DNA of 64,000 bases from Thermotogota bacterium (GTDB lineage: Bacteria; Thermotogota; Thermotogae; Thermotogales; DSM-5069). A model generated the notes under the pieces. The model did no database searches. It saw nothing but the letters and a program-made list of their open reading frames with translations, and was not told the origin of the DNA. Positions 1 through 64,000 of this stretch are shown in pieces; within the stretch, counting starts at the first letter, position 1, and every line of letters starts with the position of its first letter. The DNA is taken from positions 1-64,000 of the forward strand of contig JAKPGA010000017.1 in assembly GCA_029551145.1 (NCBI GenBank), written 5' to 3'. The translations under genes were made by a program, and so were the position numbers.

Positions 1-284
1 GCTATCGATGCAAAAGCAAACGAATTGATACCAAAAGCGAGTTTTTGAAAAACTGCAAGCAGTGGCAATTTAACATAGACCGCCGTCAAGAGTGCAGATA
101 TCCCCAAGGAGATGGATATGGGTGTGCCTATCAAGATGAGAAATCCAAGGCTCAGCCATAGAAAGAATATCTGCTTTGTCTGAACTGACAGTCGATCTAA
201 AAAGGGCATATTGAACCAAAGTGCCAAAAGCAGCAAGATCAGAATTCCAATAATGATAAGCTTGATCACAGTGGTTACTCTCAT
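1..284 (-). CDS. dctM: TRAP transporter large permease DctM, N-terminal fragment
   Basis: The first ~94 codons of a gene that runs off the left edge. Reading from ATG at 284 the protein begins MRVTTVIKLIIIGIL and continues as hydrophobic helices with a polar GTPISISLG-type loop, as expected for the start of the 12-helix DctM subunit that forms the Na+-coupled channel. Its ATG overlaps the TGA of the DctQ gene (ATGA), so the two are translationally coupled. Identity rests on hydrophobicity plus position after DctP and DctQ; the rest of the gene is outside the window. Confidence 0.8.
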   Translation of the reverse strand, partial: MRVTTVIKLIIIGILILLLLALWFNMPFLDRLSVQTKQIFFLWLSLGFLILIGTPISISLGISALLTAVYVKLPLLAVFQKLAFGINSFAFASI

Positions 285-757
285 TTCCTGAACCACCCCA
301 AGATGATTTTGGTTATCTTTTCTATGCAGAATATGATCAGCAAAATTCCGCAAATCGTCACGGTTATGTACATCCAAAAATATGTGATTCTCAAACCAGA
401 CATCCTACCCGGTAATTTTGAGAGGCTAACCCCTCCACCAATCATCATGTATCCATAGTAGATGATCAAACAGTTCACGCAGATCTCGAGAAGGTCTTTC
501 ACAAGCTTCGGAAGTTTTGAGATAAAGATTTCAACTCTTATGTGAGAAGATTCTCTGACTCCAACGGCACTGTTCGTCATGGTAAACCAGATCATCACAA
601 GGAGCACAAAATCCAGTGACCATGAGAGTGGTAAAGACAAGATATCTCTGTAGAACAGATCCATGAGTGCAATCAAAAGCATCAAAAAGATTGAAAAAAC
701 GCCAAACCATTTGATACTTCTGTCGAGATAGTCCAGGATTTTCTGAATTATCCTCAC
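281..757 (-). CDS. dctQ: TRAP transporter small permease DctQ
   Basis: A ~158-aa inner-membrane protein with four predicted helices, the usual size and topology of DctQ, the small subunit that bridges the binding protein and the DctM channel. A tryptophan-rich region (SWSLDF, MIWFTMTNSAVGVRE) in the middle is typical of the family. GTG at 757 is preferred over ATG at 772 because GGGAGG lies 6-7 bases upstream of it. It lies between DctP and DctM in one minus-strand operon. The substrate cannot be told from sequence, but the neighbouring genes suggest an organic or amino acid. Confidence 0.85.
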   Translation of the reverse strand: MRIIQKILDYLDRSIKWFGVFSIFLMLLIALMDLFYRDILSLPLSWSLDFVLLVMIWFTMTNSAVGVRESSHIRVEIFISKLPKLVKDLLEICVNCLIIYYGYMMIGGGVSLSKLPGRMSGLRITYFWMYITVTICGILLIIFCIEKITKIILGWFRK

Positions 758-775
758 CTGAAGACCTCCCATAAA

Positions 776-799
776 AAGGGGGGCGCCTCACGCCCCCTT
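776..799 (-). terminator. Intercistronic hairpin with T-run after DctP
   Basis: A G/C-rich stem (AAGGGGG paired with CCCCCTT, one bulge, loop CCTCA) lies between the DctP stop and the DctQ start. Read on the minus strand it is followed by TTTTTAT, so it looks like a partial terminator or 3' stabiliser. Inference: it would give more binding protein than permease. Confidence 0.65.
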
Positions 800-803
800 G
801 CGC

Positions 804-1760
804 TCACTTGGTGTTCATAATCGCATCGATTATATCTTTGTACTTGTCATATTTCTGATACAAAGGTTGAACCGCCTTCTGGAAGAGCTTGAGGTCTTCC
901 GGTGTTGGATAGTAGAAATTAGCCCCTGCAGCCTTCAAAGCTTCCATGTTGGCCTTTGTTCTGTCGGCCCAAAGCTTTCTCTGGTACAGTGAAGCAGCAT
1001 GCGCTGCAGTTTTGATGATCAGTTGATCTTCTTTTGAGAGAGAGTTCCAAGTAGCGAGATTCATAAACAAAATCTCCGGAACCATTGAGTGCATATTGAA
1101 GGAATAGTGAGGAGCAACTTGGTAAAAACTCATGGTGTAATAACTCGGTATGTTGTTCTCTGCACCATCTATGACACCAGTCTGAAGCCCCGTGTAAACC
1201 TGACCATACTCCATGACTATAGGTGTCCCACCGAGCAATTTCACCATTTCAACGAAGACAGGTGCATTCTGTACCCTGATCTTCAAACCCTTCAGGTCAT
1301 CCGGTTTCAAAATGGGTGTCTTTCTGGTGAAGAAGCTTCTCGCACCTGAATCAAAATAAGTAAGACCGATCAGTCCAGATGACTTCATCGAATCAAGCAG
1401 CTTTTCTCCAACTTGGCCGTAAAGCACCTTCCACAGATGTTCTTCGCTGGAGAAGAGGAATGGCAAGGACAGAACGCTCAAACTGTCTACAAAGGATGCC
1501 AGAGGTGCAGCGTTGACACGGTTGAATTGAATAACACCAGCCATGGTTTGCTGAATCGTCTCTGTCTCCGATCCAAGTTGTCCACCGTAATAAACCTGGA
1601 TGTCGATCCTTCCGTTCGTCATCTGTCTGACAACATCTGCAAAGAAGATATCGGCAAGCGTTGTTGGGTAATCAGCAGGTTGGTTCTCGGCTAATCTATA
1701 AGTGACGGAGAAGATCAACAGAGTAGGAAACACCAACAGAAGAACAAGTAATCTCTTCAC
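804..1760 (-). CDS. dctP: TRAP transporter solute-binding protein DctP
   Basis: A 318-aa periplasmic binding protein. An N-terminal signal segment (KRLLVLLLVFPTLLIFSV) is followed by the DctP fold. Visible family marks are GGQLGSETE (about residue 58) and the substrate-contact region GLKIRVQNAPVFVEMVKLLGG (about 155-175), where the conserved arginine that salt-bridges the ligand carboxylate sits in KIRVQ, then YTGLQTGVIDGAENN. The start is GTG at 1760 with GGGAGGTGAGG upstream. It is the first gene of a DctPQM operon with its own promoter. Ligand unknown; the arginine implies a carboxylate. Confidence 0.92.
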   Translation of the reverse strand: MKRLLVLLLVFPTLLIFSVTYRLAENQPADYPTTLADIFFADVVRQMTNGRIDIQVYYGGQLGSETETIQQTMAGVIQFNRVNAAPLASFVDSLSVLSLPFLFSSEEHLWKVLYGQVGEKLLDSMKSSGLIGLTYFDSGARSFFTRKTPILKPDDLKGLKIRVQNAPVFVEMVKLLGGTPIVMEYGQVYTGLQTGVIDGAENNIPSYYTMSFYQVAPHYSFNMHSMVPEILFMNLATWNSLSKEDQLIIKTAAHAASLYQRKLWADRTKANMEALKAAGANFYYPTPEDLKLFQKAVQPLYQKYDKYKDIIDAIMNTK

Positions 1761-1807
1761 AACCTCACCTCCCTTGAGATCACCAGCACGGTAGAGTTAA
1801 CAATAAC

Positions 1808-1837
1808 ATCATAGCAGATTCAAGATCTTAATGTCAA
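1808..1837 (-). promoter_or_regulatory. Sigma70-type promoter of the DctPQM operon
   Basis: On the minus strand TTGACA (1837-1832), an 18-base spacer and TATGAT (1813-1808) lie about 48 bases upstream of the DctP start. Both boxes are near consensus. The rest of the 1761-2008 intergenic stretch shows no gene; a weak TGTGA/TCACA hairpin near 1987-2002 may end the upstream operon. Confidence 0.75.
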
Positions 1838-2008
1838 GAAAATGAGTTTTATATCAGTTGCTCTTTCAGACCAGACAGTTTGTTCTAACTCTCACGATCA
1901 GATGATATCTGGCACCCGACACACAAAAAGAGAAATATGCAGATCTTGTCTGCAGAGTTTTATATATATTCACAATCCATCATTCTGTGAAAAAATCACA
2001 CATTCTTT

Positions 2009-2890
2009 TCAGGTACACCTCTGGAGAACTTCACACAATACATTCTCTTCTTTATTCACGTCGATGCATGTGACTTTGAGCTCTTTTTTGAGTGCATCAA
2101 CCACTTCAGATATGTCTATCTTCGAGAGTTGGTATCCTTCGACACGCCGTTCGGGATAACATGGATTAACCGTGACACAAAGCAACTTAGGCTTTCTCTT
2201 CACGGCAATGTCTAATTTCTCCAACTGTTCTTCGAGTTTTCTGTAATTGTCTGCTAAGATCAGGTGAATTGGCGATTCCAACAGCAAAGGCTTACCCAAA
2301 TAAGATTGAAGTTTTTCAACACTGATTACACCTGACAAAGATACCCTGTCTTTACCGTCTTGTTCTGGCAACATAAAGGCTTTAACCATCAATCTGGCTT
2401 CGACAATAAGCTCGCTCAAGTTAGTTGTTCTTGCAGCTCCTGTAGCGATGATGACGTAATCCGCATACTGAAAAGGAACCATTCTGTTTATAGCTCCGTC
2501 AATTACCAACACATCTATCGAATAACTTCCAAGTCTTTTCATAACCTCAAAGAGGTCATCACTCGAATTAGGACCGACAAGGACAGCTGTACCGAGTTCT
2601 TTAACCCTGTAAACACATATCCTTCCCATAGGAGTTCTGAGGGACAGTTTCTCTATCAGCTCCAATTTCGCTGTCGAATGACGTGCAGCTTGTTCGCTCG
2701 TTATCACAAGCGTACCCTCGTCGACCACAACTTTTGGTTTGGGCAGACCTGTGACATGATCAAGATCCTCACCGTCAAAGCCGATACTGGTTATCGCGAT
2801 CTTCTTATCGTTCAGACACTTCAAAACAGAATTCAGAGCTGTGGTCTTACCTGTGTTCTTGGCAGTTCCAAGAATTCCTATAGTCAGCAT
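2009..2890 (-). CDS. KamB-like P-loop ATPase, probable B12-aminomutase reactivase subunit
   Basis: A 293-aa P-loop protein. The Walker A motif is GTAKNTGKTT (residues 8-17). It is followed by IAITSIGFDGEDLDHVTG, KPKVVVDEGT and TPMGRICVYR, and DVLVIDGAINR (about 150) fits a Walker B-like strand. This series matches what I remember of KamB, the reactivase-associated protein of lysine 5,6-aminomutase (recall, not a search). The ATG overlaps the stop of the mutase gene, so the two are coupled. Role inferred: ATP-driven release of damaged cobalamin from, or loading onto, the mutase. The last ~100 residues carry several cysteines and match nothing I recognise. It is the last gene of the long minus-strand run. 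Confidence 0.65.
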   Translation of the reverse strand: MLTIGILGTAKNTGKTTALNSVLKCLNDKKIAITSIGFDGEDLDHVTGLPKPKVVVDEGTLVITSEQAARHSTAKLELIEKLSLRTPMGRICVYRVKELGTAVLVGPNSSDDLFEVMKRLGSYSIDVLVIDGAINRMVPFQYADYVIIATGAARTTNLSELIVEARLMVKAFMLPEQDGKDRVSLSGVISVEKLQSYLGKPLLLESPIHLILADNYRKLEEQLEKLDIAVKRKPKLLCVTVNPCYPERRVEGYQLSKIDISEVVDALKKELKVTCIDVNKEENVLCEVLQRCT

Positions 2891-4662
2891 TTTTTCACCG
2901 TTCCTCTACCTGCTCTGCCAGGATTTGCACCTTCTTCTTTACTACCAAACAAACCTTCATACAGAGAGGCTACAAAATCACCACGGTCTGCAACTTTTTT
3001 GAGGGTCTGATATATTCCATCTTTTATGGACTTGGCATATTCATAGGCTTGTTTTGTTGGCTCTATCTTTGTCTTTCCAAAAAATCTGAATGCGTCAGCG
3101 ATGGCTCTGAGGCTGTCGATTCTTGCAGAGGTCGTTATTGCCCCTCTTGCATATGCTTCATCTGTTGAGGAAACAGTTATTGCGTCAAGTTCAAGAGACT
3201 TTCCCAAAGCTGCATGAAGTGCTGTAGTCATGGCTGATTGTACCCTATCCTCGGTATGAGTCATAAAACCAATGGGCTCACCGGGCCATATTGGAGCATC
3301 GATGATCTCCCTCAGCGCAAGTATCTTACCGACATTGTAATCCACATAATTGTCTTCCATATATTTGTTTATAATAGCATCTGGAGAATAACAGAACAGA
3401 GGCTTCAAAATAGGTCTGGCGCCCAGTTTCACACCAAGATATGCCACAACAATCATCCCGGCGAATGCCTTCGGCGCCGGTACACCACCAAGCTCCTCAT
3501 TGGTCGGCAGATCAAAGGGCATGTTGTACTTTGCCGCAAGTTTTATAGAGTAGAAGCCATCCACGGTTAATCTTTCTGGATCTGTTCCGCCATTGAGTGA
3601 GCCGTAAACCATGTTTATCTTTGTGAGATCGGCTCCGGCTTCATGCGCGAGCAGAACGGTTTCCGGAGTGTTTACACCTCTATGAGCACGCACGCACCAG
3701 AGTGTCGCATCGTTCAAAGCAGATTTTATGAGTTTGAGGTTTTCGAGGGTGATGATCGAACCGTCTTCTTCGTGAGCAAGAAGTCCTTCCAGAAGTCCCT
3801 CGCACCTCGCACCCCATGATGGATCAAAGTGCAGAACGCCATCTGCGCCCCACGCTTCACTGATCTTTATATGCATGGCATCCATAAACGGACAACCAGT
3901 ACCATATTGCACAAAGACAAGAGGTTTGTCGGTGGTGTGACGGAGTACTTTTGGGGCAAACGACGTTCTGTTGATCAATTCATTGAGTTTGTCAATCTCT
4001 TCCTGTGTAATCAATCTCACATGCTTAGGGACAAGTTTTTCTCTGTAATAAGATTTGACAAGATCATCGCACAGCTTTATATATTCATCCCAAAGATTCT
4101 CGCCTTTCAAGATTTTTTCTCTGATCTTTGCTCTCTCAACACCTGGGCTTGTTCTTTCACTTGCCCAATCGATTATCTGATCTGTTATCTTTTCAAGCAA
4201 CCCCAAGAATTCTTTATCTTTGATTTGATAAGTGTATTGTTGTGTGATATCCTTTTTGCTCTTTTTTATTCTCTGGGCTTCCTCAGATAACTCTTTACCT
4301 TCGACATATGCCACCACTTCTTCCCAGCGCGTCTTTTCCCCAAAACCAGCGTCATATCCCAGCTCCGCAGCAAGCTCCTTGGTTATCGCCTTGCCACCGA
4401 CGACCACCTTGCACTTTCTCCTGAGCCCAGCGGCGTCGACCAGATCTATGAATCTTCCCAGGAGCTCCGCGGCGTTGTAGCCGAGAGTTCTGCTGACCAT
4501 TATGTAATCTGGTATCTCTTTTTGACACACCTCGATGATCTCTTCCATCTTCATATCTGGTGGCAGCAAAATGGTCTGATGACCTCGTTGAGAAAACTCC
4601 CTGTTGAGCATCTTCACAGCCACATCATGAACAGGATCCAGCGGCACCAAGACTATCTTCAT
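2884..4662 (-). CDS. Cobalamin-dependent mutase: N-terminal B12 domain fused to TIM barrel
   Basis: A 592-aa protein in two parts. Residues 1-125 form a Rossmann-like B12-binding domain: LDPVHDVAVKML aligns with the DxHxxG signature of glutamate and lysine mutases, with H12 as candidate axial ligand; VVVGGKA (about 87) is the second nucleotide-loop mark. Residues ~245-545 form a TIM barrel with FVQYGTGCPFMDAMH, AWGADGVLHFDPSWG, VRAHRGVNTPE and GGVPAPKAFAG, resembling glutamate mutase E and the OraE/KamD barrels. In OraE the B12 domain is C-terminal; here it is N-terminal. The PLP lysine of OraE lies 11 residues after the axial His; here that position is Phe. The gene overlaps both its neighbours, a 76-aa protein and a KamB-like ATPase. 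Family placement is good, substrate unknown. Confidence 0.7.
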   Translation of the reverse strand: MKIVLVPLDPVHDVAVKMLNREFSQRGHQTILLPPDMKMEEIIEVCQKEIPDYIMVSRTLGYNAAELLGRFIDLVDAAGLRRKCKVVVGGKAITKELAAELGYDAGFGEKTRWEEVVAYVEGKELSEEAQRIKKSKKDITQQYTYQIKDKEFLGLLEKITDQIIDWASERTSPGVERAKIREKILKGENLWDEYIKLCDDLVKSYYREKLVPKHVRLITQEEIDKLNELINRTSFAPKVLRHTTDKPLVFVQYGTGCPFMDAMHIKISEAWGADGVLHFDPSWGARCEGLLEGLLAHEEDGSIITLENLKLIKSALNDATLWCVRAHRGVNTPETVLLAHEAGADLTKINMVYGSLNGGTDPERLTVDGFYSIKLAAKYNMPFDLPTNEELGGVPAPKAFAGMIVVAYLGVKLGARPILKPLFCYSPDAIINKYMEDNYVDYNVGKILALREIIDAPIWPGEPIGFMTHTEDRVQSAMTTALHAALGKSLELDAITVSSTDEAYARGAITTSARIDSLRAIADAFRFFGKTKIEPTKQAYEYAKSIKDGIYQTLKKVADRGDFVASLYEGLFGSKEEGANPGRAGRGTVKKC

Positions 4663-4889
4663 TTTTGATCGCCTCCATCCACCCAGCTGTATCTGTCCCC
4701 AGGTCTGTAGACGTATGCCCTCAATCTTATTCTGGCTGCAAAACCATTGTGCTCGACAAATACAACATCGACATCCTTGAAACCAAAAGACTTCATCATT
4801 TGAATCCCAAGATCTCTCGCCTGCTGCTCACTCTCTGACAACAAAGTGGTTTCAACATCCACCGCGTCTATCACGTGTTTCTCCAGCAT
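4659..4889 (-). CDS. Small protein resembling the dimerisation domain of B12 aminomutases
   Basis: A 76-aa protein whose TGA overlaps the mutase ATG. Residues 20-60 (QQARDLGIQMMKSFGF, DVDVVFVEHNG, ARIRLRAYVYR) give a helix followed by beta-strands and resemble by eye the dimerisation segment that precedes the B12 domain in OraE/KamE, where a helix ending KKMNLEEVEVI is followed by strand-rich sequence. Inference: it is a separate small subunit of the adjacent mutase, a split-off dimerisation domain rather than an OraS homologue. This comparison is from memory. No catalytic motif is visible. Confidence 0.5.
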   Translation of the reverse strand: MLEKHVIDAVDVETTLLSESEQQARDLGIQMMKSFGFKDVDVVFVEHNGFAARIRLRAYVYRPGDRYSWVDGGDQK

Positions 4890-4898
4890 AATATCACC

Positions 4899-5735
4899 TC
4901 ACTCTTTCAACGCATCGGATAGGATATACCCCTGCGCCACAATCCGCGCATCTCCTTTTAGATAAACGTGTTTCAACAAAGACGAAACCTTCTGAAACCC
5001 GATCTCCAAAGTACCGCCCTTCGCCTTGACCAAAACCGGCGGCTGAATCTTTGAGAGGACAAACGATATTGCACAGGAAGCGATTGAACCAGTCCCGCAA
5101 GCCAGAGTCTCATCTTCCACACCACGCTCATAGGTTCTTACTATCAATTCGTTCTCACCAGAGACCTTCACAAAATTCACGTTCGTACCGTTTGGAAAAA
5201 GATCAAGGCTATACCTGATCTTTCTTCCAAGATCTTTTATTAGATCGTCGCTCATCAACTCGACATCTTCTCTATAGATAACTGCGTGTGGCACGCCCAC
5301 AACTGCAAAATGAAATTCCATCTCACCAAAACCGAAATTGTGGTACTGATTGAGCCTGAAGGTCGAAAGATCAAGATCTGGAAAGTTCACCCTCACATCA
5401 TCACCAACAATTGCGGCCTCGTGTATTCCTGAGAGAGTTTCAAATCTCATCGTTTCTTTTGCCACGCCCAAAAGATAAGCAAACCTCGAAATACATCGCG
5501 CGCCATTTCCACACATTTCTCCTTCGCTTCCATCTGAGTTGAAGTATCTCATCTTGAAATCTGCCTTGTCGGAGTTTTCAAGGATCATCAGCCCATCTGC
5601 ACCTATCGATTTTCTTCTGCGGCATACCAATCTCACAAAACGGCTTATGTCAAAGCCATTCAGAATTCCATTTCTATTGTCGATCAATATGAAATCGTTG
5701 CCTGCGCCATTCATTTTCACAAACTCTATCCTCAC
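4899..5735 (-). CDS. dapF: Diaminopimelate epimerase-like protein (DapF family)
   Basis: About 278 aa, full length for DapF. It keeps the start MNGAGNDFILID, the first catalytic cysteine in MCGNGARC and the second in ETLACGTG, so cofactor-independent 1,1-proton-transfer epimerisation should be possible. GTG at 5735 is preferred over TTG at 5738 by spacing to GAGGGA. The gene sits 9 bases from the small mutase-linked gene and 17 from the Ddh-like gene, in a catabolic rather than a lysine-biosynthesis setting. Two readings: the cell's DapF making meso-diaminopimelate, or a paralogue that epimerises a diamino acid before the mutase. Family call secure, substrate not. Confidence 0.88.
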   Translation of the reverse strand: MRIEFVKMNGAGNDFILIDNRNGILNGFDISRFVRLVCRRRKSIGADGLMILENSDKADFKMRYFNSDGSEGEMCGNGARCISRFAYLLGVAKETMRFETLSGIHEAAIVGDDVRVNFPDLDLSTFRLNQYHNFGFGEMEFHFAVVGVPHAVIYREDVELMSDDLIKDLGRKIRYSLDLFPNGTNVNFVKVSGENELIVRTYERGVEDETLACGTGSIASCAISFVLSKIQPPVLVKAKGGTLEIGFQKVSSLLKHVYLKGDARIVAQGYILSDALKE

Positions 5736-5752
5736 CAAAATCCCTCACATTT

Positions 5753-6661
5753 TCAAAGCAGCCTACAAATCAACTCTTCCCTTTCTCCACAAAGAAAATC
5801 TATTACTGGTATTTCAAGCAGTGTATAACAACCAGGCCTTTGCTTTGTCGTGGCTCTCGCCGAAGCAACCATTACTTGTGCCGTTGCAGCGGGATTGTTC
5901 ACCCACATGTGAAACTCCATTCTCTGATTGCAAGCCTTGCCAGAGGTACCCTTACGTTCTATCTTCACAGAGTGTCCCATATCAACCAGTTTACTCACAT
6001 CACTCACCTGATTAATATGTAACTCATCGTGTGAGAAATAAGGATCTTCTGCGATTTTCTTTGCAACATCTGCAAAGTCATAACCTTCCTCTAACTGGAC
6101 ATAAACAAGCCTTGAATGCATCCCCATACCCTTTGGGCACGTTATTGAAACGGCATCTTTCACACCTTCGATACGTTTCACAGCCACGGTGTGCCCCATG
6201 CTCATGCCTGGCCCAAAATTTGTCCAAGTGATACCCTTGGGTGCGATCATTTCAAACAGTACTCTGACAATGGAATCAGAACCAGGATCCCAACCGGCTG
6301 AAATGATCGAAACTGCACCGTTTTCCTTTGCGATCACATCGAGATCTTTCTTCAAACGCAGTGCACCTTCCGCGCCGTGTATATCATAGGCATCAACGGT
6401 GTTTATTCCCAACTTCAGATACTGCGGGGCGATTTTTGGAACTACTCTGCTATCAATCGCCAAAATGGCTACATCGGGTTTTGGCAAATCCTCAACATTG
6501 TCAACTACAGGTATGTCTCTGAACTCCTCTTCGAGTGATTTCACCCTTTGTGGGATCTCAACTATGCCTACCAATTCCATATCCTGGGCTTGAGACACGC
6601 AATCAAAGACGGCATGTCCTACATTGCCCATGCCAACGATCGCGACTCTTATCTTCCCCAT
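5753..6661 (-). CDS. ddh: meso-Diaminopimelate dehydrogenase-like amino acid dehydrogenase
   Basis: A 302-aa NAD(P)-dependent enzyme. The Rossmann start is VAIVGMGNVGHAV, and the family marks SAGWDPGSDS, NFGPGMSMGHT and C-terminal TLLEIPV match corynebacterial Ddh segment by segment. Ddh oxidatively deaminates the D-centre of meso-DAP to L-2-amino-6-oxopimelate, or runs in reverse. Here it neighbours DapF-like and B12-mutase genes, so it may deaminate the diamino acid made by the mutase, the step done by Ord or Kdd in ornithine and lysine fermentation. That role is inference; a biosynthetic Ddh is the alternative. The start is ATG with GGAGAAC nearby. Confidence 0.8.
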   Translation of the reverse strand: MGKIRVAIVGMGNVGHAVFDCVSQAQDMELVGIVEIPQRVKSLEEEFRDIPVVDNVEDLPKPDVAILAIDSRVVPKIAPQYLKLGINTVDAYDIHGAEGALRLKKDLDVIAKENGAVSIISAGWDPGSDSIVRVLFEMIAPKGITWTNFGPGMSMGHTVAVKRIEGVKDAVSITCPKGMGMHSRLVYVQLEEGYDFADVAKKIAEDPYFSHDELHINQVSDVSKLVDMGHSVKIERKGTSGKACNQRMEFHMWVNNPAATAQVMVASARATTKQRPGCYTLLEIPVIDFLCGEREELICRLL

Positions 6662-6712
6662 TTCATTGTTCTCCTTTCCAGACAGGTTCTACGGGTAGCT
6701 CACCGAACAAAA

Positions 6713-6730
6713 GGGGGACTCTCGTCCCCC
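6713..6730 (-). terminator. Intercistronic hairpin downstream of the permease gene
   Basis: A perfect 7-bp stem (GGGGGAC/GTCCCCC, loop TCTC) lies just after the permease stop and is followed on the minus strand by TTTTGTT. It separates the permease from the dehydrogenase-DapF-mutase block and may partly terminate transcription. Confidence 0.65.
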
Positions 6731-6738
6731 CACTTTTA

Positions 6739-8097
6739 CTACATGAGTATCATCGCTACGATCGTTGCACCTATGAAGCCCAAAATAACGGGTATGAAAT
6801 TCTTTCTTGCGATCTCCTCTGGTTTGGTCTTACAAACGGCAGCAACCGCTATCAAAGCCCACGGGACTATGGTTCCTCCACCTGTATTAACTGCTGTGAG
6901 TTGTCCAAGTGCAGCCAGAACAGAACTTTTCACCTTTGCAGCAGTGCCAAGACCTGCCGCAAGCGTTCCCATAAGCGGCAAACCAGAGAATCCTGAACCG
7001 TCAAGACCTGTTATTGCTCCAATAACAGCTTGCATTGGTGCAACTGCGAATCTGTTCAACGGCACCTTTGCCGCGAGTGCGTTACTCAGGTCAAACAGCA
7101 AAGGTTTACCGGCACTTCCGAATATCTGCGTTGCTTGACCGCCACCCATATAGAACAGAGCAGCGATGATAAAGACAGGTGCAAAGATCTTGACGCCGAA
7201 CATGAATCCTTCTCTCAGAAAGTCGACACCAACTTCCAAACCCTCTGATTTGTACTGCAATAGAGTAAAAACTAATAACAGCAAAGCTGCCGTACCACCG
7301 AGCAGTGCTGTAGCGTCACCGCCGCGCAGTTTCAAGGTGAGCATGAGTATTATGTCGACGATAAAAGCTAAGGATACCACCACAGCTTCAGCCTTTGCAA
7401 AACTACTGTGCTCTGTACTCTTGCTCTTTACAACACTTTCTCCGAACAATTCTATATCCTTTTTGGGATCGTATCCCTTGTTCGCCTTCATAGTGAAATA
7501 ATAAGTCAAAGGTATTGCGATGACTGCCCAAACGATGATCAATGGCACCATTGAGCTCATGACGGTTCCAACGGGCAATCCTGCCGCTTTTGCCGTAAGT
7601 GTAGGAGCACCTTGGATCACAAAGTCCGTTGTCAGCGACACGCCATATGCAAACATGGCTATTGCCACACCTGCTCCCAAGGGAGACAGACCAGCGCTCA
7701 CTGCGACAGGCACAAGCAGACTCCCTATTAGTGCCACAGCAGGCGTTGGCCAAATGAAGAGTGCAAGAACTGCCGTGATAATACCGACAAACCAGAACGC
7801 TGAGTTAGGTCCTTTGATGGGTTTACCAAGAGTTCTTATGAGCACCGCTGCGGCTCCGCTTTTCTCCATCTGCTTTGAAAGCGCAACCATCAACGAAATG
7901 ACCACTACGATGCCTATTAGTTCAACCGCCGCAACTACTACTGCGTTGAAGATAGACTGAATCGCTCCAAGAAAAGAGCCCGTTACTGCCCAGCCAACAC
8001 ACAAAGCACCAATGATACAGATGAGTGGTGTGTCTTTTCTGAAAAACATGGTTACAACTACTGCAATAACAAACAACAAATACAACCAGTGAGCCAA
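6739..8097 (-). CDS. Ion-coupled organic/amino acid permease (IT superfamily-like)
   Basis: About 452 aa with roughly 11-12 hydrophobic helices and two similar halves; GAPTLTAKAAGLP and GLDGSGFSGLPLMG are candidate re-entrant substrate loops. Length and pattern resemble GntP/CitMHS-type members of the ion transporter superfamily, but I cannot name the family. The start is TTG at 8097 by reading frame; the nearest good Shine-Dalgarno (AGGAGGTGA) is about 25 bases upstream, so the start is uncertain. Position directly before the Ddh/DapF/mutase genes suggests uptake of their substrate or cation/product exchange. Confidence 0.7.
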   Translation of the reverse strand: MAHWLYLLFVIAVVVTMFFRKDTPLICIIGALCVGWAVTGSFLGAIQSIFNAVVVAAVELIGIVVVISLMVALSKQMEKSGAAAVLIRTLGKPIKGPNSAFWFVGIITAVLALFIWPTPAVALIGSLLVPVAVSAGLSPLGAGVAIAMFAYGVSLTTDFVIQGAPTLTAKAAGLPVGTVMSSMVPLIIVWAVIAIPLTYYFTMKANKGYDPKKDIELFGESVVKSKSTEHSSFAKAEAVVVSLAFIVDIILMLTLKLRGGDATALLGGTAALLLLVFTLLQYKSEGLEVGVDFLREGFMFGVKIFAPVFIIAALFYMGGGQATQIFGSAGKPLLFDLSNALAAKVPLNRFAVAPMQAVIGAITGLDGSGFSGLPLMGTLAAGLGTAAKVKSSVLAALGQLTAVNTGGGTIVPWALIAVAAVCKTKPEEIARKNFIPVILGFIGATIVAMILM

Positions 8098-8130
8098 CGT
8101 GAGCTCAACTGCTATTGCCCCTTCACCTCC

Positions 8131-9423
8131 TCAAAGAAGTTTGGTATCAAAGATTGATTTCAAACCAGCTTTTTTCACTCTTTCTTTTATGACTTTGACA
8201 TCTGTTGTGTACAAATTCTTTTCCTTCATTCTCTTGAAATATATCGAACCTGAGAAGGTGTACTTGTACTGTCGGCCCTCTTCTTTTTTCATCTCTCCTA
8301 TGACGTGGTTCACAAAATCTCCAACGGCTATTTCATCTGGAAATCTGAGTAATTTCTCCCCTATGACCTGTCTGACTGCGTTATGTCCAGCCAAGGTCCC
8401 CGACACAATCGCCTCTGTGTGTCCTACCATTGCACCCGCCTTTTCACCGGCACAGAAAAGATTATCAACGGGACCTATCGCTTGAAGTTCAGGCGTGCAG
8501 TTGGCAAAACCAAAGTAGCGCATCGAGTTTCCTTTTCCACCAGCAATTGGATCTTCATACCTCGCTCTTTCCATACCTGGGACCTTTCTGAGTCTCTCAA
8601 GTGGGAAGAACGGTGTCATTAACTTAACTGGACCGGTATCGAGCAAAACCAAATTCTCAATGAATTCCTCAAGTGCGTACTGTTGGCATGCCTTCATACT
8701 CAGAAGCTTTTCTTCCTCACGTACTTCCAACGGTACTGGAACGAGCGCGGAGCCCTTTTCTTCGAGTTCTTTTACGATCTGCGGGTCGATCGAGTCTTTG
8801 CAGAGTTTGCACGATCCACTCATCGCACCTATACTGCTGCCGTCAGGCTTTTTACCGATCCATTCTTCAACTCCCACCTTAGTCGTTATACTTATCCTTG
8901 GTCCAAAGCTGTGACATCTTAGAATACACATCGCACAACCATTACCATACTTGGTGCAGTTCGCTGGGACCGCTGAAGTTCCTGTTGCGTCGACAAAAGC
9001 GTCTGCCTGAATTGGTTCAAGTCCTTCAACAACTACACAAGAAACCTTTCTGCCTTCCTTCGCGACATCGATAACCCTTGCGGTGGTGAAAATCTTCACA
9101 CCGAGTTTCATCAGGTACTCCTTAACGGCTGGTTCGATCCTGTAGACATTGTACAGACTTGCATGCTTATGGCCTGGAAACTCGACATTCGTGTGAGTAA
9201 CGCAGTTGTCCATCACCGAGAAGATATCCGCTCCCATCTCGAGCATTTCTTCGGCTGCCGTGAATCTGCCGTTGTTTCTGAAGATCCCTCCAACTAAACC
9301 TGTACCAAGTAGCATGTCTGCCCTTTCAAGCAGGATAACCTCGGCGCCAGCCTTTCGGGCAGCTGCGGCTGCGGCGCAGCCACCCCAACCTCCTCCAACA
9401 ACGACTATCTTTGGGACGCGCAT
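8131..9423 (-). CDS. FAD-dependent oxidoreductase (FAD_oxidored type)
   Basis: A 430-aa flavoprotein with N-terminal dinucleotide fold VVVGGGWGGCAAAAAARKAG and acidic end VILLERAD, then GLVGGIFRNNGRF. DAFVDATGTSAVPANC carries the ATG motif before a cysteine-rich stretch (CAMCILRCHSFG and GSCKLCKDS) that could bind a cluster or contact the adjacent [2Fe-2S] protein. Near the C terminus NLFCAGEKAGAMVGHTEAI is the second FAD-binding segment. ATG directly abuts the TGA of the BFD-like gene. Probably one subunit of a multi-part amino-acid dehydrogenase; substrate unknown. Confidence 0.8.
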   Translation of the reverse strand: MRVPKIVVVGGGWGGCAAAAAARKAGAEVILLERADMLLGTGLVGGIFRNNGRFTAAEEMLEMGADIFSVMDNCVTHTNVEFPGHKHASLYNVYRIEPAVKEYLMKLGVKIFTTARVIDVAKEGRKVSCVVVEGLEPIQADAFVDATGTSAVPANCTKYGNGCAMCILRCHSFGPRISITTKVGVEEWIGKKPDGSSIGAMSGSCKLCKDSIDPQIVKELEEKGSALVPVPLEVREEEKLLSMKACQQYALEEFIENLVLLDTGPVKLMTPFFPLERLRKVPGMERARYEDPIAGGKGNSMRYFGFANCTPELQAIGPVDNLFCAGEKAGAMVGHTEAIVSGTLAGHNAVRQVIGEKLLRFPDEIAVGDFVNHVIGEMKKEEGRQYKYTFSGSIYFKRMKEKNLYTTDVKVIKERVKKAGLKSIFDTKLL

Positions 9424-9708
9424 TCAATCACTCCTTTCTTGAGATACCTTTTGCTTCAGTAAGCCCATCGGTATTGGTTTGACAGGTGGTCTGAATCTGC
9501 CCGGGTTGAGTTTTTCAAAAGGAGTCTTGGTGATCTGGGATATCTCACGCAGGATGATTTCTCTACAACCACGCCCTTGACATGGTCCCATACCCACTCG
9601 TAACAGTCTTTTCAATTCACCGATGGTGGTGTGCCCAGATCTTATAGCATCTCTGATCTCTTTCAGAGTTACTTCCTCGCAACGGCAAACGATGATTTCT
9701 TCATCCAT
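9424..9708 (-). CDS. BFD-like [2Fe-2S] protein of amino-acid dehydrogenase
   Basis: A 94-aa protein with the BFD/NirB-type [2Fe-2S] pattern: CRCEEVTLKEIRDAI (cysteines at 8 and 10) and GPCQGRGC (cysteines at about 42 and 47). In HcnB and the alpha subunits of opine and proline dehydrogenases this domain sits at the C-terminus of the flavoprotein; here it is a separate gene. Its start overlaps the end of the large flavoprotein gene and its stop touches the next oxidoreductase gene, so it likely passes electrons between them. Confidence 0.85.
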   Translation of the reverse strand: MDEEIIVCRCEEVTLKEIRDAIRSGHTTIGELKRLLRVGMGPCQGRGCREIILREISQITKTPFEKLNPGRFRPPVKPIPMGLLKQKVSQERSD

Positions 9709-11350
9709 GTTTCATCACCCTTATTGCTCTGATTTGCATTGCAAGTTCCTTTGGAACAGTCACATGGACAACGACAGTTTTGTCCTTTCTCGGTTCTTGA
9801 ACACGAATAACCTTGCCAATTGCTACGACTTCCCCTTTCCTGTTAAGACATTCGACTTCTTCTCCTATATTCGGTCTTGGAAACATTTCATAGGGCAATT
9901 TGATAGCTGCCTTTTCATCTTCCGTCAGATCGATCACAAAACAAGCAAGTCCGGGGCAGGATGCAACGCAAAGCGCACATCCGGAACACTTTGAATAGTC
10001 AATCTTTGGTAGATCATTGATGTTCTTAAAAGGTAGGATCGCTCCTGTTGGACAGCTGGTGTGGCATGGATCACAGGGTATCGACTGAGGGCACTCGATT
10101 ACCACAAGACCACCTTTTTTTCTGCTCCACAGTTCGAGTGGAGGCGTAATCGATTCGACCATCTTCTCTGGCAGTACACCACTGCAAAAGTCTTGATCTT
10201 GTATAACCTGAACCTGACTCTTACTCTGCGCACAGTACTGTATATTCATTGATGAATCCTCACTGCTTTTTACAAGTACTTTTTTAACACCATTTCTGAT
10301 CTTTGCTGCGGTCTCCCCACCGCGCAAAAGATCAAGCTCCTGCCAGTACTCACCGAGTTTATTTTTGAAAGAAGAATCATCAACTCTGCCGAGCGAATGA
10401 GCTACAGATAACCCTGCAATCTTTCCTTCGATCATTGCGCTCGATGCTTCTTCGATACCAGAAGCATCGCCAGCAACCCAGATATCTGGATGAGTTGTAC
10501 GCATCGTCTCATCTCTTTTTGGAACATATCCAGAAAGCTCTGGAACATAATTCATCTCACAGCCCGCCTGCCACAACAGCTCGCAGGTGGGGCTTAGACC
10601 AACTGCCAGGCAGATAACATCACAATCTATTCTTTTTTCCTCACCATACCACTCGCCTTTTTCATTTACCGCTTGAATTATGGCGCCTTCAACCCATGAG
10701 CTACCAAGAGCTTTTTTTATCGTATGCCTTAGATATATCGGTACACCCAAACGTCGAATCTTTGCCGCATGTACCCAGTAGCCTCCTATTCTCGGTGCAT
10801 ATTCAACAATACCAGCCACATCTACACCAGCCTGTAGAAGCTGATAGGTGACAATCAATCCAATATTACCCGCCCCGATCATCAAAACACGTTTTCCGGG
10901 TACTACACCGTATACATTCATCAACGTTTGGACAGCACCAGCTCCATAAACACCGGGAAGATCATTACCCACAAACGGTAAGAGTTTTTCCAGCGCGCCG
11001 GTTGCTATGACTATCTTTTTAGGATTCACAGAGAAAAAATCTTGCTCTGATTTCATACAGGTGACGGTCTTTTCATCTGCGTAATAGCCAACTGCAGTCG
11101 TGTTCAAAAAAACCTCTATATTATCTTTTTTGTTCATTATTTCCTGCGTTAGCAATCTCGCTATCTCAATTCCACGAGTACCTGCGAATTCTTTACTTGA
11201 GCCGAAGAATTTGTGTGTTTGCTTTATAAGCTGTCCACCTAAAGATAGCGATTCATCGACTATGACAACCTTGCATCCAAAAGAAGAGGCTTCCAATGCA
11301 GCACACAGCCCTGCTGGACCACCACCAATGACCAGAAGATCAGTGTTCAC
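9701..11350 (-). CDS. HcnB/SoxA-like NAD(FAD) dehydrogenase subunit with ferredoxin domain
   Basis: About 549 aa. Residues ~5-330 form a two-dinucleotide oxidoreductase: FAD motif LLVIGGGPAGLCAALEA, GGQLIKQTH, ATGALEK, and a second fold VLMIGAGNIGLIV; WVAGDASGIEEAS closes the FAD site. Near the C-terminus lie two ferredoxin-type clusters (CxxxxCxxCxxxCP in CPQSIPCDPCHTSCP, and CSGCALCVASCP), then a small beta domain. GTG at 11350 is chosen because AAGGAGGTG lies 8 bases upstream; the longer ATG frame start at 11380 overlaps the previous gene more. With the 2Fe-2S and BFD-like proteins it makes an HcnAB-like dehydrogenase. Substrate probably an amino or imino acid. Confidence 0.85.
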   Translation of the reverse strand: MNTDLLVIGGGPAGLCAALEASSFGCKVVIVDESLSLGGQLIKQTHKFFGSSKEFAGTRGIEIARLLTQEIMNKKDNIEVFLNTTAVGYYADEKTVTCMKSEQDFFSVNPKKIVIATGALEKLLPFVGNDLPGVYGAGAVQTLMNVYGVVPGKRVLMIGAGNIGLIVTYQLLQAGVDVAGIVEYAPRIGGYWVHAAKIRRLGVPIYLRHTIKKALGSSWVEGAIIQAVNEKGEWYGEEKRIDCDVICLAVGLSPTCELLWQAGCEMNYVPELSGYVPKRDETMRTTHPDIWVAGDASGIEEASSAMIEGKIAGLSVAHSLGRVDDSSFKNKLGEYWQELDLLRGGETAAKIRNGVKKVLVKSSEDSSMNIQYCAQSKSQVQVIQDQDFCSGVLPEKMVESITPPLELWSRKKGGLVVIECPQSIPCDPCHTSCPTGAILPFKNINDLPKIDYSKCSGCALCVASCPGLACFVIDLTEDEKAAIKLPYEMFPRPNIGEEVECLNRKGEVVAIGKVIRVQEPRKDKTVVVHVTVPKELAMQIRAIRVMKHG

Positions 11351-11672
11351 CGTCTTGCACCTCCTTGTGAAAAGTTCCATGACCGCGTTGGGTTTCTATA
11401 ACCATCCCTTCCTCTAACGGAGTGATGCAAGAGCGGACATTTGGGATCCCATTCACCACCACAAAACAAGAAGAGCATTTTCCTATAGCGCAGAAAAAAC
11501 CTCTTGGTCTTTTGTACTTTTCAGTGTAGCTCAAGATCCTTACACCATTTGCGTGCAAAGCGGCTGCTATGGGTTCTCCCTCGAAACCTTCCATTTCTTG
11601 GCCATCGAAGATGAACTTGACCTTTTTTCCATGTTGATACTGAAGTATCGGATGATGTTCGATCAATTGCAT
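11340..11672 (-). CDS. HcnA-like [2Fe-2S] ferredoxin subunit
   Basis: A ~110-aa plant-type ferredoxin domain as in HcnA or the N-terminus of sarcosine oxidase alpha. VKFIFDGQEMEGFEGEPIAAAL is the family's beta-grasp opening, and the cluster cysteines are in FFCAIGKCSSCFV and NVRSC. ATG at 11672 is preferred over GTG at 11681 because GAGGTGA lies at the right distance. The stop overlaps the start of the flavoprotein gene, which supports a physical complex. Confidence 0.85.
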   Translation of the reverse strand: MQLIEHHPILQYQHGKKVKFIFDGQEMEGFEGEPIAAALHANGVRILSYTEKYKRPRGFFCAIGKCSSCFVVVNGIPNVRSCITPLEEGMVIETQRGHGTFHKEVQDGEH

Positions 11673-11677
11673 CTTTA

Positions 11678-12397
11678 TCACCTCAGATTGATAAGGATAT
11701 CTGAATCTGCAGCAAAGTAGACAAAGTTTATTAAACTCACGATATCAAAGACAGGTAAACATGTGGCTGATTTGATATCTCTTGAAAAAGGTGGCATGTT
11801 GGTGCATTCCAGAACAATTGCACCGATCGAAGGATCTGAAGATAGAATTTTGGCCTTTTCTATCATTTCTCTTTTAGCTAATTCCACATCGATTTCCCAC
11901 TTGTCATATAATAGAGCCTTACCAAATTCTGTATCTTCTATTCCAACTTTGACAACATTCTTTCCAAAGGCACCCACACTTTCAAAGTGTCCTTCACTGA
12001 GAGCTTTACTGTTTGCGGTTATTATTCCAACCTTGCGGGATGGTCCAATCATCTTTTGGATCAGTGGAACCAAGATCAGAGCTGAGCTGACAAAAGGTAC
12101 CCTCAAAGCTGATGCGACTCTGTCCTGAAAGAGTGATAGAAAACCACAAGAGGTTGTCACCAGTCTGACTCCATTGTTCTGGAGTTCCAACGCTGTATCT
12201 ATGAATTTCTGTAAGAAAGGCTCTGGATCATTCACAATGATTTTTTGTGCGCTTGTACCTTTTACAGTTTTGTACAGCACAGGGAAGTCCCAGGTCAAAG
12301 CGTTTCCTATATCACCAGGCAATCTTGGAAAGTGTGTCTCGAGCATTATTACACCAACTTTGAAACCGTAGATGTTTTTCCCGCCTTTGGCGATCAA
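11678..12397 (-). CDS. Aspartate/glutamate racemase superfamily protein
   Basis: About 239 aa with both catalytic cysteines of the Asp/Glu/hydantoin racemase superfamily in context: VTTSCGFLSLF and IVLECTNMPPF. The spacing fits a two-domain pseudo-symmetric racemase. Such enzymes invert an alpha-carbon without PLP. TTG at 12397 is preferred because GGGAGG lies 9 bases upstream, although an ATG at 12427 is in frame and overlaps the TRAP gene. Placed among amino-acid dehydrogenase and transport genes, it may interconvert D and L forms of the imported compound. Confidence 0.7.
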   Translation of the reverse strand: MIAKGGKNIYGFKVGVIMLETHFPRLPGDIGNALTWDFPVLYKTVKGTSAQKIIVNDPEPFLQKFIDTALELQNNGVRLVTTSCGFLSLFQDRVASALRVPFVSSALILVPLIQKMIGPSRKVGIITANSKALSEGHFESVGAFGKNVVKVGIEDTEFGKALLYDKWEIDVELAKREMIEKAKILSSDPSIGAIVLECTNMPPFSRDIKSATCLPVFDIVSLINFVYFAADSDILINLR

Positions 12398-12416
12398 AAC
12401 CTGAGACCTCCCATGG

Positions 12417-14303
12417 TCATGCCTCATTTTTCTTTAGAACGAACTTGTTCAAAAGCATGTACAAAACTCCAGCGATGAAAACAACTATTGCAAGGATTTC
12501 CTTTGGGAACTTTGGTGTTGCTGTAGCCCATATCGATAGAGCAAGAATGACAAATGTTAGAACCCTTTCATAAACCTTCAATTTCCTTGTGAAGTAACCC
12601 GAGATCAAAATAGACAGCAGATAACTGATCAAAGTCATTAAAACTATGATTGTCAGGATCTGCCAAACTGAACCTCTCATCAACAAGGCGTCGTTGTAAA
12701 TAAAAATATAACCGACTATATAACCAGTCAGACCTAACTTCCAACTCTCAAACCCAACCTTCATAGGATCTGCCTGTGCAATCGAGGCACCACAGTAAGA
12801 TGCGACACACACGGGTGGTGTAACCTCTGACAGTTGTGCAAAATACAGTACAAACAGATGGGCTTTTAGTACATCCACGCCCATCTTCAGAAGTGCAGGT
12901 GCAGCTATTGTCACTGCAATTATGTAGGCGGGAGTCGTCGGCAGTCCCATTCCCAATATCAAGCATGTCACCATCACCAAGATCAGTGCGAGTAGCAATC
13001 TTCCACCTGCGAGGCTTGTTATAATCGACGCAAGTCCCAATCCAAGACCGGTGTAAGTCAACACGCTAACAACTATCCCAGCGCCTGCACAAGCAAGAGC
13101 CACAATGATCATATTCTTGCCACTGGTTTCCAATGTTGACCATATTCTTTTGGGCGTCATCATTGTTTCTTTCTTGAAGAAACTGATAGCTATTGAGATC
13201 CAGATCGAATAATACGCAGCCATGAAAGGCGAATAACCTTTTACCAGGAAGTACACCAAACCAATGGCTGGCGCGAGCAAATAGGTTTCTTTGAGAATCT
13301 TTTTCCATGATGGCAGTTCTTCCTTGGGCAAACCTTTTAGGCCATCTCTCAACGCAATGAGATGAACAGTGATACCAAGAGCGACATAGTAGAAGATTGC
13401 GCCAAGCAATGCAGCCACACAAATTTTCACATAAGGGATATTCGTCAACTCTGCCATTATGAAGGCCGCAGCACCCATCACAGGAGGCATGAATATCCCA
13501 CCAGTAGAGGCGACAGCTTCAATCGCGCCGGCAAGCTCGGGCTTGTAACCGAGTTTTTTCATCATCGGTATGGTGAAACTTCCAGTCGCATAAACATTGC
13601 TGGCTGCTATACCGCTTATCGAGCCAAATAAGCCGCTACCCACAACGGCTATCTTTGCGGGACCACCGGGTCCTCTTCCGGCAATACGTGCCGCAACCAT
13701 CGTCAGGTAGTTGCCAACACCGGTTGATTCCAAGAAGGCGCCAAAGATCACAAACAAAGCGACCACCGTTGCTGATATTCCCGTGATACTACCATAGATT
13801 CCACTGTCTGTTATCAAATAAAACATCTCCACAAATCTACCAAGTTTCATCGGCTTGTTGTAGAAAATACCTGGCAAATAGGGTGCGATATACACATAGC
13901 CCATCAGAACTATCAATAGAACTGCCATTGCAGGAACAACAGCGCGTCGTATCGCTTCCAAGAGTAAGATTATGATGATTATTCCAAGAACTATTTGGGT
14001 GGTCGTCAACGGATCAACCCGTTCAAATCTCATGTTCAAGGCATTGTTGTTCACAATCAAATAAACAGAAGGAATGACCGAGAGAACAGCCAAAATTACA
14101 TCAAGAACGGTGAATCTATCCTTCGGTGACTTCTTGGTCGCGGGATACAAAATAAAAGCCATAGGTAACAGCAAAAGTAAGTGAGCTCCTCTTTGTAATC
14201 TTGGTTGTAATATCCCCACCGTTGCGGTATACAGGTGAAACAGGGCGGTGGCGACAAGCCACACACCCACAAACCATCTCTGCCAACCCTTCAGTTCTCT
14301 CAT
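12417..14303 (-). CDS. TRAP transporter fused permease (DctQM, TAXI type)
   Basis: A 628-aa fused permease with about 16-18 hydrophobic segments: a short DctQ-like N-terminus followed by a DctM-like channel. Conserved DctM marks include FGSISGIAASNVYATGSFTIP, STGGIFMPPVMGAAAF and LGMGLPTTPAYI. It pairs with the TAXI receptor gene 16 bases upstream in the same direction. Such systems import glutamate or other carboxylates in characterised cases; the catabolic context suggests an amino acid here. Confidence 0.9.
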   Translation of the reverse strand: MRELKGWQRWFVGVWLVATALFHLYTATVGILQPRLQRGAHLLLLLPMAFILYPATKKSPKDRFTVLDVILAVLSVIPSVYLIVNNNALNMRFERVDPLTTTQIVLGIIIIILLLEAIRRAVVPAMAVLLIVLMGYVYIAPYLPGIFYNKPMKLGRFVEMFYLITDSGIYGSITGISATVVALFVIFGAFLESTGVGNYLTMVAARIAGRGPGGPAKIAVVGSGLFGSISGIAASNVYATGSFTIPMMKKLGYKPELAGAIEAVASTGGIFMPPVMGAAAFIMAELTNIPYVKICVAALLGAIFYYVALGITVHLIALRDGLKGLPKEELPSWKKILKETYLLAPAIGLVYFLVKGYSPFMAAYYSIWISIAISFFKKETMMTPKRIWSTLETSGKNMIIVALACAGAGIVVSVLTYTGLGLGLASIITSLAGGRLLLALILVMVTCLILGMGLPTTPAYIIAVTIAAPALLKMGVDVLKAHLFVLYFAQLSEVTPPVCVASYCGASIAQADPMKVGFESWKLGLTGYIVGYIFIYNDALLMRGSVWQILTIIVLMTLISYLLSILISGYFTRKLKVYERVLTFVILALSIWATATPKFPKEILAIVVFIAGVLYMLLNKFVLKKNEA

Positions 14304-14319
14304 TTGTCTGCCAACTCCC

Positions 14320-15327
14320 TCATTTTAGATACCCAGCTTCTCTGTAGTATTTTTCTGCTCCTGGATGCAATGGTACTGCAACGTTCTTTGCCCCATTCTC
14401 TGGTACGAAGGTCTTGTTGGCAGGATGAACATTCCACAGTTCCTGTAAATTCTCGCACAGTATCTTTGTGATAGTATAAGCGACTATTTCAGGTACATCT
14501 GCATTGATCAACAATTCACCGGCTGTAACAACAGCGGGAACAGCGGTATCTTGACCCTGATATGTGCCGGATGGAATTACACACAATCCAGATGCACGTG
14601 GAACCGTTCCCAACTCTTTGTTCATAGCATCAATACACTCATCTGAAACAGCGAGTAAGGTGGACTTCCTTGAGATGAACATCTCTGTGATTGCCGATGC
14701 CGGGAGTGAAAGATGTGTGATCACAAAGTCCACATGACGATCTTTGTAAAGACTGGTCATATCAGCGTAGGTGGCATGGAAGTATTCTCCACCAGCCTTT
14801 TTGATGTCTTCGAGTTTTACACCATAGAATCCAAGAATTTTCTCAACTATCGGTAGATCAGATGTGCCCTTCATCGGAACTGCGATTCTCACAGATTTGC
14901 CTGATTTGATCATATCAGCCAGCTCTTTAACAGTAGTCATTCCTTTATCAGCACTCGCGACGAAGTGAATGTGATAATAACCAAAGTAACCACCGAGCGA
15001 TCTCACCTTAGGATTTGGTTTTTCATACAGTGGTGGTACACCCAAAAGCGCCATCTTGTCAACAAAAGTGATGCCCCAACCAAGATTCGCGTCGCCAGAA
15101 GATACTTGAACAGGATTGACCACGCCTCCACCTGGGACGACTTTTATCGAGATCTTTGGCTCTTTTTGATTAATCAGTGCGGCTATTGCCCCTGCCTGTG
15201 CGTACCATCCACCACCGACGCCGCCAGCAACCCATGTCAAGGTCACTGGTTTCAATTCCTCTGCGATACCAACTGTGACTAAAACAATACTTAAAACGAA
15301 AATCAGAACGAAATTAGCCCTTTTCAT
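14320..15327 (-). CDS. TAXI family TRAP solute receptor
   Basis: A 335-aa secreted binding protein. A signal segment (RANFVLIFVLSIVLVTVGIAE) precedes TLTWVAGGVGGGWYAQAGAIA, the glycine-rich start typical of TAXI receptors, and VVPGGGVVNPVQVSSGDANLGWG with the ligand site. The C-terminal NVAVPLHPGAEKYYREAGYLK is also characteristic. ATG at 15327 follows GGGAGGG by 8 bases. It feeds the fused permease downstream. Confidence 0.93.
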   Translation of the reverse strand: MKRANFVLIFVLSIVLVTVGIAEELKPVTLTWVAGGVGGGWYAQAGAIAALINQKEPKISIKVVPGGGVVNPVQVSSGDANLGWGITFVDKMALLGVPPLYEKPNPKVRSLGGYFGYYHIHFVASADKGMTTVKELADMIKSGKSVRIAVPMKGTSDLPIVEKILGFYGVKLEDIKKAGGEYFHATYADMTSLYKDRHVDFVITHLSLPASAITEMFISRKSTLLAVSDECIDAMNKELGTVPRASGLCVIPSGTYQGQDTAVPAVVTAGELLINADVPEIVAYTITKILCENLQELWNVHPANKTFVPENGAKNVAVPLHPGAEKYYREAGYLK

Positions 15328-15369
15328 CAATGAATCCCTCCCTTAGGATGAAAATCTCAAAAAGATTCT

Positions 15370-16560
15370 TTACCTCTTGACAGTTTCTGATATTCTTTGG
15401 CGGCGAAAACGAGATGGACTGATCTCGCTGATTTCAAAGACTGGTTTTCTACCGCAGACCAAATCCGCGATTAACTTCCCTGTTATCGGCGCAAGTGCTA
15501 TTCCATCTCCTTCGTGTCCTGTTGCAATAAAGAAACCAGGATTAGATGGATCTTCGCCGATGACATATTTACCATCTTCACAAGCGGGTCTCAAACCGGC
15601 GAACGATCTTATGATTCGCACCTTGCTGAACACCGGGAATAGCTCGGTAGCCCTGTTTGTTATAGCTTTGAAGGCCTCATAGGTAGTACTCTTGTTGAAT
15701 CCTACATATTCTCTTGTGCTGCCTATCAAGTAATTGCCGCTGTGAGTTCTTGACATTGCAAAACCAAGGCCAAGTTTTTTTGAAACTCCGTCGCGCTCAA
15801 AATTGGACAGATGCTTCGAAATAATGTAATTGGCGTCCCAGGCATCTGTCTGACCTATCTCTTCTATCGGCTCTGTCACGACTATTTGGCCGCGCTTTGG
15901 ACGTATTGGCAACTCAAGCCCGACAAGAGATGAAACTTGTGCAGACCAAACTCCAGCGGCGTTCACTACAATTTGTGAATTGTACGACTGACCCGTGCAG
16001 GTTCTCACCTCCCAGGAATATGGTTTTCTTATGATTTCAACGACTTCTTCATGCCTCATGAACTTGACATTCAGTTTGGTACATGCTTGGAAAAGTGCGA
16101 ACAAAACCCGAAATGGATTGATTTGAGAGTCATCCGGTGAATAAGTTGAAGCTATCACGTGATCACTGACCCACGGTTGTCGTTTCTTGATCTCCCTTTT
16201 GTCCAAAATTTCAACGTTTAGGCCAATCGATTTTTGTCTTTTAACGAAATCTTCCATCACAGGTATGTGCTCAGGTTTATCGATCAGAATCATGCCACCG
16301 CGCGTCGCAAATTCGACATCCTCTGGCAGTTCTTTCTGCCACTCGCGGTATATTTCAAGGCTTGTTATGGCAAGCTTCAATGGGAGTCCAGGTGCCTTGG
16401 ACTGCAGAAGAATCATGTGATCACACGCACCAGAGGTACCGCTACCAATATCGTCACGCTCAAGTACAAGAACACTTTTGTTGGATTTCGCAAGTTGATA
16501 CGCACAAGAAAGACCTATTATTCCTCCACCGATGACGATGCAATCATAGCCATTATGCAC
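15370..16560 (-). CDS. FAD-dependent amino acid oxidase/dehydrogenase (DadA/SoxB/HcnC-like)
   Basis: A 396-aa DAO-family flavoprotein. CIVIGGGIIGLSCAYQLAK (residues 7-25) and VLVLERDDIGSGTSG bind FAD, VVNAAGVWSAQVSSL is the second FAD motif, and the C-terminal ATGHEGDGIALAPITGKLIA is typical of sarcosine oxidase beta/HcnC. The start is GTG at 16560 with AAGGAGGA upstream. It is the likely catalytic subunit that accepts the amino acid, with electrons passing to the HcnAB-like proteins encoded 4-6 kb downstream in the same run. Whether it uses D-amino acids, N-methyl amino acids or proline cannot be read from sequence. Confidence 0.85.
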   Translation of the reverse strand: MHNGYDCIVIGGGIIGLSCAYQLAKSNKSVLVLERDDIGSGTSGACDHMILLQSKAPGLPLKLAITSLEIYREWQKELPEDVEFATRGGMILIDKPEHIPVMEDFVKRQKSIGLNVEILDKREIKKRQPWVSDHVIASTYSPDDSQINPFRVLFALFQACTKLNVKFMRHEEVVEIIRKPYSWEVRTCTGQSYNSQIVVNAAGVWSAQVSSLVGLELPIRPKRGQIVVTEPIEEIGQTDAWDANYIISKHLSNFERDGVSKKLGLGFAMSRTHSGNYLIGSTREYVGFNKSTTYEAFKAITNRATELFPVFSKVRIIRSFAGLRPACEDGKYVIGEDPSNPGFFIATGHEGDGIALAPITGKLIADLVCGRKPVFEISEISPSRFRRQRISETVKR

Positions 16561-16579
16561 CTGGACTCCTCCTTGTCTG

Positions 16580-18034
16580 TCAAATCAAACCAGAGTATTT
16601 CGCCACGATCTCAATCAGCTTCACAAGTCCTCTCACAGCAAGTCTTGCCTTGTCCTCGATTATGTCACCGTTTTCATCGGTTGTACCAAGACCAAGTGAG
16701 ATGAATATATTTGCATCGTATGCAATTGTCTGTATGATTCCCATGGCATCCGTTCCTGACTGCAGTATATTAGTACCTGCGTACATATCTTCAATTGAGA
16801 ATATTGGGAATGGAACACCTTTTTCCCAGCAATCGTCATAATTCACTTCAACAGCTCCAGAGTTGTAACTCTTGGAAATCTTGAATATGTGTTTTATTCT
16901 GCTGTCGAGCTTGGAGAATTCTTCGACGGTTATTTCGTAAAGTCTGTCAACACCTGCTTTGTATTTGTCTGCCTTCTGTCTGAGTGCCTTGAGGGCAGCA
17001 ATTGCACCGGCCAATGATTCCTTTCCTGGGTCGAAGGTCACGTAAGCAGCTTTACCATAAGAAGACCATGTACCACTTCTATCACCGTGTGTTCCCATCG
17101 CTCGTCTGATAGGAACCATCACATCTTCACGTCCAATTATCAATCCGCAGGTGGGTGCTCCCGCCGCTTTGTCCATGCTGTACGTCATGACCCAGGCTCC
17201 GGTTTTCCTTGGATCTGTCCCTATGAATGGGACACCCCAAGCGTTGTCAACGATGTAAGGAACGTTGTAGTGATTTGCAAGTTCACCGATCTTCTTCTGA
17301 AGTATTGGTGCACCATCTTTATCCTTTTCTCCATAGCCATAACCAACGGTGTCATAACCAAGCGATGAAAATCCACCGAGCGTATCTGCATATCTCTCTG
17401 CGTATTCTTTCAGTCTGTTCGCCGTGCCCTCAGCGTCTACACCACTGAGTAAAATAACCGGGTGATACTTGATTCCGTGAACAGGATACCTTCCTCCGAC
17501 CATTGGGACTATAACAGTATCGACATTTTCCAGTCTCTTTCCGTAAAAGCCTAGTTCTCCAGCGGTGCAACCTCTGTCTGCGAATATATCTTTGTATTGA
17601 GGTGGGATAGGTCTCCCATAACCACCGTGGTGATGCAGGTGTTTCTCGTAAGGAATGATGTATCTGCTTCTGTACTTTTCGCCTCTGCCCGTGAACGGTG
17701 GAGAAACAAGGACATCGAAACTCAGCCAGAGCGCCGCTTCACAAGTGCTGACAAGCAATGCATCGTAGTCATCCCCGTAATAATCCTTGACGATGTCTCT
17801 GATCTCATCCGCGAATACCTTGTTTGGAATAACCTCTCTTGCGACTTTGCTGATAGCCTCGTCGACCTCTTTTGTGATCAAACCGTGGCACCCAGATATA
17901 GCACCCGTCAAGCCAAACTTACCGCGCCATTCCTGTGGTATACCTATTTCGTCGGCTGCCTTTCTCGCTTCTTCAAAGATCTTGGGCATTGATTGCTTAA
18001 GATGCCTGTAAAGATGATACTTGTTTTTGAACAT
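16580..18034 (-). CDS. PLP-dependent fold-type I enzyme, function unknown
   Basis: A 484-aa aminotransferase-fold protein. PYIVDNAWGVPFIG holds the Asp that pairs with the pyridine nitrogen, and VMTYSMDKAAGAPT holds the probable Schiff-base lysine (about residue 288). CEAALWLSFDVLVSPP fits the cofactor phosphate region. The general look is SelA/SepSecS-like rather than a typical aminotransferase. It lies 16 bases after a 143-aa conserved gene and before the amino-acid oxidase. Inference: a lyase, transferase or thiolase step, perhaps standing in for the PLP-dependent 2-amino-4-oxopentanoate thiolase of ornithine fermentation. Family certain, reaction unknown. Confidence 0.75.
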   Translation of the reverse strand: MFKNKYHLYRHLKQSMPKIFEEARKAADEIGIPQEWRGKFGLTGAISGCHGLITKEVDEAISKVAREVIPNKVFADEIRDIVKDYYGDDYDALLVSTCEAALWLSFDVLVSPPFTGRGEKYRSRYIIPYEKHLHHHGGYGRPIPPQYKDIFADRGCTAGELGFYGKRLENVDTVIVPMVGGRYPVHGIKYHPVILLSGVDAEGTANRLKEYAERYADTLGGFSSLGYDTVGYGYGEKDKDGAPILQKKIGELANHYNVPYIVDNAWGVPFIGTDPRKTGAWVMTYSMDKAAGAPTCGLIIGREDVMVPIRRAMGTHGDRSGTWSSYGKAAYVTFDPGKESLAGAIAALKALRQKADKYKAGVDRLYEITVEEFSKLDSRIKHIFKISKSYNSGAVEVNYDDCWEKGVPFPIFSIEDMYAGTNILQSGTDAMGIIQTIAYDANIFISLGLGTTDENGDIIEDKARLAVRGLVKLIEIVAKYSGLI

Positions 18035-18050
18035 GCAAAATCCCTCCCTT

Positions 18051-18482
18051 TCAGTCTCTTGTGAAATAGATCAAATCATTTAGATTCAGATTCATTTCTT
18101 CGCCACTCAAAAGTTGGTCTGTGGCTATGACTATGTTCTGATGGTTTGGCATGTGGGTTTCATCAAAACCTGCCAGCGTGCCGATACATTTACCACTTGC
18201 GAGCCTGACCTTATCTTTGAAAACTATCACACCGGGGTTTATTATCTCCACAAAAGCCAGATAAGCTATTTTGTTGACATTTTTCCCAGGTGCTGCTTGT
18301 TCATCTGTCAAAATCAATTCGTGGATCTCGCCATTTCTCAGAGCCCTCGACCAAGGAGATATGAGAGACAGGTTTCTGTTATCCATCTTCCCGCGGAGCA
18401 CTGCAACTACCCTTCCAACAACCGTTGCTTTCTTAGCGTATGGATCGTTCTTGACCATTCCGGCCGCATAGGGATCTGTCAT
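18051..18482 (-). CDS. Conserved 143-aa protein (possibly DUF6917)
   Basis: A soluble, strand-rich protein with no signal peptide. Distinct motifs are NGEIHELILTDE (about 50-62), AYLAFVEI and near the end GFDETHMPNHQNIVI, where two histidines and acidic residues could bind metal. I recall a domain of unknown function (DUF6917) with this ending, but did not search. It lies between RidA and the PLP enzyme with gaps of 6 and 16 bases, so it may be a partner subunit of the PLP enzyme. No function claimed. Confidence 0.6.
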   Translation of the reverse strand: MTDPYAAGMVKNDPYAKKATVVGRVVAVLRGKMDNRNLSLISPWSRALRNGEIHELILTDEQAAPGKNVNKIAYLAFVEIINPGVIVFKDKVRLASGKCIGTLAGFDETHMPNHQNIVIATDQLLSGEEMNLNLNDLIYFTRD

Positions 18483-18488
18483 TCACAT

Positions 18489-18872
18489 TCACTCCTTGAC
18501 CGCGATGACTTCGATCTCAACCTGTGCGCCTTTTGGCAAACCAGCCACTTGAACAAAGGATCTTGCCGGTTTGTGATCACCAAAATACTGGCTGTAAACT
18601 TCGTTGACCGCGGTAAAGTTAGCAAGATCTGTGACGAAAACCGTTGCTTTCACCACGTTCTTGAGATCGCAGCCACTTGCTTTGAGAATGGCTCTTATGT
18701 TTTCGAAAACCCTTGAAGCTTGTTTTTTGATATCTCCATTCACCAAATCACCAGTTGCTGGATCGAGTGGAATTTGCCCAGAGACAAAAACAAACCCATT
18801 GGCCTCGATTCCCTGAGAATATGGACCTATCGCCTTTGGTGCTTGGTCCGTGCTGATTGTTCTCACATGCAT
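18489..18872 (-). CDS. ridA: RidA/YjgF family enamine/imine deaminase
   Basis: About 127 aa. It starts MHVRTISTDQAPKAIGPYSQ, with the diagnostic signature around ARSFVQVAGLPKGAQVEIEVIA, where the arginine binds the substrate carboxylate. RidA hydrolyses reactive 2-aminoacrylate and other imines formed by PLP enzymes and amino-acid oxidases, both encoded just downstream. ATG at 18872 follows AAGGAGG; the longer frame to 18980 overlaps the regulator and is not used. Confidence 0.92.
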   Translation of the reverse strand: MHVRTISTDQAPKAIGPYSQGIEANGFVFVSGQIPLDPATGDLVNGDIKKQASRVFENIRAILKASGCDLKNVVKATVFVTDLANFTAVNEVYSQYFGDHKPARSFVQVAGLPKGAQVEIEVIAVKE

Positions 18873-18879
18873 TCCTCCT

Positions 18880-19551
18880 TTACACAATGTTGGCGTTGGA
18901 TTTGTCTCTTGCTTCGCGAAGATATGCGTAAATGGTGAACTTAGAATTTCCCATTTCCTTTGCGAGTAAATCGACGGCACCCTTGAGCAAGAAAAAGCCT
19001 TTTTCGTCCAGTTTCCTCAAAACCATGATTTTCTCTTCTTTGGTCGCATATCTCAAAGGTTTACCTGTCAAGGATTTAATTTCCTGTATAGCTTCACTGA
19101 GAAGTTCCTCGACTCTGCTCGCGAATTTCTCATGATTTGCTCCGGCGAGTTCTTCTAATCTCTGGAAAGACAGATGCTGATCGATCACCTGCTTGAACAT
19201 AGAGATTTTGGTGGTATCAAAGTTGATGCATAGAAAGCCTATGATTTTATCACTCTCGTCGCGTATGAATATCGTCGTCGAGCGCAGAATTCTGCCATCG
19301 GAAGTTGTCGTCATGTAATTTGGTACTACATCGACGTTTCTGAATCTTTCAGATTTCAGTATGTACAATCCAAGATCCGTTAGTGGTGCTCCAACCTTTC
19401 TTCCTGTGACATGTCCGTTCTCGATGGCTATTACGGAATGCTCTGGATCGGTTATGTCGTGAAGGACTATCTCGTAATCTGGACCCAACATCTGTGCGAG
19501 TCCCTTAGTGACAGGTATGAAAGCCTTCAAAACAGGATGAATTTTTTTCAT
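18880..19551 (-). CDS. DauR/YheO-type transcriptional regulator
   Basis: A 223-aa regulator with an N-terminal YheO-like PAS domain (residues ~5-120; LGPDYEIVLHDITDPEHSVIAIENGHVTGR, given in short as the LHDITDPEHSV signature) and a C-terminal HTH_22 helix-turn-helix (about 155-218; AVDLLAKEMGNSKFTIYAYL). DauR of this family controls D-arginine use. It is the first gene of the minus-strand amino-acid run, and an inverted repeat overlies its promoter, so it probably regulates itself and the whole run. The effector is unknown; a D- or diamino acid fits the neighbours. Confidence 0.85.
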   Translation of the reverse strand: MKKIHPVLKAFIPVTKGLAQMLGPDYEIVLHDITDPEHSVIAIENGHVTGRKVGAPLTDLGLYILKSERFRNVDVVPNYMTTTSDGRILRSTTIFIRDESDKIIGFLCINFDTTKISMFKQVIDQHLSFQRLEELAGANHEKFASRVEELLSEAIQEIKSLTGKPLRYATKEEKIMVLRKLDEKGFFLLKGAVDLLAKEMGNSKFTIYAYLREARDKSNANIV

Positions 19552-19571
19552 CTTTTCAACCCTCCTCTATC

Positions 19572-19611
19572 ATACAAAAATTTGTATACCAATACAATAG
19601 TTTTTTGCCAA
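19572..19611 (-). promoter_or_regulatory. Promoter and operator of the amino-acid catabolic run
   Basis: On the minus strand TTGGCA (19611-19606), a 17-base spacer and TATACA (19588-19583) form a near-consensus promoter about 32 bases before the regulator ATG. A perfect inverted repeat ATACAAA-AA-TTTGTAT (19572-19587) covers the -10 box and start point, as expected of a repressor or autoregulatory site. Confidence 0.65.
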
Positions 19612-19753
19612 TGATACAATAATTTGCAACAAGCAAGATAGAAAACTGCGGTGGTTTTTCGGTGAAAATCAACCAGTGTGCCAGTATTTTACTGAAAATG
19701 ACCAATTTTGGTACACAGTTAACAATAGCTGTTCGTCAACCAAATTGTATACC
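19582..19753. promoter_or_regulatory. Divergent intergenic region with repeated TTGTATACC motif
   Basis: The 233-base gap between the DauR-type gene and the plus-strand LUD gene carries TTGTATACC twice on the plus strand (19582-19590 and 19745-19753), one next to each divergent gene. Several further TACAAT/ATTGTA half-sites lie at 19593-19620. This suggests one regulator serves both sides. No clear -35/-10 pair was found for the LUD gene. Confidence 0.45.
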
Positions 19754-19784
19754 TGTGAGATAATATATAAAGAGGAGTGATCGA

Positions 19785-20417
19785 ATGAGAGAAGAGCTTT
19801 ACAAATTCAAATACAGATCTCTGTGTGAAAAAATAAAGCCAGTTCTTGAAAAGAAAGCCTTCGAAGTACATGTGGTGGAAAATGCCCAACAAGCGAAAGA
19901 GCTTGTTGAAAAACTGATACCGCAGGGCAGTGTTGTTAGCTCTGGTGGATCTCTCACTTTGAGCGACTCAGGAATACTCGATCTTTTAAGGAGCGGAAAA
20001 TACAAATTTCTGGATCGGTACAATTCACCTGACAGAAGAAAGACAGAGCTTGAAGCCTTTGACTGCGATTATTATCTTTGTAGTGCAAACGCTGTTACGA
20101 TGAATGGTGAACTTGTTTTCATGGATGGCTTTGGTAACAGGGTAGCTGCAATAACATACGGACCAAAAAACGTTGTCTTGATTGTGAGCGCAAATAAAAT
20201 CGTTGAAAATCTTGAAGCAGCAAGAGAAAGAATCAGATACATAACACCCATGAATGCAAAGAGACTTTCTCTGTCAACTCCCTGCGCCACAACAGGAATC
20301 TGCCAAGATTGTGATTCACCACAGAGAATCTGCAGGCATTTTCATGTCGTATATGACTCACGAAATCTGCCAAAAAGGATAAAGGTAATCTTAGTGCTTG
20401 AAGAGCTTGGATTGTGA
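19785..20417 (+). CDS. LUD domain protein (LutB/LutC-like)
   Basis: A 210-aa LUD-domain protein (PF02589, formerly DUF162). Marks are PQGSVVSSGGSLTLSDSGIL (residues 46-65), CSANAVTMNGELVFMDGFGNRVAAI and YGPKNVVLIVSANKIV. Cysteines in STPCATTGICQDCDSPQRIC near the C-terminus resemble a metal or cluster site. LUD proteins occur in lactate-oxidation complexes and alone in many anaerobes with unknown role. GAGGAG lies 8 bases before ATG. First gene of a plus-strand operon with an M20 peptidase. Confidence 0.85.
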   Translation: MREELYKFKYRSLCEKIKPVLEKKAFEVHVVENAQQAKELVEKLIPQGSVVSSGGSLTLSDSGILDLLRSGKYKFLDRYNSPDRRKTELEAFDCDYYLCSANAVTMNGELVFMDGFGNRVAAITYGPKNVVLIVSANKIVENLEAARERIRYITPMNAKRLSLSTPCATTGICQDCDSPQRICRHFHVVYDSRNLPKRIKVILVLEELGL

Positions 20418-20427
20418 GGAGATTGAC

Positions 20428-21507
20428 GTGGAAGAAAAGTGGCTGAAACTGTATGAGAAACTCGTCAACACCGACACCGGTTTTGATATAGATCTTTCGA
20501 CTAAACTGAAAAGAACATCTTTCATCGCTGAGATACTTCGGAAAATGGGTTTTGAGGTTCACCAAGAAGAAGCGGCGCATGTAGCATTGATTGGAAGAGA
20601 ACCATATTTGACTCTGATAGGACACCTTGACACGGTTTTCAAAGAAGGAGAATCTCAAAGAAGACCATTTCAAATAAAAGAAGACTTGGTTTATGGACCT
20701 GGCGCTGCAGATATGAAGGGTGGAATCGTAACATTACTTGCAACTTGTGAACTTGCAAGAAAGGCTGGCATTGATAATCTCTGTGTGATACTCAACGTTG
20801 ATGAAGAACTCGGTTCAAAAACAAGTAGGACAACCTTCTACAAATACGCGAGCAAGAGTAAGTGTTGTCTTTCCTTTGAACCCGGTGGTGTAAATGGTGA
20901 AGTTGTAGCAAGTAGAAAAGGTATAGTCTCTATGAACCTCACTGTCAAAGGAAAGAAAGGCCACGCCTCAAGGCTCAATGAAGGTGCAAATGCACTGGTG
21001 GAAGCATGTCGAAAGATAGACAAGATATATTCTTTAAACGGTGTTTTTGGTGATCTGACGCTTAATCCAACCATAATGAATGCAGGAGAAAAATCGAATA
21101 TCACACCAGATCTGTGCAACGCATACTTCGATGTGCGATTTTCCACAAAACAAGATCTTGAAGACTGCAAAAAGAAGATCGCAGAGATATGCTCGACCAG
21201 TTCGATAGAAGGTACCGCTTGTGAGTTCAGCTTTCAGGAACGAAGACCAGCCATGGAATTTCATGAACAGATGAAAATCGCTCTTGAAAAGGCATTCCAG
21301 AGGATTGGTAATAGGTTTGAACTGCAGCACTCGAGTGGAGGTGCGGATAGTGCCTTTTTCCATGAATTAGGTGTTCCGGCAATCGATGGACTTGGCATAA
21401 CTGGAGGCAGATTCCACTCAGAAGAAGAGTATGCGATTTTGGACAGTTTTGAACCAAGGGTTTTGCTGTCATTGGAACTTCTGCGGCATTTCGCTCAAAA
21501 GAGGTGA
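20428..21507 (+). CDS. M20 family metallopeptidase (carboxypeptidase G2/ArgE-like)
   Basis: About 359 aa. Zinc-site motifs are visible: LIGHLDTVF (His and catalytic Asp), GPGAADMKGGI (bridging Asp), VDEELGSKTS (general-base and metal Glu), FEPGG and the C-terminal RFHSEEEY His. The lid domain begins at KGKKGHASR. Such enzymes remove an N-acyl or aminoacyl group from amino acids or peptides. GTG at 20428 is preferred, 6 bases after GAGGAG; the in-frame ATG at 20398 would overlap the LUD gene. The substrate may be an N-acylated amino acid feeding the adjacent catabolic run (inference). Confidence 0.88.
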   Translation: MEEKWLKLYEKLVNTDTGFDIDLSTKLKRTSFIAEILRKMGFEVHQEEAAHVALIGREPYLTLIGHLDTVFKEGESQRRPFQIKEDLVYGPGAADMKGGIVTLLATCELARKAGIDNLCVILNVDEELGSKTSRTTFYKYASKSKCCLSFEPGGVNGEVVASRKGIVSMNLTVKGKKGHASRLNEGANALVEACRKIDKIYSLNGVFGDLTLNPTIMNAGEKSNITPDLCNAYFDVRFSTKQDLEDCKKKIAEICSTSSIEGTACEFSFQERRPAMEFHEQMKIALEKAFQRIGNRFELQHSSGGADSAFFHELGVPAIDGLGITGGRFHSEEEYAILDSFEPRVLLSLELLRHFAQKR

Positions 21508-21511
21508 TCAT

Positions 21512-22894
21512 ATGAAATTTGTAGATACAACGTTGAGAGATGGGCATCAATCTCTTATAGCCACCAGAATGTCTACAAAAGATATGTTACCAGCGCTCGA
21601 CGCTATGGACAAAGTTGGTTTCTATTCCATGGAAATGTGGGGTGGGGCCACCTTCGACGTGGCAGTGAGATTTTTGAATGAAGATCCATGGGAAAGACTC
21701 AGAAAGATTAGAGAAAATGTGAAGAACACAAAACTACAGATGCTTCTTCGCGGACAGAATCTGGTTGGCTACCGCCACTACGCAGACGATACAGTGAGGC
21801 TCTTTGTTAGAAAGATGATCGAGAACGGTATAGACATAATAAGGATTTTCGATGCTCTGAATGATGAAAGAAATCTCTTCATCGCCATCGATGAAGCTAA
21901 GAAGACGAAGGTACATATTCAGGGAGCCATTTCCTACACAGTCAGTCCGGTGCATACACTGGACTACTATCTAAGTTATGCGAGAAAATTGGTAGAACTT
22001 GGGGTCGATTCGATCTGCATAAAGGACATGGCTGGACTGTTGACTCCGAAAGAGGCGTACGAGCTTGTAAGATCTCTGAAGGAGCATTTCTCACTACCTG
22101 TAGATGTCCACTCACACTGCACCTGTGGTCTTGCAATTGCAACTTATCAAGCTGCTGTAGATGCTGGTGCGGACATAATAGATACAGCCCTTTCTCCATT
22201 TGCGCTTGGCACTTCTCAACCTCCTTTTGAGCCATTTTATTATTCTCTGAGCAAGCAGGGAATAGTGCCACCCCCAGACTGGGAGACACTGAATTTTTTG
22301 ATCGAACATTTCACAAAGGTGAGAGAAAAATACTCAGCTTACGACGTGAAGATGACCACGATCGATCCAAAGATACTCTATGCGCAAGTTCCCGGTGGAA
22401 TGTACTCAAACATGGTCAAACAGCTCCAAGAACAAAAGATGTCTCACAAAATGAAGGAAGTACTTGAAGAAATCCCAAGAGTTCAGAAAGACCTTGGCTA
22501 TCCACCACTCGTTACGCCAACAAGCCAGATAGTTGGTGTTCAAGCAGTTTTGAATGTGATGACAGGTGAAAGATACTCAAAGGTGACCAAAGAGGTGAAA
22601 GAGTACGTGAGGGGATTCTACGGTCGACCACCGGCACCCATCGATCCAGACTTGGTGAGAAAGATACTCGGTGATGAGAAACCAATCGATGTACGACCTG
22701 GAGAAATCATTCCAGCGGAGATAGAAAGATCAAGAAAGGAACTCGGTCTACTCGCCAAGACCGATGAAGATGTCCTGATATACACCATTCTTGGAGAAGT
22801 GGGAAAGAAATACCTGCAAAAGCGTTATATTGACCAACTGAAGGTTGATTTCGATTTAGTGAAGGAATTTGAGGCGCCTGTCTATCCTGTATGA
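21512..22894 (+). CDS. oadA: Oxaloacetate decarboxylase alpha/pyruvate carboxylase B-type carboxyltransferase
   Basis: A ~460-aa HMGL-like carboxyltransferase. KFVDTTLRDGHQSLIATRM opens the TIM barrel, CIKDMAGLLTP carries the carboxyltransferase lysine and VDVHSHCTCGLAIATY the metal-binding histidines; a PYC_OADA domain follows (about 290-440). There is no biotinyl domain, so the biotin carrier must be a separate protein. It transfers carboxylate between oxaloacetate or another acyl donor and biotin. ATG at 21512 is preceded by GAGGTGA, 4 bases after the peptidase stop. Confidence 0.9.
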   Translation: MKFVDTTLRDGHQSLIATRMSTKDMLPALDAMDKVGFYSMEMWGGATFDVAVRFLNEDPWERLRKIRENVKNTKLQMLLRGQNLVGYRHYADDTVRLFVRKMIENGIDIIRIFDALNDERNLFIAIDEAKKTKVHIQGAISYTVSPVHTLDYYLSYARKLVELGVDSICIKDMAGLLTPKEAYELVRSLKEHFSLPVDVHSHCTCGLAIATYQAAVDAGADIIDTALSPFALGTSQPPFEPFYYSLSKQGIVPPPDWETLNFLIEHFTKVREKYSAYDVKMTTIDPKILYAQVPGGMYSNMVKQLQEQKMSHKMKEVLEEIPRVQKDLGYPPLVTPTSQIVGVQAVLNVMTGERYSKVTKEVKEYVRGFYGRPPAPIDPDLVRKILGDEKPIDVRPGEIIPAEIERSRKELGLLAKTDEDVLIYTILGEVGKKYLQKRYIDQLKVDFDLVKEFEAPVYPV

Positions 22895-23697
22895 TAATTG
22901 GAACAGGTGTCGACATTGTGAGAATCGAAAGAATAGATGAAAATATCAGTAGAAGAATTCTTGGTGCAAGGGAACTCCAAGAATTTGAACAGATCAAAGA
23001 CAAAAAGACCTACCTCGCCAGTCATTTTGTGGCAAAGGAAGCGTTTTTCAAAGCCATTGGTACAGGTATAAGAGAATACTCCTTCACAGACATCGAGATC
23101 ACCCATGACAAACTTGGCAAACCCTTGTACGTTTTCCACAAGGATTTTTCTTTCAACTTCGCTCATTTGAGTATTACGCATGACTCATTGGCTATTGCAC
23201 AGGTAATTCTCGAAAAACTCCACGGGAAGATCTACATTGCCATGGGCTCAAACATCGGCAACAGATTAAAGAACATCCAGAGGGCGTGCGATCTACTTTG
23301 TGAGTTTGGAATCGATATTTTAAGAAAATCGTCGATCTATGAAACAAAACCATATGGCGTGACAGATCAACCAGATTTTCTCAACTGTGCCATCGAGATA
23401 GATACCACACTGGCACCACACAGTCTTCTGATGACACTTTTGCAGATAGAAAAACTCATGGGCAGAACAAGAGAAAAGCGGTGGGGACCAAGAATAATAG
23501 ATCTGGACATACTCTTGTTTGGCAATCTACTGTATGAATCTGAAGACCTATCGATACCTCATTACGATATGCTCAACAGGCAGTTTGTGATACTTCCGCT
23601 TTTGGAGATTGGAGTCATTGATCATCCAGTGTATGGAGATCTGAAAAGGTTTCTGAAAGAAGGTGAAGAATGCAGAATGATTACGAACAAGTGGTGA
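22891..23697 (+). CDS. Fusion of holo-ACP synthase (AcpS) and HPPK (FolK)
   Basis: One uninterrupted 268-aa frame holds two enzymes. Residues 1-108 are AcpS, with GVDIV (metal Asp) and FVAKEAFFKAIGTG (metal Glu, CoA site), slightly shorter than typical AcpS. Residues ~112-268 are 6-hydroxymethyl-7,8-dihydropterin pyrophosphokinase: IYIAMGSNIGNR and the signature KRWGPRIIDLDIL. AcpS puts 4'-phosphopantetheine on acyl carrier protein; HPPK is a folate-pathway step. The start overlaps the upstream stop (ATGA). The two activities share no pathway, so the fusion is unusual. Confidence 0.9.
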   Translation: MIIGTGVDIVRIERIDENISRRILGARELQEFEQIKDKKTYLASHFVAKEAFFKAIGTGIREYSFTDIEITHDKLGKPLYVFHKDFSFNFAHLSITHDSLAIAQVILEKLHGKIYIAMGSNIGNRLKNIQRACDLLCEFGIDILRKSSIYETKPYGVTDQPDFLNCAIEIDTTLAPHSLLMTLLQIEKLMGRTREKRWGPRIIDLDILLFGNLLYESEDLSIPHYDMLNRQFVILPLLEIGVIDHPVYGDLKRFLKEGEECRMITNKW

Positions 23698-23990
23698 AGC
23701 AAATACTTTCAATAGAACAGCAGTTAGACAATCTGATAGAAAATCAGCAGTATGAACAGTTGCTACCACTCCTTGAAAGGCGCGAGCAGATTATCAGATC
23801 TCTCGAAAACATAGACCCACAGCTTGCAAACTCCATAATGCAATCAGACCAGAAAAGAATTGAAAAAATAAAAACTCAAATGCAGAAACTTGCCAACGAT
23901 GCGATAGAAATGAAAAGATCTCAAACAGCTATCAAAAGCTACAAAGATTTCACCCAAGCTCAGGGTACAAGATTAGACAAAAAGATGTGA
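23670..23990 (+). CDS. FliT-like small helical protein, possible flagellar chaperone
   Basis: A 106-aa helical, charged protein, predicted coiled coil over most of its length (VKQILSIEQQLDNLIENQQ, LLPLLERREQIIRSL). Size, ERREQII segment and pattern resemble FliT-type flagellar export chaperones. No flagellar gene is adjacent, so the call is tentative. Its start overlaps the AcpS-FolK gene by 28 bases. Confidence 0.5.
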   Translation: MQNDYEQVVKQILSIEQQLDNLIENQQYEQLLPLLERREQIIRSLENIDPQLANSIMQSDQKRIEKIKTQMQKLANDAIEMKRSQTAIKSYKDFTQAQGTRLDKKM

Positions 23991-23991
23991 A

Positions 23992-24013
23992 AAAGGGCGC
24001 TACCGCGCCCTTT
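23992..24013. terminator. Bidirectional rho-independent terminator
   Basis: A perfect 9-bp stem AAAGGGCGC/GCGCCCTTT with loop TACC, T-run on the plus side and A-run (T on minus) on the other, lies between the converging FliT-like and glutamate dehydrogenase genes. Confidence 0.92.
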
Positions 24014-24015
24014 TT

Positions 24016-25266
24016 TCATGGATAAATACCTCTGAGTCTTACCACCTGTGCCACTCTATCGATCGCAACTATATAGGCTGCCGTTCTGAAGTCAACGTTG
24101 TACTTCTGCTTTGTCTTTGCGACCTCTGCAAAAGCGGCTTTCATCATCTTCGTGAGTTTTGATCTGATATCATCGAGATCCCAGAAGAATGACTGCAAGT
24201 CCTGAACCCATTCAAAGTAAGAAACAGTTACTCCACCGGCGTTGGCAAGAATGTCTGGAATGATGGTAACACCTTTTGACAGGAGTATCTTGTCTGCCTC
24301 GGGTGTCACAGGGCCATTTGCTCCCTCGACGATGAGTTTTGCTTTGATCTTCTCGGCGTTTTTCTCTGTGATAGCATTTTCCAGCGCTGCTGGAACCAGT
24401 ATATCTACGTCGAGTTCAAGAAGTTCTTCGTGGCTTATTTTCCTTCCCTTTGGATAACCATCAATGAGTCCTTTGTGACTGTCTCTGTAAGCAATCAAAT
24501 CGTTGATATCAAGACCATTTGGATCATAGTAAGCTGCAGACACATCGCTCACAGCAACGATCTTTGCCTTGAAATCATCGTGCAAAACCTTTGCAGAGAA
24601 GGAACCAACGTTTCCAAAACCTTGTACTGCGACTGTGGCCTTGGAGATATCTTTTTCTAAAATCTTGCAGGCCTCTGCAGCCGTTACAGCAACACCACGA
24701 CCTGTCGCTTCATTTCTTCCTACAGATCCACCAATCTCCACAGGTTTGCCAGTCACAACGCCTAAGGCCGGATAACCACTGTGCATAGTGTAGGTATCAA
24801 CATACCACGCCATAACTTGGGCATTTGTGTTCACATCGGGTGCAGGGATATCCTTTTTCTCACCTATGAAGTTTGCTATCTCGTAGAAGAACCTTCTTGA
24901 AAGTCTTTCCAACTCGTGCTTTGAGAGCTTTGATGGATCTACCTTAACTCCACCTTTTCCTCCACCATACGGGAGATTCAACAACGAACACTTCCAGGTC
25001 ATCCAGAATGCGAGTGTTTGCACTTCGTCCAGCGTTACATCGGGGTGGTATCTTATACCGCCTTTTGCTGGTCCTCTTGCTGTGTTGTGCTGACAGCGAT
25101 ACCCTGTGAACATTTCCACTCTGCCGTCATCCATTACAACAGGAAATTCCACAATCAGAGTACGTTGAGGTCTTTCGAGGAACTTTCTGATGTTTGGATC
25201 AAGCTTCATCACATCCGCAGCATACCCAAAGACCTCAAGTGCCTGTTGATATAATGATTTGGCCAT
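24016..25266 (-). CDS. gdhA: NAD(P)-dependent glutamate dehydrogenase
   Basis: A 416-aa hexameric-type GDH. Catalytic marks are GYRCQHNTARGPAKGGIRYHP (abbreviated core RGPAKGGIRYH), LPYGGGKGGV with the catalytic lysine, KKDIPAPDVNT, TGKPVEIGGSVGRNEATGRG and the Rossmann AVQGFGNVGS. It interconverts glutamate and 2-oxoglutarate plus ammonia. ATG at 25266 is chosen because AAAGGAGG precedes it; upstream codons in frame lack a ribosome site. It stands alone between terminators and could recycle amino groups from the catabolic genes. Confidence 0.95.
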   Translation of the reverse strand: MAKSLYQQALEVFGYAADVMKLDPNIRKFLERPQRTLIVEFPVVMDDGRVEMFTGYRCQHNTARGPAKGGIRYHPDVTLDEVQTLAFWMTWKCSLLNLPYGGGKGGVKVDPSKLSKHELERLSRRFFYEIANFIGEKKDIPAPDVNTNAQVMAWYVDTYTMHSGYPALGVVTGKPVEIGGSVGRNEATGRGVAVTAAEACKILEKDISKATVAVQGFGNVGSFSAKVLHDDFKAKIVAVSDVSAAYYDPNGLDINDLIAYRDSHKGLIDGYPKGRKISHEELLELDVDILVPAALENAITEKNAEKIKAKLIVEGANGPVTPEADKILLSKGVTIIPDILANAGGVTVSYFEWVQDLQSFFWDLDDIRSKLTKMMKAAFAEVAKTKQKYNVDFRTAAYIVAIDRVAQVVRLRGIYP

Positions 25267-25533
25267 GAAAAAGCCTCCTTTCACGTAGGTTGAAGATCGA
25301 AATTTCAACGGGTCCGCAATTAGTGAACTACTTCACATTTTTAATTTTAGCATTGATTGTTCACAAAAGAAACCGCAGCAAAAACAGGTTTTTTTGACTC
25401 AAATGCCAGATAGCTGCAAAAAAATGTGTTTTACTCGTTTATGCACACTAAATCACACTTATGCGTAAGTATGCTAACAAGAAAACAAAGGCCCACCAAT
25501 ATTGGTGAGCCTTTGAAAAATATCAGATTGAAC
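25267..25533 (-). promoter_or_regulatory. gdhA leader region and upstream hairpin
   Basis: This 267-base stretch has no gene. On the minus strand TTTCTT, 17 bases and TAAAAT (25346-25351 on plus) form a weak promoter candidate. GTGAA-CTAC-TTCAC (25323-25336) is a small inverted repeat near the expected start point. Confidence 0.35.
25487..25514 (-). terminator. Terminator downstream of the HMGL-family gene
   Basis: A long hairpin AAAGGC-x-CACCAA / TTGGTG-x-GCCTTT with one mismatch, followed on the minus strand by GTTTTCTT, starts about 20 bases after the stop of the 418-aa gene. Confidence 0.85.
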
Positions 25534-26790
25534 TCAACCTAAGACCACTTTGATTATCTTGTCGATCTGTTCATCATCGAGATAATTCTTCAGTACTATA
25601 CCCTGTTTCTTGACTCTCATCAATATCTCTTCTATCTGTGCGTCATTTGCCTTCAAACCCTTCTTTTGCAAATGGAGTTTAATGAAAGCTCTTCCGCTTT
25701 TCTTTCCACCCACATATTTGAGTTCTCTTCCAAAAATCTTAGGATTGTATGGGAACATAGAATAATCAATACCAGTTCCTTTGCTCATCTTCTCATTCGC
25801 ATCGATTACTATGCCAGACTCGCTGTGGAATATGCCGTCGCCTACGATTGGTTTGTTGGGTGCCACACGAACCTTCGATATCTCCTGTATCATTTTGGAG
25901 ATCTTCCAGAGCTCAGTACAATCAACACCAGTATTCATACCAAGAATCATCTCAAGACCCGCTATCACTTCTTCCGTTGAAGCATTTCCCGTTCTTTCAC
26001 CAAGACAGTTGAATGATGTTTCCACCGATTCTGCGCCTGACGCAACTGCCATGAGTGCTGTAGCCGTTGCCAATCCATAATCGTTGTGGACATGTATGGC
26101 AAGCGGCACACTGGGAAACCATTCTTTCATCTTTCTAACAAGGAAATTCACGGTGAATGGATGTGCCTGACCAAATGTGTCGGATATACCAATCTGATCG
26201 ACCTCTACATTTTTCAAAAGTTCCGTATAAACCGTTTTGATCCATTCGAGGTTGTTGATTCTGAAGGTATCCCAACCGCAAAATTCAACAAAGAGTCCTA
26301 ACTCCTTTGCGAGTTTTGCACCCTTGATTATCCTGTTGATGAATTCTTTTGAATCAAGACCCAAAACATGTCTGACGAAATATGGGTTTATCCCCGTTTC
26401 GTAGAACAGGCCATCAGCACCACACTCTGCCGCGAGTTTCACATCTTCTTCCATGATTCTTGCAAGGGCTATTTTCTTTGCCTTCAAATTCATCTTTGAT
26501 AATCTCTTGAAGGCTCTTTGATCTTCCTCGGACACAGCGGGTGTTCCTATCTCTATCATATGTATCCCAATTCTGTCGAGCTCTTGTGCTATGAATACCT
26601 TTTCGTCTTCCGTGAAAACCACACCCGCCATTTGCTCGCCATCTCGCAGTGTCACATCATGGATGAGTACTTTTTCAGGTAGATGCATCTTCGAGCGTAC
26701 CTCTGGATGAAAGTTCAAAGGTGAAACCCAACTATTCTTCAGAACGAACGGTTTACAACCCTCAATTTCATCAAAATCCATTTTCATCAT
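25534..26790 (-). CDS. HMGL/isopropylmalate-homocitrate-citramalate synthase family enzyme
   Basis: A 418-aa LeuA-type TIM-barrel enzyme. Marks are IHDVTLRDGEQMAGVVF (metal Asp, catalytic Arg), IHVHNDYGLATA (metal His pair) and SFNCLGERTGNAS. The C-terminal ~90 residues are shorter than the regulatory domain of LeuA, so feedback control by leucine is unlikely. It may condense acetyl-CoA with a 2-oxo acid, or cleave such a product. ATG overlaps the stop of the symporter gene. It lies in a transporter/hydrolase operon rather than with leu genes, which suggests a catabolic or special role. Confidence 0.75.
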   Translation of the reverse strand: MMKMDFDEIEGCKPFVLKNSWVSPLNFHPEVRSKMHLPEKVLIHDVTLRDGEQMAGVVFTEDEKVFIAQELDRIGIHMIEIGTPAVSEEDQRAFKRLSKMNLKAKKIALARIMEEDVKLAAECGADGLFYETGINPYFVRHVLGLDSKEFINRIIKGAKLAKELGLFVEFCGWDTFRINNLEWIKTVYTELLKNVEVDQIGISDTFGQAHPFTVNFLVRKMKEWFPSVPLAIHVHNDYGLATATALMAVASGAESVETSFNCLGERTGNASTEEVIAGLEMILGMNTGVDCTELWKISKMIQEISKVRVAPNKPIVGDGIFHSESGIVIDANEKMSKGTGIDYSMFPYNPKIFGRELKYVGGKKSGRAFIKLHLQKKGLKANDAQIEEILMRVKKQGIVLKNYLDDEQIDKIIKVVLG

Positions 26791-28727
26791 CTCCCAACAT
26801 ATTTCGACAATAACTCATTTCCTTTTTCTGTTATAGAAACAGTCCTTCTCCAGATTCCACCCTCTTTGAGGTACCCTCTTCTGACAAGCGAATTTATGAC
26901 TGTTGCCAAAGCCATTGAATTCAGTCCTGTTTCTTTGGATAGCTCATCTGCCAAAATCCCGGCTTTTCCACGTACGTGTTCAAGAACCTTGATGCCCATC
27001 TCGTCAACACCTTCTCGAATATCACTTTGCTTGATCTTTGTAGGCAGTGTTTTACCAAAATCTGTCACCTTGAACATGTAGAACCCCGAGCCACCGTTTG
27101 AGAATCTTTCTATTGCTCCAGCCTTTTCCAGCGAGAGAACCACTTCACTACTCTTTGATGAATCGATATCCAGCAAATCTGTTATCTCAGCCATTGTGTT
27201 ATATCCTCTTCTTATTATGTCAAGAACCCTGATCTCCTCATCGGTCAAATTCGATCTCTTTTGTACTGCAAAATCATATTTGGACCTTCCAAAAAAGTTG
27301 GCTACCAAAGCAGCACCAACTGAAACGATCACACCTGGAATAACCATGTGCCCGAACTTGTTTGTCAAGGGATATAGTTTTGTCAAATCCAAGAGAGTCC
27401 ATATCGACATGAATATCAACCCAACTAATCCTCCAACAAAAGCCCCCGTAGTTGAAAACTTCTTTGTGTAAAGTCCCAGAATAACAATCACAGCTGTCGG
27501 AGCAAGCCACGCAGTGGCGAATGCAAACAGATAGACCGGACCTCCAGGAAAGAAACACAACAGGAGAGCCGCCAAACCAAACAATGCATTCACAATCATC
27601 GACGGTTTTACTAACTGTTCCGGTTTTGCGTTGGGTTTGAAGAACCTCTGGTATATGTCTCTGACAATTACCGAACTTCCCGCCATGTAATAGGTCGTTG
27701 CTGTCGAGACGGAAGCCGCCATTGTCGTCAATAGGAAATACGCAGCAAGAACAGAAGGAGTATCTCTCAAGAATATACCAAAAGCAGCTGCCGGCGCAGC
27801 AGTTCCCTTAGGTGCAAACATTTCAGGATGAGCCGCTCCAACATAAGCACCAAGTAAAGGATACATGAAACCATTCGCAAGGAACAATATCACGGCAGCC
27901 CACAGATATGAAAGCTTTGCTACCCTTTCACTTCTGACAGAACTAACTCTTATCCAGTAACTGTTAGAACCCCATACAAGCGCCATACCGTACAGGAAAA
28001 ATGCAACGAGAACACTTGGATAAAACATCGAGAACCATGGGAAGGTCTTACCAGCTATACCATTTGCCCAGACATTTCCACTTGGCCAGTTCTGAGTTAA
28101 GAATGAGAGACCGCCGTATTTTACAAGCAAGAAGATTATGAGAAGTGGTATCGCAAAAGTGCATAGAAGACCTTGTATGAAGTCAGTGAGTGTCACTGCC
28201 CACATTCCGCCTAAAATGGTGAAAAACAAGAATATCAAGAATGTCAACAGAATTGTTGACGGTATAGACCATTTGGTAAATCCCGTGATTATCGTTGCCA
28301 TAGAGAGGATATTGTTTGCTGTTATACCAAGCATGGCAACGACTGTGACAAGCGTTATAACAAATCTCACCTTTTTGTCATACCTTATTTCGAGCCACTC
28401 TGGCAATGTGTGAGCTCCCGTTCTCCTTGCGACCGGAGCTATCAAGAAGGCGTAGGATATGATCCCCGTCAATGAATAAGCAATACCCAACATGAAAATA
28501 CTCTTTGTTAAACCACCCATCAGCGTGAAGGCTGGCGCAAGAGTTAGAGTAGTACCTGCATAACCTATCGCTGCAACGCCCAAGATATTCACAGGGAGAT
28601 TGATTTGTCTTCCCGCTACCAAGTAATCTGTGCTTCTTCCGATCCATTTTCTTGTTATCCATCCGACCAGAACCATCACAAAACCAAAAACAGCGAAGAA
28701 CACAGTGAAAATGCCTACAGTACCCAT
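26787..28727 (-). CDS. Sodium:solute symporter with C-terminal winged-helix domains
   Basis: A 646-aa protein. Residues 1-480 form an SSS-family symporter with about 13 helices (YLVAGRQINLPVNILGVAA, YAGTTLTLAPAF, GGMWAVTLTDFIQG are typical). Residues ~490-646 are soluble and look like two winged helix-turn-helix modules: EEIRVLDIIRRGYNTMAEITDLLDI, and GIKVLEHVRGKAGILADEL followed by SLVRRGYLKEGGIWRRTVSITEKG. The join is in one frame with no stop. The tail could sense Na+ or substrate load and bind a partner or DNA at the membrane (inference). Operon with the cyclase and the HMGL enzyme. Confidence 0.85.
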   Translation of the reverse strand: MGTVGIFTVFFAVFGFVMVLVGWITRKWIGRSTDYLVAGRQINLPVNILGVAAIGYAGTTLTLAPAFTLMGGLTKSIFMLGIAYSLTGIISYAFLIAPVARRTGAHTLPEWLEIRYDKKVRFVITLVTVVAMLGITANNILSMATIITGFTKWSIPSTILLTFLIFLFFTILGGMWAVTLTDFIQGLLCTFAIPLLIIFLLVKYGGLSFLTQNWPSGNVWANGIAGKTFPWFSMFYPSVLVAFFLYGMALVWGSNSYWIRVSSVRSERVAKLSYLWAAVILFLANGFMYPLLGAYVGAAHPEMFAPKGTAAPAAAFGIFLRDTPSVLAAYFLLTTMAASVSTATTYYMAGSSVIVRDIYQRFFKPNAKPEQLVKPSMIVNALFGLAALLLCFFPGGPVYLFAFATAWLAPTAVIVILGLYTKKFSTTGAFVGGLVGLIFMSIWTLLDLTKLYPLTNKFGHMVIPGVIVSVGAALVANFFGRSKYDFAVQKRSNLTDEEIRVLDIIRRGYNTMAEITDLLDIDSSKSSEVVLSLEKAGAIERFSNGGSGFYMFKVTDFGKTLPTKIKQSDIREGVDEMGIKVLEHVRGKAGILADELSKETGLNSMALATVINSLVRRGYLKEGGIWRRTVSITEKGNELLSKYVGR

Positions 28728-28742
28728 CTTGCCCCCTCCTTT

Positions 28743-29522
28743 TTAATCCTCAACAATGGCAACAGCGCGAACCCATCCCGCGCTGGCCTTGTATATTTTT
28801 ATTGGAAAGACTGATACCTTGAAACCAAAAGGTTTTGGAATCTTGTCAAGATTCGCAAGCTTCTCTATGTGGCAGTACTCCTTTTCAATGGCAGCAAAAT
28901 GGGCAGGCCAGATATAGGAACCATCTTTCATCTGTTGATAATCTTTCGCCATATTTGAAAACGGCCTATCCCATGTGTACGCATCGATACCGGTGATCTT
29001 GACACCCTGGTTAAGTAGCCACAATGTTGCCTCTCGGCTCATACCTGGCTGTAGAAAATACTCCTTGGTTCCCATCCTTTTGTCTGCGCCGGTCATTATC
29101 AACACAATATCAAAGGGTTTGATCTTGTAGTTTATCCTCTCAAGTTCAACCTTAAGATCGTCAACCGTGATGAAATCACCACAGTTTTTGTGGCGCATAT
29201 CAAGAACGACTCCATCAGAGAAACACCACTCCAAAGGTATTTCATCAATAGTCTTGGATATCTTACCTTCACTCATTGGATGAAAATGCCATGGTGCATC
29301 CAGGTGGGTACCAGTGTGAGTCATAGCATCAATGAACTCATATGACCAACCCAAACCTTTAGAATAAATAAGGTCTTTTGGGTCAACACCAAAACGCTCT
29401 CTCATTTCCTGTGAACCTGCGCGGTGATCGAGATAGTTGATCTTGGCAGGCCAAGGTTCGGAAGGAGAATTTGGTACGATGGTCTCGCTGAGATCGATCA
29501 GTTTTACCCCATGATATTTCAC
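28743..29522 (-). CDS. Cyclase family hydrolase (kynurenine formamidase-like)
   Basis: A 259-aa metal-dependent hydrolase of the cyclase/KynB family. The signature TGTHLDAPWHFHP (about residues 89-101) holds the metal ligands; DFITVDDLKVE and TGADKRMG are also family-like. Members hydrolyse N-formylkynurenine, isatin or cyclic amides and lactones. No tryptophan gene is near, so another amide or lactone is likely. The start is GTG at 29522, with AGGGG immediately upstream and thus poorly spaced. First gene of an operon of three. Confidence 0.8.
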   Translation of the reverse strand: MKYHGVKLIDLSETIVPNSPSEPWPAKINYLDHRAGSQEMRERFGVDPKDLIYSKGLGWSYEFIDAMTHTGTHLDAPWHFHPMSEGKISKTIDEIPLEWCFSDGVVLDMRHKNCGDFITVDDLKVELERINYKIKPFDIVLIMTGADKRMGTKEYFLQPGMSREATLWLLNQGVKITGIDAYTWDRPFSNMAKDYQQMKDGSYIWPAHFAAIEKEYCHIEKLANLDKIPKPFGFKVSVFPIKIYKASAGWVRAVAIVED

Positions 29523-29536
29523 CCCCTATGTTTTCG

Positions 29537-29565
29537 ATTATCGATAATACATAATAATGCATCAA
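29537..29565 (-). promoter_or_regulatory. Promoter with 12-bp palindrome upstream of the cyclase operon
   Basis: On the minus strand TTGATG (29565-29560), 17 bases and GATAAT (29542-29537) precede the cyclase gene. The -10 box overlaps ATTATCGATAAT (29537-29548), a perfect palindrome that may be the operator of the GntR regulator encoded next door. Confidence 0.6.
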
Positions 29566-29643
29566 GAACAAAACAACAAGAACCCGCAAATTCGCCAGAG
29601 AAAGCCGGAAATATATCTTGTGTGTGGGAAACCTCCCAAAATC

Positions 29644-30342
29644 TTACCCAATCTTGTGTTTTCTTGGTTTTTCTTTACATTTTGATATCATCGCGTTGTA
29701 GTAGCGCTGTATGATGGTGGCACTGAAGCGGATATACTCTGCTATCAATTCGGCGGCTTTTTGCGCGTTTCTTGACTCCAAAGCGTATGCCAGTTCAGTG
29801 AAATACTGAGAGGAAATCCTGAGGTTGTCGTCGTACTCCATGCTCAGGTATCTGTACCTTTTCGCTTGATCTTCGGTTGACTGAAGCAAAGAAACGAGTT
29901 TCTTGGACCCACAGCCTTCTAAGATCACATCTGTAAACTGAAAATTCGCTTCAAAAGCCTTTTCAACATCGTATTCTATATAAGCATCTCTGAATTGCTT
30001 TATGTGATATTTGACTCTTTGAATCTGTTCTTCTGTTGCTCTGATCGCAAACCACTCAACGGCCAACGCCCAGAGTTTCTCTTTTATCTTCCAGATATCT
30101 AATAACTCTTGAAGATCGAGTTCTGTCACGACATAACCCTTGTGCGGATATTCTGTTACAAGATCTGACTTTTCCAGTGTCTTCAGCGCTTCTCTCACCG
30201 AAGTTTGGCTAACGCCGAAGCGTTTTGCAAGATCCATGATTTTCATGCGTTCGCCTGGTTTGTAGACGCCCTTTATTATTTCCTGTTTGAGTTGTTGTGC
30301 TATACTTTCAGAAACCTTTGGTGGCCTCTGATAGACTTCCAT
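29644..30342 (-). CDS. GntR family regulator, FadR/FCD subfamily
   Basis: A 232-aa repressor. The winged helix spans residues ~5-72 (SIAQQLKQEIIKGVYKPGERM, DLAKRFGVSQTSVREALKTLE, GYVVTEL). A helical FCD effector domain follows (about 80-215) but with weaker metal-site histidines than usual. FCD members sense small organic acids or sugars. It sits just upstream of and in line with the cyclase-symporter-HMGL operon and likely controls it. Confidence 0.88.
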   Translation of the reverse strand: MEVYQRPPKVSESIAQQLKQEIIKGVYKPGERMKIMDLAKRFGVSQTSVREALKTLEKSDLVTEYPHKGYVVTELDLQELLDIWKIKEKLWALAVEWFAIRATEEQIQRVKYHIKQFRDAYIEYDVEKAFEANFQFTDVILEGCGSKKLVSLLQSTEDQAKRYRYLSMEYDDNLRISSQYFTELAYALESRNAQKAAELIAEYIRFSATIIQRYYNAMISKCKEKPRKHKIG

Positions 30343-30380
30343 TAGACTATTTCATCCTCCCTCAGTGAGATCTGCATTAT

Positions 30381-30481
30381 ATTATAACGTATATTTTTTA
30401 GTAAGGAATAAGAACTGTCATCAATTGAGTGAGATGAACTGTGCGATACCAAATCTTTTCAAACCACACTGTAGCTGTGGT
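30381..30481. promoter_or_regulatory. Divergent promoter region of GntR and Trk operons
   Basis: On the minus strand TATAAT (30386-30381) is a consensus -10 box for the GntR gene. Toward the plus-strand response regulator lies an inverted repeat ACCACA-7-TGTGGT (30463-30481), about 27 bases before that gene's ATG, a possible operator. No clear -35 partner was found for either. Confidence 0.45.
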
Positions 30482-30507
30482 AAACTTATGACTATGGTGG
30501 GAATTGC

Positions 30508-31122
30508 ATGGCAAATATCTTGGTAGTCGATGATGAAAGAAATGTGAGGACTCTGATAAAAAGAATTCTTGAAGAAAGAGATCATTCAGTTGTGGCGGTT
30601 GCAACAGCCGAGGAAGCTCTTGTGGAACTTCGCCGTCAAACCTTTGATCTTGTGACACTAGACCTGAAATTGCCTGGAATATCCGGTATCGAGTTGCTAA
30701 AAAGGATGCGGCAAGAGGGATACGATATACCAATCTTGGTAGTCTCGGCAATAACTAACGCATTGCCAGTTGTTGAGGCCATGAAAAATGGTGCAAGTGA
30801 TTATCTGTCCAAGCCATTTCCAGCTCAGGATCTAGTGAAAAAGGTGGAAGAACTCCTGAACAAAGAGGAAATAACCTTCGAAAAGCTCGAGAGAAGAATC
30901 GAAGAAAAGATCTCTCAGGGGAAATTCGACATCGCAGAACGCATGGCCAGAGAACTGTTCTCAATCCATCCTTCGGCAGACGCACATTTCATATATTCAA
31001 TGGTCATGGAGCGGCTTGGAAATACCGATCTCGCTTACAGGCACTTGAAAGCTGCCCTTGCTTTGGACCCTGACCATAAAAAGGCAAGTAAGGAGATTCT
31101 GCGCTATGAAAAAGAGAGCTGA
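30508..31122 (+). CDS. Response regulator with C-terminal TPR-like region
   Basis: A 204-aa protein. Residues 1-118 are a CheY-type receiver: acidic pair in VVDDE, phospho-acceptor Asp in VTLDLKLPG (about 53), conserved Ser in VVSAIT and Lys in SKPFP. Residues ~125-204 are helical (ISQGKFDIAERMARELF, RLGNTDLAYRHLKAALALDP) like two to three TPR repeats, so the output is protein binding, not DNA. No kinase is adjacent. First gene of the K+ uptake operon, overlapping the TrkA1 start by 17 bases. Confidence 0.85.
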   Translation: MANILVVDDERNVRTLIKRILEERDHSVVAVATAEEALVELRRQTFDLVTLDLKLPGISGIELLKRMRQEGYDIPILVVSAITNALPVVEAMKNGASDYLSKPFPAQDLVKKVEELLNKEEITFEKLERRIEEKISQGKFDIAERMARELFSIHPSADAHFIYSMVMERLGNTDLAYRHLKAALALDPDHKKASKEILRYEKES

Positions 31123-31537
31123 AAGCCTTTACATGATCATTGTGGGATGTGGAAGGATCGGATCTATAGTCGCTTCTCAGATGTCTGCGTCAGGCAACAA
31201 TGTGGTTGTCATAGATAATAGAGAAGTGGCCTTTGATAACCTTTCAGAAGAATTCACAGGATTCAAGATCCTGGGCGATGCCACAGAGATAGTTCACTTG
31301 AAAGAAACAAAGATCGAAAGGGCAGATGTTGTGCTTGCACTCACAGGAGATGACAACACCAATTTCATGGTATCGACTGTCGCAAAGCAGTACTTTGGCG
31401 TGAAGGAAGTAATAGCCCGTGTGAATGATCCTGATAATGAAGATATATTCAAGGAATTTGACATAGAGGTAATATCGCCAACAGCCCTCGTGGCGGAAAA
31501 GATTATACAAAGAGTCGACGTGGGGGGACAGAGTTGA
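31106..31537 (+). CDS. trkA: TrkA-type K+ uptake regulator, RCK_N only
   Basis: A ~143-aa protein with one RCK_N NAD(H)-binding domain: MIIVGCGRIGSIVASQ, VVVIDNREVAFDNL, LGDATE and VLALTGDDNTN. It lacks the RCK_C domain carried by the adjacent second TrkA protein. These cytosolic rings gate TrkH channels in response to nucleotides. ATG at 31106 overlaps the upstream gene; the longer frame from 31058 has no support. Confidence 0.9.
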   Translation: MKKRAESLYMIIVGCGRIGSIVASQMSASGNNVVVIDNREVAFDNLSEEFTGFKILGDATEIVHLKETKIERADVVLALTGDDNTNFMVSTVAKQYFGVKEVIARVNDPDNEDIFKEFDIEVISPTALVAEKIIQRVDVGGQS

Positions 31538-32193
31538 AGATCGTCATAATAGGTGGATATCGAATTGCATATCATTTGGCTCGATCAATGATCTCGAAGG
31601 GATATCATGTTTATGTCATCAACAGAGATCCGCAGGTATGTCAAGAACTCGCCAAGAAACTCTCCGCAGTTATTATCAATGGAGATGGAAGTAAGAAAAA
31701 TATCCTTGATCAAATTGAATTTTCACAGGATGATATAGTCGTGATACTCACCAACACCGATCGAGATAGTCTGATAATCTCACAGATGATCAAAAGATAC
31801 TACGGTGTGGAGAGAATAGTCACCTTAGTCAACGATCCTGAGAACATAGAAATCTTCAACAGGCTTGGAGTTAAAGTGGCAATCAGCCCTACATCTTTGT
31901 TGAGTCAAACCATTCAGGGACTTCTGCTCGTTGAAGAAATGGAAGAATTCTTTCCTGTTGAAGAAGGAAAGCTCGTATTTCTGAGGGTTGAGGTGCCAGA
32001 CAGTTCTCCATCGGCTGGCAAGAAGCTCAAAGAGATAAGTCTTCCAAACGAATGTATCATCGGTGGAATTCTGCGACAGAACAACGTTGTGATCCCAAGA
32101 GGAGAGACAGATCTACTGCCCGGTGACCGTGTTTTTATCATATGCGAACCAAAGGTTCAAACTCAGGTAATAAGACTTCTGGTAGGTGAATGA
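31534..32193 (+). CDS. trkA: TrkA-type K+ uptake regulator, RCK_N plus RCK_C
   Basis: A 219-aa protein. RCK_N spans 1-135 (MKIVIIGGYRIAYHLA, GDGSKKNIL, VVILTNTDRDS) and RCK_C ~140-219 (VEVPDSSPSAGKKLKEISLP, LLPGDRVFIICEP). The first glycine motif GGYRIA departs from GxGxxG, so nucleotide binding here may be weak compared with the partner TrkA. The start is TTG at 31534, overlapping the upstream TGA. Confidence 0.9.
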   Translation: MKIVIIGGYRIAYHLARSMISKGYHVYVINRDPQVCQELAKKLSAVIINGDGSKKNILDQIEFSQDDIVVILTNTDRDSLIISQMIKRYYGVERIVTLVNDPENIEIFNRLGVKVAISPTSLLSQTIQGLLLVEEMEEFFPVEEGKLVFLRVEVPDSSPSAGKKLKEISLPNECIIGGILRQNNVVIPRGETDLLPGDRVFIICEPKVQTQVIRLLVGE

Positions 32194-32194
32194 A

Positions 32195-33685
32195 ATGCCC
32201 TCCTATCTTCGGGCAAGCTATGTTGTGATTCTCAAAGTTATGAGCAGTTTCTTGATGCTTTTTTCTTTAATTCTGATAATTCCACTTGTTTTCTCTCTTT
32301 TTTACCGCGAGCCTTCTATGGTACCTGCCTTTTTGATGGCTTCAGCTCTTTCTCTTGTTCTCTCACTCGTTCTTCGCACGAAGTATAGATCAACAAAAAT
32401 GGATGTCATAACCTCTAAGGAAGGTGCGGTTATTGTCCTTTTTTGCTGGTTAGTCGCGATCTTTTTGTCGGCTCTTCCTTACACTTTTGCACGAATTCTC
32501 AGTCTTTCGCGAGCTATTTTTGAAGCAACCAGTGGCTGGACAACAACGGGTCTCACTGTAATCGCCAACGTTGAATCGATGCCGAAGACTATCCTTTTCT
32601 GGCGAAGTCTCACACAGTTTCTTGGCGGAGCAGGGTTTGCAATCATCGTGATGGGAGCAATAATTGGGCCTACCGGGCTCGGATTGTACCAAGCTGAAGG
32701 GCGGGTAGACAACATAGTACCTAATATCAAATATTCGGCGAGAATAATCATGTTTGTCTACATGGGTTACGCTGGCGTCGGAACAGTTGCCTTGAAAATA
32801 GCGGGAATGGATTTCTTTGATGCCTTGAACCATTCTCTAACTGCACTCGCTACAGGCGGTTTCTCAACGAAAAATAACAGCATTGGTTCTTTCAACAGTG
32901 TAGGCATCGAGATCGTGACAATGATTCTGATGTGGCTTGGAGCAACCGGATTTGGTATTCACTACGCTTTCTGGCAGAGAAACTGGCAGGCTTTGAAAAA
33001 AAACCCCGAACCCAAACAGATGGCCCTTTTTACAGCGACCTCTGTTACAATTCTGACGGCCGCAGGTTTAGGAAGAATTTTCCCCACGGCCTTTGAAGGC
33101 ATCAGACGCTCGTTGTTTCAAGTTGTTTCGGCAATAACTGGTACAGGATTTTCAACATCAGATTTGAAAACGTGGCTCGGTTTTCCACCCGGGATACTTG
33201 TTCTTACTATTTTGATGTTACTCGGCGGTTGCATGGACTCGACCTCTGGTGGTGTAAAACAATATAGAATAGCTGTGATGTTGAAAACGCTTGTTCTTTC
33301 AGTCAAAAGATTTGTGCTTCCAAGAAATGCGGTGGTACAGGTTGAAATCTGGAAAGGCAACAACAAAAGATACCTTGACGATTCTCTGATCAGAGAGGCC
33401 TTTTTGGTATCAAGTCTTTATGTGATCTCTTTCATAGCAGGTTCTGTAATCCTATCTGTGTACGGTTACAGGGTCTCTGAGGCTATTTTTGAATTTGCTT
33501 CAGCGCTTGCTGGCGTGGGGCTTTCAGTCGGAATCACAGGCTATTCGATGCCAAACGGTGCGCTGTGGACCCTGATAACTGGCATGTTCCTTGGCAGGCT
33601 CGAATTTCTTGTGGTCATCTACGCCATCAGTAAGATTCTAAAGGATATTTCATCAATAACCCAACGACAGAAAACTGCTATGTGA
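32195..33685 (+). CDS. trkH: TrkH/KtrB-type potassium transporter
   Basis: A ~496-aa membrane channel with four repeated helix-pore-helix units. Selectivity-filter-like segments are visible: TTGLTVI, ATGGFSTK, ITGTGFSTSD and ALAGVGLSVG. KVTGGxxDST-like GGCMDSTSGGVKQYR lies in the third unit, whose loop gates K+ flow. ATG at 32195 is preferred because AGGTGA lies 5 bases upstream; GTG at 32186 is also in frame. The 3' end overlaps the converging beta-propeller gene by 33 bases. Confidence 0.92.
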   Translation: MPSYLRASYVVILKVMSSFLMLFSLILIIPLVFSLFYREPSMVPAFLMASALSLVLSLVLRTKYRSTKMDVITSKEGAVIVLFCWLVAIFLSALPYTFARILSLSRAIFEATSGWTTTGLTVIANVESMPKTILFWRSLTQFLGGAGFAIIVMGAIIGPTGLGLYQAEGRVDNIVPNIKYSARIIMFVYMGYAGVGTVALKIAGMDFFDALNHSLTALATGGFSTKNNSIGSFNSVGIEIVTMILMWLGATGFGIHYAFWQRNWQALKKNPEPKQMALFTATSVTILTAAGLGRIFPTAFEGIRRSLFQVVSAITGTGFSTSDLKTWLGFPPGILVLTILMLLGGCMDSTSGGVKQYRIAVMLKTLVLSVKRFVLPRNAVVQVEIWKGNNKRYLDDSLIREAFLVSSLYVISFIAGSVILSVYGYRVSEAIFEFASALAGVGLSVGITGYSMPNGALWTLITGMFLGRLEFLVVIYAISKILKDISSITQRQKTAM

Positions 33686-35581
33686 TTGATCTTTCAAATA
33701 CATCGCCCAGCCTCTTGCTGGTCGATCGTCGACAGAGTACATAATCAAATGGTCATTCGAAATGACATACACTGTACCATCCTCCGATATCGTCGGGTGA
33801 ACTGTTGGGGGATAGGTAAGTGTTTGACTGACAATTATTCTGGAATCCTGATCAAGCAATGTGACTTCTTTTTTTGTAAAGACGAGTATTCTGCCACTTT
33901 CAGTGAGAATGACGCTACAAAGATCGGCAAAATCCGTCGTCCATAGAACTTTTCCCGAAAGATTCAGTGAATAGACCGTTCCTGCTTGATCATAACACAA
34001 CACAGATTTTCCGTCTGTCACAACGTAATTCACAAGCGTACTGTTTGGAGAGAACGTCCAAAGCACCTTACCCGATAAAAGATCTATAGTGTGCAACTTC
34101 CCGTTGTTGATAACAAAGGCATTTCTCTCAGACAAAGCCAAGGCACCCTGATTACTGAACTCAAGATAAGTTGCCCAAACCAAGTTGCCTGAAAAATCTG
34201 TCAGTCTCAATATACCAAGCCAATCGAGCGTGAAAATCCCAAATCTCTCATGAACCGCCGGTGGACATACGAGCCAGTTCCCCACATTGAATCTCCACAA
34301 TTCGTTTCCAAGAGAATCAAAGTGCTCCATGAGTCCATCATCATCCACCAGTACAAACCCCTGCGGTGTCAGCGAAGCAGAAAGGCTCACATTCGCATTC
34401 GCTTTGAGTTTTGTGACCCTGTCTTTGATCAGATAGGCGCTCTTCTCCCAGGAACCCATTATGAGCGTCCCATCTCTCATAAGAACCAGGTCACCTGTGG
34501 TGATGAAGGAAACTTTCGTAGAAGAGACCTTCTTGGTGTACATATTGAAATTCATCAATTCACCTGTCATGGTTGTTGAATAAACATTGTTGCCAAAGAC
34601 AACACAAGAAGTGTTTGCAGACATTGGAAGTTTCACTTCACCAATCAACTCGATCTGCTTTTTCTCAATCTTGGGTATCTCAACCGATTGGGTTTTTTCT
34701 GGTTCAGTAGCCTTCGGCTTAAGTGCTATCGACATTGTCGTGGAGAACAACACACCAGACGAGAAACTGTGCAACAGCTTCATGCTTGAGAACAGAACAT
34801 TCACAACCCTTATGTTCCCATCTCTTGTGGTTGCATAGACATAATCGTTGTAAGCACTGATCGACTTTGCGTTGACGCTGAGCGTGTCTACGATTTTGAA
34901 ACTCTGCAATGGCACCAACCTCAAAATACCATTTGAATCCAGCAACAGTAGACTGTCTCTTATTTTTATCACCTGAGTGAAATTACCGCTGAAATTCGCC
35001 TCTTTTTCGTATACCGGATAACCTTCATTGAATTTCATCAGGTAGAATCGAGCTTTGGTCCACGCGACGAGATAATCATCGACAACCTGTATACCCAAGA
35101 AGGGCTCGGGACCAGACAGTTCCCAAAGTTTACTCATGTTTCTGGTATAGCACACTATCTTTCCATTTGAATGAAGTACGGGAATATAGTTACCGTAAGA
35201 GTCTACTCTGCTGACCTTTTCTGCAAAGGCATAGCTTCGCTGAAATGATAGATTCTTATCGTAGACCGACACCTTGTACTCCGAGAAAATATACAGGTTT
35301 TCTGACAAAAGCATATCTAAGACCTTTTCATTCAGAACAGTACTGCTGATTTTTTTCAAAGAAAGATCATACGATTCAATCTGAGTCTGACACAAAACAT
35401 AAATCCTGTCTGCCTGATGAATCGCCTTAATGGGATTGCTCACCTGTGCAGAAGCAGTCTTCAACGGGACAAGTGGTATAGATATGTCATAGAGTTCAAG
35501 ATTAGAATTGGTCGCGACAAGTAAATATTGACCGGCAACTGTAATTGCCAACAGAGAAAAAATCAAAACGCCTGCTCTCAT
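33653..35581 (-). CDS. Secreted PQQ/WD-like beta-propeller protein, function unknown
   Basis: A 642-aa protein with an N-terminal signal segment (AGVLIFSLLAITVAGQYLL). Most of it is short beta-repeats of the PQQ-like type: ATRDGNIRVV, GVLRL-like blades, LLSGKVLWTFSPN, LNLSGKVLWTTDF, SEDGTVYVISND. A proline/glutamate-rich linker (AIALKPKATEPEKTQSVEI) near residue 290 may split two propellers. No tryptophan-dock PQQ site can be confirmed, so it is more likely a scaffold than a dehydrogenase. The C-terminus overlaps TrkH on the other strand. Confidence 0.75.
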   Translation of the reverse strand: MRAGVLIFSLLAITVAGQYLLVATNSNLELYDISIPLVPLKTASAQVSNPIKAIHQADRIYVLCQTQIESYDLSLKKISSTVLNEKVLDMLLSENLYIFSEYKVSVYDKNLSFQRSYAFAEKVSRVDSYGNYIPVLHSNGKIVCYTRNMSKLWELSGPEPFLGIQVVDDYLVAWTKARFYLMKFNEGYPVYEKEANFSGNFTQVIKIRDSLLLLDSNGILRLVPLQSFKIVDTLSVNAKSISAYNDYVYATTRDGNIRVVNVLFSSMKLLHSFSSGVLFSTTMSIALKPKATEPEKTQSVEIPKIEKKQIELIGEVKLPMSANTSCVVFGNNVYSTTMTGELMNFNMYTKKVSSTKVSFITTGDLVLMRDGTLIMGSWEKSAYLIKDRVTKLKANANVSLSASLTPQGFVLVDDDGLMEHFDSLGNELWRFNVGNWLVCPPAVHERFGIFTLDWLGILRLTDFSGNLVWATYLEFSNQGALALSERNAFVINNGKLHTIDLLSGKVLWTFSPNSTLVNYVVTDGKSVLCYDQAGTVYSLNLSGKVLWTTDFADLCSVILTESGRILVFTKKEVTLLDQDSRIIVSQTLTYPPTVHPTISEDGTVYVISNDHLIMYSVDDRPARGWAMYLKDQSHSSFLSLGY

Positions 35582-35614
35582 AGATGCACCTCGAAAAGTT
35601 ATCTCTCTTTCTGA

Positions 35615-36757
35615 TTATACATGATCATATCTTGTACGAAGAGTGATTTTTCTATGCAGTGAATAGGTTAACAGCGCATTCAACAAGTAAAATAAAGTAC
35701 TGATCAAAAGCAATTTTGTGTAATCAGAACTATCTACTACTATATAGCCATAGAGGAGTGCAGCGATGGCACGAGATGAATTGTTGAGTAAATTCCCTAT
35801 GCCATTGGTCAATGGAAGATACTGCACAGGTAAGTTGGAAAAAACAAGAACTGAAAAAATGGGGCTCACCATGTTCATCAGCATGAATCTCATTACATAG
35901 AGCGAACAGAAGGCAACTGGATTTCTAATAAAAGCCAAAGATACCATCAGAGGGACGACCGCTGTGTAGCAGAAAAATAGAACCTTTGTTGATCCAAAAC
36001 GTTTTTCAAGTGAGTGGTTCATTGCTCCACCTATACCGGTGGCTATCTGAGTTAAAGCCATCACAAGGCCAATGAGGGCAGTTGACATAGCGAAAAGATC
36101 GTTGAGCATTAGATTGCCAAAGCTTATAAACAAACCTGCCCCAAAACCAACGAGCAAATTGGAGAGCAGGTAATACCAGAGTAAATCCTTCTGCACCTTG
36201 GTGAAGGTAACCTTCTCTAAGGCTTGTCTGTCTCCAATTGGCAATCTTCTAACTGCAAGAAAACTTGCACTGTATATCGTTGTGGCAATCAACATCGTCA
36301 CTCTAAAACCAATCTTGTCAGCTATCACTCCGCTTATCAAGTTACCAAAAACACTTGTGATCATCGAAATTGAGAAATTGGAACCAAAGAGCACCATTAC
36401 GTTCTTTGAGGATTTCCAGGCGATCATCGATGCAGAGATAATGATCGATATCGCAGAAGAAGATGCACCAGAAAGGAAATTCAAAACAATCTGCAGCTGT
36501 GGGTCCAACAAGAATATTCTCAAGAACTGCGTACTCAACTGTAGCAAAAGCAAAGATTCAAGGAATTTCCTCTTTTCGACCCTGTTCACAAGAAACGCAA
36601 AGAAAGTCCCCAACACAGCAGAACCCCAAAGGCTCGCGGAAGTGATCTTGCCTATATCAAGGTTGGTCAATCCATTCTGTCTGAGAAACAAATTGAAAAT
36701 CACACCGTATATTTGGCCTGCAAAACTGGTTATGGCTGTGAATATATAAAAATGCAC
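35615..36757 (-). CDS. Major facilitator superfamily transporter
   Basis: About 380 aa with 11-12 predicted helices. RVEKRKFLESLLL after helix 2 and SLEKRFGSTKVLFF before helix 8 are the basic loops typical of MFS. The start is uncertain: GTG at 36757 follows AAGGGGTG, but the frame is open to 36808. Substrate unknown. On the minus strand TATAAT near 36783-36788 could be its -10 box. Confidence 0.75.
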   Translation of the reverse strand: MHFYIFTAITSFAGQIYGVIFNLFLRQNGLTNLDIGKITSASLWGSAVLGTFFAFLVNRVEKRKFLESLLLLQLSTQFLRIFLLDPQLQIVLNFLSGASSSAISIIISASMIAWKSSKNVMVLFGSNFSISMITSVFGNLISGVIADKIGFRVTMLIATTIYSASFLAVRRLPIGDRQALEKVTFTKVQKDLLWYYLLSNLLVGFGAGLFISFGNLMLNDLFAMSTALIGLVMALTQIATGIGGAMNHSLEKRFGSTKVLFFCYTAVVPLMVSLAFIRNPVAFCSLYVMRFMLMNMVSPIFSVLVFSNLPVQYLPLTNGIGNLLNNSSRAIAALLYGYIVVDSSDYTKLLLISTLFYLLNALLTYSLHRKITLRTRYDHV

Positions 36758-36849
36758 GACGACACCCCTTTGGTTGCAAACAAGATTATATACACCGAAT
36801 GAATACAATTGGTTTCAAGAAGATAAATGACACCTTCTGCGGGCTGAAT

Positions 36850-36879
36850 TTGTCAAGCACAAAATAGTATACTTAAAAT
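36850..36879 (+). promoter_or_regulatory. Promoter candidate for moaA operon
   Basis: TTGTCA (36850-36855), 18 bases, TAAAAT (36874-36879), with an alternative -10 TATACT at 36868-36873. The first pair would put the start point very close to the AGGAG of moaA, so the TATACT box may be the true one. Confidence 0.4.
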
Positions 36880-36892
36880 AGGAGTTGGTAAA

Positions 36893-37825
36893 TTGCGGGA
36901 TCGCTATGCTCGAGTGATAAATTACTTGAGGTTTTCTATAACCGATCGATGCAACCACAGATGTTTCTACTGTATGCCACCCGATGTGGAGTTTCTCGCA
37001 AAAGAAAAACTGATGAGCTTGGAAGAAATATTGACCTTAGGCAGCATCTTTCACAGTTTGGGCATTGAGCAAGTTCGTATTACCGGTGGAGAGCCCTTAA
37101 TGAGAGATGACGTTGTGCAGATTGTGAAGGCTTTTTCAAAATACTTTCGCGTATCCATGACAACAAATGGAAGCAGGCTCAAGGACTTTGCTGAAGATCT
37201 CAAAAGTGCTGGTCTTCAATCTGTAAATGTGAGCCTAAACAGCTTAGATGAATACAAATTTCGTCAGATAACAAGAGGTGAAATCAAACCAGTTCTCGAT
37301 GGCATTGACGAGGCAATCAAGAATCAACTCTTTGTGAAGCTCAATGTTGTTGTGAGCAAGATGAATATCGATGAAGTACCTGAACTCGCCGAGTACGCTT
37401 CTTTCAAAGGTGTACCGATAAGATTCATCGAAATGATGCCCGTTGGCAGGAAAAACAGCGGGGCAGTTTTTGAAAAGGAGATTCTTGATAGGCTCTCGTC
37501 ATTTGAGTTGAAACCGGTGAGTGTTCAACTTGGAGTCGGACCAGCAAGATACTTTGTAACCAGCGGCGGAAATTATGTTGGCATAATCTCTGCGATGAGC
37601 AAATCTTTCTGCAGTTCCTGCAACAAAATAAGACTCTCATGCGATGGGAAACTCTACCCATGTCTTGGCTCAACTATCCACGTAGATCTTTTGCAGGCTA
37701 TCAGATCAAAGTATTCGCATCAACAAATCATTCAATTGATACAAAAGGTGTTGGAGAGTAAACCATACCAGCATGACATGAACAACTCCGAGATCGATAG
37801 CAAAATGAACAGACTGGGAGGATGA
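36893..37825 (+). CDS. moaA: GTP 3',8-cyclase MoaA
   Basis: A 310-aa radical SAM enzyme. [11 protein letters not shown] holds the SAM-binding [4Fe-4S] cluster, [10 protein letters not shown] is the GGEP motif, and [18 protein letters not shown] supplies the C-terminal cluster that binds GTP. It makes 3',8-cH2GTP, the first step of molybdopterin/tungstopterin synthesis. The C-terminal double-glycine NRLGG activator tail is present. TTG start with AGGAG 8 bases before. It overlaps moaC. Confidence 0.95.
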
Positions 37826-37827
37826 AA

Positions 37828-38313
37828 ATGGACTGGAAGCTGTCACACATAGACAAAAATGGAGATATCCACATGGTTGATATAACTCAAAAAGACGACA
37901 CGCAAAGAGTTGCCGTGGCATATTCAAAGATCAGGATGGACAGGGAAACATTGTGCGCAATAAACGCTGGAACTGTCAAAAAGGGAGATGTCTTCACCAC
38001 AGCAAAGATCGCTGGAATAATGGCAGCTAAGAAAACATCAGAATTGATCCCACTGTGCCATAACATAAATCTGACCAACATAGATTTGCAGTTCAAGATC
38101 GATCATGAAGATAGTTGTGTGGAAATAACCGCTACTGTTAAGTGCATCGGGAAGACAGGTGCAGAGATGGAAGCACTTACAGCCGTTAGCGTTGCTGCAC
38201 TCACTATATACGATATGTGCAAAGCCATGGACAAGGGCATGATCATAGAACAAATATACCTTTTGGAAAAATCGGGAGGAAAATCCGGTGAGTGGAAACG
38301 TGAACAAATTTGA
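37828..38313 (+). CDS. moaC: Cyclic pyranopterin monophosphate synthase MoaC
   Basis: About 161 aa. Active-site segments are [14 protein letters not shown] and [26 protein letters not shown] (short core [11 protein letters not shown]), both diagnostic. It converts 3',8-cH2GTP to cPMP, directly after MoaA. ATG at 37828 is better spaced from GGGAGG than ATG at 37822. Its 3' end overlaps the MOSC gene. Confidence 0.95.
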
Positions 38314-38749
38314 GGCAAGGGTTGTTTCAGTGAATATCTCAAAGGTAAAAGGTGTGAGAAAAACTCCTGTGGAAGAGATCGAACTAATCGCAAACCACGG
38401 GGTAAAGAACGACGCACACGCAGGAAACTGGCACAGGCAGGTCTCAATACTGTCTGTGAACAGTATCGAGAAAGCGAGAACCTGGGGCATACAGGTCAAC
38501 TTCGGAGATTTTGCAGAAAACATAACCGTGGAGGGTGTTCAGGTATGGAAATTACCTCTTGGGACAAAGGTTTTTGTAAACGAAGCAGAACTTGAAATAA
38601 CTCAGATTGGCAAAGAATGTCACGATCGCTGTGAAATAGCAAAGATCGTTGGAAGATGCGTTATGCCAACAGAGGGCATATTTCTGAGAGTTATAAAAGG
38701 TGGAAAAGTCAAAGCTGGCGACAGAATAATCTTTGTGACAGGAAAGTAG
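38288..38749 (+). CDS. MOSC domain protein
   Basis: A 153-aa stand-alone MOSC domain: [31 protein letters not shown] and [11 protein letters not shown], where the cysteine is the expected sulfur carrier or cofactor ligand. Such proteins handle molybdenum/tungsten cofactor, e.g. its sulfuration or delivery, which fits moaA-moaC upstream. GTG start inside the end of moaC. Confidence 0.9.
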
Positions 38750-38757
38750 GGTGTACT

Positions 38758-39663
38758 TTGAGTACAAGCAAGGAGAAACTATTGCTGAAGTATTTTTTGC
38801 TGATCTTCACACTCTTTCTGGCCTTCACCGATTTTGGTTTAACCTTGTTGATCATCGCCGTGATTAACATACCGTTGATCCGAAAAACCATCTTTGGAAG
38901 ACTGGTGCTTGACACAGATAAGAAACCCTGGCTCAAGGTTGAAACATATGAGTACATGACAAGACGATTTATCGATATCTTCTATCCAAAAACAAAACCG
39001 GTAAAAGGGGTTGTCCTCTTCGCCCACGGTGGTGGATGGATAAGCGGCTACAGACGTCAGCCCAACAACATGTCTTGGTATAGATTCTTGGTATCACGTG
39101 GATTTGTCGTTGCTGCCATAGGCTATGGAAGAGGATATATAAATGACATAGAAAAACTGGTTGAAGAACTCATCGCCGCTATACAGTTTCTGAAAAAAAC
39201 GATACCCGATCTTGCTGAGAAAATCTCTTTGATGGGCCTATCCGCAGGTGGCCATCTCGCACTCCTGACTGGCTTGAGATGCACAGAATCTGTAGAGAAG
39301 ATTATCGCTTACTATGCGCCGTGTGATCTGATGGATATCTGGCAATCCGACTCACTCTTTGCCCGCTTCTCGGCAATGGCAACGATTAAAAGACTGCCTT
39401 CAAAGTCAGAACAGGTCTACGAGAGATATTCACCTGTGAATTATGTGAGCCACAATTGCAACAAAATTCTGTTAGTTCACGGCATGAAGGATTCCGTTGT
39501 CCCATATATGAGTTCTGTGAAAATGTTCAAAACACTCAGACAGTACGGCTGCAAAGCACAGTTGTTGCTGCATCCTAACGGGAACCATGGTTTTGAATTT
39601 GTGCTGAAAGACCAAAAAACCGCCGAAATACTCGAAAAAACCGTAAGGTTCTTGGAAGAATGA
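38758..39663 (+). CDS. Membrane-anchored alpha/beta hydrolase (esterase/lipase-like)
   Basis: About 301 aa. An N-terminal hydrophobic hairpin (LLLKYFLLIFTLFLAFTDFG, then LLIIAVINIPL) precedes an alpha/beta hydrolase: oxyanion motif FAHGGGWISGYR, nucleophile elbow MGLSAGGHLA (Ser), acid in HGMKDSVVP and His in NGNHGFEF. The HGGGW motif is that of the esterase/BD-FAE group. TTG at 38758 is a proposed start just after the MOSC stop; the longer frame from 38656 would overlap it. Substrate unknown. Confidence 0.75.
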   Translation: MSTSKEKLLLKYFLLIFTLFLAFTDFGLTLLIIAVINIPLIRKTIFGRLVLDTDKKPWLKVETYEYMTRRFIDIFYPKTKPVKGVVLFAHGGGWISGYRRQPNNMSWYRFLVSRGFVVAAIGYGRGYINDIEKLVEELIAAIQFLKKTIPDLAEKISLMGLSAGGHLALLTGLRCTESVEKIIAYYAPCDLMDIWQSDSLFARFSAMATIKRLPSKSEQVYERYSPVNYVSHNCNKILLVHGMKDSVVPYMSSVKMFKTLRQYGCKAQLLLHPNGNHGFEFVLKDQKTAEILEKTVRFLEE

Positions 39664-39991
39664 GCAAGACTTTCCCAATCTTCAGATTCACTGAGCGAAA
39701 ACCCCAATAACTTCATTAAGGTAATTTCCCCCTTGACTGAATTCAGCACGTGCCTTTACAAACAAAAGCTGAGCTTTCATGCCACAGTACTCAACTCTAT
39801 ATGAGAAAACCAGAGAAAATCAAAGTAATCCTGTGATAGCAAAAGAAAAGGCACCCGCATTGTACAGTTTTCTTTACACATAACTGAATTACGGCAAAAC
39901 ACAAACTTGATATGATCATTATAAATCATTTATAGTTGATAATAGTGACTATAAAATGATCGATATTGATCTAAAAGTGTAGGTGATTCTT
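39664..39991 (+). promoter_or_regulatory. Gene-free region with DeoR-locus promoter and operator
   Basis: This 328-base stretch has no gene on either strand. Near its end TTGATA (39907-39912), 18 bases and TATAGT (39931-39936) form a promoter. An imperfect inverted repeat, ATCATTTATAGT (39925-39936) and ACTATAAAATGAT (39948-39960), overlaps the -10 box and start point, a good candidate operator for the DeoR regulator encoded next. The first 200 bases show nothing recognisable. Confidence 0.6.
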
Positions 39992-40759
39992 TTGGGACGT
40001 CAAGAGCGCTTGAAGGCAATTCTGAGTACCATGAGACAGTCTAGTCAGATCTCAATCGGCGATATCTGTAAATCTCACGGCGTATCTATAATTACAGCCA
40101 GACGGGATCTTGATATTCTGGAATCGCAGGGCCTCATTGAGAGAACTCGCGGTGGAGCTACTATCAAGAGCATAGCCGGCGATTCACCCTTTTTCAAAAA
40201 CTTGGACATTCAAAAACAAGAGAAGGAACGGATTGCGAAGAAAGCCGTTGAATTTGTGGCAGACGGTCAAGTAATTGCTGCTGGCGGCGGAACCACTGTC
40301 TACTATGTAATGAAGGCTTTGGAAAGCGCTCCTATCCGTGCTCTGACCATTGTGACAAATTCCATTACAACTGCTTGGGCGATCATAAACCTTACAAAAC
40401 CTTTTAATCTCATACATTCTGGAGGAACAGTTAGGCAGGGATCATTTGAGTGTATTGGTGAGTATGCGTCAACGCTATTTGAACGTATGTATTTCGATTC
40501 TTACATTCTTGGAGCCAGCGGAGTAAGCTGCACAGGCGGTGTAACCGTGGCAGATTTTGAAGAGAGAAACCTCGCGGAGATTATCATTCAAAAATCAAAG
40601 AATGTGATCTTAGTAGCTGATAGCACGAAGATAGATCATATTGCACCATACAAGATATGCGATTTGGACAAAATAAAGATTCTCGTGACAGATCGTCAAG
40701 CAGATCAAAAGCAAGTCGAGAACATCAAATCATTTGGGACAGATGTGATTCTTGTTTGA
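39992..40759 (+). CDS. DeoR family transcriptional regulator (AgaR/GlpR type)
   Basis: A ~255-aa repressor. The N-terminal HTH holds GRQERLKAILSTM, SIGDICKSHGVSIITARRDLDIL and the wing RTRGGA. The DeoR sensor domain binds sugar phosphate: EKERIAKKAVEFV, AAGGGTTVYYVMKAL, TNSITTAWAI, HSGGTVR and VADSTKI. TTG at 39992 is placed 5 bases after AGGTGA. It opens the amino-sugar locus and probably responds to an amino-sugar phosphate. Confidence 0.9.
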   Translation: MGRQERLKAILSTMRQSSQISIGDICKSHGVSIITARRDLDILESQGLIERTRGGATIKSIAGDSPFFKNLDIQKQEKERIAKKAVEFVADGQVIAAGGGTTVYYVMKALESAPIRALTIVTNSITTAWAIINLTKPFNLIHSGGTVRQGSFECIGEYASTLFERMYFDSYILGASGVSCTGGVTVADFEERNLAEIIIQKSKNVILVADSTKIDHIAPYKICDLDKIKILVTDRQADQKQVENIKSFGTDVILV

Positions 40760-40775
40760 GAACAGAGGTGAAGTC

Positions 40776-41750
40776 ATGTTTACTGAAGAAGAGATCTTAA
40801 CCCAACCAGATGAGTTCAAGAAGGTACTTTCGTTCCTAAACCAGTTGCCAAGCAATACCTTACCTGAGTTTCTTTTCACCAGTGACATTGTCTATTTCGT
40901 TGGATGCGGGTCCTCATATTACTTGGCGATATCTGCGTCGAAATACTTTACACGCATCACTGGTATTGAAACCAAAGCTTTGCAAAGCAGCGAGGTTCTT
41001 TTCGCAGATAGATTTGTTCTTGGTTCGAAGAAATTCAAGCGTTCTGCTGTACTAATCTCGCGTTCAGGAAATACGACCGAAACAGTTTTAGCAGCGCGAA
41101 AACTTTCGCAAATCGGTTTGAGAACTTTCGCAATAACACTTGACCAAAAGAGTGACCTTTGCAAGTCTTGTGACCTGTATTTAGCACTTCCAATCGGCGA
41201 AAAATCTGTGGTCATGACGAAATCGTTCACGTGTATGCTTTTGAGCCTTTTGTATATCACTGACAAAATGCATGGTAACCAACGAAAATATGAACGTTTG
41301 GTAAATCTATCAGAAGATTTCTTGACAAAATCCGCTGAGCTAATCGCAAGCAAATCCTTGATGAATGCAAACCATTATGTTTTTCTTGGCACAGGAGTAT
41401 ACGAAGGTATCGCAAAGGAATCAGCTCTAAAACTTGAAGAAATGTCCCTCACCTTAACAGAAGCTTACTCAACCCTCGAATATAGACATGGACCAAAATC
41501 GCTTGCAAATCAGCAAGTGGTGATAGTACTTTACGCAAGCGATCAAAATACAGAAGAGCTCAATCTGCTTAATGAAATGAAAAACTACGGTGCTTTGACC
41601 ATCTTGCGTGAGCCAATTGCCAAGAATGGAGAGGACGCCTTTGTTCAGGTTACTTTTGCTCAGCTATTGGGATTGTCAATTGCCAAGCGAAAAGGTCTCA
41701 ATCCAGACCAACCAAGGAATCTGTCAAAGGTTGTGACTCTATCAAACTGA
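40776..41750 (+). CDS. SIS domain protein, AgaS/GlmS-like sugar-phosphate deaminase/isomerase
   Basis: About 324 aa with two SIS domains. The first has VGCGSSYYLAISASKYF, SRSGNTTETVLAARKL and SVVMTKSFTCML; the second has GTGVYEGIAKESALKLEEM and TEAYSTLEYRHGPKSL, where the glutamate and histidine are catalytic in GlmS-type isomerases. No glutaminase domain is present. Likely role: deamination/isomerisation of glucosamine- or galactosamine-6-phosphate to ketose-phosphate. ATG at 40776 follows AGAGGTG. Confidence 0.85.
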   Translation: MFTEEEILTQPDEFKKVLSFLNQLPSNTLPEFLFTSDIVYFVGCGSSYYLAISASKYFTRITGIETKALQSSEVLFADRFVLGSKKFKRSAVLISRSGNTTETVLAARKLSQIGLRTFAITLDQKSDLCKSCDLYLALPIGEKSVVMTKSFTCMLLSLLYITDKMHGNQRKYERLVNLSEDFLTKSAELIASKSLMNANHYVFLGTGVYEGIAKESALKLEEMSLTLTEAYSTLEYRHGPKSLANQQVVIVLYASDQNTEELNLLNEMKNYGALTILREPIAKNGEDAFVQVTFAQLLGLSIAKRKGLNPDQPRNLSKVVTLSN

Positions 41751-41803
41751 GCTATATAAAGAATTCACGTCAAACATTTCATTGTGCAGGGGAGGAATAT
41801 CAC

Positions 41804-43492
41804 ATGAAAAAGATCCTGGTAACTGTGCTTGTGGGGATTTTGCTAACAGTTCTTGCGGGATGTTTTGTGATCAAACAAGCTGATACTACAAACGATTCTC
41901 TGAGTGGTGACGATGTATTGTTAATAGCAAAGGCTATCTTTGACCAAGTGAATTCAACACAGAAGCTACCCGAAGAGTGTTTGAGAACATGGCAAGTGAA
42001 AGGAGAATCCGTTGACAGAATAAAACTGGCTGATGCTTCCTACTTGATGGCCAAGTTTCTCGTGGAGTTTTGCGGTTCTTCACAAAAACCGACCGGAATA
42101 AAATATCTTCCAGTTGAACTACCTAATGGTTTTGAGACAGGAGATCTTGGGCTTTTAGATCTCGATGCAACATGTACCACGGCGGAATTCTGCTCGGCAG
42201 TTTCGAATTTTGTCAGTGACATTGAAAAGACCAAGGTACTGCCAAGTTCTGTTTCGATAAACATAAACAATTTGCAAAGAGAGATTTCGCTTGATGTTTT
42301 TATCCCAACTTTGGCGAAAATTCTTAATGACATAAATGGCACGGGAACTATGGCTAATGAAGTGACTTTTTGCAGCGCTTTATTACCTTTCTCATGGCCA
42401 GCAAAGATAAAGGCCGTATGGGTCTGGGGAACTACGTTGGCAAATTCTGGAGTCGAACAAACACTGCAGAGAATAAAAGAATTAGGTGTAACAGATGTTC
42501 TCTTGCTCGTCAAGGGAACTTCCGGAACAGTTAACTGGCCATCCAAAGTTGCACTTGGATTCGCATCTGATACGACCGTACTTCCCAAGGCTGCACAGTA
42601 CTGCAAAACCAATGGTCTAAGACTTCATGTCTGGTTTGTCTGCAATCAGGATGAGAAATTCGCCAATACCTATCCCGAATACAAGATGTACGGAATACCA
42701 AAGGTACAGGGTGGGGAACTTCAAAGGGCTGGAAAATCAATTGATTTTGTCGGATCACAGACTTATAGAGAGTACTTGAAATCGCTTATTGCTGAAGTCA
42801 TAGAGAACTATGATCCGGATGGCTTGCACTTTGATTACATAAGATACCCTACCGGAGCATGGGGTTGGGGACCAGCAGAGCTTGACAGAGCCAGAGAAAA
42901 CGGTTTGAGCGAATCTGACATAGAATATCTAGAACAGCTCGCTATTCAAACCTGGGGAACTGGAGGCGACAATCAGTCATTCATAAATGCATACCTCAGT
43001 GACGACGCCACCGTAACAAAGTGGGTAGAACTGCGATCGGCTAATGTCCTTGATTTTCTGAATGAACTATCTGAATACGCAAAACACATCAAACCAGATC
43101 TCATCGTAAGTGCTGCTTTGATGCCAGAACCTGGTAGTTCCGATCCCACCGAAAGAGAAAGAGCGTTTGGATTAGTTCATTATGGTCAGAATTATGAATC
43201 ATTCGGGTACACATGCGAAATGATCATACCTATGGCTTACCACAGAGACTATGGAAAAGACATAACTTGGATAACCGATACCATCCTTTCGGGAACAAAG
43301 GAACAAGTTCAGCAAAACAAAGTGGTTGTTGGTCTACAAGGTTATTCACCTGTAACAGGTGACGAACTAAGTCAAGCTGTTAAGAACTGTCTTGACAAGA
43401 ATGCTGATGGAGTATGTGTCTTTAGAGCTGGTACAGTGCTTGACACTGAAAGAGAAACACCTTTGAAAGAAATACTAAGACAGTACAAATAA
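41804..43492 (+). CDS. Lipoprotein with GHL10-type glycosidase domain
   Basis: A 562-aa secreted lipoprotein: signal KKILVTVLVGILLTVLAGC with lipobox LAGC (Cys19). Residues ~30-200 form a helical N-terminal region of unknown function. From ~205 to the end is a GHL10 (PF02638-like) TIM barrel: AVWVWGTTLANSG, VTDVLLLVKGTSG, LHFDYIRYPTGAWGWGP with the likely acid/base region, and IPMAYHRDYGK. It should cut an oligo- or polysaccharide at the cell surface. A cytoplasmic paralogue is encoded 0.8 kb downstream. Substrate not known; amino-sugar glycan inferred from neighbours. Confidence 0.85.
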   Translation: MKKILVTVLVGILLTVLAGCFVIKQADTTNDSLSGDDVLLIAKAIFDQVNSTQKLPEECLRTWQVKGESVDRIKLADASYLMAKFLVEFCGSSQKPTGIKYLPVELPNGFETGDLGLLDLDATCTTAEFCSAVSNFVSDIEKTKVLPSSVSININNLQREISLDVFIPTLAKILNDINGTGTMANEVTFCSALLPFSWPAKIKAVWVWGTTLANSGVEQTLQRIKELGVTDVLLLVKGTSGTVNWPSKVALGFASDTTVLPKAAQYCKTNGLRLHVWFVCNQDEKFANTYPEYKMYGIPKVQGGELQRAGKSIDFVGSQTYREYLKSLIAEVIENYDPDGLHFDYIRYPTGAWGWGPAELDRARENGLSESDIEYLEQLAIQTWGTGGDNQSFINAYLSDDATVTKWVELRSANVLDFLNELSEYAKHIKPDLIVSAALMPEPGSSDPTERERAFGLVHYGQNYESFGYTCEMIIPMAYHRDYGKDITWITDTILSGTKEQVQQNKVVVGLQGYSPVTGDELSQAVKNCLDKNADGVCVFRAGTVLDTERETPLKEILRQYK

Positions 43493-43559
43493 GGTTCTAA
43501 AACCTTGGAAGCAGGTTGCGCGGAGACTCATTACACATGTGAGGAGGGACTCTTGAAAA

Positions 43560-44321
43560 ATGGGATCGAACAAGCATGAAACTCGTGATCTTAGTCTAAT
43601 GAGAGAGTATCATTCCAGAATCCAGGAGACACTCAAGCAAATTGTCGAACACGAAACAGAGAAAATTCAAAACCTGGCTCAGAGATCATACCAAGCGGTG
43701 AGAAGTGGTGGTTTGATCTATGCCTTCGGCACGGGTCATTCTCACATGTTGGCAGAAGAAATCTTTTATCGTGCAGGAGGTATTGCTCCAGTCTATCCCG
43801 TGCTCTTGAGTTCGTTAATGCTTCACGAAAGGGCTGTACTCAGTTCCAAATTAGAGAGAATTGGTGGAATAGGACAAGCCATTGTTTCTGATCTACCCAT
43901 TTCGTCCCGCGATGTGGTCTTAGTATTCTCCAACTCAGGTTCCAATTCTGTGATAGTTACATTCACCGCTGAAGCCAAAAAAAGAGGAGCCTATGTCGCA
44001 GCAATCACATCTTTAGAGCACTCAAGGAGCATCGAACCGCGAAATGAACTTGGAAAAAGGCTCTACGAGATTGCGGATCTGACTATTGACAACCATGTGC
44101 CTTATGGTGATGTGTGTTTGAAGGTAAACAACGCTGCCTGTGGACCTTTGTCGACGATTTGTGGTGTATTCATTATAAACTCCGTCATCAGTGAAATCGT
44201 GGCACTATTCGAAAAAGATGGCATCACCCCTCCTGTCTTTTTGAGTGCGAATATACCCGATGGTGATGAAACAAATATGGCACTGGTTTCAAAATACCGT
44301 GGACTGATTCCCATTTTCTGA
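43560..44321 (+). CDS. SIS domain phosphosugar-binding protein (UPF0309 type)
   Basis: A 253-aa single-SIS protein. IYAFGTGHSHMLAEEIFYRAGG and VLVFSNSGSNSV are its sugar-phosphate sites; LEHSRSIEPRNELGKRLYEIADL and NHVPYGDVCL are UPF0309 marks. Related proteins are linked to MurNAc or amino-sugar phosphate handling. ATG at 43560 lies 11 bases after AGGAGGG; ATG at 43599 is an alternative. Probably an isomerase or etherase-like step in amino-sugar breakdown. Confidence 0.8.
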   Translation: MGSNKHETRDLSLMREYHSRIQETLKQIVEHETEKIQNLAQRSYQAVRSGGLIYAFGTGHSHMLAEEIFYRAGGIAPVYPVLLSSLMLHERAVLSSKLERIGGIGQAIVSDLPISSRDVVLVFSNSGSNSVIVTFTAEAKKRGAYVAAITSLEHSRSIEPRNELGKRLYEIADLTIDNHVPYGDVCLKVNNAACGPLSTICGVFIINSVISEIVALFEKDGITPPVFLSANIPDGDETNMALVSKYRGLIPIF

Positions 44322-44341
44322 AACTTCGAGGTGTCTTTGAG

Positions 44342-45538
44342 ATGACAATGAATTGTCAAGGAAGATACTCCGTTGTACCAAATAGTATTCGAGGAATTTG
44401 GGTATGGGGCACATCAATATCAGAGTATGGGATAGAAAAAGCTGTAGAGGAGTTCAAAGAAATGGGAATAACCGATGTTTTCTTACTGGTGAAGGGAACT
44501 ATGGGGAGGGTATGCTGGCCTTCAAAGATAGCTTTAGCAACTTCTCAAGATGTGAGTGTACTTCCTCGAACTCGGGCAGCCTGCAGCGAAAACAATTTGA
44601 GGTTCCACGCTTGGTTCATAATCACTCAAGACAAGACCTATCTTGAGCAAAACTGGACTTCTGGTATGTGGGGAATTCCGATTGAATCAGAGCCAGTGCA
44701 AGAATACAGATTAGGAGAACACAGATGCTTCAGGATTTCAACAGCAGTGGTTGATTTTGCATCTGATATACGTTACAAAGAATACGTACTTTCATTAATA
44801 GCGGAAGTCATAAATGATTATGCACCTGATGGAATTCACCTGGACTACATCAGATATCCAAATGGGGCATGGGGTTGGGGACCAGTTCAGCTGCAGAGAG
44901 CAAAATCCATCGGACTCAAGGTCGATTCGCTCCTTGTACAAGCCATTAGAACTTGGGGAACAGGCGGTGACCAAAGAAACTTCGTTGACTTATTCATGCA
45001 AGGCAACCCCGATGTAGTCAAATGGTCAGAGTTGAAGGCAAACGATGTCAGGGACTTTCTACAAGAGATTAGATGCTTGGTGAGGAGAATGGAACCTTCC
45101 ATGCTGATCAGCGCTGCATTGATTCCAGAAGGCGGCAATGTTGACCCATATGAAAGAAGTTTTGCTCTTGTGAATTTCGGTCAAAGGTATTCAGATTTTT
45201 CTGAAGCATGCGATTTCATTTTGCCAATGGCTTATCATCGTGAGCTAAACAAACCCATTTCGTGGGTTCTTGATGTATTCAATGGCACCGCACAAATGAT
45301 AACCAATAGATCAAAGATCGTCATGGGAATCCAAGCGCACGGTGGAATATCAATCAATGAAACGTTTGACGTTTTCAATGTGTTGAAGAAATCCGGTGCA
45401 GATGGTATTTGCTTCTTTGCTTTTCACGAGATATTCAAGAATGAAAAAACAAAGGAATTCTTCCGAAGGAGCCTGATTGAAGATTATAACCAACGGGATA
45501 TTTCGTATCCCCAAAATTCTGAAGGGAGGTTTCATTAA
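44342..45538 (+). CDS. Cytoplasmic GHL10-type glycosidase
   Basis: A 398-aa paralogue of the lipoprotein's catalytic half without signal peptide: GIWVWGTSISEYG, VTDVFLLVKGTMG-like ITDVFLLVKGT, IHLDYIRYPNGAWGWGP and ILPMAYHRELNK align along the whole length. It probably trims imported oligosaccharides that the surface enzyme released. It starts 20 bases after the SIS gene and its TAA overlaps the next ATG. Confidence 0.85.
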   Translation: MTMNCQGRYSVVPNSIRGIWVWGTSISEYGIEKAVEEFKEMGITDVFLLVKGTMGRVCWPSKIALATSQDVSVLPRTRAACSENNLRFHAWFIITQDKTYLEQNWTSGMWGIPIESEPVQEYRLGEHRCFRISTAVVDFASDIRYKEYVLSLIAEVINDYAPDGIHLDYIRYPNGAWGWGPVQLQRAKSIGLKVDSLLVQAIRTWGTGGDQRNFVDLFMQGNPDVVKWSELKANDVRDFLQEIRCLVRRMEPSMLISAALIPEGGNVDPYERSFALVNFGQRYSDFSEACDFILPMAYHRELNKPISWVLDVFNGTAQMITNRSKIVMGIQAHGGISINETFDVFNVLKKSGADGICFFAFHEIFKNEKTKEFFRRSLIEDYNQRDISYPQNSEGRFH

Positions 45539-46812
45539 TGAGAAAGTTGTTTTGTTCGATGGTACTGGTATGCGTTTTGTCTGTGTTCATGTTAGGGGCA
45601 GAGGTAACATTCTGGTTCGCTGGAGGAGATCCTCAACTCGACCTTCCCATTGTCAAAAAGCAGATAGCAGATTTTGAGAAAGCCACAGGAATCAAAGTCA
45701 ATCTGGTGGTCATCCCTTGGGCTGAGGACCCACACACAAAACTCGATGTTGCCATAATGTCCGGAAAGGCTCCAGACTTGGCAAAAGTGGGATCACCGAG
45801 AGAACACGCACTTGCTTGGTCAAAGTCCGTAGAGCCTCTCGAGAAATATCTGCCAAAGGATTTCCTGAACAGCTTCTCAAAGTCGGTTCTTCTGGGAAGT
45901 ACATACAAGATGAATAGTCCACAAGAACTAAGCGGTAAGATCGTCGGGGTACCGTATTTCTGTCATACAAGGGTAGTTCTTTATAGAAAGGACATCCTCG
46001 CCGAAAGAGGTTTACCAGAGCCATCTTCTAACTGGACATGGAACGATTTTCTGGAGTATGCGAAACGCCTCACATTTGACAGAAACAACGACGGACAGAT
46101 CGATGTCTATGGTTTTGGTGCATCGGCTCAGTATGCCTACCAATTGATGATCTGGGTTTGGCAAGCAGGGGGAACTATGATAAACGAAAAGGGTGCGCCA
46201 ACAATAAACACTGAAGCATTCTACAAAGGAGCAAAGTTCTTTGTCGACCTTTTCAGAACATTCAAGGTTGTTCAACCAGGTGCTGTGAACGCAAACTTGG
46301 CAGATGTTCGTCGTCAACTTGTCGCCGGGCAAGTCGCAATGTACATCGACACAGGCGATGCTGGCCCTGCTCTCAGAAAAGAGCTTGGTGACAAAGTTGG
46401 TGCTGTTGTACTACCTACTAATCCTGAAACAGGAAGAAGAACGTCGTATTACGGTGCAGATGTATTTGTAATACCTTCATCTGCTAAGCACAAAGAAGAA
46501 GCTGCAAAGCTCCTAATGTGGCTGTGTGGCAAAGAAAATATGCTGGAGTATTGCAATGTGGCCGGATTCGTACCATCAAGAACAGATGCCGCGGAGGAAT
46601 ATGTTTCTAATGATCCAATTATGGAGGCATTCGCTCAACAAATGTCTGATTCAAATCCGTGGGTTGAACATCCAGAATACTCCGCTTTCACAAGAATAAT
46701 AAAGGCCGCTATTCAAGATGTTCTCTCAGGCAAACTATCACTTGAAGACGGTTTGAAAAGAGCCCAACAGGAATTAGAGGCACATCTGAAGGAAAAAGGT
46801 TACTCGTGGTAG
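45538..46812 (+). CDS. ABC sugar transporter solute-binding protein
   Basis: A 424-aa family 1 binding protein. Signal KLFCSMVLVCVLSVFMLGAE is followed by VTFWFAGGDPQLDLP and the typical GKAPDLAKVG, RLTFDRNNDGQIDVYGFG and YYGADVFVIPSSAKHKEEA. It delivers oligosaccharide to the two permeases downstream. The start overlaps the stop of the glycosidase gene (TAATG). Confidence 0.93.
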   Translation: MRKLFCSMVLVCVLSVFMLGAEVTFWFAGGDPQLDLPIVKKQIADFEKATGIKVNLVVIPWAEDPHTKLDVAIMSGKAPDLAKVGSPREHALAWSKSVEPLEKYLPKDFLNSFSKSVLLGSTYKMNSPQELSGKIVGVPYFCHTRVVLYRKDILAERGLPEPSSNWTWNDFLEYAKRLTFDRNNDGQIDVYGFGASAQYAYQLMIWVWQAGGTMINEKGAPTINTEAFYKGAKFFVDLFRTFKVVQPGAVNANLADVRRQLVAGQVAMYIDTGDAGPALRKELGDKVGAVVLPTNPETGRRTSYYGADVFVIPSSAKHKEEAAKLLMWLCGKENMLEYCNVAGFVPSRTDAAEEYVSNDPIMEAFAQQMSDSNPWVEHPEYSAFTRIIKAAIQDVLSGKLSLEDGLKRAQQELEAHLKEKGYSW

Positions 46813-46821
46813 AGGATCAGC

Positions 46822-46843
46822 AGGGGAGGATTCCACCTCCCCT
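46822..46843 (+). terminator. Intercistronic hairpin after the binding-protein gene
   Basis: An 8-bp stem AGGGGAGG/CCTCCCCT with loop ATTCCA followed by TTTTT lies 10 bases after the stop. It likely causes partial termination and higher binding-protein levels than permease. Confidence 0.8.
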
Positions 46844-46885
46844 TTTTGCTGATATTCTGAGAGCACTTTCTGAGGTGATAAAAGG

Positions 46886-47767
46886 GTGAAAAGACGTGTA
46901 AAGGAAAATCTCATTGCTTATGCGTTTTGTGCACCAGCCTACACGATCTTCACGATATTCCTTTTCATTCCAATCGTATGGGTCGTTTTTCTAAGTCTCA
47001 AAGACTTCAGCATCGTGACTTTCTATTCTGCGAAATTCGTGGGTTTCAGAAATTATCTGAGACTTGCAAAGGATCAGATCTTTTTGAGATCAATTGTCAA
47101 TACGATCTATTTCACACTTTTATATGTGCCGGGCAACACGATCTTGGGATTGATCTTTGCTTTGCTGCTGAACAAGCCGTTCAAAGGTCGAGACTTTTTC
47201 AGACTCGCTCTGTTCATTCCTAATGTAATTCCGATGGTTGTTGTGAGTATAATCTGGTCTTTGATATTCTCTTCAAGCACGACAGGCATAGCAAATCGCA
47301 TACTCATATCCTTGCACTTGAAACCGATAGAATGGTTGAGTGATTACAGATATGCACTCATTGCTGTTGGAATAGTTTTAATTTGGAGCGGTTTCGGCTA
47401 CAGAATGTTGATCTTTCTTGCGGGACTTCAGAATATACCCGATGAATTGTACGAAGCTGCAGCTCTGGACGGCGCAACAAAGTGGCAGATTACATTCAAA
47501 ATAACCTTACCACTTCTGAGACCGACGACCTTTTTTGTTATCACCACTTCTCTGATTAACTCGTTCCAAGTCTTTACACCTATTTACATAATGACTGGAG
47601 GAGGACCTGGATATTCCACAACCACGATCGTGAATTACCTATATACAAAGGGCTTTAGTGAGTTTCAAATGGGTTATGCATCAGCCATAAGTGTTGTCTT
47701 ACTTGTCATCATACTTGCTTTGACTTTTGTTCAGAGAAAGATCGGCAGAGAAGACATCATATTTTAG
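46886..47767 (+). CDS. ABC sugar transporter permease (MalF type)
   Basis: A 293-aa inner-membrane protein with six helices. The EAA loop that docks the ATPase is ELYEAAALDGATKWQITFKITLP. N-terminal ENLIAYAFCAPAYTIFTIFLFIP is typical of MalF-like sugar permeases. Start GTG at 46886 after AGGTGATAAAAGG. Partner of the next gene. Confidence 0.93.
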   Translation: MKRRVKENLIAYAFCAPAYTIFTIFLFIPIVWVVFLSLKDFSIVTFYSAKFVGFRNYLRLAKDQIFLRSIVNTIYFTLLYVPGNTILGLIFALLLNKPFKGRDFFRLALFIPNVIPMVVVSIIWSLIFSSSTTGIANRILISLHLKPIEWLSDYRYALIAVGIVLIWSGFGYRMLIFLAGLQNIPDELYEAAALDGATKWQITFKITLPLLRPTTFFVITTSLINSFQVFTPIYIMTGGGPGYSTTTIVNYLYTKGFSEFQMGYASAISVVLLVIILALTFVQRKIGREDIIF

Positions 47768-47778
47768 AGGTGAAGCTG

Positions 47779-48618
47779 ATGAAATCGCAGAACTGGTGGC
47801 TATATGTTGTTAAGTATCTCTTAGTCATATCTGCATGCACCTTTACTCTTCTACCGTTGATATGGGTTATCGTAAGATCCATAGAACCCGATACAGGTAT
47901 AGAATCATATTCTTTGATTCCCAGAAGCATCACCTTTGAAAATTACCCTGCCGCGTGGAATTATCCCACGGTTATCGATGAGAATGTTACGCTCGGTACC
48001 ATGTTGTTCAACAGCTTATTTGTGGCAGGCATAGTGACACTGGTCAGCATCTTCTTTGATTCCATGGCTGGATATGCCTTGGCGAGAAAGAATTTCGTCG
48101 GGAAGAAAGTGTTGTTCTGGCTGGCTTTGTCGACACTAATGATACCTTTTTATGCTGTTGCAATACCCATGTATATAATAACCATACGCTTTGGTATGTA
48201 TGACAGCTTAGCCGCACTCATCATTCCGTTCACAGCGAGTGGGTTCGGTGTATTTATGTTCAGGCAGAGTTTCTTATCAATACCTGCAGATTTTGAACAG
48301 GCTGCCAAAGCCGATGGAGCAAATGATTTCTACATATACTGGAGAATCATGTTGCCAATGGTAAAACCAACTGTTGCAACCATGGTGGTCTTCAAAGTCC
48401 TATGGTCATGGGGCCAGTTTTTCTGGCCACTTCTGGTCATACAGGATTACTCTAAAATGCCAATCAACCTGGGGCTTGCAATGTTTAGGGGTCATAATAT
48501 CACACGCTGGGGACTCCTGTGTGCGGGCATGATTGTTGCTACATTACCAATCCTTGTGATATTTCTGATGTGCCAAAAATGGTATGTCGAGGGACTCAGC
48601 GGTGGCTTGAAGGGATAA
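47779..48618 (+). CDS. ABC sugar transporter permease (MalG type)
   Basis: About 279 aa with six helices; the EAA loop is FEQAAKADGANDFYIYWRIMLP, and the C-terminal QKWYVEGLSGGLKG is diagnostic of MalG-type permeases. ATG at 47779 sits 5 bases after AGAGGTGA; GTG at 47770 is in frame. No ATPase gene is present in the locus, so a shared MsiK-like ATPase encoded elsewhere is implied. Confidence 0.93.
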   Translation: MKSQNWWLYVVKYLLVISACTFTLLPLIWVIVRSIEPDTGIESYSLIPRSITFENYPAAWNYPTVIDENVTLGTMLFNSLFVAGIVTLVSIFFDSMAGYALARKNFVGKKVLFWLALSTLMIPFYAVAIPMYIITIRFGMYDSLAALIIPFTASGFGVFMFRQSFLSIPADFEQAAKADGANDFYIYWRIMLPMVKPTVATMVVFKVLWSWGQFFWPLLVIQDYSKMPINLGLAMFRGHNITRWGLLCAGMIVATLPILVIFLMCQKWYVEGLSGGLKG

Positions 48619-48663
48619 TAACCATCTTGCGTCTCAATCGCAGAGTGTTAGGGGCGTGATTGT

Positions 48664-49752
48664 GTGAAAGTCGGTTTGTTCGAAATGAACCTGTCTTTTC
48701 CCACAGGACTATCTATGGCAGGTTATGTTCAGCGAAATGGTATTTCAACGGGTTACCACGACCCGTTGAAAGTATTCTGCATCTATCTGTGCGAAGATGA
48801 GAAAGAGGTAGCGATACTGGTGTTTGACCTTCTCACTATTCCAGAGAATTTCCCTCGAAAGATTGAAAATACAGAACTCATACCTGTTGCCACTCATACA
48901 CATTCTGGCCCAAAACCCGATTTGGTCAGAGACATTCTGGAATCTTACGCTGAAAAAGCGTTACTCGGTGCCAAGCAAAGCGCATCAGATTTGATCAAGG
49001 TAACGGTGAGGCGATTTGCTGTGTCCGATGTCTGTGATTTCCGGGATAAACCAGAAAGCAGTGCCATACCAGCCCGTTTAATTGAATTTGAGACTGTAGA
49101 ACGATTATTCTCGATACTCTTGTTCCCATGCCATCCTACCGTCTTAGGGCCGGAGAATTTGCTCTATTCATCAGATCTGATTGGGAGCATCCGGGAGAAA
49201 TTGCGGGCAACGCTCAACCATCCTGTCGTATTCCTCAATTCTTGTTGTGGTAACATAAGCACACATAGAACAAGGAGAGACAGATCTTTTTCAGAAGTTG
49301 AGAGGCTATCGGATCTCTTTCTTGACCAGTTTTCTCCTGTGACTGTGTGTCAAATACTGAAACCAGAAGGACTTCTAATAGTCGAAAGAGAATTTGAAGT
49401 GAGATTTGTTCAGAAGAACATTAATGAACTGATGCTCGATGAAAGAGACCTTCCAGGTGCACTTCTGCTTAAGAAACGCATCAATTCACCAAAGAACAGC
49501 AGAGTGAGAATATCATTTCTCAAGATGAATCCGCTCAAATTCGTATTTGTACCGTTCGAGCTGTTTTTCGAGTTTTCAAGATTGATTCCATTAGACGCGC
49601 CAGTTTTCATTGCATGTTATGCAAACTCGCCCGCTTCTTATGTGGTCCCAAAAAGCGTGAAGTCGGGTTACGAGTGGTTGGCATCACCGTATTCTGACGA
49701 TACGGAGATGAATCTGCTGGCGTTAGTATCCGATGAGTTGAAAAAACTGTGA
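48664..49752 (+). CDS. Neutral ceramidase-like metal-dependent amidase, cytoplasmic
   Basis: A 362-aa protein with the neutral/alkaline ceramidase N-terminal fold. MAGYVQRNGISTGYHDPL, VATHTHSGP (zinc histidines), LFPCHPTVLGPENLLYSSDL (zinc His) and FLNSCCGNIS align with successive ceramidase active-site segments. There is no signal peptide, and the C-terminal Ig-like domain is missing. Ceramidases hydrolyse an N-acyl amide. In this amino-sugar locus without nagA, the likely substrate is an N-acetyl amino sugar or its phosphate (inference). GTG start. Confidence 0.75.
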   Translation: MKVGLFEMNLSFPTGLSMAGYVQRNGISTGYHDPLKVFCIYLCEDEKEVAILVFDLLTIPENFPRKIENTELIPVATHTHSGPKPDLVRDILESYAEKALLGAKQSASDLIKVTVRRFAVSDVCDFRDKPESSAIPARLIEFETVERLFSILLFPCHPTVLGPENLLYSSDLIGSIREKLRATLNHPVVFLNSCCGNISTHRTRRDRSFSEVERLSDLFLDQFSPVTVCQILKPEGLLIVEREFEVRFVQKNINELMLDERDLPGALLLKKRINSPKNSRVRISFLKMNPLKFVFVPFELFFEFSRLIPLDAPVFIACYANSPASYVVPKSVKSGYEWLASPYSDDTEMNLLALVSDELKKL

Positions 49753-49778
49753 TTGCTTGGTGTGGAGGTATCGAAGAA

Positions 49779-50735
49779 ATGAAGTTCATGGGTGTAGATG
49801 CTGGTGGTACTAAGACAAGAATGATTTTGTGCGATGAGAACGGCAACATTCTCTCCTCTGTACTTGGAGGTCCTGGGAATCATCTCGATATAGGAATTGA
49901 TGGTTTGAAAAACACTCTTTTGGATTGTTTGCAATCTGTTCATCATGATCTGAGAGAAATAGATGCGTGCGTTCTGGGACTCTCTGGTGCAGGTTTTTCG
50001 CAAAAAAGCTGTAACAGACTTTGTGAACTCATACGGCCTGTAATACCAGCCAGGAAACTCCTGGTTGTGAATGATTGTGTCATTGCTCTGAAAGGTTCCT
50101 TTGGGCCTGAGAGGAGATCAGGGACCTTGATTGTTGCCGGTACAGGTTCGATGGTCATAGGTCTCGATTGTAACGGCCAGTTGTACAGAACAGGAGGCTG
50201 GGGACACATCATAGGTGATGTCTGGAGTGCATATGGAATTGCTTTCGAAGCTATCAAAGAAGTGATGAGGTATTGGGAAGATAGAGGAGAATTCACAACT
50301 CTCGTTAATCATGTTGAAAGTTTCTTGGACTTGCATTCTGTGGATGATGTACTAAGATATTTTTACGTCCAGAAGCCTTCCAAGAGCCATTTAGCCTCCT
50401 TCGCACCTTTTGTTCTCGAAAGCGCCCGATACGGGGATCGCATTGCTCAAACAATCGTACAAAGGGCCGTTGATGAATTAGTGCAAGCAATAACACCTGT
50501 CATAAAAAGCGTCAACAGCGACTTTCTTTCTTACACTGGTGGATTGTTTAGGAATCCATATTTTCTCAGTTCAGTTCAAAACGGCGTGAAAAGAACCTTG
50601 AACATACCTCTTAGCGAACCATATCTACCACCTATAGGTGGCGCACTAATCATGGCAATTGAATCTATTATACCCACGAAAGAAGAAATTGTGCAGAACC
50701 TGAAGAAACAATTCAAAGAGTTTGAAAACTCATGA
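49779..50735 (+). CDS. BadF/BcrAD family kinase, probable N-acetylglucosamine kinase
   Basis: About 318 aa. ASKHA ATPase marks are FMGVDAGGTKTRMILCDENG (phosphate 1), GTLIVAGTGSMVIGL (phosphate 2), GGWGHIIGDVWSAYGIAFEAI and the adenosine motif TGGLFRNPYF. Eukaryotic and bacterial GlcNAc kinases belong to this family. It would phosphorylate the monosaccharide released by GH20. ATG at 49779 follows GGAGG. Confidence 0.85.
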   Translation: MKFMGVDAGGTKTRMILCDENGNILSSVLGGPGNHLDIGIDGLKNTLLDCLQSVHHDLREIDACVLGLSGAGFSQKSCNRLCELIRPVIPARKLLVVNDCVIALKGSFGPERRSGTLIVAGTGSMVIGLDCNGQLYRTGGWGHIIGDVWSAYGIAFEAIKEVMRYWEDRGEFTTLVNHVESFLDLHSVDDVLRYFYVQKPSKSHLASFAPFVLESARYGDRIAQTIVQRAVDELVQAITPVIKSVNSDFLSYTGGLFRNPYFLSSVQNGVKRTLNIPLSEPYLPPIGGALIMAIESIIPTKEEIVQNLKKQFKEFENS

Positions 50736-50759
50736 ATTCTTTGAGAAAGGGAGATTGAG

Positions 50760-52586
50760 ATGTTACCAAAGCCGAAGAAAATAATCAATCTTGAAAAGGA
50801 GTTTAATATACCATTCAGAGGAAAGATTCTGGTCTCAGGCGAGAACTTGAAGATCGGCCAGTTATTGAGAAACGAACTTGAAAAGTCTAAAAGGTGCTTC
50901 TCACTCACGGGATATGGTGGTGAAGATGTTCTCATAAGGTTAATCGTTGAACCAAACTGCATACAGAATTCACAGGGATACAGGTTGAAGGTAACAGAAA
51001 AGGGTATCACAGTTGTCTCAAAGACAATTCAAGGTATGTTCTATGGCATACAAACTCTCAAACAATTGATGGTAGAACACAATTGCAAGATACCAGCAAT
51101 GATCATTGAAGATGAACCTGACTTCGAAAATCGAGGATTCATGCTGGACATAAGTAGAAACAGGATACCTTCTATGAACACTCTAAAGAAGCTGATCGAT
51201 ACACTCTCAGAACTGAAATATAATCAACTGCAGCTTTACATGGAACATACATTCGCTTATGAAAAACACGAGACTGTCTGGAAGACTTACACACCTTTGA
51301 CAGCCGATGAGATATTAGACCTTGACAGTTATTGCAAAGAGAGATTTATTGAACTGGTTCCAAATCAGAATTCCTTTGGTCATCTTGGCAAATGGCTCAA
51401 ACATGAGAAATATAAATATCTTGCCGAATGTCCAGATGGCTTCGAGACACCCTGGGGAGAAAAGTACGGACCATTTTCACTTTCACCTGCTGTACCAGAA
51501 ACATTGAAGTTTTTGGATGAACTGTATGAGGAACTGTTGCCGAATTTCACAAGTACGAAGTTCAATATTGGTGGCGACGAAACCTACGATTTGGGCCTCG
51601 GACGTTCCAAACAAATGTGCAACGAATTGGGAAAAGGTAAAGTATATCTTGATTTCTTGCTCAAGGTGTACAAAACAGTCAAGAAATATGGGAAAACAAT
51701 GATGTTCTGGGGAGATATCATCAAAAATCATGCCGAACTCGTGGCACATTTGCCCGACGATATAATTGCGATGGTGTGGGGTTATGAATTGGATCACCCA
51801 TATGATAGTGAATGTGAGTTGTTTTCCAGCAAAGGCATAACATTTTATGTCTGTCCCGGTACTTCAACGTGGGATTCTTTTGTTGGAAGAAGCGAGAATG
51901 CGCTTATGAACATCGAAAACGCCCTTGTGAATGGGAAAAAACATGCAGCTACGGGTTTTCTATTGACAGACTGGGGAGACAACGGCCACCCTCAACACTT
52001 ACCGTTCTCGATGATACCTCTTGGTTACGCGGCCACGGTTGGATGGAATCTATCGTCAGCTAATCTATGCGTTGATGATCTATTGAAGGAAATCGACTTA
52101 CATGTGTTCAAAACAAATCTTTCAATTGCTGAGCAAATATACCAGCTTGGTCTGCTATACAAGTCTGTGAACCTTCGCATTCATAATATGAGTCCGTATT
52201 TCATGGCGCTTGTACTCCCTCATAAAATGCCTGAGTACTTGACCCGAATTGACGATAATGATCTGGCAAACACTTATCTTGCTATGAACAGGGCGAGAGA
52301 AGTCATTGCAGAACTTGCAAACACAGAAACTCCGACAGATTTAAATGATGTGATGGCTCAGATTATTAACAACGCTGAGATGTTGATTCTTGGGATGCAG
52401 GCGTTGATATTCCTAAAAGAATATGGAGAGATAATGAAAGTAACAAGTGACAAATGGAATTCCTTCGAGCATGATTTTGAAAAGACCCTTGAAAATTACA
52501 AAGTCATTTGGCTCAGCTCAAATAGACCTGGAGGACTGGAAGAAAGTATTGAGAAGCTGACCAAGATACTCAGAATGCGAAAATGA
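50760..52586 (+). CDS. GH20 beta-N-acetylhexosaminidase, cytoplasmic
   Basis: A 608-aa enzyme. The N-terminal GH20b-like domain (residues 1-120) ends in the EDEPDFENRGFMLDISRNRIP entry of the catalytic barrel. The catalytic Asp-Glu pair is in FNIGGDETYDLG (about residue 275). WGYELDHPY, DSFVGR and LTDWGDNGHPQ follow in the barrel, and a helical C-terminal region closes the protein. No signal peptide, so it acts on imported chito-oligosaccharide-like substrates, releasing GlcNAc or GalNAc. Last gene of the locus, followed by a terminator. Confidence 0.92.
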   Translation: MLPKPKKIINLEKEFNIPFRGKILVSGENLKIGQLLRNELEKSKRCFSLTGYGGEDVLIRLIVEPNCIQNSQGYRLKVTEKGITVVSKTIQGMFYGIQTLKQLMVEHNCKIPAMIIEDEPDFENRGFMLDISRNRIPSMNTLKKLIDTLSELKYNQLQLYMEHTFAYEKHETVWKTYTPLTADEILDLDSYCKERFIELVPNQNSFGHLGKWLKHEKYKYLAECPDGFETPWGEKYGPFSLSPAVPETLKFLDELYEELLPNFTSTKFNIGGDETYDLGLGRSKQMCNELGKGKVYLDFLLKVYKTVKKYGKTMMFWGDIIKNHAELVAHLPDDIIAMVWGYELDHPYDSECELFSSKGITFYVCPGTSTWDSFVGRSENALMNIENALVNGKKHAATGFLLTDWGDNGHPQHLPFSMIPLGYAATVGWNLSSANLCVDDLLKEIDLHVFKTNLSIAEQIYQLGLLYKSVNLRIHNMSPYFMALVLPHKMPEYLTRIDDNDLANTYLAMNRAREVIAELANTETPTDLNDVMAQIINNAEMLILGMQALIFLKEYGEIMKVTSDKWNSFEHDFEKTLENYKVIWLSSNRPGGLEESIEKLTKILRMRK

Positions 52587-52593
52587 AATCTCA

Positions 52594-52626
52594 AAAGGCG
52601 GGCGTGATAACACATGTCCCGCCTTT
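52594..52626 (+). terminator. Terminator of the amino-sugar locus
   Basis: A perfect 9-bp stem AAAGGCGGG/CCCGCCTTT with a 15-base loop begins 8 bases after the GH20 stop. The T-run is short (TTTA). Confidence 0.75.
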
Positions 52627-52750
52627 ACACTCGAAAACCACCATAGCTTCGTGATGGATGGCTACCTTGTTCTCGCAAAATATCTCAATAGTATACTTAT
52701 ATTTCTCTTCTGATTGGTGTACATACACTACGGCACAGTTTTTTCTTGAT

Positions 52751-53596
52751 TCAGGCTCTCCCAGCACTGTTCAGAAGTTCTATTTTGTGTTTAACCATCT
52801 GTGTTACTGCAACAGATGCATCTTTCAACAGAGTGATTTGATCTTTCAACTCTGGTTTGTTCAATAAGATTTCTCTGATTTTCTGGACATAAACAGTTTT
52901 CAAGACTGTACCTATGTTTATTTTTCCAAAGCCCATTTTGCTTATTCTTGTGAGATCTTCATCTGGGACGCCACTTGAGCCGTGCAGAACCAGTGGTACA
53001 TCGACTATCTTCTGTATCTGTTCAACTCTCTGGAAATTTATCTGGGCTTCCTGCTTTTGCATTGCGTGAGCAGTACCAACGGCAACCGCCAATGCATCTA
53101 CTTGAGTTTGCTCAAAGAAGGCTTTGGCAGACTCTGGCTCTGTCAAAATCTGTTCGAGTTGTTCGCCTTCTTCAGACTTGCCCACCCTTCCTATCTCCGC
53201 TTCGACAGACACACCAAAAGCTCTTGCAACCTTTACAACAAACTTTGTGTTTTGAACATTTTCTTCAAAACTCAGGTTTGAGCCATCATACATCACTGAG
53301 GTGAAGCCAGCCTTCATTGCTTTAAGAATGATGTCTAAATCTGTTGCATGATCAAGATGTGAAACCACAGGTACAGAGGACCTCTGAGCAAGGTCATTCA
53401 TGATACATGCCGCTACCTTTATACCTAAGTGTTTTATTGCACTCGGTGAAGCCATTAGTATGACAGGTGATTTCATTTCCTCAGCACCTTTGACAATCGC
53501 CACCGCATCTTCATAAGTGTGAATGTTAAAGGCTGGTACTGCGTAATCACACTTGTAGGCTTTTTGAACAAGTTCCTTTAGACCAACCAAAGGCAT
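52751..53596 (-). CDS. Class II fructose/tagatose-bisphosphate aldolase family protein
   Basis: A 281-aa zinc aldolase of the GatY/KbaY/FbaA group. Marks are AVPAFNIHTYED, VSHLDHATD (zinc His and catalytic Asp), VSVEAEIGRVG, AVAVGTAHAM (zinc His), PLVLHGSSGVPDED (zinc His) and KINIGTVL. It cleaves a ketohexose 1,6-bisphosphate to DHAP and glyceraldehyde-3-phosphate. Last gene of a sugar operon with two kinases. Fructose or tagatose stereochemistry cannot be settled here. Confidence 0.9.
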   Translation of the reverse strand: MPLVGLKELVQKAYKCDYAVPAFNIHTYEDAVAIVKGAEEMKSPVILMASPSAIKHLGIKVAACIMNDLAQRSSVPVVSHLDHATDLDIILKAMKAGFTSVMYDGSNLSFEENVQNTKFVVKVARAFGVSVEAEIGRVGKSEEGEQLEQILTEPESAKAFFEQTQVDALAVAVGTAHAMQKQEAQINFQRVEQIQKIVDVPLVLHGSSGVPDEDLTRISKMGFGKINIGTVLKTVYVQKIREILLNKPELKDQITLLKDASVAVTQMVKHKIELLNSAGRA

Positions 53597-53608
53597 TTTT
53601 GATCCTCC

Positions 53609-55033
53609 TTATCTCAAGAGTTTGTTATAACCATCGGTCATTCTCTGGTAGAGTTCATTCATTTGAACACACAGTTCATGGTCAGGGTTGATTTTCTGAA
53701 AGACCGTCTTTGCTTTGAGAGATTCAAAGGTATATTTGTCCTGTGCACCCTTGATTGCCGATATCGCAGCTCCAAGGGCAGTCAATTCCGTTGTGCTCAG
53801 ATAATAAAGATCCCTGCACAGCATAGAAGCCTTGTATTTCATGAAAAGATCGTTGCTTATCAAAGCCCCACCGATGATCACAGGCAGATCACCAACGTAC
53901 CTGTTCAGGCTTTCTATGGTCAATCTGCTCGTGTAACAAAGATATTGATACACAGTCTGGAGGATTTCTTCTTGTGTACAGTCAACGGGAAGTTCAAGAA
54001 AATTGATGCCCTGGCAGTTCTCACCGACGATATTATCTCCGTTGCTATATATATAGAAATTCGTTTTCTGCGGCATCGTTCTTGTTTTTTCATTGAGTAA
54101 CCTGAATCTCTTTGAAGCCACTGTCATACCAAACATTCTCAAAACAAATTCAATCATTTTCCCATGGTATCTAACACCAGAAGCGAGATAATACTGACCA
54201 TCTCCAAAGCCGATGCCAATTAGCCCACCGTTTTTCATAAAGGGCTCTTTCATGCGCAGATTTCCATCTTTTTCATGGGATATCGCCGTTATCAAAGATG
54301 CCGTTCCCATTGAGTCGTATATCAATTCACTGCCATACAATGAAACTAAGCCGAAGGTGCCAGTCAGATGATCATGGCCCGCCAAGAAGACGGGTATCTT
54401 CCCATAATAACCCACAAAACTACTGGTATAGCCAAGTGGGCCAAGTTGTTCAGGGGTGATTTGAAAATAACTCAGTAACGCCTTATTCCAACACCTGTTG
54501 TGAACATCAACCATATGACTTCGGCAGGCTTGCGTCATATCCCATATACCTTTCCCTGTCAATTTGTACAGGATATACGAAGAAACCGGTAACCATTGTT
54601 CTACCTGATGTGGCTTGACAATATCTTTTTCATACATGTAAAGGATCTTGTAGAGTGAGAAATAATATATATCTCTTGAACCTGATATCTCGTAGGGCGC
54701 AAGCTCAGCGACGATCTTTTCGTATTTATCCTGAACACTTTTCGTGCACGTGTCGTACCAGACTATTGGATCGTGCAGTTTCTTGCCTCTCGCTACTGGA
54801 ACCACCGATTCCCCAAAGCTTGTGCAGCAAAGACCTGATAGATCGTATTCCTTCTGAAGCTCTACGATGATCTTTTCAAGACTGCGCTCGAGTTTATCAA
54901 GATCAAAGTATTCGACATCGTTCAATGTTCTCTTTGGTGTTTTCACCTTTATTATTTTCTCTATACCACTCTCACCAACAACCAAGACCTTTGTGTTCGT
55001 GGTTCCAAGGTCTATGCCAACATAAGCCTTCAT
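53609..55033 (-). CDS. FGGY family carbohydrate kinase
   Basis: A 474-aa kinase. YVGIDLGTTNTKVLVVG is the phosphate-1 motif; PIVWYDTCT and FLAGHDHLTGTFG mark the sugar site, and VIIGGALISNDLFMKYKASML (core IIGGALISND) the adenosine site. It phosphorylates a sugar or sugar alcohol, which one is unknown. ATG overlaps the stop of the PfkB gene. With PfkB and aldolase it suggests two phosphorylations followed by cleavage. Confidence 0.9.
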   Translation of the reverse strand: MKAYVGIDLGTTNTKVLVVGESGIEKIIKVKTPKRTLNDVEYFDLDKLERSLEKIIVELQKEYDLSGLCCTSFGESVVPVARGKKLHDPIVWYDTCTKSVQDKYEKIVAELAPYEISGSRDIYYFSLYKILYMYEKDIVKPHQVEQWLPVSSYILYKLTGKGIWDMTQACRSHMVDVHNRCWNKALLSYFQITPEQLGPLGYTSSFVGYYGKIPVFLAGHDHLTGTFGLVSLYGSELIYDSMGTASLITAISHEKDGNLRMKEPFMKNGGLIGIGFGDGQYYLASGVRYHGKMIEFVLRMFGMTVASKRFRLLNEKTRTMPQKTNFYIYSNGDNIVGENCQGINFLELPVDCTQEEILQTVYQYLCYTSRLTIESLNRYVGDLPVIIGGALISNDLFMKYKASMLCRDLYYLSTTELTALGAAISAIKGAQDKYTFESLKAKTVFQKINPDHELCVQMNELYQRMTDGYNKLLR

Positions 55034-55965
55034 AGATCTTCCTCCACAATCTCCACGTTTGAGAGTTGACTTTCCAAGTCTTGCAAATCAAAGATCGCGG
55101 CACCGTATTTCAACGTGTTTGCCGTACCGCACGCAGTTGCAAAGCCAAGTCTTTCTTCAATAGACTTGTTCAGAGCTTCGTAATAAAGATAGCCTGCGAA
55201 AAAAGAATCACCCGAACCCACGGAAAAATCAGAGTGAACGATCTTTGGTTTTGAGCGAATGATTTTGTGATCTGTCAGGGTTACAGATCCGTCCCTCCCG
55301 TGTGTTACACAAAGAACCTGTATACCATACTTATCTTTGATCTGACGTAGCTCCTCTAAGTCGAGCTTTTGAAGGTCCAGGGCTATCCTCAACTCATCTG
55401 CGTTCACCTTCACCATCTCAGGTTCAAAACTCAACAGGCTTTTTAGCCACTCTCCCGATATATCTATCTTCAGCTTACAGGAATTATGCCTGGCAATCTG
55501 TGCTATCTCTGCCATATCCTTGGTTCCGAACCCCCTTGGTGCGCTTCCCGAAATCACAAGCGTACTGTTTTTTTGCAGAACAGACGAAAAAAATTCAATG
55601 AATCTTTTCACTTCATCTTCTTTCATGATTGGTCCTGGTTCATTGACCATCAACATTCTTTTCTCGTATTCATAGACAACGGCTGTGTTTATTCTGTTTT
55701 CATCTTCGATCCAGAAATTCAAGGTCTTTATATTGTCTTCCCTGCACTTTGTGTTGATGATCTTTCCCACATCACCGCCAAGGATATTTATGCAAATGTA
55801 ATCGTGAAAACCAAGTGTGTTGAAAACCCTCGCTATGTTCATCCCTTTGCCGTCCACAAGCTTTACAACATAATCTCCTCTGAGCACATTCGGAGTTCTT
55901 GGTGGCTTTGATATGATCACCCAGTGATCGTAACAAGGGTTTAGGTTGAGTATTTGAATGCTCAA
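55030..55965 (-). CDS. PfkB family kinase (1-phosphofructokinase/LacC-like)
   Basis: About 311 aa. Marks are ILNLNPCYDHW, VDGKGMNIARVFNTLG (sugar-phosphate binding), TLVISGSAPRGF and the C-terminal HSDFSVGSGDSFFAGYLY with the catalytic Asp. This is the hexose-phosphate kinase subgroup (FruK, LacC, PfkB). TTG at 55965 is preferred because it follows GGAGG and aligns with family starts; ATG at 55983 overlaps the regulator. It would turn a ketohexose monophosphate into the bisphosphate for the adjacent aldolase. Confidence 0.88.
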   Translation of the reverse strand: MSIQILNLNPCYDHWVIISKPPRTPNVLRGDYVVKLVDGKGMNIARVFNTLGFHDYICINILGGDVGKIINTKCREDNIKTLNFWIEDENRINTAVVYEYEKRMLMVNEPGPIMKEDEVKRFIEFFSSVLQKNSTLVISGSAPRGFGTKDMAEIAQIARHNSCKLKIDISGEWLKSLLSFEPEMVKVNADELRIALDLQKLDLEELRQIKDKYGIQVLCVTHGRDGSVTLTDHKIIRSKPKIVHSDFSVGSGDSFFAGYLYYEALNKSIEERLGFATACGTANTLKYGAAIFDLQDLESQLSNVEIVEEDL

Positions 55966-55973
55966 GGCTGCCG

Positions 55974-56942
55974 TTACCTCCAATCTCTTTCAGAGACGTA
56001 TTCAATGACATTCTTTGCAGTATTCGTGTCTGTTATCAACACATCTGTCAGTTTACCTCTCAATAAGCCAACAATACCTTCAATCTTGTGGAATCCGCCT
56101 GCTACGACTACCTTCGTCTTTGCCTTCATGTACTGTTCCAGCGTTATGTTGTTAACCTTTTGCATGAAGTCAAGATCGTATATCTTCCCGTTGATATCAA
56201 AGTAGTGAGTCAAGACATCGCCGACTATACCAAGTTTTTCGAGTCTATCTAAGACCGAGCCATCAAAAACATTTTGACGGAACAGCGGTGAGCGAGAGAT
56301 AGAATACCCTACACTGCATATCACAACATCCAAATTGCTCCAAATCGAGTTTATATAAGTGAATTCTTCGTTTTGCTGCAACTGCTGTTTTTGTTCAAGA
56401 CTATCCATCAGAAATGGAAAATAAACTGGGACTGACCTTGCACCAAGCCTTTGTGCGAAGTTCTGAGCGATGAAATTCGAATCGAAATGCTTATCAGATA
56501 ATCTGAAGGTACCACCTGAGAGCGGTAGCACTCTCCATTTGGATTTATCAATTTCATAATCAAAAGTAGCCAGAGTGAACATCGTCGTACCCCAGCCAAT
56601 ACCTATGTTCATAGGCTCATTCGACAGATCAGACAAGAACTCCCAGGCTCTTCTTGCCAGTGACTGCAAAAGTAATTGGTTGTTGGTGTGTCCCGTTGTG
56701 AGAAAGAGTTTCTTCAGACCGAATTTCTGTTTGAAGAATGTTTCATACTCTGACTCCAATTTCTGTGGGATCTTTGGTGGTATTACTTCAATGCGCACGA
56801 TCTTCCTTTCGACCGCCATCTTGAGGTATTTGCTCACCTGTACTCTCGATACACCAAGTTTCTTTGCAATATCCTTTTGCAGAATATTTCTGACGTAATA
56901 ATCGTACGCAACCTCGAACAGCAATTCGTCGCTGATTGTCAT
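55974..56942 (-). CDS. SorC/DeoR-type sugar-binding transcriptional regulator
   Basis: A ~322-aa regulator. The HTH is FEVAYDYYVRNILQKDIAKKLG with VSRVQVSKYLKMAVERKIV; the sugar-binding domain has NIGIGWGTTMFTLA, LPLSGGTF and KTKVVVAGGFHKIEGIVGLL. SorC members form tetramers that sense phosphosugars. ATG at 56942 overlaps the upstream permease stop. It sits inside the operon it probably controls; the likely operator is the 27-bp palindrome before the first gene. Confidence 0.92.
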   Translation of the reverse strand: MTISDELLFEVAYDYYVRNILQKDIAKKLGVSRVQVSKYLKMAVERKIVRIEVIPPKIPQKLESEYETFFKQKFGLKKLFLTTGHTNNQLLLQSLARRAWEFLSDLSNEPMNIGIGWGTTMFTLATFDYEIDKSKWRVLPLSGGTFRLSDKHFDSNFIAQNFAQRLGARSVPVYFPFLMDSLEQKQQLQQNEEFTYINSIWSNLDVVICSVGYSISRSPLFRQNVFDGSVLDRLEKLGIVGDVLTHYFDINGKIYDLDFMQKVNNITLEQYMKAKTKVVVAGGFHKIEGIVGLLRGKLTDVLITDTNTAKNVIEYVSERDWR

Positions 56943-57775
56943 TCTTTCACCGCCCCACTCACCAATCCAGAGATGAAATATCTCTGGAGCAATATGAAAA
57001 CAACCAGAGGTGGTAAAGTGGCAAAAACTGACCCTGCAAAGAGTGGACCCCATCGAGTCTGGTACTGACCTACAAAGACTGAAAGAAAAGTTGGTATCGT
57101 CTGAAGTTTCTTGCTTGTCAGCAACGACATCGAATACAGTAGTTCACTCCATGCGAACAAGAATGCGTAGACTCCCACCGCAGCTATACCAGGTAGGGTT
57201 ACGGGAAGGATCACTCTCAAGAATGCTTTTGTTCTGTTGCAACCATCTATTAGTGCCGCTTCTTCAAGCGATTTTGGTACAGACAGAAAAAAACTCCTCA
57301 GGAAAACTATCGTTATGGGTGTTGTGAAAGGAATGTAAGCCAAGATCAAACCGATGTGCGTATCGAGCAATTTTATCCAGTCCAAGAACTTGAACATTGG
57401 CACTAAGAAAACGACCATTGGAAACATCTGAAAGATCAACACACTGACCAATAGTTCACTTTTAAACCTAAATGAATACCGTGAAAAGGCATAGGCTGGA
57501 AAGATGCCAATCAGCAGTGAAAAGATCATCGTACCAACACCAACTACAACACTGTTTAGAAAGTAACTTTTGAAATCGAGGCTTGAGACCTTCTGGTAAT
57601 GTTCGAGCGTCCAGTTTTTCGGAAGATATATGATAGGGTAACTGTATATCTGTTGATAAGTCTTAAAGGAAGTCAATACGAGCCAGACAAAAGGAAAGGC
57701 AATCACAACTGACATGAAGATCAACATAATATATGACACTGTCTTCATTATTTTCTTCTTAGTGCTTCTTCTCAT
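56939..57775 (-). CDS. ABC sugar transporter permease (MalG type)
   Basis: About 278 aa with six helices; the EAA loop is LEEAALIDGCNRTKAFLRVILP and the C-terminus is QRYFISGLVSGAVKE, typical of MalG-type permeases. ATG at 57775 overlaps the end of the partner permease gene. Imports the sugar used by the downstream kinases. Confidence 0.92.
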   Translation of the reverse strand: MRRSTKKKIMKTVSYIMLIFMSVVIAFPFVWLVLTSFKTYQQIYSYPIIYLPKNWTLEHYQKVSSLDFKSYFLNSVVVGVGTMIFSLLIGIFPAYAFSRYSFRFKSELLVSVLIFQMFPMVVFLVPMFKFLDWIKLLDTHIGLILAYIPFTTPITIVFLRSFFLSVPKSLEEAALIDGCNRTKAFLRVILPVTLPGIAAVGVYAFLFAWSELLYSMSLLTSKKLQTIPTFLSVFVGQYQTRWGPLFAGSVFATLPPLVVFILLQRYFISGLVSGAVKE

Positions 57776-58629
57776 CACGCAGCCACTTCCTTTGCCATTC
57801 TTCGTGTGAAAAGGTACGCGATAGTGAAAACGATTACAAAGAGAATATTCGAAAGCGCAGCTGCCTTGTTATACTCCAAAAATCTGAGGCTCAATCTGTA
57901 AATATAAGTCACTATCGTTTCGGTACCATAGTTTGGTCCACCACCAGTCATCACATAGATGAGCGGGAAATAATTTATCGTCCATATGATGGTAAACATC
58001 AAAGTTGTTATCAAAACAGGTTTAAGTTGGGGTATAGTCACATTCCAAAAACGCCTGTACGCATTCGCACCATCTATCTCAGCGGCTTCATAGAGTTCCT
58101 GTGGTATTGTTTGAATCCCAGCGATGAAAAACATCCCGGATAGACAAAAACCTTTCCATATATTTGCAATTATCACAGCAAGCATTGCCATCTTTGGAGT
58201 AGCCAGCCAAGCAATATAATCCTTTGCGAGTCCGATTTTCACAAGAATATCATTCAACACACCGTACATATCGTTATACATCCATTTCCACATAACTCCG
58301 GCAACGATGTCAAGCGTTGCCCATGGTAGTATCAAAATCACGCTTCTAAAAAAAACCTGTCCTCGTTTGATTTGAGTCAGCAAAAGGGCTATCAAAAGAC
58401 CAAGCAGTATTTGTCCAGCAACGCTCCCAAAAACCCAGATGCAAGTGTTGAAAACAGATTTGTAAAATACATTATCTGTGAAAATGGCTTTGTAATTCTC
58501 GAAAGTGAACTTGCCATCGATCGTTGAGAAACTCATAACGATATTAGAGATCAGTAAAAGAACAACAAAAGCGACTATAATCAAGACATATGGCATGACC
58601 ATTCTTAATGCTATCTTTTCCTCTTTCAA
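57775..58629 (-). CDS. ABC sugar transporter permease (MalF type)
   Basis: About 284 aa with six helices; EAA loop ELYEAAEIDGANAYRRFWNVTIP. TTG at 58629 is favoured by AGGAG 8 bases upstream, whereas GTG at 58638 lies too close to it. Pairs with the MalG-type gene that overlaps its end. No ATPase gene in the operon. Confidence 0.92.
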   Translation of the reverse strand: MKEEKIALRMVMPYVLIIVAFVVLLLISNIVMSFSTIDGKFTFENYKAIFTDNVFYKSVFNTCIWVFGSVAGQILLGLLIALLLTQIKRGQVFFRSVILILPWATLDIVAGVMWKWMYNDMYGVLNDILVKIGLAKDYIAWLATPKMAMLAVIIANIWKGFCLSGMFFIAGIQTIPQELYEAAEIDGANAYRRFWNVTIPQLKPVLITTLMFTIIWTINYFPLIYVMTGGGPNYGTETIVTYIYRLSLRFLEYNKAAALSNILFVIVFTIAYLFTRRMAKEVAA

Positions 58630-58648
58630 TGTGTTCACTCCTGACGAT

Positions 58649-58667
58649 GGGCGGGCTGTGCCCGCCC
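58649..58667 (-). repeat. Intercistronic hairpin between binding protein and permease genes
   Basis: A perfect 8-bp stem GGGCGGGC/GCCCGCCC with a 3-base loop. It lacks a T-run on the minus strand, so it more likely stabilises the 3' end of the binding-protein message than terminates it. Confidence 0.65.
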
Positions 58668-58677
58668 TGATTATAGT

Positions 58678-59916
58678 TTACTTCGCTCCGAGTATTTTGT
58701 TGACGTTGTCTGCTGCAACCTTTATGGCTTCTTCTGGTGTCAGTTCATTCAACAAGACTTTTTGCACCATAATCTGAATCTGTTCAGAGATCTGAGGATA
58801 CTGAGGAATGGGTGGTCTTGCAACCGCATATGGGAATGTCTTAAAGATTACCTGCCATTTTGGATCGTTTGCGAGCTTGGACTTTGTGCAGACATCCATT
58901 CTTGTTGGCATTGGTCCTCCTTTTTCTTCAACCCATTTCATCCAGACATCGAAGCTCGTGAGATATTCAGCGAGTTTCCAAGCGTCTTCCTTGTTGGGAC
59001 TTGACTTCGGTATGACCAAAGCCCATCCACCAAGCACACTTGCAGGTTGTGAATCATACGGATGGAGTGCTACAGAGTATTTTCCAACTATATCTGGGTT
59101 CGCTGCTTCGATGAGTGGGAATGACCATGGACCGCCGATCGACATAGCTACACGGTTCTGTGCCATCATGTTTCTGTAATCATCTTCGTGGTACTGAACG
59201 GCATTCGGGCTGACACCGTATTTCTTTGCCAAGTCGGTGTAAAACTTCAGTGCCTTTAGACCTTCTGGTGTGTTGAAAGCCGCCCTTGAATAATCATCGG
59301 TCAGAAGTTTTCCACCAGCCGCGTACAAGAACATCATATAACCAAGAGTTGTGTGTTCAGTCTTGGTACCACTCACACCGTAACCATAGATTCTGTTCTT
59401 TGCGTCGGTGATCTTCTGAGCAGCAGCCAAGAGTTCGTCCCAGGTCTTGGGTGGGTTGTCTGGATCCAAACCTGCCTGCTCAAACATCGTTTTGTTGTAG
59501 AGCAAGAGCCTGCAATCGGTGTACCAGGGAAGACCATATCTGACACCCTTGTAGGTAACGGTGGGCCAGAGATTTGGCCATATCTGTGGAGTACCTTCCC
59601 AACCCTTGATCTGTTCTTCCATGGGTTCAAGCCAACCCTTTTCGGCAAAGGTTGGGACCCAACCGCCAAGGTCTGCGAAGGCAAGGTCTGGACCTTTTCC
59701 CGCTTGAAGGGCCGTCACGAGTTTGTCATAATAAGTGTCAAAACCAAAGAGCTGCACTTCTACCTTAATTCCATACTTCTGCTCGAACCCTTTGATGACT
59801 GAATTCCAAGTCTCGTCAAGTTCTGCGACCTGTCCACCAATCCAAATCGTCAAAGTCTTACCAAAGCTCAATACCGCCAACAAAACCAGAACAATGGACA
59901 AAACAACTTTCTTCAC
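58678..59916 (-). CDS. ABC sugar transporter solute-binding protein
   Basis: A 412-aa family 1 binding protein. Signal KKVVLSIVLVLLAVLSFGK precedes TLTIWIGGQVAELDETW and GKGPDLAFADLGGW; ITDAKNRIYGYGVSGTK and VLGGWALVIPKSSPNKEDA are typical. Start GTG at 59916 with GGGAGGGG upstream. First gene of the second sugar operon. Confidence 0.93.
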   Translation of the reverse strand: MKKVVLSIVLVLLAVLSFGKTLTIWIGGQVAELDETWNSVIKGFEQKYGIKVEVQLFGFDTYYDKLVTALQAGKGPDLAFADLGGWVPTFAEKGWLEPMEEQIKGWEGTPQIWPNLWPTVTYKGVRYGLPWYTDCRLLLYNKTMFEQAGLDPDNPPKTWDELLAAAQKITDAKNRIYGYGVSGTKTEHTTLGYMMFLYAAGGKLLTDDYSRAAFNTPEGLKALKFYTDLAKKYGVSPNAVQYHEDDYRNMMAQNRVAMSIGGPWSFPLIEAANPDIVGKYSVALHPYDSQPASVLGGWALVIPKSSPNKEDAWKLAEYLTSFDVWMKWVEEKGGPMPTRMDVCTKSKLANDPKWQVIFKTFPYAVARPPIPQYPQISEQIQIMVQKVLLNELTPEEAIKVAADNVNKILGAK

Positions 59917-59937
59917 AAAATCCCCTCCCTTCTGAAA

Positions 59938-59964
59938 GTTACATAAGTAACTTACTTATGTAAC
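59938..59964. promoter_or_regulatory. Perfect 27-bp palindrome, probable SorC operator
   Basis: GTTACATAAGTAA (59938-59950), one central C, then its exact complement TTACTTATGTAAC (59952-59964). It lies between the promoter and the ribosome site of the binding-protein gene, just downstream of the expected start point. A tetrameric SorC repressor bound there would block transcription. Confidence 0.8.
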
Positions 59965-59973
59965 TACAAGAAT

Positions 59974-60001
59974 ACTATAGCATTCTGACCGACCAATTCA
60001 A
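59974..60001 (-). promoter_or_regulatory. Promoter of the second sugar operon
   Basis: On the minus strand TTGAAT (60001-59996), a 16-base spacer and TATAGT (59979-59974). The start point would fall next to the palindrome at 59938-59964. Confidence 0.65.
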
Positions 60002-60064
60002 GAACAACGAACTATCGAAAACGGGAGAAAAAAGGCAGTACACAAAGAAACGTGAAGAAACCGG

Positions 60065-60847
60065 CTATTCTCCAGTCAAGGACAGTGAATATGACGGGAT
60101 TTCCACAAAGACCTTTGTTCCGACTCCTAAATGTGAATGAACAGCCCAGGAAATTGAAAGCTTCCGAAGAATATGCTTAACAATTGCAAGTCCCAAACCC
60201 GCACCGGAATAACTCCTCGCGTTGCTGGCTCTGTAAAAACGCGCTGTGATGTTTTTGAGTTCCTCCTGTGGGATACCCACACCGTGATCCTCAATTACCA
60301 GAAAATCTTTCTGCGAGAAGATTCTTATTGTTCCACCTTCTTTTGAATATTTAATCGCATTTGATATCAAATTTCTGATCGCTATCTTCAAGGGTTCTGG
60401 ATCTGCTTGAATGATCTTATTTGTCTTGATCTGGATGGAAATTCCTTTTTGCTTTATCTTCTGTTCATATTCGATCAATATCTCCCGCAAGATTCTTTGC
60501 AGACTCAATCTCTGAACGTGGGGAACGTATTCCTGTTGCTCCAGCTTTGAGAGCAGAACCAGTTGTTCGATGATTCTCTGCATCTTCTTGAGATGTTTTT
60601 CAATCTTGGCAAGTGTTTCCTGCACATATTCGCCTTCCTTCGCTATTTCCAAGAGCCCGAGCATCGCAGTAATTGGTGTGAAGAGTTCATGAGCTACCGC
60701 ATTCACGAAGAAAGTCTTTGAGTCACTCAGTATCTGCTCCCTTGATGAAACTTCTCCTTGATCAGGGTAGAAGATTATGCGATCTGGCTTGAAAACAATC
60801 AAAGGTCTGTATTTTTCAACCAGTTCATCCCAGTCTGTATCCGACAC
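60065..60847 (-). CDS. Histidine kinase without sensor domain (PhoR-like)
   Basis: A 260-aa kinase made of dimerisation and ATPase domains only. The phospho-acceptor is in FVNAVAHELFTPITAMLGL (about residue 53), with N box AIRNLISNAIKYSKEGG, G1 VIEDHGVGIP and G2 GAGLGLAIVKHIL. The N-terminal ~40 residues hold no membrane helix or PAS domain, so the protein is soluble and must sense through partners such as the Pst complex. GTG start overlaps the response regulator gene by 23 bases. Confidence 0.88.
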   Translation of the reverse strand: MSDTDWDELVEKYRPLIVFKPDRIIFYPDQGEVSSREQILSDSKTFFVNAVAHELFTPITAMLGLLEIAKEGEYVQETLAKIEKHLKKMQRIIEQLVLLSKLEQQEYVPHVQRLSLQRILREILIEYEQKIKQKGISIQIKTNKIIQADPEPLKIAIRNLISNAIKYSKEGGTIRIFSQKDFLVIEDHGVGIPQEELKNITARFYRASNARSYSGAGLGLAIVKHILRKLSISWAVHSHLGVGTKVFVEIPSYSLSLTGE

Positions 60848-61478
60848 CGTGAACAGTCACCAACCTTTCTTTACCCAGCTTTTTTCTTAGCATACTCATA
60901 TACACATCGACAATCCTTTCGGTTCTGTCTTCTTGCTGCCAGACTGCGTCAAGTATCTCGCTGCGTGTAAAAACCTTCTTTGGATTTTCGAACAATAAGA
61001 GCACGATCTCGAACTCCTTTGCCGAGAGTTTCACTTCCTCATCTTTTACTATCAAAGTTCTTTCATGCACCAGGAGTTTCATGTCTTTGTACACAATCTC
61101 ACGTTCTGCAAACATATCCTTTCTTCGAAGCATTGCACGCACTCTGGCAACAAGCTCTCTTGGATGAAACGGCTTTGTCACGTAATCATCGGCACCCATC
61201 TCAAGACCCAAAATTTTGTTTCGATCTTCTCTAAGCGCTGTTAGAACGATTATAAATGTCTTTGGGCAGGTTACACGAATCGTTGGTATCTCTTCCATAG
61301 CGTCTCCATCTGGAAGCATGAGATCAAGAATCATCAAATCAAAACACGATTTGTCCAGTTCATCGTACATCTGTTCAACACAAGAAGCCGTTTTCACCTG
61401 ATGAGAATCCATCTTCAAGTACCTACAGATGACATCGCTTACATCTTGTTCGTCCTCAACAACCAGTATTGATGCCAT
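60825..61478 (-). CDS. OmpR/PhoB-type response regulator
   Basis: About 217 aa. Receiver (1-118): ILVVEDEQDV, phospho-acceptor Asp in LMILDLMLPDG, Thr in VLTALRED and Lys in VTKPFHPRE. The winged-helix output domain (130-217) has LSAKEFEIVLLLFENPKKVFTRSEIL and VDVYMSMLRKKLG. ATG at 61478 follows GGAGGGA. Divergent from pstS, so it most likely controls phosphate uptake. Confidence 0.9.
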   Translation of the reverse strand: MASILVVEDEQDVSDVICRYLKMDSHQVKTASCVEQMYDELDKSCFDLMILDLMLPDGDAMEEIPTIRVTCPKTFIIVLTALREDRNKILGLEMGADDYVTKPFHPRELVARVRAMLRRKDMFAEREIVYKDMKLLVHERTLIVKDEEVKLSAKEFEIVLLLFENPKKVFTRSEILDAVWQQEDRTERIVDVYMSMLRKKLGKERLVTVHGVGYRLG

Positions 61479-61587
61479 TAAATCCCTCCAATTCGAATCA
61501 TGCCACAGAGATATTAAAAAATTTTGATATTTTTTCACGGTGTCTGAAAATCAAAGAAGCATAAACAAGACAGAAGGAGGTGTTGGT
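61479..61587. promoter_or_regulatory. Divergent phoB-pst intergenic region
   Basis: This A/T-rich 109-base gap must hold promoters for both directions. On the minus strand TAATAT (61516-61511) is a possible -10 box. No PhoB box could be fixed by eye. Confidence 0.35.
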
Positions 61588-62424
61588 GTGAGAAAGTCAC
61601 TGTTACTTTTAATCTTGGTAATTGCGACTCTCATCAACGCAGAAACACTGGTGATCAAAGGATCAAACACCGTCTATCCAATCGCCCAACTGTGGGTTGA
61701 ACAGTTTCAGAAAATGTATCCCAACGTCACAGCGACACTTGAAGGTGCCGGCTCAAGCACAGGAATATCGGCTCTGTTGAATGGAACATGTGATATCGCA
61801 AATTCAAGCAGATTTCTAAAAGCTGGAGAAGTTGAACAAATGCACAAAAACAGCAGATACTTTGTCCCATTAGTTATCGCCTACGATGGAATAGCCGTCA
61901 TAGTGAATCCAAACCTTGGCATCGATTCGATATCCATAGAGACGCTCAACAAGATCTACACGGGTCAGATAACCGAATGGAGTCAGGTTGATCCGAAATT
62001 ACCAAAGAAAACGATCGCAGCCTATTCGAGAAACACAGCTTCTGGGACCTTTGAAGTGTGGCTCGAAAAGGTTCTGAAGGGAGAAAAACTCTCGCCGAGG
62101 ATTCAGATGCTCGAATCTTCGCAAGCTGAAATAGAAAGCGTCGCGAAAAATCAATACGCAATCGCCTACACAGGCATGGGATATGTAACAAGCCAAGTGA
62201 AGGCCCTGAAAGTGGAAGGAATCGACCCAACGATCGAAAACGTTCTAAGCGGGAAGTATCCTCTCAGTAGACCATTGTTTGTGTTCTTCGATCTGAGTAG
62301 ATTCAACAATATGTGGCCTGAAAACAATGTTATTGCCGACTATATCAGGTTCATACTCTCACCTGAGGGACAGAAACTGGTTGAAAAAGCTGGATATATA
62401 CCAGCTTATGGCACTTCAAAGTGA
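61588..62424 (+). CDS. pstS: Phosphate ABC transporter substrate-binding protein PstS
   Basis: About 278 aa. Signal KSLLLLILVIATLINAE precedes LVIKGSNTVYPIAQLW; GAGSSTGISALLNGTCDIANSSR holds phosphate-binding serines and SRNTASGTFEVWLEKV the SGT contact site. GTG at 61588 follows AAGGAGGTG by 5 bases. First gene of the Pst operon; its TGA overlaps pstC. Confidence 0.93.
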   Translation: MRKSLLLLILVIATLINAETLVIKGSNTVYPIAQLWVEQFQKMYPNVTATLEGAGSSTGISALLNGTCDIANSSRFLKAGEVEQMHKNSRYFVPLVIAYDGIAVIVNPNLGIDSISIETLNKIYTGQITEWSQVDPKLPKKTIAAYSRNTASGTFEVWLEKVLKGEKLSPRIQMLESSQAEIESVAKNQYAIAYTGMGYVTSQVKALKVEGIDPTIENVLSGKYPLSRPLFVFFDLSRFNNMWPENNVIADYIRFILSPEGQKLVEKAGYIPAYGTSK

Positions 62425-63290
62425 TGAAGAAAATAGGTGAAACCCTTTTCAAGTCTATTGTTTTCACAGCTGCCATCTTAGTGGCAGCTGCACTTTTCGG
62501 CATAATATTCTTTCTGTTCTCGGAGTCCCTCAGGGCTATGAAAGAAATCGGGTGGGATCTTTTCTCAACAGAGTGGTTTCCGGTTTGGGAAAAACCGGAT
62601 TTTGGAATAAGAACCATGCTGTTGAATTCAATCATTCTGACTCTTTGGACGAGTTTCGTCGTGTTCTCTATCGGCATCATCGTTGCCCTCTATCTGCACA
62701 GTTATGCAAACAAAAGGGAAAAAGAGCTCATGCTCCGAGTACTTGAATATGTGAGTGGTATTCCATCCGTTGTTCTGGGCTTTTTCGGTATAGTGATCGT
62801 GGCACCAATATTGCTCAAAGCCGGTGCCTGGACAGGGCAAAACTTCTTCAACGCCTCTTTCATGCTTTCTGTCCTGACACTTCCATTCATGATAAGTTTG
62901 TCTTACCAGTCCTTAGAAAAAGTGCCAAAGGAGATCTCTGAGGCAGCTGTATCGATAGGGGCAAGGGATTTTGCCGTCATGATAGTTGAACTGAGGTACG
63001 CGATGCCCGGAATAGTGAATGCTATGATGAGTGTTTTCAACAGGATCTTTGGAGAGACGATGATTGTCCTGATGGTCGCTGGTGGAAGTAATCTGTTAGT
63101 TCGATCATTCTTTGACCCGATCAGACCCTTAACGGCGACATTAGGAAGTGAATTGGGCGAGGTTGAAGTAAAAAGTCTGCACTACAGTGCCTTGTTCTTC
63201 ATAGGTTTTCTACTATTGGCTATTTCTCTGGCCATAACACTGTTGACGAATTACATCGTCAGATGGCGCGAAAGATGGATAAGGGGTTGA
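62424..63290 (+). CDS. pstC: Phosphate ABC transporter permease PstC
   Basis: About 288 aa with six helices. IPSVVLGFFGIVIVAPILL, LPFMISLSYQSLEKVPKEISEAAVSIGAR (EAA-type loop) and FGETMIVLMVAGGS are diagnostic. ATG at 62424 overlaps the pstS stop (TGATG); GTG at 62421 is in frame. Confidence 0.93.
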   Translation: MKKIGETLFKSIVFTAAILVAAALFGIIFFLFSESLRAMKEIGWDLFSTEWFPVWEKPDFGIRTMLLNSIILTLWTSFVVFSIGIIVALYLHSYANKREKELMLRVLEYVSGIPSVVLGFFGIVIVAPILLKAGAWTGQNFFNASFMLSVLTLPFMISLSYQSLEKVPKEISEAAVSIGARDFAVMIVELRYAMPGIVNAMMSVFNRIFGETMIVLMVAGGSNLLVRSFFDPIRPLTATLGSELGEVEVKSLHYSALFFIGFLLLAISLAITLLTNYIVRWRERWIRG

Positions 63291-63294
63291 TCAC

Positions 63295-64000
63295 ATGAAA
63301 TGGTTCTTTAGGCTAACAAGCTATGCAGTATTAATCCTAATGTTTTCAGTCATCGTCTTGATAATTCTACCAGGTGTGAGATACTTCTTTCGACCAGGTT
63401 TTTTCACCGATTTTCCAAGAGCTTCGATGACCGAAGGAGGAGTATTTCCATCCATCTTTGGCTCACTAATCCTGATTTCATTGGTTTTTGTAATCGTTAT
63501 ACCAGTTGGGTTACTCGGGTCTATCTTCATCGCCGAGTTTTCCAGTAAGAGACTTTCAGTTGTTTTGCAATCTCTCGCTGGGACGATGAACAGCATACCA
63601 TCAATTGTATATGGACTTTTCGGCTTGAGTTTCTTCTGCGTCAACTTGGGTCTACGGACCTCTTTGATATCCGCTTCACTCACATTGTCGACAATGGCCA
63701 TACCTTTTTTCATAAACAGTGCGGTTGAATTTCTCAGAAGCGTTCCAAAGGAACTTCGCGAAGGAGTAATAGCACTCGGTGCAAACAGATTCGAGACGAC
63801 CTTGATGGTGATCAGATCAAGCAAAAACGGCCTGCTGACAACTCTGATGTTAACCCTTGGCAGAGCCTTCAGCGAAACGGCGCCCATACTGATCACAGGC
63901 GCTGTTTTCTATGCAACGAAGCTTCCTTCTAAGTTAACCGACCCAATCATGACTTTGCCAACCAGCATCTACGCGATCATTATGAACTTGGGAGAAACGG
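63295..64000 (+). CDS. pstA: Phosphate ABC transporter permease PstA, truncated by window end
   Basis: ATG at 63295, four bases after the pstC stop, opens a frame of 235 codons that continues past the right edge. It reads as PstA: GVFPSIFGSLILISLVFVIV, MNSIPSIVYGLFGLSFF, LRSVPKELREGVIALGAN (EAA-type loop) and GRAFSETAPILITGA. About 40-50 residues are probably missing. Confidence 0.92.
   Translation, partial: MKWFFRLTSYAVLILMFSVIVLIILPGVRYFFRPGFFTDFPRASMTEGGVFPSIFGSLILISLVFVIVIPVGLLGSIFIAEFSSKRLSVVLQSLAGTMNSIPSIVYGLFGLSFFCVNLGLRTSLISASLTLSTMAIPFFINSAVEFLRSVPKELREGVIALGANRFETTLMVIRSSKNGLLTTLMLTLGRAFSETAPILITGAVFYATKLPSKLTDPIMTLPTSIYAIIMNLGET

Follow-up and report, generated by a model that had tools for sequence, protein, structure and literature searches.

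A candidate third family of B12-dependent aminomutase-fold enzymes with a putative role in diaminopimelate catabolism in Thermotogota

B12-dependent mutases are few and, to our knowledge, every known one opened up a fermentation pathway. The described systems closest to the locus analyzed here are lysine 5,6-aminomutase (KamDE), which is accompanied by KamB in lysine fermentation; ornithine 4,5-aminomutase (OraSE), in which OraE carries the barrel, dimerization and B12 domains in this order and OraS is a separate chain; and glutamate mutase (MutES). The locus also encodes relatives of two enzymes of diaminopimelate (DAP) metabolism, the epimerase DapF and the meso-DAP dehydrogenase StDAPDH. 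The known use of DAP is decarboxylation to lysine by LysA, and in a limited literature search, neither a catabolic route for DAP nor a DAP mutase was found described.

The window, that is, the whole stretch of 64,000 nucleotides that was analyzed, comes from a heat-loving, Pseudothermotoga-like host. The five genes that an earlier note on this DNA had assigned to a diamino acid pathway are all present on the minus strand and tightly packed, with spacings of 14 bp (Ddh/DapF), 9 bp (DapF/76-aa protein), -4 bp (76-aa/592-aa) and -7 bp (592-aa/KamB). Six more cluster genes, encoding a permease, an FAD protein, a PLP enzyme, a DUF6917 protein, RidA and a DauR/YheO-like regulator, lie outside positions 2009-6661. 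A 7-kb insertion divides the cluster in the host genus, whereas in the other genera of the family it is unbroken. The genes are as follows; the matches of DapF, Ddh, KamB and the B12 domain to their families are beyond chance.

2009..2890, minus strand: KamB-like ATPase, 293 aa (NF052386, E=2.1e-57)
2884..4662, minus strand: 592-aa mutase (PF02310, 1.8e-10; PF16552, 0.0038)
4659..4889, minus strand: 76-aa protein, a free-standing dimerization domain of the KamE/OraE type (hhalign and model)
4899..5738, minus strand: DapF-like epimerase (TIGR00652, 241.5 bits, cut-off 114.65)
5753..6661, minus strand: meso-DAP dehydrogenase (Ddh), Symbiobacterium type (TIGR01921, 296.8 bits, cut-off 180.6)
6739..8097, minus strand: permease, weakly CitMHS-like (PF03600, 1.1e-5, below cut-off)
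8131..9423, minus strand: GidA-like FAD protein (PF01134, 3.5e-28)
16580..18034, minus strand: 484-aa PLP-enzyme-like protein, fold-type-I-like (weak class V aminotransferase and SelA-like matches)
18051..18482, minus strand: DUF6917 protein (ORF position and sequence of relatives, in which PF21891 is found)
18489..18980, minus strand: RidA-type imine/enamine deaminase (ORF MHVRTISTDQAPKAIGPYSQG..., with a RidA-like gene at the equivalent place in relatives; the true start is probably internal)
18880..19551, minus strand: YheO/DauR-like regulator with PAS_6 and HTH_22 domains (PF08348, 2.5e-45; PF13309, 2.3e-19)

The 592-aa protein combines a B12-binding Rossmann domain (residues ~1-122; PF02310, 41 bits against a cut-off of 32), an OraS-like helical stretch (~145-178) and a TIM barrel (~245-500). 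The axial His12 is invariant in 13 mutase sequences, and the B12 domain described in the earlier note is indeed there. The best Foldseek matches of the AlphaFold2 model (mean pLDDT 82) are 1xrs_A (E=1.5e-15), 8t0v_A, OraE (4.6e-11) and MutE, so that, among solved structures, its fold is nearest to those of lysine 5,6-aminomutase and ornithine 4,5-aminomutase, and profile alignment with hhalign recovers KamE (E=4e-19) and KamD (E=2e-6). The 76-aa protein aligns with the N-terminal domain of KamE (hhalign, E=2.8e-6); the top eight PDB fold matches of its model (pLDDT 83) are all OraE or KamE, six of them at 1.2-1.5 A, and it is conserved in six relatives at 29-86% identity. The conservation and the fold match rule out a chance ORF. 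The expected OAM-type dimerization domain is thus found, as a separate chain, and the profiles and fold matches bear out the proposal that the pair is a rearranged relative of KamDE and OraSE.

This architecture is best read as that of a third family with the fold of the B12-dependent aminomutases, in which familiar modules are reordered. The pair shares the TIM barrel, B12 and dimerization domains as well as the KamB partner with KamDE, its best fold match (1xrs_A, 8t0v_A), but differs in domain order and chain split and scores 52 bits against the 280-bit cut-off for KamE; canonical KamDE is encoded separately in the same genome. The modules of OraSE, including the OraS-like stretch (PF16552, E=0.004), are likewise all present, but here the dimerization domain is the separate chain, the B12, OraS-like and barrel modules are fused, and the score is 25 bits against a cut-off of 800. 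The fold match to glutamate mutase (1cb7_B, E=2e-10) does not extend to sequence: the 592-aa protein has no match to Met_asp_mut_E (Pfam) or to the NCBIfam MutE profile, so its identification as MutE by sequence was dismissed, and, unlike MutES, the mutase has a dimerization domain and KamB.

A further departure from the aminomutases is at the PLP site. At position His+11, that of the lysine of the B12 domain that forms the PLP imine (Lys144 / Lys629), all 11 KamE sequences have Lys, whereas all 12 mutases have Phe or Leu, and the loop at this site is ~9 residues shorter in the mutases. The PLP contacts of lysine 5,6-aminomutase include Arg184, Ser189, Ser238, Tyr263, Arg268 and Asn299 (PMC3958899). 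In a distant profile alignment (hhalign, 21% identity, probability 89%), only Tyr263 is retained (Tyr353); Arg184 maps to Asp280, Ser189 to a gap, Ser238 to Arg328, Arg268 to Gly358 and Asn299 to Glu389. The loss of the PLP lysine and most contacts makes the name 'aminomutase' doubtful and weakens the analogy with the sequence of racemase, aminomutase and dehydrogenase. In the AlphaFold2 model, the invariant Arg286, Arg325, Arg328 and Arg364 occupy barrel-loop positions, which would be compatible with a dicarboxylate substrate; together with the missing PLP lysine, such a placement of arginines at the mouth of the barrel would fit a rearrangement of carbon skeletons without PLP, of the MutES type. 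The arginine claw of MutE consists of R66, R100 and R149 (PMC10947579), to which the mutase arginines could not be matched one by one.

On a reading that follows the earlier note, the pair would be a PLP- and B12-dependent aminomutase whose substrate is ornithine, lysine, DAP or some other diamino acid, with DapF as the racemase and Ddh acting on the product in the manner of Ord/Kdd. We consider this reading unlikely, although the closest folds and profiles are those of KamDE and OraSE, KamB is the partner, the PLP-stacking Tyr is kept, and the invariant Lys348, in the fourth strand of the barrel, could have taken over as the PLP lysine. Against it stand the loss of the canonical lysine and of most phosphate and ring contacts, the canonical KamDE already encoded in the genome (L071), and the properties of Ddh and the loci lacking DapF and Ddh, discussed below.

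KamB adjoins the mutase in nearly every locus examined, and the two travel together. The KamB-like ATPase, with the P-loop GTAKNTGKTT, scores 194.6 bits against the NF052386 cut-off of 210 (its orthologue in L037 reaches 231.9) and is presumed to be the reactivase or chaperone of the mutase. The other steady partners, all within the window, are the PLP enzyme, RidA and DUF6917, joined in most cases by the FAD protein. The PLP enzyme occurs together with the mutase in 14 genomes (9/9 Thermotogota and 5/5 others); OrtB was rejected as its identity, with no NCBIfam match to OrtB. DUF6917 homologues are found in equivalent positions in G065, G057, Atribacteria, UBA3567, Ignavibacterium and GB_MAG15. 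Copies of the FAD protein (57-61% identical) adjoin the mutase or the PLP enzyme in UBA3567 and GB_MAG15, and a permease adjoins the cluster in the other Thermotogota and at the second GB_MAG15 locus.

Among 103 Thermotogota genomes, nine carry the mutase, all in one family, such that co-occurrence within this phylum may reflect one or two events; in a sample of five genomes beyond it, the mutase is present in Atribacteria, Firmicutes and Ignavibacterium. The gene order 76-aa protein, 592-aa protein, KamB is common to Thermotogota, Atribacteria, the Firmicutes-labelled MAGs UBA3567 and GB_MAG15, and Ignavibacterium, although in the second GB_MAG15 copy the mutase is separated from KamB by RidA and the PLP enzyme.

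Ddh is 54% identical to StDAPDH, the reference for meso-DAP contacts and NADP-binding residues (PMC7424261), and keeps 10/10 of the meso-DAP contacts but not the arginines that bind the NADP 2'-phosphate: Arg35, Arg36 and Lys37 are replaced by Glu, Ile and Pro, and 9/10 cluster Ddhs have an acidic residue at the first of these positions. In Thermotogota, Ddh is found in exactly the nine mutase genomes, in at least five of which it does not adjoin the mutase. In G057, G058, G059 and G061, Ddh, away from the mutase, heads an operon, outside this window, of SBP5, DppB, DppC, a YkfC-like protein and Dpp ATPases. For the NlpC/P60 protein in this operon, the top PDB hits are dipeptidyl-peptidase VI (3pvq) and 3h41. 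Scavenging operons of the Bacillus Dpp/YkfC type share SBP5, DppBC, the Dpp ATPases and the NlpC/P60-SH3 peptidase; the Thermotogota versions add Ddh, in a context that is catabolic rather than biosynthetic as for StDAPDH. With the meso-DAP contacts intact and a murein-peptide uptake operon in four genomes, the proposal that Ddh acts on the mutase product is not upheld; judging from these residues and operons, it probably acts on DAP itself. An Ord/Kdd identity is dismissed by score (26.2 bits against the cut-off of 400 for NF040740, the profile of 2,4-diaminopentanoate dehydrogenase, Ord). The claim of a non-homologous third step was nonetheless too strong, given a weak similarity between the Rossmann halves of Ddh and Ord (26 bits, E=5e-6).

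DapF scores above the cut-off of its family and retains the two catalytic Cys motifs, CGNG and ACGTG, along with a distal ERG motif, with one extra residue between the latter and the second Cys, as in the biosynthetic copies of Ignavibacterium. In a tree, the cluster DapFs group separately from the biosynthetic paralogues that Atribacteria and UBA3567 encode alongside them. In the nine Thermotogota carriers, the cluster DapF is the sole DapF, and LysA is kept. DapB is missing in seven of the nine, including the single-contig G058 and G064, so in these genomes DapF and Ddh are not genes of lysine biosynthesis, a role that was dismissed for most carriers; these seven have no known route by which to make DAP. 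DapA and DapB are retained in G057 and G059; the DapA profile alone is uninformative, as DapA-like paralogues remain, and a high-scoring dapA adjoining dapB is found only in G057, G059 and G063. Thus, the concern that DapF and Ddh are the only lysine and peptidoglycan enzymes of the host is justified for the presence of a single DapF and contradicted by the missing DapB.

The functional link of DapF and Ddh to the mutase holds, with the two being frequent though not obligatory partners. Neighborhoods without them, which would count against the pathway of the earlier note, do exist in part of the carriers: GB_MAG15, a MAG of the Thermoanaerobacteraceae, carries two mutase clusters but lacks Ddh, and its sole DapF is biosynthetic; the true substrate may be one that DapF and Ddh merely feed. 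These two clusters fit an alternative in which DAP is not the substrate and the mutase acts on some other amino acid, for example a D-amino acid or one that is branched or a short dicarboxylate; DapF and Ddh would then have been recruited as a broad-specificity racemase and D-amino acid dehydrogenase. StDAPDH-type enzymes also accept other D-amino acids, and YkfC releases lysine-type peptides as well. TRAP and Liv-type transporters, D-amino acid modules and DauR-like regulators, of the kind associated with D-arginine, lie near some clusters (a 45% identical copy of the regulator is in the Atribacteria cluster). The ten intact meso-DAP contacts, the conserved Cys and ERG motifs of DapF and the YkfC/Dpp context of Ddh argue against this alternative, which we regard as improbable. 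Finally, DapF and Ddh could be ordinary lysine and peptidoglycan enzymes, or could serve to salvage DAP to lysine with LysA as the last step, and lie by chance beside an unrelated B12 mutase operon. This would fit the single DapF, the retained LysA and the DapA/DapB of G057 and G059 but is very unlikely given the seven genomes without DapB, the restriction of Ddh to mutase genomes in Thermotogota, the separate biosynthetic DapF of Atribacteria and UBA3567, and the recurrence of the link in Atribacteria, Thermotogota and Ignavibacterium.

The reading that we prefer, with middling confidence, is that the 592-aa and 76-aa proteins constitute a new family of adenosylcobalamin (AdoCbl) mutases within a catabolic pathway for DAP from murein. 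The analyses show the homology and domain architecture, the lost PLP residues, the co-occurrence, the operon links and the missing DapB, and from these we infer catalysis, substrate, order of steps and product. The degraded substrate would most likely be DAP from imported murein peptides, with LL-DAP and meso-DAP equilibrated by DapF and the D-center of meso-DAP oxidatively deaminated by Ddh, probably with NAD+ as the cofactor. DAP, or a dicarboxylate derived from it, would be rearranged by the mutase: AdoCbl would probably be bound base-off via His12, the 5'-deoxyadenosyl radical would abstract a hydrogen from the substrate held in the barrel, and KamB would reload or reactivate the enzyme. 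PLP probably has no role in the mutase of the kind that it has in KamDE and OraSE, and the enzyme may instead rearrange carbon as glutamate mutase does. RidA, hydrolyzing imines or enamines, would complete the route together with the PLP enzyme, DUF6917 and the FAD protein.

In its most specific form, which we advance tentatively and with considerable doubt, the proposal is that a PLP-independent AdoCbl mutase, evolved from the fold of the lysine and ornithine aminomutases, carries out a carbon-skeleton rearrangement of DAP in a dedicated fermentation of cell-wall DAP by bacteria that no longer make it. The mutase would be the third family built on this fold, with domains in a new arrangement and a PLP site taken apart, and would serve as a natural test case for telling the parts of KamDE and OraSE needed for radical control from those needed for PLP chemistry. 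Because dead bacterial cell walls are rich in DAP, its fermentation would bear on how anaerobic thermophilic communities turn over carbon and nitrogen.

The five genes that an earlier note described at 2009-6661 on the minus strand, encoding a Ddh-like dehydrogenase, a DapF-like epimerase, a 76-aa protein, a 592-aa mutase and a KamB-like ATPase, are borne out and form an operon, with successive spacings comprising gaps of 14 and 9 bp and overlaps of -4 and -7 bp. The genome, of 2.1 Mb, has relatives that carry the label Pseudothermotoga, and the window is its contig 2. The profile search matches are as follows.

Within 2009-6661, minus strand: DapF-like epimerase (TIGR00652, 241.5 bits)
Within 2009-6661, minus strand: Ddh-like dehydrogenase (TIGR01921, 296.8 bits)
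Within 2009-6661, minus strand: KamB-like ATPase (NF052386, 194.6 bits against a cut-off of 210)
Within 2009-6661, minus strand: B12-binding domain of the 592-aa mutase (PF02310, 41 bits)
Mutase residues 145-178: OraS domain, weak match (PF16552, E=0.004)

Further cluster partners lie at 6739-9423 and 16580-19551, kept apart, in this genus only, by a module inserted at 9424-16560 (minus strand) that encodes DAO-type and soxA-like oxidoreductases, a 2Fe-2S protein, a BFD-like protein, an Asp/Glu racemase and a TRAP transporter. The genus-only insertion was read from comparing loci L122 and L074 with L077, L080 and L081 from the family's other genera, where the module is not found at that site. 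Elsewhere in the window, a single ORF (22891-23697, plus strand) joins holo-ACP synthase (ACPS) and HPPK (FolK) domains, unrelated cofactor-pathway enzymes.

The AlphaFold2 model of the mutase, built with 12 homologues (pLDDT 82), has an AdoCbl-mutase-type fold and matches, in rank order, KamD of lysine 5,6-aminomutase (5,6-LAM; 1xrs_A, E=1.5e-15; 8t0v_A; 9q1a_C), OraE and MutE of glutamate mutase. In profile-profile comparison, the B12 half, with its His, aligns with KamE (E=4e-19) and the barrel half with KamD (E=2e-6), and the counterpart of the 76-aa protein is KamE's N-terminal dimerisation domain (E=2.8e-6). The model of this small protein is beta-alpha-beta-beta; its first 8 PDB matches are all OraE or KamE, 6 of them at 1.2-1.5 A rmsd, with weak E-values because the chain is short. 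Therefore, the pair contains every aminomutase module, newly arranged as dimer domain / B12 - OraS-like - barrel, and the "rearranged mutase" of the earlier note holds in both profiles and structure models.

The PLP site is missing. In 5,6-LAM, the imine partner of PLP is Lys144 in the B12 domain, and the cofactor's other contacts are Ser238, Tyr263, Asn299, Arg184, Arg268 and Ser189 (PMC3958899). Position His+11 is Lys in all 11 KamE sequences from Thermotogota but Phe or Leu in 12/12 mutase sequences, in a loop shorter by about 9 residues. By profile alignment, Arg184 corresponds to Asp280, Ser189 to a gap, Ser238 to Arg328, Arg268 to Gly358 and Asn299 to Glu389; Tyr263 is retained as Tyr353. 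Because the mutase lacks two features that define the KamDE/OraSE family, the PLP lysine and most of the PLP contacts, it is placed by sequence outside that family, to which it is related and which it resembles in its workings, and the parallel racemase/aminomutase/dehydrogenase pathway proposed previously becomes doubtful. Profiles do not identify it as MutES either. The barrel mouth has new invariant residues, including Arg286, Arg325, His327, Arg328, Lys348 and Arg364, and glutamate mutase, which is PLP-free, grips its dicarboxylate with three arginines (PMC10947579). Together with the altered PLP site, this precedent suggests, without proving, PLP-free chemistry on a dicarboxylate; conceivably, Lys348 is instead a relocated PLP lysine.

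The mutase is found in 9/103 Thermotogota, all in three genera of one family, and in five genomes outside the phylum: Atribacteria, UBA3567, a Thermoanaerobacteraceae MAG, which carries a second copy, and two Ignavibacterium. The steady neighbourhood comprises the 76-aa protein, mutase, KamB, a PLP enzyme, RidA and DUF6917, to which most loci add an FAD protein plus either a permease or an antiporter; inspection of the two Ignavibacterium loci found neither RidA nor the FAD protein. The nine Thermotogota carriers all encode the PLP enzyme, as do one additional 71%-complete genome and all five outside carriers. In the second cluster of the MAG (GB_MAG15, L121:3436-12228, contig 3), KamB is separated from the mutase by RidA and the PLP enzyme, and the cluster is flanked by two CitM-like permeases. 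The window's own genome also encodes canonical KamD and KamE (L071:5529-7837, contig 52), beside which no KamB or other lysine-fermentation genes were recognised; KamDE and the new mutase may share the new cluster's KamB.

Among the 103 genomes, profile search places Ddh in exactly the nine mutase-bearing Thermotogota and in 0/94 others (naive chance 4e-13, the nine carriers being related). In four of them (G057, G058, G059 and G061), Ddh does not adjoin the mutase but comes first in an operon that also encodes a family-5 solute-binding protein, DppB, DppC, an NlpC/P60-SH3 peptidase and Dpp ATPases.

Ddh-headed operons with a Dpp-type peptide transporter and YkfC-like NlpC/P60 peptidase:
L076:5925-15716
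L078:2092-8596
L079:7031-13582
L082:1587-8168

The best solved relatives of the G057 and G058 peptidases are dipeptidyl-peptidase VI (3pvq) and 3h41, both of which cleave murein peptides beside the diamino acid. In G057, a D-aminoacylase-like amidohydrolase comes next; in G065, Ddh and DapF have between them the gene for a sodium:dicarboxylate symporter, broken into two frames (L033:7626-8880).

Ddh keeps all ten meso-DAP contacts listed for the Symbiobacterium meso-DAP dehydrogenase (PMC7424261). The NADP-site Arg35-Arg36-Lys37 of that enzyme is replaced by Glu-Ile-Pro in the window, and the first position is acidic in 9/10 cluster Ddhs, suggesting that Ddh uses NAD+ and runs catabolically.

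DapB is missing in 7/9 Thermotogota carriers, including two single-contig genomes, while LysA is retained (G000, G058, G060-G062, G064, G065); a high-scoring dapA adjoins dapB only in G057, G059 and G063. Lacking DapB, the seven have no known route for making DAP; the loss of dapB with lysA retained suggests that their lysine comes from scavenged DAP. Each of the nine has a single DapF. Atribacteria and UBA3567 have two each, one accompanied by Ddh and the other set among dapA/dapB/lysA or dapL, and in the tree, cluster DapFs stand apart from biosynthetic DapFs of the same genomes, some inner forks being weak. G063, a mutase-free genome of the same genus, keeps DapB and has a very different DapF. 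Counting against the DAP link, the Thermoanaerobacteraceae MAG, despite its two mutase clusters, lacks Ddh, and its only DapF is biosynthetic.

DAP is favoured among the substrates that the earlier note listed. The literature searched, mostly open-access papers, yielded no DAP catabolism or DAP mutase. Murein peptides would be taken up and cleaved, DapF and Ddh would act on the liberated DAP, and the mutase would rearrange DAP or its deamination product; the PLP enzyme and RidA would then handle an elimination or cleavage giving an imine or enamine. If the mutase worked as glutamate mutase does, a glycyl shift would turn DAP into a methyl-branched diamino-adipate, and KamDE-like chemistry would yield 2,5-diaminopimelate. 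The protein is read as an AdoCbl mutase variant whose pathway is probably undescribed.
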